24,577 nt of DNA, taken from positions 1-24,577 of IMG/VR virus record IMGVR_UViG_3300027668_001364; one strand, given 5' to 3'. Below the pieces are notes generated by a model. That model did not search any database. It was not told the DNA's origin and saw nothing but the letters and a program-made list of their open reading frames with translations. This DNA is from a virus. The position numbers were made by a program, and so were the translations under genes. Numbering within the stretch: the first letter of the stretch is position 1; every line of letters starts with the position of its first letter. Positions 1 through 24,577 of the stretch are shown here, one piece after another.

Positions 1-1027
1 TGCTTGTAGTTCCTATAGCTTTGCCATCAATTTCGTATGTTTCGTAATTAGCTTTTAGTTTTGCGCTTGTTCGGAGTACCCTTTTTTCTTCTGTTTGCTG
101 ATCTACGTTATTGTTTATCTTAGCTTCTTCAAGATTAAGTTGTCCCATTTCATCTTCTGGGAATTTATTTACAACTGTATTACCACCTTTTGCCCCTTTC
201 GAAGGAATTCCTCCGCTTACTCTAGTTCTACCGTCAAAGTAATGTTTACTATATATTTTGTCTTTATCTAAAGTTATTTTACCTCCTTCTAGTACTACTG
301 TAGAGCGAACTTTAGTTTTTTCATTATCAATATCGTCTTCACCAAGATAATTCCACTGTCCGCTTGGATTATTTACTTCCGTAATAGCATCTCCCAAAGG
401 AGATGGATTTTCTTCGTGTTTAGTTTTTAAAATACTTTTAACACGGTCTTCTCCAGAATTTTTAGTATTATAATCTTGTATTCCTGACCAAGCTCCAGTA
501 TCCGGTATTGATAGTTCACCGTTTAAAGAATTTACAGCGGCATTTACCGTATTACCGGTTCCACCAGCTAAGCTTGACATTCCTGCTACAAGTCCATTAA
601 TTCCTGATGGATCTCCTGAAGGTTTTAAGTAGCTATTTCCTCCAAATCCTCTTATGAGGTGAGTACCGGTTCCATTAACTGGTATTTGAGCTAAAATTGA
701 AGCGGTTCCTGCTACTGTATTAATACCGGTAAGGATTGCTTGATCTTTCATAACCTCGCCCAGGTTACCGTCCTTCTTACCTTGCTTTATTTTCTGCTTT
801 AGGTTAGTCTGGGCTAGTAAGGCTTGATTACCGAGAAATTTAAGACCTTCTTTTCTTCCTAAAAGCTTTGTATGTCGAACTAAGTCATCTACTCTGCGAG
901 TAACTTGCATCATAAGACCCTTCGAATTAGGTGGATCGTTAATATCCTTCCCAACTAAAAGATCCTTTGCTCCAAAGGTACTGTTCTTAAGAGACTTTAA
1001 ATCTGTCTTTAATTCGACTAATGCCAT
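1..1027 (-). CDS. Probable virion/tail protein, 3' end outside window
   Basis: An open frame starts at the ATG at 1027 and runs without a stop to base 1, giving 342 visible residues; the C-terminus is outside the window. The protein begins MALVELKTDLKSLK. It has a basic, helix-prone N-terminal 100 residues, then a Gly/Ser/Asn/Thr-rich middle (about residues 105-190), then a charged region rich in Lys, Asp and Glu. I do not recognise the family. Its place two genes after the tape measure, in the same direction, suggests a baseplate or other tail component. The start is well supported: AAGGAG (1035-1040) sits 7 bases before the ATG. That is the only clear Shine-Dalgarno sequence I found near a tail gene here, and it overlaps the stop codon of the preceding gene, so the two are probably translationally coupled. 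Confidence 0.75.
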   Translation of the reverse strand, partial: MALVELKTDLKSLKNSTFGAKDLLVGKDINDPPNSKGLMMQVTRRVDDLVRHTKLLGRKEGLKFLGNQALLAQTNLKQKIKQGKKDGNLGEVMKDQAILTGINTVAGTASILAQIPVNGTGTHLIRGFGGNSYLKPSGDPSGINGLVAGMSSLAGGTGNTVNAAVNSLNGELSIPDTGAWSGIQDYNTKNSGEDRVKSILKTKHEENPSPLGDAITEVNNPSGQWNYLGEDDIDNEKTKVRSTVVLEGGKITLDKDKIYSKHYFDGRTRVSGGIPSKGAKGGNTVVNKFPEDEMGQLNLEEAKINNNVDQQTEEKRVLRTSAKLKANYETYEIDGKAIGTTS

Positions 1028-1034
1028 AAGTTAA

Positions 1035-1040
1035 CTCCTT
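1035..1040 (-). promoter_or_regulatory. Shine-Dalgarno AAGGAG before the 1027 start
   Basis: The minus strand reads AAGGAG followed by 7 bases and ATG at 1027. It overlaps the TAA of the upstream 69-residue gene (1039-1041). It is notable because other tail genes in the window have A-rich leaders without such a site. Confidence 0.75.
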
Positions 1041-1248
1041 ATCCTTCTGGGTTAGTGTAAGGCTTTGCTTGATTGTATTTTGAACCCTGTAAATTGTCAG
1101 ACTTCACATTTAGTGGTGAGTTGTTAATTTCAGTTCCTTTTTCCAGATTATAACGAATATCGTTTGCTGCTGAAGCTCCTGGTCTGTTTGTTGGTGTTTC
1201 ACCTTTTAATCCTAGAGGTGAAGCTAATTGGTTTGATTTGATTCCCAT
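1039..1248 (-). CDS. Small hypothetical tail-region protein (69 aa)
   Basis: A 69-residue hydrophilic protein beginning MGIKSNQLASPLGLKG and rich in Asn, Pro, Gly and Ser. It has no signal peptide, membrane segment or recognisable motif, and its composition suggests an extended or disordered chain. It lies between the tape-measure gene (31-base gap) and the next gene (11-base gap). A copy of the TATTTATAA motif (1271-1279) sits 22 bases before its ATG, and the leader is A/T-rich without a Shine-Dalgarno sequence. A minor virion or tail-assembly role fits its position, but no function can be assigned. The conserved upstream motif and tight fit between neighbours make it likely to be real. Confidence 0.6.
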   Translation of the reverse strand: MGIKSNQLASPLGLKGETPTNRPGASAANDIRYNLEKGTEINNSPLNVKSDNLQGSKYNQAKPYTNPEG

Positions 1249-1270
1249 GTTTATTAATTTAATTGTTTGA

Positions 1271-1279
1271 TTATAAATA
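1271..1279 (-). promoter_or_regulatory. TATTTATAA motif, copy 5 (before the 69-aa gene)
   Basis: The coding strand reads TTAATATTTATAATCAAAC immediately after the tape-measure stop codon and 22 bases before the next ATG. It is one of five exact copies in tail-gene leaders. It may be a promoter -10-like element, but orientation and function are inferred. Confidence 0.45.
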
Positions 1280-4200
1280 TTAAGCAGATTTATATGTTGA
1301 TAATAATAATGAAGTTCCTACTTTACCACCATCTAAATATACGTCTCCTCCTTGTTTTACTGCTGAGATAAGTTCGTCTATCTTTGCGACTAACTTTGAA
1401 TCACTGTCGCTCTTCGATTCTTCTCCTGTTCCTGTTATACTCTCTACTACACCTGTAATGGCACCTGCTGCGGCGACCATTGGTGCTGCTATTGCTGTTG
1501 TAAGCATTAAGCCATTTAATGCACTTATCTTACTTATATCTAAACTAGATAATGCCGTAGATAAACCTAATACTCCTAATGCTATTGCTCCTAATGCTGT
1601 TCCAACTGTAGCTAATGGTTCTGCCATTGCTGCTAATTGAGATATATCTGACATCATACCACCTCCAAATAGAGAGGATATGCCTCCTATTGCTGAAGCT
1701 ATAGACATTGCTAAGGCAAATGCTGTGATTCCGCCTGCTACTGCAAATAAGCCGACTCCTGCTGCTATTAAACCAGGGCCAGCTGTTCCTAACTGTACTA
1801 AGTTAGCTGCTATATCTTGTAAGTTAGAAGTAGAAGCTAATTGTGCTGCTAACCCTATTGCTCCTAAGGCCGTTGCTGCGATTAATAACATAGGTGATGC
1901 TAAACCTAATACTGCTGCTCCACCCCCTAATGCAACCATCCCAATACCGGCTAATGCAAGTTGTGGACCTACTGATGCTATTCCTGTTAAGCCTGCTGCT
2001 ATTTTTTCTAGATCAGCCTTAGCCATTATATTAAATGCCATAGCTGCAGGTATCATTGCAGCTCCTAGAACTGCTAAGGCTGCTGCACCTGCTATTATAA
2101 ATGGTGATAACATCCCTAATCCTGCTGCTGCTAATCCTAATAGGGGTAATGCTATAGAGAATGCTATTAGTTTACCTGTATCTACGTTTTCTAATAAACT
2201 AAATGCGTATGCTGCTGGTACCATAGCTAGACCTAGTATGCCTATTGCTCCTGCTCCTGCTATAATATTAGCTGAGAGTGCTCCTAAAATGGCTGCTCCA
2301 GTTCCAAGTACGAGTAAAGTACCTGCTAATGTGGCTATTGCTTTTGGATCTGTCTTCTCTAATAAACTAAATGCGTATGCTGCCGGTATAAGTGCTACTC
2401 CCATAATACCCATAGCAACTGCTCCTTTTATAGCATTATTTGCTTGTTTACCTACTAATGCTAAGGAACCTCCGAATATACCTATTGAGGTAGCGAAAGC
2501 TAACATAGTTTTAGGGTCAACTTTTTCTACCATTTTTAATGCCAAGGCAAAAGATCCTCCTATTGATATTCCTGCTATTCCTAATGCTAATGCTCCTTTA
2601 ACTACGTCCCCAAATTGTTTACCAATAGAGGCTAAACCGTCACCAAGTGATTTTAAGAATCCTTTTGGTCCTTGTCCTTTAGCACCTTTAGTTTTTGACT
2701 GAAGAGCTTTCGTCTTATCGGATGCTTTGCTTGCTAGTCCATCTTTACCTTCTCCAAAAGAGGTTTTCATTTTATCTCCAAGACTCTTTAAAGTTGATCC
2801 TGGTGCTTTAAATGCAGATACTAATGAAGCTCCTAATTTTTTAGCAGAGCCCACCATTGATCCCATAGACTTAATACTTCCCATGAAATTCATGTTCAGT
2901 GCTTTGGCTGCTATTACAGCTGCTAATATAGGTCCAGCGAATGGGTTACTAGCTATCCATGCTATTGCATCTATTATAGGAGAAAAAATTCCTAATAGGT
3001 CACCAAGTATACCTGTTGCTTTAGTTATTAAGTCATTAAACTTATCCTGTGCTGATTGTGCTTTTAAGCTGTTGTATGCAACTTCTCCGTATCTATCTTT
3101 AAACCTACTAGCTCCTAATTCTAATAGTTCTTGCTGATATGTCATTTTAGCTAACTCTTCTCTAGATAGTCCGAGTGCTTTAGCTGCAGCTTTTTGTGCA
3201 ATTACGTTTTTAGTGGCAAATGCAGTTTTAATTGCCTCTTGTTTACCTACTTCTTTTGCTACTCCTTCTAAATCTCCAGCTAAAGCTAATTCTCTTGCCT
3301 TAGTTAGGTTTAAATTTTTACCTGTTAGTAACTGAGCTTGCAATTCGTTTTCAATAGAAGATTCAAAGTCTAATAAAGAATCTGCTATCTTCTCTACTCC
3401 TGCTATATCAGTACCTAATTGTTTTGCCGCATTTGCTGCGCTTAATAATGCTTTAGAAGATTTACCTAATGTCAAAACAGTCGCCATAGAGGCAGAAGCA
3501 ACTGCTTCCATCATATCCCTTAAAGAGAACATAGTTTTATTCTGCTTATTCAATGAGGTTTGTTGTTTCCCCATATTGTCAAGCATTCCTTCTGAGCTTT
3601 GACCAGTTAATTCAGCCATTGTCACTAGTCGTGCAGCTTCATTTGCTGCTAATCCTACCTTCTCAGAAAGGTTTGTAGCACTTATTAAAGATTCACCCTT
3701 AAGTATAGCAGCAGACATCCCAATCTCTTTGGTTATCATGCTGTGTGCTTTTAATAACTTCTCTGTGGTAATAAAGTTATTACCCGAAGCTATAGCTGCT
3801 GATTTTAATTCATTTTGGTACTGGTAAGCTGCTTTATAGGTCATACCTGTTGACCTCTGCAACCTTGCCATCTGATCTGACCCAGCTAATATACTTTTGA
3901 ATACAAAACCTAATACTGCTTCTAAAGAGAATGCTCCTTTTACGGCTCCCTGTATTAAATTGTTATATGCTGATTGTTTAGCATTTAGTAAAGCCTGGCT
4001 TTTGTTCATACCCTTATACCTTTCGGGCATAGGTTCTCCTGCTGCTTCTGCTCTTTCTATTAAGTCAACCTGTTCTTTTAGTTCTTCGTTTGCTTTATCT
4101 ACATTAAGGAAATTACCAAGAGAGGACATACCTAACTGGTCCATCATCCCTTTTGCACTTTTTATTAATGCTCCTGTAGAACCCATACTAACGTTTATGG

Positions 4201-4831
4201 ATTTTTGAAGATCTAATTCTTTATCTTTAGATGCTAAATTCTTTTGTGATTGATCTACAAGCTGGATAGCTATTGCGTACCTTTCTCCATCTGTATCGAG
4301 AAGCTGACTTTTCTTTGCTACTTCATTTTCGATATTAGCAAGTTTAACTTTATCCTGAGCGATAGTTTCTTTACTCTTTTCTAGTGCTTCTCCGGAAAGG
4401 TCTTTTTGAGCTAATAAACTATCTTCTATTTTCTTAGAAGTCTCTAATGCATGATTGTTAGCTTTTACAAGTTTTTCTGCTATTCCCTGTTGTATTGTAC
4501 CAACATCTGCAGATGCTATTGCAAGTTCACGTTTAGCATCAAGTACAAGTAACTCGTCTTTATATATTGCTTTACTTATATCTCCTGAACGTCCTAAAGC
4601 TAAGGAATTTGCTTCAGATGAAGCTGTGATTTGTTTGGCTACTTTCAGTAAGGCTTTATCGAAATCGTTTTGACGAGTACGTATACCAAGAGTATCTCTT
4701 AATGCTTCATTAAGGGTTCTACTTTCATTAGTAAGTAAGGCAGCAATTTGCACAGCTTTATCACTATAGACATTGCCTTGCTGTTTTGCCTTATTTATCT
4801 CCTTTTGGTTTTTCTCTTCTTCGGATGCCAT
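1280..4831 (-). CDS. Tail tape-measure protein (1183 aa)
   Basis: The tape measure sets tail length inside the tube and is normally ejected ahead of the DNA. The protein has the expected order. Residues 1-270 are Lys/Glu/Ala-rich and strongly coiled-coil-like. A mixed helical middle follows to about 650. A hydrophobic segment at about 660-690 leads into a basic Gly/Lys/Ser linker (about 700-740). A long Ala/Gly/Leu-rich hydrophobic part runs to about 1120 and contains 56-residue repeats. The C-terminus includes DVYLDGGKVG, a pattern common at the ends of tape measures. Its place directly after the gp26-family chaperone-like gene agrees. The start at 4831 has no Shine-Dalgarno; a TATTTATAA motif lies 16 bases upstream. 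If the whole chain acted as ruler at about 1.5 A per residue, the tail would be near 175 nm, which is a rough inference. Confidence 0.92.
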   Translation of the reverse strand: MASEEEKNQKEINKAKQQGNVYSDKAVQIAALLTNESRTLNEALRDTLGIRTRQNDFDKALLKVAKQITASSEANSLALGRSGDISKAIYKDELLVLDAKRELAIASADVGTIQQGIAEKLVKANNHALETSKKIEDSLLAQKDLSGEALEKSKETIAQDKVKLANIENEVAKKSQLLDTDGERYAIAIQLVDQSQKNLASKDKELDLQKSINVSMGSTGALIKSAKGMMDQLGMSSLGNFLNVDKANEELKEQVDLIERAEAAGEPMPERYKGMNKSQALLNAKQSAYNNLIQGAVKGAFSLEAVLGFVFKSILAGSDQMARLQRSTGMTYKAAYQYQNELKSAAIASGNNFITTEKLLKAHSMITKEIGMSAAILKGESLISATNLSEKVGLAANEAARLVTMAELTGQSSEGMLDNMGKQQTSLNKQNKTMFSLRDMMEAVASASMATVLTLGKSSKALLSAANAAKQLGTDIAGVEKIADSLLDFESSIENELQAQLLTGKNLNLTKARELALAGDLEGVAKEVGKQEAIKTAFATKNVIAQKAAAKALGLSREELAKMTYQQELLELGASRFKDRYGEVAYNSLKAQSAQDKFNDLITKATGILGDLLGIFSPIIDAIAWIASNPFAGPILAAVIAAKALNMNFMGSIKSMGSMVGSAKKLGASLVSAFKAPGSTLKSLGDKMKTSFGEGKDGLASKASDKTKALQSKTKGAKGQGPKGFLKSLGDGLASIGKQFGDVVKGALALGIAGISIGGSFALALKMVEKVDPKTMLAFATSIGIFGGSLALVGKQANNAIKGAVAMGIMGVALIPAAYAFSLLEKTDPKAIATLAGTLLVLGTGAAILGALSANIIAGAGAIGILGLAMVPAAYAFSLLENVDTGKLIAFSIALPLLGLAAAGLGMLSPFIIAGAAALAVLGAAMIPAAMAFNIMAKADLEKIAAGLTGIASVGPQLALAGIGMVALGGGAAVLGLASPMLLIAATALGAIGLAAQLASTSNLQDIAANLVQLGTAGPGLIAAGVGLFAVAGGITAFALAMSIASAIGGISSLFGGGMMSDISQLAAMAEPLATVGTALGAIALGVLGLSTALSSLDISKISALNGLMLTTAIAAPMVAAAGAITGVVESITGTGEESKSDSDSKLVAKIDELISAVKQGGDVYLDGGKVGTSLLLSTYKSA
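1886..2557 (-). repeat. Four 56-codon repeats in the tape measure
   Basis: Residues about 759-982 of the tape measure contain four related units, starting near G759, I815, V871 and I927. They are recognisable from lines such as IPAAYAFSLLEKTD and VPAAYAFSLLENVD. Successive starts are 168 bases apart. The shared stretch ctaataaactaaatgcgtat is identical on the plus strand at 2191 and 2359, which points to fairly recent duplication of units 2 and 3. Each unit is an Ala/Gly-rich hydrophobic helix pair separated by a short charged turn. Confidence 0.8.
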
Positions 4832-4847
4832 TTAGCGGGTTGCTTTA

Positions 4848-4856
4848 TTATAAATA
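4848..4856 (-). promoter_or_regulatory. TATTTATAA motif, copy 4 (before the tape measure)
   Basis: The coding strand reads TTACTATTTATAATAAAGC, ending 16 bases before the tape-measure ATG and just after a stem-loop. It is an exact copy of the motif seen before four other tail genes. Confidence 0.45.
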
Positions 4857-4858
4857 GT

Positions 4859-4885
4859 AAAGGCCTCTATTAATTAGAAGCCTTT
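4859..4885 (-). terminator. Stem-loop before the tape measure, no T tract
   Basis: The minus strand can form a 10-bp stem, AAAGGCTTCT with AGAGGCCTTT (one G-U pair), around a 7-base loop. It overlaps the stop codon at 4870-4872. No T run follows, so it is not a classic rho-independent terminator. It could be a weak terminator, a processing site or a 3'-end stabiliser between the chaperone and tape-measure messages. Confidence 0.4.
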
Positions 4886-5124
4886 GTACTATAAGATGGT
4901 GCTTTAATATTTGGTCCTGTTGGCATTGATTGTGAGTTGGTTCCTTTAGAGTTAGAAGCCTCAGCTTCCTTCTCATAATACTCTTGTATTTTCTGGAATG
5001 TAAACTTACGTAGCCATATAGGCATATTAAAAACAGTATCCCAATCATATCCTCCTTTTCCATGAAATACTATCTCATGTACTTGATTATAGAAGTTTAC
5101 CCTATATGTTTGCGTCAGGCCAAA
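4870..5124 (-). CDS. Second-frame extension of the gp26-like gene
   Basis: This frame is open from 5160 to a TAA at 4870-4872 but has no ATG, GTG or TTG before an internal ATG at MPIWLRKF, about halfway through. It encodes ...VNFYNQVHEIVFHGKGG, then a patterned segment with MPIWLRKFTFQKIQEYYEKE, then a Ser/Thr/Asn-rich tail. The aromatic/charged MPIWLRKF-type core looks like a real conserved protein, and I recall similar short proteins after gp26-family genes in T4-like marine phages. The frame is +1 (or -2) relative to the upstream gene, which ends at 5102. The simplest reading is a ribosomal frameshift product, as with the G/GT tail chaperones before many tape measures. A candidate site is TTT-C at 5128-5125 (F239); the fusion would then be about 323 residues. 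The coordinates given assume that site. Confidence 0.65.
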   Translation of the reverse strand, partial: FGLTQTYRVNFYNQVHEIVFHGKGGYDWDTVFNMPIWLRKFTFQKIQEYYEKEAEASNSKGTNSQSMPTGPNIKAPSYSTKASN

Positions 5125-5842
5125 GAAATGTAACGCCGATTGGTATCGACACGCCCTCCTCTACGTCTTTTGGGTAGAAAGTCATATCAACGTCTGGTGA
5201 TATCTTTTCTATATGTTTTCTAAACTCTCTTGAATCTCTAGCTAAAAATCGATTATCAACGAATTCTCTAATTTCTTTAGTTTCTTCGCTTCCATCTACA
5301 GCTAATATCATATACTTTAAACGAGTTGATAATTCAGCTGATGATTCTTTGTTGATTTTCTGTAGACCTCTAACTTCAGTTTGAACTTTTTGTTCATCAC
5401 CGTGAGTTAAGAGTTTAAACTTAATTGATGTACCGGTAGCTGGTGCTGTCCATTCGAATTCATTCTTACCGTCTTTGAACTGAGTTTCATCTACTGTCTT
5501 ATTATTAAGCAGTGATAAGTCAATAAGTTCTTTACCGTTACCGTATGAAAATTCGTACTCTTTACCATAACCTAAAATACGTGCTGCAATTAATAGAGCA
5601 TTTTTATCCCCTATCAATAATGTATTGTATTCTACTTTCTTATCTACAATAAGAGCTTGAAGTAATTTATCAATTACGACTCCTCTTTCTATAAAGTTCT
5701 GATTAGTAAGAATATCCTCTTCTTTTGCAGTCATATACTTCATCTCTAGCTTTCCGGATGCTAAAGGTGAGTCTTGAGGATAAAGTAAACCTTTTGATGG
5801 TAACTCTACAATTTCACTTGGAAATTTGTTTGTTTGTGACAT
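5102..5842 (-). CDS. T4 gp26-family tail baseplate/assembly protein (246 aa)
   Basis: The N-terminal 60 residues carry the pattern of the T4 gp26 (T4_baseplate) family: VELPSKGLLYP at about 12-22, then KYMTAKEEDILTNQN and a helix with IDKLLQALIVDK. The middle (residues 75-150) is a mixed alpha/beta region, and the last 90 residues are charged helices ending FLWPDANI. T4 gp26 is a small baseplate-hub protein. In phages with this gene order, the gene just before the tape measure usually acts as a tail-assembly chaperone that keeps the tape measure soluble, and that role is inferred here. The end overlaps another open frame in the +1 phase. The leader has a TATTTATAA motif 21 bases before the ATG and lies just after a strong terminator, so this gene probably begins a transcription unit. 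Confidence 0.85.
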   Translation of the reverse strand: MSQTNKFPSEIVELPSKGLLYPQDSPLASGKLEMKYMTAKEEDILTNQNFIERGVVIDKLLQALIVDKKVEYNTLLIGDKNALLIAARILGYGKEYEFSYGNGKELIDLSLLNNKTVDETQFKDGKNEFEWTAPATGTSIKFKLLTHGDEQKVQTEVRGLQKINKESSAELSTRLKYMILAVDGSEETKEIREFVDNRFLARDSREFRKHIEKISPDVDMTFYPKDVEEGVSIPIGVTFLWPDANI

Positions 5843-5863
5843 AAATTTATTTAGTTATAACTG

Positions 5864-5872
5864 TTATAAATA
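5864..5872 (-). promoter_or_regulatory. TATTTATAA motif, copy 3 (before the gp26-like gene)
   Basis: The coding strand reads TTATATTTATATTTATAAC, with the exact 9-mer 21 bases before the ATG at 5842. It lies between a rho-independent terminator and the gene, the best positional support that this motif marks a promoter. Confidence 0.5.
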
Positions 5873-5912
5873 TAAATATAAGAAAAAAAAACTTTAGAAC
5901 CAACTATAAACC

Positions 5913-5941
5913 AAAAAAAAAGCCCTACGTTAGTAGAGCTT
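5913..5941 (-). terminator. Rho-independent terminator after the tail tube
   Basis: The minus strand reads AAGCTCTAC-TAAC-GTAGGGCTT followed by a run of T to position 5913. This is a 9-bp stem with one G-U pair, a 4-base loop and a U tract of about 9. It lies 29 bases after the tail-tube stop codon (5971) and 70 bases before the next start. It should end the sheath-tube message and set its abundance apart from the gp26-like and tape-measure genes. Confidence 0.9.
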
Positions 5942-5970
5942 CTTTATATATAATGGTAGTAAACTTAATT

Positions 5971-6456
5971 TTAGTAATTCAATACACAGTAATCCATTGC
6001 AACTGTAATTGATAATTCAGCTACATCAGATGTTGCCCAATCGAAAGAACCTTGTGCCATATTAACTATGAAAGCTCCTTTGATTACCCACTCGCTAACT
6101 ACATCCCCTACAGGGCCTAGTATGTTAAGTGTTAAATCTTTTTTGTAGAAATCTGAGTATCCTGCTCTTCCTGTTACAGATTCGTAAGATAAACGAGCCC
6201 AGTCCATTACTGCTTGTGCTCCAGAAGGTGTTATTGGATCATATAGAGTCAAGTCCATATTTTCCCAGCTTCTTTTCCCTCTTATCTTTCTATAAGAGTT
6301 CATGTGGTCTAATTTTACCTCTTCATCGGTAAAAGAAGGAGCTGTTACATTTTTAATCATGAATGATGGAATTGCATCAATATACATGATAAATCTGTTT
6401 TGTACCTTCGGTTCGAAGGCTTTAAACATTATTTCGTTAGGATCTAGTACTGCCAT
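5971..6456 (-). CDS. Tail tube protein, T4 gp19-like (161 aa)
   Basis: This is the building block of the inner tail tube through which DNA passes. Length and pattern match the T4 gp19 family (163 residues in T4): N-terminal NRFIMYIDAIPSFMIKNV, a central IRGKRSWENMDLTLYDPI strand pair, and a beta-rich end (GAFIVNMAQGSFDWATSDV then AELSITVAMDYCVLNY). It follows the sheath gene directly, the standard order in contractile tails. The ATG at 6456 is preceded by an A-rich leader (AATAAACAAACAATAAA) without a Shine-Dalgarno sequence and by a TATTTATAA motif 15 bases upstream. A strong terminator follows. This suggests its own highly expressed message, in keeping with the many tube copies per virion. 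Confidence 0.93.
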   Translation of the reverse strand: MAVLDPNEIMFKAFEPKVQNRFIMYIDAIPSFMIKNVTAPSFTDEEVKLDHMNSYRKIRGKRSWENMDLTLYDPITPSGAQAVMDWARLSYESVTGRAGYSDFYKKDLTLNILGPVGDVVSEWVIKGAFIVNMAQGSFDWATSDVAELSITVAMDYCVLNY

Positions 6457-6471
6457 TTTATTGTTTGTTTA

Positions 6472-6480
6472 TTATAAATA
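6472..6480 (-). promoter_or_regulatory. TATTTATAA motif, copy 2 (before the tail tube)
   Basis: The coding strand reads CGAATATTTATAATAAAC in the short gap between the sheath and tube genes. The exact 9-mer ends 15 bases before the tube ATG. It is the same motif as at the other four tail-gene leaders. Confidence 0.5.
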
Positions 6481-6493
6481 TTCGACTTTTAAA

Positions 6494-8218
6494 TTATGCT
6501 GAGAAAGTTGCTCCTGTTGGTTCAATTGTAAAGTCTAGTACTACGAATTCAACTGTTTTAGCTGGTTGAATAAATACTTGTCCAATTAATTGATTTCTGT
6601 CGATAGTGTCTGACGTATTATTACTGTCATCCATTACAACTCTAAATGCATACAATCCTTGTCTCTGAACAACTGATTCTAAGAAGGGTGTTACTGTAGC
6701 TAAGAAACTATTTCTAGTTGCTATTGTATTCTGTTCGAATACTAAAGTTTTAGCTGTATCTCCTAAGAATTTTTTAAGTTCAATAAGCAATCTTCTAACA
6801 TTAACTCTGTCTAACGCTGATTTCTTCTTTTGAAGAGTCTTTTGACCGAATACTGATATACCACTTCCTGGGAATGTAGCGATTGGGTTAACGTTAGCAC
6901 TATATAATGTGTCTCTTTGTGTTCTTGTTAATTTTCTTTCTGCTTGGATTACATTTCCTAATCCTCCTCTAGTAAGACCTGCTGGTGCAAACCATGGTGC
7001 TGCTGCTCCATCTGTAAAGGCATATACTCCTGGGATAACAACTGATGCTGGTATCCATTCGTTTTTACCTGTAGCTGATTGAGTCTGTAACCAAGGCCAG
7101 TAACTTGCTGCGTAAGAAGAATTAACTGTCTTAGCTGTTCCTGTAGCATCTGTTACGTTTGCTCCGTAGTTCTGTAAATCTACTACTGCGATATTATCAC
7201 CTCTTGATTCTGCTAAAGAGATAATTGAATCTAACTGTATTTTGTGTGTTCCGAATTCGTATAAAAGACCTGGTGCAGATACAATATTAAATACATACTC
7301 ATCTTGGTTTCCTAGAATTGAGATAGCATTTGCATAATCTGATCCTATTAGACCTTGAGATCCAGCATCGGCTATATCGCCGAAATACTTATTCTGTACT
7401 TGTGTAGCTGAAACGTTAACTCCGGTTGCACTTACAAATGCTCCTATTTGAGCTGTTGGTAAAGATCCAGTAGAAGCTGCTACTCTAATTAATCCATCGT
7501 TACCTAAGTAATCTAATGTTTGTCGTACTGAGTCTTGTTTTACTGTAATGTAGTTGGACTTATTAACATATTCTCCGACCGTATTGACATAGTACTGTGT
7601 ACCGTCGTTAGCTTTAGATTTATATTGATTACCAATTACTGATTCAATGTACCCTTCTGAGTTAGGATCTAATGATAAATCATTCCATGTTTCAAGAACT
7701 ATTTTATTTTTTAAATTGTCATCTCCACGTCTTACTAAAAGACCGAAAGTACCAGATGTATTATCTACGTTTACTACTTCGAATCTAATATTGTCAGGAG
7801 ATCCATTTACCAATGAACCGTCTGAGTTAGCTGATCCAGAAGAATTATAAATTGTACCTTTTCCTAAAGTATTTAGTACAAATGGTGCTGCTCCAACTCC
7901 TGCTGTAATTGGTGTAGAATCAGCTGCTGTAAATGATCCATTTACTACTCTAGTTACGATTACTGAATTCCCACCTTGGTTAAAGTAGGACTTTACAGCA
8001 ATTGAAGTTAAAAATTCTTGTTTTGTAGATCCTGAAGTAAAGGTAGTACCGAAGATGTTCTGGTATTGTCCGTAAGAAGTAACCTTTGTAGGTATTTCTA
8101 CGGGACCTTTTACTGCTGGTCCGATTATTGCTGCCCCTGCTTCAATAGCGGATGGTGCGATAAAAGAAATGTCGTTTTCTCTTGCAAGTACGCCTGGGGA
8201 AATTAATGTTTCTGCCAT
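6494..8218 (-). CDS. Tail sheath protein, T4 gp18-like (574 aa)
   Basis: This is the contractile sheath subunit that surrounds the tail tube and shortens on infection. The N-terminus (ETLISPGVLARENDIS) and the stretch after it (SYGQYQNIFG near residue 50, SVIVTRVV near 85) follow the usual sheath pattern. The C-terminal 200 residues form the conserved core: ISVFGQKTLQ near 450, VNVRRLLIELKKFL near 475, and the end segment with NQLIGQVFIQPAKTVEFVV. Residues about 95-330, rich in Ser/Gly/Thr/Asn, look like a surface insertion domain. At 574 residues it is somewhat shorter than T4 gp18 (659). The tail-tube gene follows with a 37-base gap. The leader is long (114 bases), A/T-rich and without a Shine-Dalgarno, and holds a TATTTATAA motif. 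Confidence 0.95.
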   Translation of the reverse strand: MAETLISPGVLARENDISFIAPSAIEAGAAIIGPAVKGPVEIPTKVTSYGQYQNIFGTTFTSGSTKQEFLTSIAVKSYFNQGGNSVIVTRVVNGSFTAADSTPITAGVGAAPFVLNTLGKGTIYNSSGSANSDGSLVNGSPDNIRFEVVNVDNTSGTFGLLVRRGDDNLKNKIVLETWNDLSLDPNSEGYIESVIGNQYKSKANDGTQYYVNTVGEYVNKSNYITVKQDSVRQTLDYLGNDGLIRVAASTGSLPTAQIGAFVSATGVNVSATQVQNKYFGDIADAGSQGLIGSDYANAISILGNQDEYVFNIVSAPGLLYEFGTHKIQLDSIISLAESRGDNIAVVDLQNYGANVTDATGTAKTVNSSYAASYWPWLQTQSATGKNEWIPASVVIPGVYAFTDGAAAPWFAPAGLTRGGLGNVIQAERKLTRTQRDTLYSANVNPIATFPGSGISVFGQKTLQKKKSALDRVNVRRLLIELKKFLGDTAKTLVFEQNTIATRNSFLATVTPFLESVVQRQGLYAFRVVMDDSNNTSDTIDRNQLIGQVFIQPAKTVEFVVLDFTIEPTGATFSA

Positions 8219-8246
8219 GTTTGTAAAGTTATATTATTGAGTACTC

Positions 8247-8255
8247 TTATAAATA
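8247..8255 (-). promoter_or_regulatory. TATTTATAA motif, copy 1 (before the sheath)
   Basis: The coding strand reads GACGATATTTATAAGAG, 28 bases before the sheath ATG. Within the same 114-base gap there is also a TATAAT (about 8262-8267) and a variant TATTTATTAA (8303-8312). This is the best candidate for the major late promoter region of the tail module, but no -35 element is obvious. Confidence 0.45.
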
Positions 8256-8332
8256 TCGTCATTATACCTAAACCGTATTTACGTTCGCAGTATTATGTAC
8301 CGTTAATAAATAGAGTCTTAAAGGTGTAAAAA

Positions 8333-8590
8333 CTAAGTTAAAGGTAAAAAAGTTCTAGTATCTAAATCAATCTTACCTTTACCGTATACGTCTTCAAGAT
8401 GTGCTCCTAATTGCTGTGCTTGAATTTCTGTTTGATCAGAGAATTCGATTGCTTTTATTTTTCTTTTTTTGAGAATCAATCTTTGGTGTTCTATTTCACC
8501 TAACTCTTTTATAAATGCACTCTTTCTATCGGCAATTGTATTAATTGCTGTAATATGTTCTTCTAAGACTATTATTGATTGTTTTTCCAT
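8333..8590 (-). CDS. Small coiled-coil protein (85 aa)
   Basis: An 85-residue protein that is almost entirely charged helix: ITAINTIADRKSAFIKELGEI, then a very basic LILKKRKIKAIEF, then an acidic end finishing GKIDLDTRTFLPLT. The heptad-like spacing of Ile/Leu residues between about 8 and 65 suggests a coiled coil. It has no signal peptide, cysteines or catalytic motif. It is the last gene before the sheath leader and follows the final radical SAM gene by 9 bases, so it probably shares that transcript. The leader (TTTAAATTAAAAAA) has no Shine-Dalgarno. It could be a minor tail or assembly factor; no function can be assigned. Confidence 0.65.
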   Translation of the reverse strand: MEKQSIIVLEEHITAINTIADRKSAFIKELGEIEHQRLILKKRKIKAIEFSDQTEIQAQQLGAHLEDVYGKGKIDLDTRTFLPLT

Positions 8591-8599
8591 TTTTTTAAT

Positions 8600-9817
8600 T
8601 TAAATAAGTACTGATTCATTATAACTAGCAAAGAGTATGCTGTGTAACTCGGGGTATGTCTTTTCAAAACTCTGATTACGTCTTATATCTAATTCAACAT
8701 TAATTTTAAAGAAGTTTTTAAATTCTTTTGGATTATGTTTATGGCTTTTCATATGATTAATAAGAGTGCTGTATTCTTTTCTTGTTTTATCACTCATTTC
8801 CATATTATTAATAATCTTTTCAATTTTAACTTTAGCTTCTTCTGGTATTATAGAGCTATCAAAGTATTTAGGGTAGAATAGTGGGTTCTTGTAAATTCGT
8901 ATGTTATGATCTTCAGACCAGTGCGAAATATTCTTAAAATCTAATATATTAAAAATTTGATGAGTAAAACATATGCTAAATTCAAAGGTATTATATTCTT
9001 TTGCGGCATCTAACCACTTCTCCATTGTAGCTTCTGTTTTTGGCCATTTAGCGGGGTATCTTACGTAGTCAAAACCTTTATCCGTTCCATCTATACTAAA
9101 TGATATGTCTGCATGTAGAAAATGTTTTAATATATCTACGTACTCCTGCTTGAATAAGGTACCGTTAGTATTAAAGTGTACATATTGAAATTGTGCATGA
9201 CCGTCTTCAATAGATTTTTTAAGTATATCCCATTGTTTTTTCATTAACATTGGTTCTCCTCCGTATAAGTCAAAAAACTTAACGTACTTTAAATTATCTC
9301 TAATTTCTTTCCATATTGCGCTTTCATCTCGGAATGGAGCTGAGTATTTATTTGCTTCATAATTTAGATCTTCTTTACTAAATGGATCTAAGTGTGGAAA
9401 TTCAATTTTAGTTGCTAAGTTATGGTCTGCTTTCCAGTTAATGCTTGCTCCTAAGTTACACATCCTGCATGCTAAGTTACATATGTTACCTAAGTTAATT
9501 TCAAGTAAGTAAGGCTTGTTAACTTCATTTTGACCGTCAACCTTTTCATTATCCCTAATACGTTTACTATCTTCACCAATTTCTTCTTCTTTCCAGCAAA
9601 TTTCACATATAGGATGCTTTATACCTTCCTCAAATGCTTTTCTCAGTCCCTGCAATGTAGGAGACATGAAAGCTTCTTCAAATGTATGAGTCTGTATATT
9701 CATACGTTTCCCACTCTCATCTCTAAACTGTGATTCTTTAGCAACACAGCAAGGATGAAATGTACCATCGGTAGCAATTCTAAGGCTGCTTTCTAAATTT
9801 ACGCATTTTAAACTCAT
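8600..9817 (-). CDS. Radical SAM protein 6 of the array (405 aa)
   Basis: The protein has a short N-terminal cysteine domain: C5, the pair C23-C24 in FHPCC, and C71/C74 in ICEICW, arranged as in twitch/SPASM auxiliary-cluster domains. The radical SAM core follows, with the 4Fe-4S motif CNLACRMC (C113, C117, C120) after EINLGN, and GGEP at 186-189 for SAM binding. LDIL-type strands and HFNTNGTL continue the TIM-barrel pattern. No further cysteine cluster appears in the C-terminal half. In known enzymes such a layout generates a 5'-deoxyadenosyl radical and uses the extra cluster for substrate binding or electron transfer. The gene overlaps the previous radical SAM gene by 4 bases. The substrate is unknown. 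Confidence 0.93.
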   Translation of the reverse strand: MSLKCVNLESSLRIATDGTFHPCCVAKESQFRDESGKRMNIQTHTFEEAFMSPTLQGLRKAFEEGIKHPICEICWKEEEIGEDSKRIRDNEKVDGQNEVNKPYLLEINLGNICNLACRMCNLGASINWKADHNLATKIEFPHLDPFSKEDLNYEANKYSAPFRDESAIWKEIRDNLKYVKFFDLYGGEPMLMKKQWDILKKSIEDGHAQFQYVHFNTNGTLFKQEYVDILKHFLHADISFSIDGTDKGFDYVRYPAKWPKTEATMEKWLDAAKEYNTFEFSICFTHQIFNILDFKNISHWSEDHNIRIYKNPLFYPKYFDSSIIPEEAKVKIEKIINNMEMSDKTRKEYSTLINHMKSHKHNPKEFKNFFKINVELDIRRNQSFEKTYPELHSILFASYNESVLI

Positions 9818-10839
9818 ACTACTGTTAAATTATGTCTTATATTATTAACCATAGGTAGTGTTTTGTACATCGTCAATAAGTCATTATAATTAGGGTGGTC
9901 TGGATTACCTACATCACATATTGTAAATTGCTCATCAGTCATTGTTCCCCAGTTTACTACTCTATTGTAGAATACACTCCAATTTTTTCCTTTGCCACTA
10001 AATATAGAAGCTGCTAGGTTATAAAAACCTTCCATCTCTGTATAGTTTGTATCTTGTACTACAAAAGACAGAGTTACAGTATTAAGAGAGGGTATATTAG
10101 CAATATACTTTAAATTTTCTAAAAGAGGGTCCCATTTGCCTCCTAATCTAGTTTTATTCTCATATGTATCTTTAGTACAAGCATCAACTGATATTTCACA
10201 GCTCTTTACTAGTGAATGTATATTAGGCATTCTTTCCCAATTTGACTTATTCCACAATGTAGCATTAGTATGTAAATGTATAGAATGTAATTTAGGGTAA
10301 AGAGATGGGTCAAACCTCATCATCCACTTTCTAAACGTTCTAGAAAAGAATGGATCTCCTGATCCTGTACATTCAATATGTTTTAATCCTTCTCCTAATT
10401 GAGTCTCTATATTATTTATCAATTCTTCAGTACGTACTCTTTCTTTACCTTCGTAGTTTATAAAATTAGTTCTACATGAGGGGCATTTTAAATTACAGCT
10501 CTGGTCAAAATTAAATTTTAAACTAGTTGGTAATTTATCTTTAAACTCTTCTCTTCTCTTTAAGAACTCATCTCTATGTATAAACCCTTCTGTTTTACCC
10601 TCTTTTAAACCTGTTAACTTTGGGCATCTTGATTCAATACAGTAACTATAAGATCCATCTAACATGCTGTTACGAATCTTTTCAGCTTTATCTGATTGCC
10701 AGTTTTCTGCAATATTATTTGGATTACCTAAATCTTCAGGTAACCAGTTAGGACAACACATATATGTTTTATGATCAAAGATCTCAGCAAACTCAAACGG
10801 TTGAGTGCATATCCAATCTTTTTTGTCCAATGCTATCAT
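9814..10839 (-). CDS. Radical SAM protein 5, divergent short member (341 aa)
   Basis: This is the shortest and most divergent radical SAM protein of the array. The N-terminal domain has C11, the pair C28-C29 and C67/C72; the last pair is CIESRC, spaced CxxxxC instead of the CxxC of its neighbours. The core 4Fe-4S motif is intact as CNLKCPSC (C115, C119, C122). The SAM-binding GGEP is replaced by GSGDP at 159-163 (TGSGDPFFS). HLHTNATLWNK near 190 fits the next barrel strands. The C-terminus ends soon after the barrel. It overlaps the next gene by 4 bases (ATG inside the stop region) and shares base 10839 with the previous gene's end. It is probably active, but the altered motifs suggest a different substrate or partner role. 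Confidence 0.9.
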   Translation of the reverse strand: MIALDKKDWICTQPFEFAEIFDHKTYMCCPNWLPEDLGNPNNIAENWQSDKAEKIRNSMLDGSYSYCIESRCPKLTGLKEGKTEGFIHRDEFLKRREEFKDKLPTSLKFNFDQSCNLKCPSCRTNFINYEGKERVRTEELINNIETQLGEGLKHIECTGSGDPFFSRTFRKWMMRFDPSLYPKLHSIHLHTNATLWNKSNWERMPNIHSLVKSCEISVDACTKDTYENKTRLGGKWDPLLENLKYIANIPSLNTVTLSFVVQDTNYTEMEGFYNLAASIFSGKGKNWSVFYNRVVNWGTMTDEQFTICDVGNPDHPNYNDLLTMYKTLPMVNNIRHNLTVV

Positions 10840-12224
10840 TATATCAATGCTTGTTTTTTAGAAGGTAGGTATTTCATTACCTTTCTAGTTCCGACTTTAG
10901 TAAAAAACTTTTGAGGGTCTTTAATTTTTGATCGTATTTCTTGGAACCATTTTTGATACTGAGGGTTTACTTCTAGAAAATCTTCATCTCTACTATTGTC
11001 TAGGTAAACTGTATTTTTTAACAGCTGCATTTCTGCTTGCTCTCTATCCCCTGTAAAAGGTTGGTTAATAAACTCTTTCCAGCTTCTTAATCCGTATTCT
11101 ACTACAAATTTAAAATGAGGAGGTACAATATTATCCTTGTAATCTGTAATCTTATCTATTAACTCTTTTTTTAAGTAATCTGGAAGCAATCTAACGTCGT
11201 AGAAGTCAGGTGTTGTTAATAAGTTGTTTACGTTTACTTTATCTGGGTCTATATTGAGTTCTATTGCTACATCTATTAACTCATGTATGTAAAACATATT
11301 CAAAAGACTAACAGTAGGAGAAAAATGTATTTCTATATCTCTCTTTCTGCATTCTTTAATATTATTGTATACTGAACTCCATTTTGTTCCGCTTCTAATT
11401 ACCTCTGCCAAAGTACCTACTGCATCTAGAGATGCAAATAAAGATATCTGCCCTTTAGGATCATCTATAAAATGTTGCCAAAGTCCAAATAGGTCCCACT
11501 TTTTAAATTTAGTATGGCTAAAGTTAGTATTATATCTTAACCTAACATCGGTTCTACCGGCTTCTATTAATTTTTCTAATATAGTATAGTGTTCTTGCAT
11601 TACTAGTGGTTCGCCACCTGCAAAATAGATCTCTTCCACATCCATAATGTGTTGATCTACAAGCCCAAATACATCTTCCTTACTTCTAGAGTTAAACTCT
11701 ATAATACCGCTAGGATTAGGTTTACCTGTTGTTTCTTTATTCCAGTCCTTACCTGTATTATCGTGGTGTAGTTCTGCTGCTTCTTCTGACCACTTACTAC
11801 TTGAGTATACTCCGCACATTCTACATTTAAAGTTACATATGTTAGACCATCTAAAGTCCCAATACTTTAAGCTAAATTTATTAGAATGTCCAGTCTCTTC
11901 ATTTGTTTCGTCTAGTACCTCTTTAACTCTATTATCAAATAAAGAATTGTGTGTAAATCTAGGACTATTTAATCCTTGATCTTCTATTAAGAAACATCTT
12001 GAACATAAATCAGGCCTTTCACCATTCATCATTTGTGTACGGATCTCTGTCATCTTAGGGCCGTTATAAATCTCTTGTAGAGTTTGGTCCTTAGTATTTC
12101 CGATAGTATCCCCGTAAGGAGCCATACAGCATGGATATACATCACCATTCGGCTGTACGTTTAAGTGAATCCAAGGAAGAATACAGAATGTATCTTTGCT
12201 TTTTAACTTTGGGTGATCAATCAT
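10839..12224 (-). CDS. Radical SAM protein 4, N-terminal twitch/SPASM-like (461 aa)
   Basis: This protein gives the clearest view of the shared architecture. Residues 14-77 read like a SPASM/twitch module moved to the N-terminus: CILPWIHLNVQPNGDVYPCC (C14, C32, C33), the phrase IGNTKDQTLQEIYN, and C74/C77 in LCSRC. The radical SAM motif CNFKCRMC (C130, C134, C137) follows, then GGEP at 203-206 and RYNTNFS. The C-terminal 100 residues have no cysteines and are helical and basic. I believe this order matches radical SAM proteins annotated as having an N-terminal twitch domain, a group without a settled function. It overlaps the upstream gene by 4 bases and abuts the downstream one by a single shared base. 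Confidence 0.94.
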   Translation of the reverse strand: MIDHPKLKSKDTFCILPWIHLNVQPNGDVYPCCMAPYGDTIGNTKDQTLQEIYNGPKMTEIRTQMMNGERPDLCSRCFLIEDQGLNSPRFTHNSLFDNRVKEVLDETNEETGHSNKFSLKYWDFRWSNICNFKCRMCGVYSSSKWSEEAAELHHDNTGKDWNKETTGKPNPSGIIEFNSRSKEDVFGLVDQHIMDVEEIYFAGGEPLVMQEHYTILEKLIEAGRTDVRLRYNTNFSHTKFKKWDLFGLWQHFIDDPKGQISLFASLDAVGTLAEVIRSGTKWSSVYNNIKECRKRDIEIHFSPTVSLLNMFYIHELIDVAIELNIDPDKVNVNNLLTTPDFYDVRLLPDYLKKELIDKITDYKDNIVPPHFKFVVEYGLRSWKEFINQPFTGDREQAEMQLLKNTVYLDNSRDEDFLEVNPQYQKWFQEIRSKIKDPQKFFTKVGTRKVMKYLPSKKQALI

Positions 12225-13501
12225 ATTTTAGGTATTAAAACTGGTTGTAATGCTTTAATTAATTCTGGGAAAGTATCTCTTACTTTTTCTTTTCTTAATT
12301 CGTCCACATTATCTGTTACTTGTATAAAAGTAGGTGCTTTACCGTTATACTCTGAATTATAAAATGTATCATATAATCTCTTATAGTAGTGATTAGGTAT
12401 TAATCCTTTTATACTATCTAATTTTTTTCTTCTTACCTCTAACGGTAATATATTTGGATTTTGATAATCAGGTGTTAAAACGTAATTATCATTTATATAC
12501 TTTAACTTAGAGTGGTCTTCAAAATCTGCTGCCATAATACCTTCTTTTACTAGGTACTGTGTTAATTCTTCTATATGTAGAAAGTTAAATGCGCTTATAG
12601 TCTGATTTACTCCAAATGTAAAATTATATTCCTCTATAAACCTTTTAGTGTTTCTAATTGTTAAATCAAAATCACTTAAACTTCTAATATATTTATTTCG
12701 TTCAAATATATCATCGATACTGATGTTAATATTTACATGCTTAAAATGTGTTAACCTATCAAACATAGGCTTTAACTTATCAAAGTTATAGTTAGCATTA
12801 GTAATATACGAAATTGATACGTTCTTTGCAATATCTTCTTTAATTAAAAGATCTAAAAGTATTTTATGCTTATCTACTAAGAAAGGTTCTCCACCACTAA
12901 TCTGTAACATATCCATACTAGGAGAAGACTTTAATATTTCAACATAGAAATCTATATCTTCAACCCAGCCGTAATCTGTATCTTCAGAGTTTTTTAGGCT
13001 ATCGTAATTACTAGGCAACGGAATTTTATTTCTTAACTTATAATAGTCATCAATCCAAGATGTAGATGATTCTGCATTACAGGATCTACATTTTAAATTA
13101 CAGAAATTACCCAACCTTAATTCTAGGTTCCTAATATCTGGTACAATAGTACCGTCTGGGGATGTTATGGTAGAGTAGTCTACTTTATTTCTTACTTCTT
13201 CTCTCTGTCTTTTAGATTGTCCACCGTCGATCTCTACCTTATGGCAGGTATTACAAGGTGTAGGTACATCTCCGTTAAGCATATCCACTCGCATCTCTTT
13301 ATACGAATCAGAATTAATTAACTTCTCTACTCCATCTCTAACATTAAGAGCTTTAGGGGTAAATTGACCGTCTACTTTGTTTTTTGCTACTGATATGTTA
13401 CTTTCCCAATCTACTGCACAACAGGGTGAAGCATGCCCATGAGGGTGTATACTTAAGTGTTCCCACATTAATGAGCAAAGCCAAGGTTTCTTTTTATCCA
13501 T
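12221..13501 (-). CDS. Radical SAM protein 3, N-terminal twitch/SPASM-like (426 aa)
   Basis: N-terminal cysteine domain: C9 in PWLCSLMWEHLSIHP, C27-C28 in ASPCC, and C83/C86 in PCNTC. Radical SAM core: CNLKCRSC (C134, C138, C141) followed by NAESSTSW, and GGEP at 203-206 in MLQISGGEPFLVD. ISYITNANYNFDKL and VNINISIDDI are the expected later barrel strands. The downstream part to 426 is Asn/Tyr/Lys-rich and lacks cysteines. It is closest in layout to the 461-residue neighbour, with the CC pair and the small-residue spacing between domains. The start overlaps the end of the upstream gene by 8 bases and the end overlaps the next start by 4, consistent with coupled translation. Confidence 0.93.
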   Translation of the reverse strand: MDKKKPWLCSLMWEHLSIHPHGHASPCCAVDWESNISVAKNKVDGQFTPKALNVRDGVEKLINSDSYKEMRVDMLNGDVPTPCNTCHKVEIDGGQSKRQREEVRNKVDYSTITSPDGTIVPDIRNLELRLGNFCNLKCRSCNAESSTSWIDDYYKLRNKIPLPSNYDSLKNSEDTDYGWVEDIDFYVEILKSSPSMDMLQISGGEPFLVDKHKILLDLLIKEDIAKNVSISYITNANYNFDKLKPMFDRLTHFKHVNINISIDDIFERNKYIRSLSDFDLTIRNTKRFIEEYNFTFGVNQTISAFNFLHIEELTQYLVKEGIMAADFEDHSKLKYINDNYVLTPDYQNPNILPLEVRRKKLDSIKGLIPNHYYKRLYDTFYNSEYNGKAPTFIQVTDNVDELRKEKVRDTFPELIKALQPVLIPKI

Positions 13502-14840
13502 TCTTTAGACTATTGTACCAGTTATTAAATTCTTCAGGCATATAGTCTGCAATGGGTTTGTTTCTTCTAACTGCATATTGGTCTACGAAATTTATTAAAT
13601 CATTTCGTTTTTTTGCAGTTGAGTCTACGTCTTCATACGACTTGTCAACCTTACGTAAATAAATAAGCAACCTTTTTAATTGATTACGCTCTAAGTCATT
13701 AATCCACTCTTTATTATTATCCATAACATTACTTATACGTGCTGCTAAAGTTTCTTTAATATCTTGAGGTAACATTGCAACACTTTGGAATGAAGGAAAT
13801 CTTAATATATTTACCGACATAAAGAATGCATGTTTATCATTTTGTTCTTTTTTCCAATCTACTATCTGCTGTACAAACTTATCAACTGTCCAAATACCTA
13901 ATAATGATACTGTCATCATAATGTATACTCCATTAATATTTGGAGATGCAACAGCAGTTTTAACATTTTTTTCCCATAGGTCCCAAATAAACCCATCACG
14001 TACAAATTCTTGATTCTTACCAATACATTCTGCTGAAGTATAGATGTCAAACTTTTTAAATTTCTTTCCTGCATCTAATAAACGTGCTAATCTAGTATCG
14101 TCCATTATGAGGTTACTATTAACTGCAAGATTGAAAGGCTCTTGCTCACTCATATCAATTAACTTCCAGAATGAAGGGCTCCTTGAAGGTTCTCCTCCTG
14201 ATACTCTAAGTTCATCTAACCCTCCTTTAATTTCCGGATACCAGTCGAAGAACCGTTTAACATAAATGTTACCTTCGTTTTTATTACCGAATGGCATAGC
14301 AATAGATCCATCTTGTCTATACGTTTTACCGCCGTCAGTTTCCATATTTTTATACTCTCCGTTAACTACAATATCTCTAGCCCAGGTAGAACTAAACTCT
14401 GAATTACAATATGAGCATGCTAAGTTACATAGGTTATCAAAGCATATTTCTAAGGTCTTTGGGTCTACATTCTTATCCCAAGGTATATCCTTCAGCGCTT
14501 CTATTTCTTCTTCTGTATATCTAGCTGTTTGATATACCCTATCACTGTTAATTTCAGTTCCTTGAGTTTCATCTTCTACCTTCCAACAGTAACCGCATTC
14601 TTTAGGTCTTTCACCTTCCAACATTTTTTTACGTTGTTCTTTTTTAAACTTAGTGTTATGTAGTGCTGAAGGATCTGCTGCTAGTTCTGCTTTTGGAACA
14701 GGGTGTGCAAGTGGATGATGACAGGATGCTGTTCTTCCATTACCTAACCATACAGATACGTTATACCACTTTGCTGCGCAAAACGATTTAGGCTGTATCT
14801 TCTTTATTAATTCGTTTGTTCTTTCGTAACTCGTTTTCAT
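13494..14840 (-). CDS. Radical SAM protein 2, CHHP-type (448 aa)
   Basis: The N-terminal cysteine domain differs from the CC type: C21 in SFCAAKWYNVSVW, then C40-H41-H42-P43 instead of a double cysteine, then C82/C85 in ECGYCWKVED. The core motif is CNLACSYC (C138, C142, C145) and GGEP lies at 215-218 (LRVSGGEPSRSP). The stretch HNTKFKKEQRKKMLEGERP is nearly the same in the 458-residue protein upstream (HNTRYKKEKRKEMLEGKRP), so the two are recent paralogues. A histidine ligand could replace a cysteine in the auxiliary cluster, which is inference. The gene overlaps the LamG-like gene upstream by 4 bases and the next radical SAM gene by 8. Confidence 0.93.
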   Translation of the reverse strand: MKTSYERTNELIKKIQPKSFCAAKWYNVSVWLGNGRTASCHHPLAHPVPKAELAADPSALHNTKFKKEQRKKMLEGERPKECGYCWKVEDETQGTEINSDRVYQTARYTEEEIEALKDIPWDKNVDPKTLEICFDNLCNLACSYCNSEFSSTWARDIVVNGEYKNMETDGGKTYRQDGSIAMPFGNKNEGNIYVKRFFDWYPEIKGGLDELRVSGGEPSRSPSFWKLIDMSEQEPFNLAVNSNLIMDDTRLARLLDAGKKFKKFDIYTSAECIGKNQEFVRDGFIWDLWEKNVKTAVASPNINGVYIMMTVSLLGIWTVDKFVQQIVDWKKEQNDKHAFFMSVNILRFPSFQSVAMLPQDIKETLAARISNVMDNNKEWINDLERNQLKRLLIYLRKVDKSYEDVDSTAKKRNDLINFVDQYAVRRNKPIADYMPEEFNNWYNSLKNG

Positions 14841-15439
14841 CCTAGTTGGTATAAAAAATTACAGTTTCCTGTTTTATCTACTGATTTATCGTGTACTAGG
14901 TCATTAAAGTCGTGATGGGCTATAACCTTCTCTTTATCTGTTATCTTAAACTCATACATTATTATATCTGGTTCGCTACTATGATCTTTAACTATATGTC
15001 TATCTGTTCCAATAAACAATATTGGGTCTTCTACTACCGCTAGAGGTCTATCAGTAACTCCGTATTCGTGAACAAGTTCGTTTCTCAAAGGTTCTGTTTG
15101 TCTATATACCTTTAGATCTGAGCCTGTCTTATGCTCAAATGTCCATCTTTCTCTAGAGCCGGGCTCTATAAATGTATCTGTTCCGTACCATTCATCTTTA
15201 TCGTCATGACCTACACCTATAAATATTCGCTTTTCAAAGATCGACAGACCTGTATACTTAGGTACAATACAGAATATATCTTTTTGAAGATTCATATTAT
15301 TACCTGTGTACTCAAACTCAACTTCAATCTTCCAGTTCTGGTCTCCTTGTAGTACGCTTACTGCTGGTTTATCTAAAAAAGATGGTGCAATACTTTCAGG
15401 CCATAACGCCCATGGGTGTCTTCTACTTATACTGATCAT
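14837..15439 (-). CDS. Orphan LamG-like beta-sandwich protein (200 aa)
   Basis: A 200-residue beta-rich protein without catalytic motifs or signal peptide. Alternating strands such as WKIEVEFEY (36-44), KRIFIGVG (70-77) and DPILFIGT (138-145) are followed by IIMYEFKITDKEKVIAHHDF and a closing VDKTGNCNF. This resembles the end of LamG/concanavalin A-like domains, where a final strand leads into a D-x-S-G-N-x-x-x-G-type phrase. The two GT7 proteins upstream contain a similar domain (for instance LIDLSGNEHHGT). I read it as a free-standing sugar- or ligand-binding jelly roll, possibly derived from the GT7-LamG genes. It sits between the two CHHP-type radical SAM genes, overlapping the first by 17 bases and the second by 4, which suggests it works with them. 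Family assignment is moderate. Confidence 0.55.
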   Translation of the reverse strand: MISISRRHPWALWPESIAPSFLDKPAVSVLQGDQNWKIEVEFEYTGNNMNLQKDIFCIVPKYTGLSIFEKRIFIGVGHDDKDEWYGTDTFIEPGSRERWTFEHKTGSDLKVYRQTEPLRNELVHEYGVTDRPLAVVEDPILFIGTDRHIVKDHSSEPDIIMYEFKITDKEKVIAHHDFNDLVHDKSVDKTGNCNFLYQLG

Positions 15440-16799
15440 ACATCTCTTTTAGTTCAGGAAATATTTCTCCAAAATTAGTTCCCTTTCTTTTATCGTTTTC
15501 TTTTATAAAGATAGCGAAATCTTTTCGATTTTTCTTTACATCGAAAGAATCTTCTCCTACTGCGTAATCATATGTTCGTTTAATTTTCTGGATCTCTACA
15601 TCTGTAAAGCCGTAGTTTAGACGAGTCATTTTATTAGTACCGTAATGAAGTGCCTTTTTAGCTGCTTCCAAAATTAACTCTTTATGTTCTGGATCTAATA
15701 TCTTTACCGAGAGATGAGGAGGCCATCTTATATACGCAGTATCTAACTGAACAGCTGTATACCAATACCTTTCTCCATTTTGATGTTTCTTTTTCATCTC
15801 CAATACTTTGTCTACTAAGTCCCCATATGTAAATACTGATAGAGCATTAAACGCTGCCATAATGTTTACTGTAAGTTTAGGTATTTCTGTACATAGGTGA
15901 TCTATATTTTCCCAGAACTTATCATAGCTTAATCCCCATCTAGTATATTCAGCTTGTTTTCCGATTGCTTCTACAGATGTAAATATTATAAGCTCTCTTA
16001 CTTTATTATTATTTACTAAATCTTTAGCAATAGTGATCATCTTCTCAATTAGTTTATCCGGTACTGCTAAATTTGTATTAATAGCTAAGGATATGTTTGG
16101 GTTCTGTTCCCAATTTTCTTGAATATATTCTAATACTTTAAATGTATCAGGAGAAAGCAAAGGCTCTCCTCCGGTTATTCTAAAGGTATGCAAATCGGGG
16201 TATAAATCTGGCCACCATTCCCAGAAAGCTTCAATATATGGATTATACTGCGTTTTCTTATATGGCATCTCTCCTCGTTCTTTAATAAGGTCTATACTAT
16301 TAAAGTCTGTTGATGTTTTATATGCACCGTGTTTTTCTATTTCTTCTACCCACTTTGATGAGTATTGAGGTCCACAATAAGCACATTTTAAATTACAAGT
16401 ATTGGAAAAAGATACTTCTACATATCTAGGATTATAATTATCTCTCCAATTTGAAGCTTTAATTTTTTCCATTTGATCTAAAGACCAAGGTTCAGCTGAT
16501 TTAAAAGTTCTATCTGAGAATGAGTTAGAATTATCTTCTACATTCCAGCAATAGTTACATTCAGAAGGTCGTTTGCCTTCAAGCATTTCTTTTCTTTTCT
16601 CTTTTTTGTATCTAGTATTATGTAGAGCAGATGGATTTCTCTTTAACTCTGCTAATGGTATTTTGTGAGGCACAGGGTGATGACATGAATGTGTCATTCC
16701 CGTAGCTAAATGCAAAGTGACTTGTGTCCATTTTGCTAAACACATTCCGCATCCAGTCTTATTTAGTTCCTCTCTTACTTGGGCATATTGGTTGCTCAT
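15423..16799 (-). CDS. Radical SAM protein 1, CHHP-type (458 aa)
   Basis: First radical SAM gene of the array in transcription order. The N-terminal domain has C17/C20 in GCGMCLAKW, C39-H40-H41-P42, and C81/C84 in ECNYCWNVED. The core is CNLKCAYC (C135, C139, C142) in SFSNTCNLKCAYCGPQYSS, and GGEP is at 210-213 (FRITGGEPLLSP). LAINTNLAVP and IIFTSVEAIG follow as barrel strands. The C-terminal 150 residues carry no cysteine cluster. It is the sister of the 448-residue protein. Its ATG overlaps the stop of the upstream GT7-LamG gene by 4 bases (ATGA), which ties the glycosyltransferase and radical SAM parts of the block into one translationally coupled unit. Confidence 0.94.
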   Translation of the reverse strand: MSNQYAQVREELNKTGCGMCLAKWTQVTLHLATGMTHSCHHPVPHKIPLAELKRNPSALHNTRYKKEKRKEMLEGKRPSECNYCWNVEDNSNSFSDRTFKSAEPWSLDQMEKIKASNWRDNYNPRYVEVSFSNTCNLKCAYCGPQYSSKWVEEIEKHGAYKTSTDFNSIDLIKERGEMPYKKTQYNPYIEAFWEWWPDLYPDLHTFRITGGEPLLSPDTFKVLEYIQENWEQNPNISLAINTNLAVPDKLIEKMITIAKDLVNNNKVRELIIFTSVEAIGKQAEYTRWGLSYDKFWENIDHLCTEIPKLTVNIMAAFNALSVFTYGDLVDKVLEMKKKHQNGERYWYTAVQLDTAYIRWPPHLSVKILDPEHKELILEAAKKALHYGTNKMTRLNYGFTDVEIQKIKRTYDYAVGEDSFDVKKNRKDFAIFIKENDKRKGTNFGEIFPELKEMYDQYK

Positions 16800-18202
16800 A
16801 ACTTGATATTAATTAGTTTTGCCCATGGAGTAAGTATAGTCTCATCCACAAATTCATACTTTAATGTACTTATACCATCGTTTTTATAATCTACCTTTCC
16901 CTGTTGCATTTGAAGTACGTATCTCTCTTCATTCTTAGCAGTATTCTTCTTTTTAAATACTCCTCCTACTATACCTTCATCTTCGTGAGGAAGACATCTC
17001 ATCTTACCCTCTCTTCTATGAGGTAAAATTGAGTTAGGTATCACTATATCTTCTTGACATACCTCTATATTGTTATTTTCATATGTACTCTTATCAGAGA
17101 AGTCCTCATTTATAATTAGACCTTCTGTAGGTAGTTGAGTATGTACATTTGAAACCTCATCTGAAGATAATGCTCTATCCCATACCATTACTTTAGCTAT
17201 ATCTCCCTTGAAGTACTTGATACTGCTTGATTCATCTTCTGATGGTGTGTGCCCTAGGTATAGTTTATCTATATTATATTTCTTTAATCGACCCGTATAG
17301 TTTAACGGAGATGGACTACCATGTCCTGCTAAAGAATCTACTTCTGTACCGTTTAAGTAAAAATGTCCTAACTTGTCTTGATCATCTAAAACAACTGTTA
17401 CCCAGCTCCATTGGTGATCATATCTTTTTAACCACATATAATGGTGTTGGTTAAAAGAGTTCCAAAAGGTCATTGAAACTGCCCTACTATTATTAAAAGA
17501 TATTCCGTAATCATATCCAGGGATTCTTAAGATTGGGTACTCTATATACTTTCTCTCACTACTCCCGATTAAAAATATAGGATTTTTATCAGGCATTTGA
17601 AATGCTCTTGTTAGTACTGAAATTGTATGGGACTTTCTACTAAAGTTTTTATGTTCTTCCGGGACTGGTATAAATGCTTTTGAATCTTGTCCATTAAACC
17701 TAATAAAATTCTTATGTTCTTCTGTATCTAAATAAGTATCTTTTGTAAGACCTTCTAGATGACATCTCCAAAATAAATCATCATCTTCCATTCCCCAGTC
17801 CCAGTAGTTATTAGAATATCCGTTTGTCTGTTCTAACTGCTCCTTACTAAATAAAACTGCTCCTCCGAAATATTCATGGTACTTAAGCATATAGTCCATT
17901 TGTGATATCTTTGTAGCGATATGACGTGGCCCTTCTACTGGAAAGCTATAATCTGCTAGTCCACCTGGTTCAGGTATCATATCGATATCATGCCAAACTA
18001 TATAATCACATCCTTCCTCTAATGCATGTTTTGCTGCTATATTTTTAGTAGCACCACGATTAAAGAGTTTATCATCTGTTTGATGTGCAAAATACATTTG
18101 AAAATCTATACCTGCATCTTTTAAGTACTTACCGACTTTAGGTACGAACTCATTTAAGTGTAATTCTCTATCTCTGTACGGTACGCAGACTCCTAATTTC
18201 AT
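16796..18202 (-). CDS. GT7 galactosyltransferase-like enzyme with LamG insert (468 aa)
   Basis: The N-terminal 150 residues match the beta-1,4-galactosyltransferase (GT7) pattern: VPYRDRELHL at 7-16, FNRGATKNIA at 47-56, metal-binding DID at 72-74 in HDIDMIPE, YFGGAVLF at 111-118, and NGYSNNYWDWGMEDDD at 127-142 with the acidic catalytic motif. Residues about 165-360 are a LamG-like beta-sandwich (HTISVL, HFYLNGTEV, IDKLYLGH, YFKGDIAKVMVWDRALS). After it comes a segment with MRCLPHE (H406) and NDGISTLKYEF, which corresponds to the metal-ligand histidine and SDGLNSLTY end of animal beta4GalT. The LamG domain therefore appears nested inside the catalytic fold. It likely transfers a sugar from a nucleotide donor; donor and acceptor are unknown. 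No signal peptide is seen, so it is cytoplasmic. It is paralogous to the next gene upstream. Confidence 0.85.
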   Translation of the reverse strand: MKLGVCVPYRDRELHLNEFVPKVGKYLKDAGIDFQMYFAHQTDDKLFNRGATKNIAAKHALEEGCDYIVWHDIDMIPEPGGLADYSFPVEGPRHIATKISQMDYMLKYHEYFGGAVLFSKEQLEQTNGYSNNYWDWGMEDDDLFWRCHLEGLTKDTYLDTEEHKNFIRFNGQDSKAFIPVPEEHKNFSRKSHTISVLTRAFQMPDKNPIFLIGSSERKYIEYPILRIPGYDYGISFNNSRAVSMTFWNSFNQHHYMWLKRYDHQWSWVTVVLDDQDKLGHFYLNGTEVDSLAGHGSPSPLNYTGRLKKYNIDKLYLGHTPSEDESSSIKYFKGDIAKVMVWDRALSSDEVSNVHTQLPTEGLIINEDFSDKSTYENNNIEVCQEDIVIPNSILPHRREGKMRCLPHEDEGIVGGVFKKKNTAKNEERYVLQMQQGKVDYKNDGISTLKYEFVDETILTPWAKLINIKL

Positions 18203-19611
18203 GTCAATGCTGCTTTTAAGTGGTGTATATTCTGAATGTATTCATCCTCTAACAGTGTAAAGTGTAGATTACCTAATCCGTCATTTTCTCCTGTGTATTT
18301 ATCATCGTAGAAACTTTTGTAGTACCTAATCTGATTCTCTCGGCTTTGCCAAGTTTTCCAATACCCATCTATATATCCGTTTTCATCATGTTTTAGTGCT
18401 GAGAATATACCGGGTCTTCTATTGGGTACCTTGACTATAGACTCTTCTCCTGTTTCAAGTAATTTAGAAACTGTATTAAAACATGTTCCGTGGTGTTCAT
18501 TTCCAGATAAATCTATTAACTGTTTCCCCTTTACAAATTTAGTATCATAGTATAACTCTGGTTGATTAATAAAGTTATTAGCAGATATCTCAAGTAAACT
18601 ATAGTCTTTATTATTTACTATGTTTTTTATTGTTTTAGCATCTAAAGCCTCTTTCCATATAGTAAAGGTTGATATTGTACCAGCAAAATAATTTGGTTTT
18701 TCTTCTCGTTCAGGATCACCTACTCCAAGATACATATACTTACTAGATAAGTTCATTGCTTTATCGTATAACTTTGTACCGACTCTTTCGCCATTTAAGT
18801 AGAATCTAACTCTTCTACCTTCTGCTTCCACACAGTATACTATAGTAGCATTATAACTTGCTGGAGGAGTATGTTCTGATGTTATACTCATAGAGCTTAA
18901 ATCTTTTTTCCAAAACTGGTAAGAGAAGTTTCTAAAGGAGTTATAAATTAAGGCTGTATCACGACCTGGTATTGAAAAAATAGAGAATACATCTGTTATA
19001 AGGTTGGGATCAGTTTTTATATCATCAACTGTAAAGTCTACAGATATAGTATAACTCCGACTAGCATTTAATATATTAGGTACAGCTATAAAAGAGTCTT
19101 TACCGTTAAAACTTAAACTTGTTCTAGTCTGTTGTTTTTGAGTTACTACTTTATCCTTAAGTTCTACATTATGTTTAATACATCTCAGCATTAAGTCATC
19201 ATCTTCAAATCCCCAACCAAAGTACGTATTAGAGTACCCGTTTATAGCCTCAAAGATACCAACTGGAAATAGTGTAGCTCCCCCAAAGTATTCATCAAAA
19301 TTAACCCTATTAAAGCCCTCTGGTAAGTTTAACTCTCCTATTAAATGCTGCACGCTTTTAGAATATGAGTAGTCTACTTTTTCAGGTATTAAATCAATAT
19401 CATGAAATACTACGTAATCACAATTTAACTTAGTTGCTTTTACAAAGCCAATATTTAACAATTTGCCCCTATTAAAATCATTACCGTCTACCTGTTCGAC
19501 TATAATAATTTCATAGTCTAAGTTCCTTAAAGTGCTTATCATAGCTTCTTTAAAGATCTCTAGCTGTTTAGGTCGATTTCGATAAGGTACAATAATACCT
19601 AATTTATGCAT
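18199..19611 (-). CDS. GT7 galactosyltransferase-like enzyme with LamG insert (470 aa)
   Basis: Tandem paralogue of the 468-residue enzyme with the same domain order. GT7 motifs: VPYRNRPKQL at 8-17, FNRGKLLNIGF at 46-56 (almost the animal beta4GalT sequence), DID at 71-73 in HDIDLIPE, YFGGATLF at 108-115, and NGYSNTYFGWGFEDDD at 124-139. The LamG-like part spans about 165-385: SYTISVDF, VRFYLNGERVGT, YMYLGVGD, YFAGTISTFTIWKEAL and LIDLSGNEHHGT. The C-terminal catalytic piece resumes with RRPGIFSALKHDENG (H408 as candidate metal ligand) and ENDGLGNLHF. The WGWG-type loop is more canonical here (FGWGF) than in the paralogue (WDWGM), so the two may differ in donor or acceptor. It overlaps its neighbours by 4 and 8 bases. 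Confidence 0.85.
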   Translation of the reverse strand: MHKLGIIVPYRNRPKQLEIFKEAMISTLRNLDYEIIIVEQVDGNDFNRGKLLNIGFVKATKLNCDYVVFHDIDLIPEKVDYSYSKSVQHLIGELNLPEGFNRVNFDEYFGGATLFPVGIFEAINGYSNTYFGWGFEDDDLMLRCIKHNVELKDKVVTQKQQTRTSLSFNGKDSFIAVPNILNASRSYTISVDFTVDDIKTDPNLITDVFSIFSIPGRDTALIYNSFRNFSYQFWKKDLSSMSITSEHTPPASYNATIVYCVEAEGRRVRFYLNGERVGTKLYDKAMNLSSKYMYLGVGDPEREEKPNYFAGTISTFTIWKEALDAKTIKNIVNNKDYSLLEISANNFINQPELYYDTKFVKGKQLIDLSGNEHHGTCFNTVSKLLETGEESIVKVPNRRPGIFSALKHDENGYIDGYWKTWQSRENQIRYYKSFYDDKYTGENDGLGNLHFTLLEDEYIQNIHHLKAALT

Positions 19612-19813
19612 CTTTTTCTTCAGTATCAGGAGATTTTGGAACTACCTTATGAAATTCAGATAAGTAATATTGTATTCTATCATTCCACTCGTCTTTGTCT
19701 ATTTCCTCAAACCAAAGTGCTAAAGCATCTACTGAGTTTGCTATTTTTTCTAAAGCTTTGAGTTTTCTTTCTTCAAAGATTTGTGCTTCTACAGTACTTA
19801 ATTTTCCACTCAT
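19604..19813 (-). CDS. Small acidic helical protein (69 aa)
   Basis: A 69-residue protein beginning MSGKLSTVEAQIFEERKLKAL, with helix-prone residues 5-55 including SVDALALWFEEIDKDEWNDR and an acidic, Lys-tipped end. It has no cysteines, no signal peptide and no leader/core division, so it does not look like a classical radical-SAM peptide precursor. It lies between two glycosyltransferase genes and overlaps them by 4 and 8 bases, so it is certainly positioned to be co-translated with them. It may be a small accessory or scaffold subunit; no family is recognised. Confidence 0.65.
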   Translation of the reverse strand: MSGKLSTVEAQIFEERKLKALEKIANSVDALALWFEEIDKDEWNDRIQYYLSEFHKVVPKSPDTEEKDA

Positions 19814-20649
19814 ATTTTAATTATTTGTTGTTTAATCTTTTCCCAGTGTGGGTAGTCTATATATTCAATATAAGAAGTTTCTTGCAGCTTTTCTACTAAA
19901 TACTCCTTTTTATTAATGTCTATCTTCCAATCTTCACTTGCTATGGAATTATACATTACTTGATATTCATCTGAGAATGAATAGTCGGTCTTTACGTCAG
20001 CTACCTTCTTTATTCGATCTATGCATGTAGAGTCCCATTTAAAATGATGTACCTGTGTAAAGCATTCATCTATTGGCATTCTCTTAGGGTGTTTTGAACC
20101 CCAACTATTAGTTCCATCTTCAAAAGATGCGTAATGCTGTCCAGGCGTTACTTTTTGGTAGCCTTTCATAAGGGTTACCTTATTGGGGCATGCTCCAGAC
20201 ATTGGATATCTAAAGAAACCTGCTAAAGGAAAGGACGTATGTAAATTTGTTTCTCTCCCTACTGTGGGGAAAGTACCACCTTTGCCTATCCTATCTATGA
20301 AACCTCCTGTAACAAAGTCATATCCATGTCTTTCACATGTATTTATGATGTCCTCAAGTGGTTTTGGGTATACCTGCAATTCATCATCATCTGTTACTAT
20401 CCACCAATCGTTTGGTTTAAGTAACTTAACTGTATTATATATCTCTGTTACTCTAGTCCAATTATATTTAGGTTCAGTTACTACCCAGTAAGGTGTTATA
20501 CCTAAGTTTTCAACTTCTTCAAGTATTTTATCATTATCTGATTGTCTGTAAACTACAACATATACCTTATCTACTATATTCTCATAATGTTTTAGCATAT
20601 GAGGTAGTATGTGTGTATTTTCTCCTACGACTGTAACTAAGTTAAGCAC
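19810..20649 (-). CDS. GT-A type glycosyltransferase (279 aa)
   Basis: Residues 1-100 have the nucleotide-sugar binding layout of the family 2-like glycosyltransferases that include the Glyco_tranf_2_4 group: MLNLVTVVGENTHILPHMLKHY, VDKVYVVVYRQSDN, and the acidic WWIVTDDDELQVYP at 82-95, which supplies the DxD-type metal site. FVTGGFIDRIGKGG and a run of aromatic/His residues (HHFKWDS near 216) make up the acceptor side. Length fits a single-domain cytoplasmic enzyme without membrane segments. Sugar donor and acceptor cannot be read from sequence. The start overlaps the methyltransferase gene by 8 bases and the stop overlaps the 69-residue gene by 4, placing it firmly in the block. Confidence 0.75.
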   Translation of the reverse strand: MLNLVTVVGENTHILPHMLKHYENIVDKVYVVVYRQSDNDKILEEVENLGITPYWVVTEPKYNWTRVTEIYNTVKLLKPNDWWIVTDDDELQVYPKPLEDIINTCERHGYDFVTGGFIDRIGKGGTFPTVGRETNLHTSFPLAGFFRYPMSGACPNKVTLMKGYQKVTPGQHYASFEDGTNSWGSKHPKRMPIDECFTQVHHFKWDSTCIDRIKKVADVKTDYSFSDEYQVMYNSIASEDWKIDINKKEYLVEKLQETSYIEYIDYPHWEKIKQQIIKI

Positions 20650-21400
20650 GCTGTAAAAGTGTTATTCCTGTTGAGGATGGTTTATCTGGTAACTGCCCTG
20701 TATTGAAAAAATTAAATTGTTTCCATTCTGAGCTTATTTCTTCTAGTAATCTAGATGGTCCTTCAAAAGGTATGTAATCTTTTTTAGCATCTTCTGAGAT
20801 TATTAGTTCTTCTTCAAATTTACGATCTGTATCGTGAATTGAAATCATTCCGTTTGGTTTAAGCAGTTTTGAGTATAGCTCAAAATCTAACTTAACATCT
20901 TCGTAGGAGTGACCTGCGTCTATGTGTATAAAGTCTGCTTTTATGTCCTGCTTAACAAAAAAGTTATAGTAAGCATTTTCTGTTGTATCTTTTATATACC
21001 GAGGATAAAAAGTGGATCTAAAAAAAGAGTCTTCCTGTAAGTAATCAACTACGCCGCCAATTCCGTTCGCAGCATCGACAAGGTATGTTACACCTATATC
21101 ACCCCAGTTATAGTCTCTATTACCTTCAAATATACCTTGATCATATAAATCAAGTCTAGCTTGTGTAAGTATACGGGGTACAAAGCCTCCTCCTGATCCT
21201 AAACAGATTATAATCTTATAGCGCATTAACTGTACTATCGAATAAAGAAGTAATCCATCTCCTAAGTGTTTATCTGTAGCTCCATGAGTCCATCTATACG
21301 GAACTGGTTCATATGTAGTTACTATACTTCCGTCACCCTGAACAGTCTCCTTTCTGTTATTAGTAATAAATTGAGATATCCATTCCTTGTTTGTAATCAT
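20642..21400 (-). CDS. SAM-dependent methyltransferase, class I (252 aa)
   Basis: A Rossmann-fold methyltransferase. Motif I is IIICLGSGGGFVPR at 63-76, followed by an acidic strand (VTYLVDAANGIGG at 104-116). A later DFIHIDAGHSYEDVKLDFEL at 156-175 and LLKPNGMISIHDTD at 179-192 are typical of the Methyltransf_24 group, which contains sugar and natural-product O-methyltransferases. The N-terminal 55 residues (with YRWTHGATDKHLGDGLLLY) probably cap the active site. Between glycosyltransferases, methylation of a sugar or sugar-linked group is the natural guess, though a protein target is possible. The ATG shares a base with the stop of the gene upstream (TAATG) and the end overlaps the next start by 8 bases. 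Confidence 0.85.
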   Translation of the reverse strand: MITNKEWISQFITNNRKETVQGDGSIVTTYEPVPYRWTHGATDKHLGDGLLLYSIVQLMRYKIIICLGSGGGFVPRILTQARLDLYDQGIFEGNRDYNWGDIGVTYLVDAANGIGGVVDYLQEDSFFRSTFYPRYIKDTTENAYYNFFVKQDIKADFIHIDAGHSYEDVKLDFELYSKLLKPNGMISIHDTDRKFEEELIISEDAKKDYIPFEGPSRLLEEISSEWKQFNFFNTGQLPDKPSSTGITLLQRA

Positions 21401-22251
21401 TACTTTTTAGGTATAAATGAGACATCTAATTTACGAATATTTATGCAATTCTCCAACAGTTTACACTCTTCTTCATAACCGAGTACTGTATTTCCGGCAA
21501 TTATAAACTTCTTCTCTGGTCCGTAATGCTTAAAGTATAGTTCTGATTCTGGGAAATTCCATAAACCTCTATCGTGGTGCTCTCCCCATTCCCATTTAAC
21601 ACAGTCCCAATATGTTGATATAATACTCTTGTATTTAATTTTTTTTGTATCTAAAATATTACGTAAAAGTAGTTGTTCAGCAAAAATAAGATATTGGGAG
21701 TTAGGTACTTTCATTTCAGTAAACTGTTCCATTATATCTAAGCATTCATTTGCATAGTACTGTAATACAGTTGGATCCGGAAAATATAAAAAAGATACGT
21801 TAAGGGAGTCTTGTTGCCATCTTACTTTCTTTTTTAACTTTCTAACAAAAGGATCTATATTACCGGGATAGTAGCCTTTTCCAGTTTCTAGGTTTGCTAC
21901 TAGTATATCGTCTTTTAGGTACTTCTCAAATGGTTTAAATACTAATGTATCATTATCCATTATAATACAGGGCACTGTTTGTTCTGAAAGTACTTTTACT
22001 TTATTGCAAGCCCAAAAGATCTTACGGTCTATACTCAATGTATGAGTGTAGGTATTGACTTCATCGAACATAATGAGACCCCCTGTTTTTTCGACTATGT
22101 CTTTTGTCAGGGGATCGCAATAAAATACTAAATGGTGTGTTGGATGATTCTTTTTCCAAAGAGTAACAGATGAAAGTAATAGTAGAATGTTAAACCTACT
22201 ATAGAACCCCTCATCACCGTGGATGTTTTCTAAAACCCAAATTACTCTCAA
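21400..22251 (-). CDS. Probable glycosyltransferase with DND motif (283 aa)
   Basis: The protein has a GT-A-like plan: MRVIWVLENI at the N-terminus, LVFYCDPLTKDIV at 41-53, then CIIMDNDTLVFKPF at 95-108, where DND is a likely DxD metal/nucleotide-sugar site. QDSLNVSFLYFPDP near 146-159 and YFKHYGPEKKF near 236 resemble parts seen in DUF6734-like and related phage or bacterial glycosyltransferases, but I cannot name the family firmly. It has no signal peptide or membrane helix. It is the first enzyme of the block in transcription order and starts 20 bases after the stop of a small virion-like gene, so the block may be read through from the tail-fibre transcript. Confidence 0.65.
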   Translation of the reverse strand: MRVIWVLENIHGDEGFYSRFNILLLLSSVTLWKKNHPTHHLVFYCDPLTKDIVEKTGGLIMFDEVNTYTHTLSIDRKIFWACNKVKVLSEQTVPCIIMDNDTLVFKPFEKYLKDDILVANLETGKGYYPGNIDPFVRKLKKKVRWQQDSLNVSFLYFPDPTVLQYYANECLDIMEQFTEMKVPNSQYLIFAEQLLLRNILDTKKIKYKSIISTYWDCVKWEWGEHHDRGLWNFPESELYFKHYGPEKKFIIAGNTVLGYEEECKLLENCINIRKLDVSFIPKK

Positions 22252-22271
22252 AACCTTTTAATTTTTAGTTA

Positions 22272-22751
22272 CTATGCGTGAGCATCTATAAAGTGTGCAA
22301 AGATAGTAGTGTTTGTTGTAAACGTATCTTTGGTCAATGTAATGGTACCTGTTATTGCAGGTTCGTTATAATCCTGTAAAAGTGTACCTCCTGCATCATT
22401 TGCCGAATAGAAACCTGCTAAGTAACGAGGATATACTGCTGTTGCTGTTACTGTTACAGAGGAGACTGAGTCAAAGTTAACATTTTTTAATGTAAAAGCT
22501 GATGTTGCTGCTTGTGAGTATCCTGCTGTTACTGCTACCGTACCTGCTGCTCCTGATTTTGATACAGTTCCATAAAGGATATCATTTCCTCTAAGTTCCG
22601 AACATTGATGAGGTGCTGCATCTGCTGGTTCAAGGTTATCCATTACACTATTTAATGATATGTTTGAGTTACCTTCGTTTTCTGCTGTTGACCATTCATC
22701 AAAGGTTGAAAAGTTTACAGCTGATGATGCTCCGTATGAATATACTGCCAT
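22272..22751 (-). CDS. Small probable virion protein (159 aa)
   Basis: A 159-residue, Ser/Thr/Ala/Gly-rich, beta-prone protein beginning MAVYSYGASSAVNFSTFDEW. The second half (residues 60-150) consists of short strands such as VAVTAGYSQAATSAFTL, VTVTATAVYPRYLAGF and ITGTITLTKDTFTTNTTIF, as is usual in tail-fibre accessory or decoration proteins. There are no catalytic motifs or signal peptide. It follows the 182-residue gene by 3 bases and precedes the first glycosyltransferase by 20 bases. It is a candidate target of the modification enzymes because of position and its many hydroxyl residues, but that is only inference. Confidence 0.6.
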   Translation of the reverse strand: MAVYSYGASSAVNFSTFDEWSTAENEGNSNISLNSVMDNLEPADAAPHQCSELRGNDILYGTVSKSGAAGTVAVTAGYSQAATSAFTLKNVNFDSVSSVTVTATAVYPRYLAGFYSANDAGGTLLQDYNEPAITGTITLTKDTFTTNTTIFAHFIDAHA

Positions 22752-22754
22752 GTT

Positions 22755-23303
22755 CTAATTATTAATTATGTTATCTATTGGTACTATTTTTCCTAATTCG
22801 TCTCTTAAGTGATTGTAACAGTACTCAGGTAAATTACCTATGATGCTATTGTCAACTACTTTTTTTACTTTAGTAACCGTATTAACTTGTACCTCTTTTG
22901 TAATCTTTACTTTTCTAGTCTTGGTAATTTCATTACCTTCACTATCAAAAGATATGTAGGGTACATCCTCTACAGTTGTTTGCTCTTCCATTATGGGTAT
23001 CTCTACCGATTGCTCACTAGCCATATCCAATTGAAAAAACGTCGGTAGCTCTACTTCAAATCCATCACTATCAGGAGTTGGGTAGTACACCGCCTTATTT
23101 GAAAGGATTCCTTTTGCTTGATTAAATGAATCCTCTAAATAAGTTCTATTAAAGTCCTGTGCATGTTTAGCAGAAAGCCAATATGTTACAGAAAACTTTA
23201 ATTTACTTGAAACCTTGTCGACTCTATATGTATCGATTCTCACATAAGCTTCCTTAGATGGTCCTGCGATACATTCTAGGTCTACATTTAATTGTAACCC
23301 CAT
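22755..23303 (-). CDS. Hypothetical tail-region protein (182 aa)
   Basis: A 182-residue protein of unknown family. Residues 1-100 are mostly strands (LQLNVDLECIAG, AYVRIDTYRVDKV, LKFSVTYWLS, FEVELPTFFQLDM). A Val/Lys/Thr-rich section (110-150) with charged alternation follows, and the end, NLPEYCYNHLRDELGKIVP, is helical. It has no signal sequence or catalytic motif. It sits 9 bases downstream of the tail-fibre gene, a place where fibre-associated or fibre-assembly proteins are common. The leader (AATAAATAAAAAACAGAA) is A-rich without a Shine-Dalgarno. It is probably a virion or fibre-assembly protein; the assignment rests on position only. Confidence 0.6.
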   Translation of the reverse strand: MGLQLNVDLECIAGPSKEAYVRIDTYRVDKVSSKLKFSVTYWLSAKHAQDFNRTYLEDSFNQAKGILSNKAVYYPTPDSDGFEVELPTFFQLDMASEQSVEIPIMEEQTTVEDVPYISFDSEGNEITKTRKVKITKEVQVNTVTKVKKVVDNSIIGNLPEYCYNHLRDELGKIVPIDNIINN

Positions 23304-23312
23304 TTCTGTTTT

Positions 23313-24577
23313 TTATTTATTCATACATTCATCTAACTTAGCAGATAATTCTTTTACTGCTTCAATAAGTAGTCCAGTTATTTGTGCGTAGTTAACAGAC
23401 TTAATACCATCATCACCAGTTTTAACTAGTTCTGGAAGTACTGCTTCTAATTCTTGAGCTATTACACCTATTGATTTAGAGTCATCTGCTTTTCTAGTAA
23501 ATGATACACCTCTTAGTGCTTTTGTTTTATCTAAAGCTCCTTCGATTGTTGCTACATCTTTCTTAAGACTTACGTCAGAGAAAGCAGTAATGTCACCAGT
23601 CGATACTAAAGATCCACCAATTGTTACTACGTCATTTGCATCTCCAATCGTTACTGCATTTCCAGCAAATCCACCAGCTAATCTAGTTTTAAGATTTGCT
23701 ACTGATACATCATCGTTAGTATCTGTATTAGTAGTATAACCAGGTACACCAAATGTACCATCATGTTTTAAGAAATGTCCTGCTGTTCCAGCTGATGGTA
23801 CAAATTTACTATTACCAGTTCCGATACTAGTTTTGATTTGTGCATCTGTTCTGTTTACATCTGCACTTGCATCAATTCCATCTAATTTATCATGATGAGT
23901 AGAACTCATTAAACCAGCGATACTTGTTGTTGCTTCTCCAATTACTACATTATCTCCATCTGAAGAATTTATTGTAATTTGAGCTGCTGCAGTTGTTGCT
24001 GTTAAGTTTGTACTTACGTTGTGATTTACATCAGTTGCTTTAGCATTGTTAGCAACATGTTCATCAAATATCGCTTTAGACATTACACCGGCTACTGCCG
24101 CAGTTGCTATTGGTATAATTGCATTAGTACCATCTGAAGAAACTATTGTTCTTGCTCCGGTTGTTCCTGTTATACTTAAATTAGTAGTTACGTTATGATT
24201 TACATCAGTTGATTTAGCGTTGTTAACAACATGTTCATCAAATATCGCTTTAGACATTACACCAGCTACTGCTGTTGTAGCGATTGGTATAATTGCATTA
24301 GTACCATCAGATGATACTATTGTTCTTGCTCCAGTCGTTCCAGTAATAGTTAAATTAGTAGTTACGTTATGATTTACATCAGTTGCTTTAGCAGTATTTG
24401 CGGCAACAGCCGTTTCAAGATTAGCTATATTAGGTATTGCAATTGTTCCAGTAAATGTTGGTGATGCCTTCGGTGCTTTAGTTGCCAATGCAGTTGTAAG
24501 AGTAGAAGAATAATCATCATCATCATTAATTGCAGCTGCTAATTCATTAAGTGTATCTAACGTTCCAGGTGCTCCAC
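23313..24577 (-). CDS. Tail fibre with C-terminal S74 chaperone, 5' end outside window
   Basis: The frame is open to the right edge, giving 420 visible residues; a TTG at 24486-24488 is not the true start because coding continues upstream with GAPGTLDTLNELAAAINDDD, a frequent fibre phrase. Two 58-residue repeats and a diverged third follow, then a collar-like THHDKLDGIDASADVNRTD. The last 90 residues are an intramolecular chaperone (peptidase S74, endosialidase type): FSDVSLKKDV (candidate cleavage serine, codon near 23577-23579), GVIAQELEAVLPELV, and SVNYAQITGLLIEAVKEL. In this family the chaperone trimerises the fibre and then cuts itself off. This is the receptor-binding or side-fibre protein of the phage and lies just ahead of the modification block. 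Confidence 0.93.
   Translation of the reverse strand, partial: GAPGTLDTLNELAAAINDDDDYSSTLTTALATKAPKASPTFTGTIAIPNIANLETAVAANTAKATDVNHNVTTNLTITGTTGARTIVSSDGTNAIIPIATTAVAGVMSKAIFDEHVVNNAKSTDVNHNVTTNLSITGTTGARTIVSSDGTNAIIPIATAAVAGVMSKAIFDEHVANNAKATDVNHNVSTNLTATTAAAQITINSSDGDNVVIGEATTSIAGLMSSTHHDKLDGIDASADVNRTDAQIKTSIGTGNSKFVPSAGTAGHFLKHDGTFGVPGYTTNTDTNDDVSVANLKTRLAGGFAGNAVTIGDANDVVTIGGSLVSTGDITAFSDVSLKKDVATIEGALDKTKALRGVSFTRKADDSKSIGVIAQELEAVLPELVKTGDDGIKSVNYAQITGLLIEAVKELSAKLDECMNK
24030..24377 (-). repeat. Two tandem 58-codon repeats in the tail fibre
   Basis: Units of 174 bases at 24204-24377 and 24030-24203 encode nearly identical VNHNVTTNLTITGTTGART...FDEHVxNNAK segments; the plus-strand phrase atgttcatcaaatatcgctt recurs at 24057 and 24231. 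A third, diverged copy follows below 24030. Such units form repeating shaft segments and can change fibre length by recombination. Confidence 0.9.

Follow-up and report, generated by a model that had tools for sequence, protein, structure and literature searches.

Six radical SAM (rSAM) proteins are encoded together with glycosyltransferases (GTs) in the 24,577-nucleotide viral DNA analyzed here (the window). The balance of the evidence tips slightly toward a late, fibre-linked phage operon that builds and tailors a glycan, in which the rSAM substrate would be a sugar. As shown in Table 1, the genes form a single block of overlapping genes from 21400 to 8600. The source phage is T4-like and its host is probably one of the marine Bacteroidota. 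Flavobacterium phage vB_FspM_immuto (Immutovirus; sheath match, 62%) shares the order of 85-aa-like gene, sheath, tube, hub and TMP with the window. However, this phage does not possess the rSAM/GT island before the sheath.

Table 1. Genes of the island and its flanks, listed from the fibre to the sheath
Feature	Coordinates	Strand	Evidence
Tail fibre with S74 intramolecular chaperone; 5' end outside window	23313..24577	-	PF13884 E 5.5e-14
182-aa protein, conserved behind fibre	22755..23303	-	syntenic
159-aa protein, conserved behind fibre	22272..22751	-	syntenic, 13 loci
DUF6734 protein, probably glycosyltransferase-type enzyme	21400..22251	-	PF20508 E 4e-10
252-aa protein, class-I methyltransferase-like by motifs (weak)	20642..21400	-	phrog_2675 E 1e-4; kept in module
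GT2-like glycosyltransferase	19810..20649	-	PF13704 E 1e-6
w13, small conserved protein, 69 aa, GT2/GT7Lb interval	19604..19813	-	38/39 ORFs at that place are one family
GT7Lb, second GT7-LamG protein	18199..19611	-	PF13733, PF02709, PF13385
GT7La, beta-1,4-galactosyltransferase-like with LamG lectin domain	16796..18202	-	PF02709, PF13733, PF13385; phmmer vs beta4GalT7/1 E 1e-25
rSAM-A, 458 aa, N-terminal twitch radical SAM; first and most conserved of array	15423..16799	-	NF033640 333.7 bits; dN/dS 0.018; AlphaFold pLDDT 93.8
200-aa protein between rSAM-A and rSAM-B, possibly concanavalin/LamG-like (weak)	14837..15439	-	family in 24 loci
rSAM-B, 448 aa, sister subfamily of rSAM-A	13494..14840	-	NF033640 281.9 bits; B clade spans phage groups
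rSAM-C, 426 aa	12221..13501	-	NF033640 299.1 bits; N-terminal SPASM match
rSAM-D, 461 aa	10839..12224	-	NF033640 372.7 bits; N-terminal SPASM PF13186 E 1.5e-14; AlphaFold pLDDT 90.4
rSAM-E, 341 aa, divergent subfamily (CX4C, GSGDP)	9814..10839	-	NF033640 65 bits (below cut-off); PF04055 36.5 bits (above cut-off); own clade n=11
rSAM-F, 405 aa	8600..9817	-	NF033640 285 bits
85-aa gene, marks island end; homologue precedes sheath in phage immuto	8333..8590	-	synteny
Tail sheath, TATTTATA motif upstream	6494..8218	-	phrog_23 E 6.7e-72; 62% to Flavobacterium phage immuto

All six rSAM proteins matched PF04055 and NF033640 (N_Twi_rSAM; NF033640 E 1e-18 to 1e-111). The curated cut-off of NF033640 is 170 bits; five of the six proteins (rSAM-A, B, C, D and F) scored 282-373 bits, and rSAM-E, with 65 bits, is below the cut-off and is counted as a divergent relative only. 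The PF04055 cut-off was passed by five of the six: rSAM-B was under it (23.5 versus 29.5), yet well above that of NF033640. The six open reading frames (458, 448, 426, 461, 341 and 405 aa; 8600-16799, all on the minus strand) are intact, and each, as the earlier note had claimed, contains CxxxCxxC with N-terminal cysteines ahead of it. These cysteines are at positions 20/39/81/84 in rSAM-A, 21/40/82/85 in rSAM-B, 9/27-28/83/86 in rSAM-C, 14/32-33/74/77 in rSAM-D, 11/28-29/67/72 in rSAM-E and 5/23-24/71/74 in rSAM-F. The second motif is GGEP in five proteins and GSGDP in rSAM-E. Because only isolated cysteines are present C-terminal to CxxxCxxC, a C-terminal SPASM cluster is absent from all six, also as claimed. 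SPASM rSAM enzymes carry a C-terminal SPASM domain with two auxiliary clusters, whereas the window proteins have an N-terminal half-SPASM only; the order of N-terminal twitch and then rSAM barrel is that of NF033640. In the literature searched, no reaction or function was found for the NF033640 family.

The array had been described as uninterrupted and as adjacent to both sheath and fibre. The 200-aa open reading frame (14837-15439), however, is placed between the gene for the 458-aa protein and that for the 448-aa protein, and it overlaps with each of them. An 85-aa gene stands between the array and the sheath, and the fibre is 6.5 kb off, behind glycosyltransferase genes. The GT-lectin genes, which were absent from the earlier note, are the strongest clue.

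In 21 of the 21 independent loci that were fetched by the GT7-LamG protein, rSAM-A is the next gene after GT7-LamG, mostly with a -4 overlap. The slots behind rSAM-B vary: they hold rSAM genes or sugar genes (UDP-glucose dehydrogenase, APS kinase, carbamoyltransferase, NAD epimerase and cytidylyltransferase). At the same site before the sheath, two relatives (L118 and L120) possess, between them, NeuB, HAD/nucleotidyltransferase and aminotransferase genes. The gene content is that of a glycan locus, with GT2 and two GT7 genes in the operon and NeuB, UDP-glucose dehydrogenase (UGDH) and cytidylyltransferase genes at homologous sites. On other backbones, fibres of the lectin or collagen type adjoin the module or are close to it. 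The link to fibres is weakened by L199-L201, where the module forms an operon of its own with opposite-strand genes on its flanks. A further point against the glycan reading is that several families of neighbouring genes lack a Pfam assignment. For the clusters c0_310 and c1_371 there was no PDB match and, among the members scanned, no Pfam match save isolated sub-threshold c1 matches. The 200-aa protein had no significant Pfam match; its hhalign comparison with a similarly placed LamG_3 protein gave E 0.002 and a probability of 14%, which makes LamG a weak label.

The motif TATTTATA is located upstream of the genes for TMP (38/40), hub (41/54), tube (59/63) and sheath (53/68). Upstream of the fibre gene it was found in 6 of 19 cases and its 7-base core in 15 of 19, and for each of the rSAM/GT genes it was found upstream in one case at most. 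TATTTATA is the coding-strand motif; the T4 late promoter TATAAATA was not found on the coding strand, and sigma-70-like promoter sites were rarer than expected by chance. In this sequence-based view of the transcription unit, the motif counts suggest that the rSAM/GT genes are probably read from the late promoter of the fibre. If so, the product is most likely to be on the tail fibre or baseplate.

This timing bears on two alternatives. Modification of phage DNA bases or nucleotides is very improbable: the tail-region site and probable fibre promoter suggest late expression, after replication, GT7 enzymes are galactosyltransferases for protein-linked, lipid-linked or free sugars, and no base-synthesis genes were recognized nearby. 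Viperin, which acts on nucleotides, is nevertheless among the fold neighbours, and some phages use GTs for DNA hypermodification (cited in the excerpt of PMC12619734). The second alternative is that the operon remodels the host surface polysaccharide against co-infecting phages, like serotype conversion, and leaves the virion parts untouched. Sugar-nucleotide genes are present at the site, and an excerpt of PMC7029224 proposes the same role for the GTs of pelagimyophage host-recognition clusters. However, the probable fibre-linked transcription would be late for superinfection exclusion, and no membrane flippase or polymerase was recognized within the window. We consider this alternative distinctly unlikely.

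The N-terminal domain points to a possible chemistry. In the tree set, C-x15-20-C-x25-90-CxxC precedes the barrel in 168 of 169 non-E proteins, and the E subfamily has CX4C. The best solved match of this domain is the twitch of BtrN, the butirosin dehydrogenase, and in the sequence alignment the four cysteines align with the four ligand positions of the BtrN four-cysteine twitch. The N-terminal four-cysteine cluster put forward earlier is favoured by this conservation and alignment. BtrN differs in other respects: its twitch follows the barrel, whereas that of the window proteins precedes it, and BtrN is a protein of about 250 aa with a free aminocyclitol as its substrate. AlphaFold models were confident for two members, rSAM-A and rSAM-D. 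The top fold matches included BlsE, which is a sugar-nucleoside rSAM enzyme, and the best matches of rSAM-D included two peptide maturases, SuiB and SkfB; Foldseek TM-scores were low (0.3-0.5).

Many characterized SPASM/twitch enzymes act on peptides, and this counts against a sugar substrate. The rSAM enzymes might instead modify a protein, either a fibre-associated structural protein or w13, to give a peptide cross-link or a glycopeptide in the manner of ribosomal peptide maturation. The SuiB and SkfB matches agree with this idea, as do the two small structural-type genes ahead of the block. Furthermore, 38 of 39 small open reading frames in the GT2-GT7Lb interval align together as the w13 family, and their conserved core is rich in W, F and Y. 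However, the conserved part of w13 is central, without the layout of a conserved leader and variable core and without a conserved cysteine; it is possible that w13 is a RiPP-type substrate, but it is an atypical candidate. Moreover, no RRE/PqqD-like domain was found in the Pfam matches of the six enzymes, arrays of the wider class (for example, L022) showed no neighbouring w13 homologue, and the rSAM slots exchange with sugar genes. A protein substrate is therefore rather unlikely in our judgement.

For the glycan operon, we propose the following steps. The GT2-like enzyme and the two lectin-carrying, beta-1,4-galactosyltransferase-like GT7 enzymes would assemble a sugar chain. rSAM-A, encoded directly after the GT7 genes and usually overlapping, would then abstract hydrogen from a sugar carbon, and its N-terminal [4Fe-4S] twitch cluster would accept the electron, as proposed for the sugar-alcohol dehydrogenase BtrN. 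rSAM-B to F may be exchangeable follow-on tailoring enzymes for one position or residue each. The product would most likely decorate the tail fibre or baseplate, with remodelling of a host surface glycan as a close second destination. The putative stepwise modification of one polymer, suggested in the earlier note, fits this layout. With considerable doubt, we extend the proposal to a modular rSAM assembly line. A fixed core (GT2, w13, two lectin-GT7 and rSAM-A) would equip the receptor-binding parts of the virion with a glycan or glycopeptide whose chemistry is new, and exchangeable rSAM-B to F and sugar enzymes would vary the product between phages, as in bacterial O-antigen loci. The invariant coupling of GT7-lectin and rSAM-A suggests a galactoside as a concrete candidate substrate and defines a minimal gene set for expression. 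If this is right, the glycans that phages make include radical-modified ones, with consequences for host recognition, competition between phages and new sugar chemistry.

rSAM-rich marine phages have already been reported. According to excerpts of two accounts (PMC5332604, PMC7029224), the T4-like marine phage TARA_ERS488813_N000010 has 12 rSAM genes, and pelagimyophages carry rSAM cassettes in a variable host-recognition region adjoining GTs; many rSAM genes are likewise present here. The excerpts are silent on subfamilies and gene order, and also on the GT7-lectin module and the N-terminal twitch. Mycobacteriophages have glycans on virion proteins (Freeman 2023, cited in PMC12619734), and radical SAM enzymes are not mentioned in that excerpt. 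The conserved GT7-rSAM-A module is apparently undescribed: no description was found in the literature searched.

The rSAM subfamilies of the array are ancient paralogues. rSAM-A and rSAM-B are orthologous subfamilies that keep the same order across different phage groups. Recent tandem duplication was ruled out, because the six proteins share 21-32% identity in full-length matches and many phages have orthologues of them. In comparison with a sister contig, dN/dS was 0.018-0.098 for the rSAM genes, 0.18 for the sheath and 0.39 for the fibre. Purifying selection on the rSAM genes is strong. The values below those of sheath and fibre, together with the presence of each subfamily in many phages in the tree, argue for active, specialized paralogues and not decay, as had been supposed. 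In rSAM-E, CX4C replaces CxxC and GSGDP replaces GGEP. Because CX4C is kept across the whole clade, in which the second motif usually takes the GDP form, rSAM-E is a subfamily and not a product of decay. Pseudogene decay of the 341-aa gene was ruled out by the conserved clade and a dN/dS of 0.041.

Arrays recur in many uncultured phages of aquatic origin, often beside fibre or structural genes. At least three rSAM genes were present in 59 of 66 independent viral loci of the NF033640 type (maximum, 8), so that arrays are usual in this family, and the earlier idea of an exceptional window is not supported. N-terminal twitch rSAM proteins are a large family, present in hundreds of uncultured phage contigs. 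Among cultured phage records, the GT7-LamG protein was not found and rSAM matches were at most 26% identical. As a point against the glycan reading, related rSAM genes in Bacteroidota chromosomes are mostly solitary, without obvious sugar genes.

The six radical SAM (rSAM) enzymes, here rSAM-A to -F in order of transcription (458, 448, 426, 461, 341 and 405 aa), were recovered by ORF calling where an earlier note had placed them. Five of the six scored 282-373 bits against the NCBIfam model NF033640 ("twitch domain-containing radical SAM protein"; cut-off, 170 bits), and rSAM-E scored 65 bits, below the cut-off. CxxxCxxC is present in all six. Upstream of this motif each protein possesses the twitch-like cysteine module that the note had described: four or five cysteines in the pattern C-x17/18-C(C)-x37-54-CxxC (CX4C replaces CxxC in rSAM-E), nearly invariant across 180 related proteins. 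The note had also held that a C-terminal SPASM cluster is absent; in agreement with this, we looked for a cysteine cluster after the barrel in the six proteins and found none. A profile of the 461-aa subfamily matched the solved twitch domain of BtrN (E 6e-6), with four ligand positions aligned. The BtrN auxiliary cluster has four cysteine ligands and is thought to accept electrons (PMC9012708). However, the domain order of BtrN is reversed relative to the window enzymes. AlphaFold models of rSAM-A and rSAM-D were confident; the closest folds among solved structures include SuiB, BlsE, SkfB and viperins, each with a low TM-score.

The array had been regarded as uninterrupted and striking. A 200-aa ORF, however, sits between rSAM-A and rSAM-B, and arrays are typical of the family in the viral loci retrieved. 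A search with the rSAM profile gave 66 independent viral loci of 14 kb or more. Among the matches listed, at least three rSAM genes were present in 59 of these and at least five in 48, the largest count was eight, and 299 of 336 same-strand adjacent rSAM pairs overlapped or abutted; these counts, from a simple ORF caller and the best-scoring loci per search, describe the retrieved set, not global frequencies. Cellular relatives in Bacteroidota genomes were mostly single genes among the matches listed. A Bacteriovoracaceae genome (L317) carries eight copies, A- and B-like among them, and an Elusimicrobia genome (L313) six in a row; a few of the genome contigs are plainly viral. An array in an Oligoflexia genome (L267) also includes A- and B-like types. 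The rSAM proteins of the cultured Vibrio phage K566, among the nearest culturable relatives found, show 20-26% identity. In this phage, three genes annotated as radical SAM form a small cluster.

In a FastTree phylogeny of 180 proteins, the A, B, C and E types each clustered with members from many phages and A and B were sister groups, the deeper splits being unsure because of long branches. The A-before-B order is retained in most mapped loci. The array slots hold ancient, specialised rSAM subfamilies. dN/dS against a sister contig was 0.018-0.098 for the six rSAM genes; the sheath gave 0.18 and the fibre 0.39.

All described genes of the window lie on the minus strand. The order along transcription is fibre (S74 chaperone), 182 aa, 159 aa, DUF6734, methyltransferase-like, GT2 (GT2-like glycosyltransferase), w13 (a conserved 69-aa protein), GT7Lb, GT7La, rSAM-A, 200 aa, rSAM-B to -F, 85 aa and sheath; from the methyltransferase-like gene through rSAM-F, each start overlaps the preceding gene. 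In each of the two GT7 proteins, a LamG lectin domain follows the catalytic region. In both, LamG is apparently inserted within the GT7 fold, and the C-terminal GT7 motif resumes afterwards, weakly. GT7La, which adjoins rSAM-A, is similar to beta-1,4-galactosyltransferases 7 and 1 (E 1e-25), and no match to it was found in cultured phage records. When GT7La alone was used for the search, rSAM-A was the next gene in 21 of 21 independent loci among the matches listed.

T4-like marine phages carrying as many as 12 rSAM genes (PMC5332604) and rSAM cassettes within the pelagimyophage host-recognition cluster (PMC7029224) have been published, and some marine viromes show joint enrichment of rSAM and GT genes (PMC7150976). 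rSAM-rich marine phages were already known. The N-terminal twitch subfamilies, their order and the GT7-lectin/rSAM-A module were not found described in the literature searched.

Coordinates of features in the window and in retrieved loci
Feature	Position	Remark
rSAM-A to -F	8600-16799	minus strand
GT7La	16796-18202	
GT7Lb	18199-19611	
w13	19604-19813	69 aa; between GT2 and GT7Lb; family core LEERKVKALEKIANSLDALTIWFEEIDKDEWSERIQYYL conserved
TATTTATA before tail genes	8248-8255, 6473-6480, 5865-5878, 4849-4856, 1272-1279	coding strand
Site before sheath	L118:3-9560, L120:628-8354	NeuB-type nonulosonate synthesis and SGNH-like genes
Vibrio phage K566 cluster	L007:8717-13119	

Downstream of rSAM-B the content is variable: other rSAM types, UDP-glucose dehydrogenase, SGNH-like proteins (our own label; without Pfam match), APS kinase and carbamoyltransferase. 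In A-only loci the slots are occupied by, for example, a UDP-sugar dehydrogenase and a cytidylyltransferase (L174). In L118 and L120, with no rSAM in the stretch read, NeuB, a HAD/nucleotidyltransferase fusion (both tested in L120) and an aminotransferase (tested in L118) precede the 85-aa-like gene and sheath. In contrast to these loci and the window, Flavobacterium phage vB_FspM_immuto has none of the rSAM or sugar genes at the site before the sheath. The island is therefore accessory, with sugar genes as its exchange partners. Loci such as L022 and L015 represent a second, wider group of phages with a nearly fixed order: fibre-type gene, two GT-like genes, c0_310, rSAM a, c1_371, b, d, f, d, c6_353 and carbamoyltransferase. 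The scanned members of neighbour-protein clusters c0, c1 and c6 in such loci gave no Pfam match.

We favour a glycan pathway, in which the glycosyltransferases would assemble a sugar chain, hydrogen abstraction by rSAM-A would lead to oxidation or another rearrangement of a sugar residue, and rSAM-B to -F would add further changes. Modification of a peptide by the rSAM enzymes stays a serious alternative, given the close folds of SuiB and SkfB and the conservation of w13 in 38 of 39 aligned modules.

The 24,577-base virus record is probably a fragment. Sheath, tube and hub were identified through PHROGs, and the tape measure via synteny and similarity to relatives. The immuto sheath, at 62% identity, is by far the best full-length match to the window sheath among cultured phages, and both phages share the arrangement 85-aa-like gene, sheath, tube, hub and tape measure. 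Therefore, from resemblance to immuto alone, the host is likely a member of the Bacteroidota.

Coding-strand TATTTATA was found within 60 bases upstream of the tape measure (38/40), hub (41/54), tube (59/63) and sheath (53/68) genes. In the same upstream region of the fibre gene it occurred in 6 of 19 cases and its 7-base core in 15 of 19; almost no rSAM or GT genes are preceded by it. The sites before tail genes are conserved among Immutovirus-like contigs. We propose TATTTATA as a candidate late promoter in this group of phages, in which case the fibre promoter would drive transcription of the island. In another phage group (L201), the module is a free-standing operon flanked by opposite-strand genes, with a collagen-type fibre about 3 kb away, and in a third (L234) it comes after lectin-type fibre-like genes.
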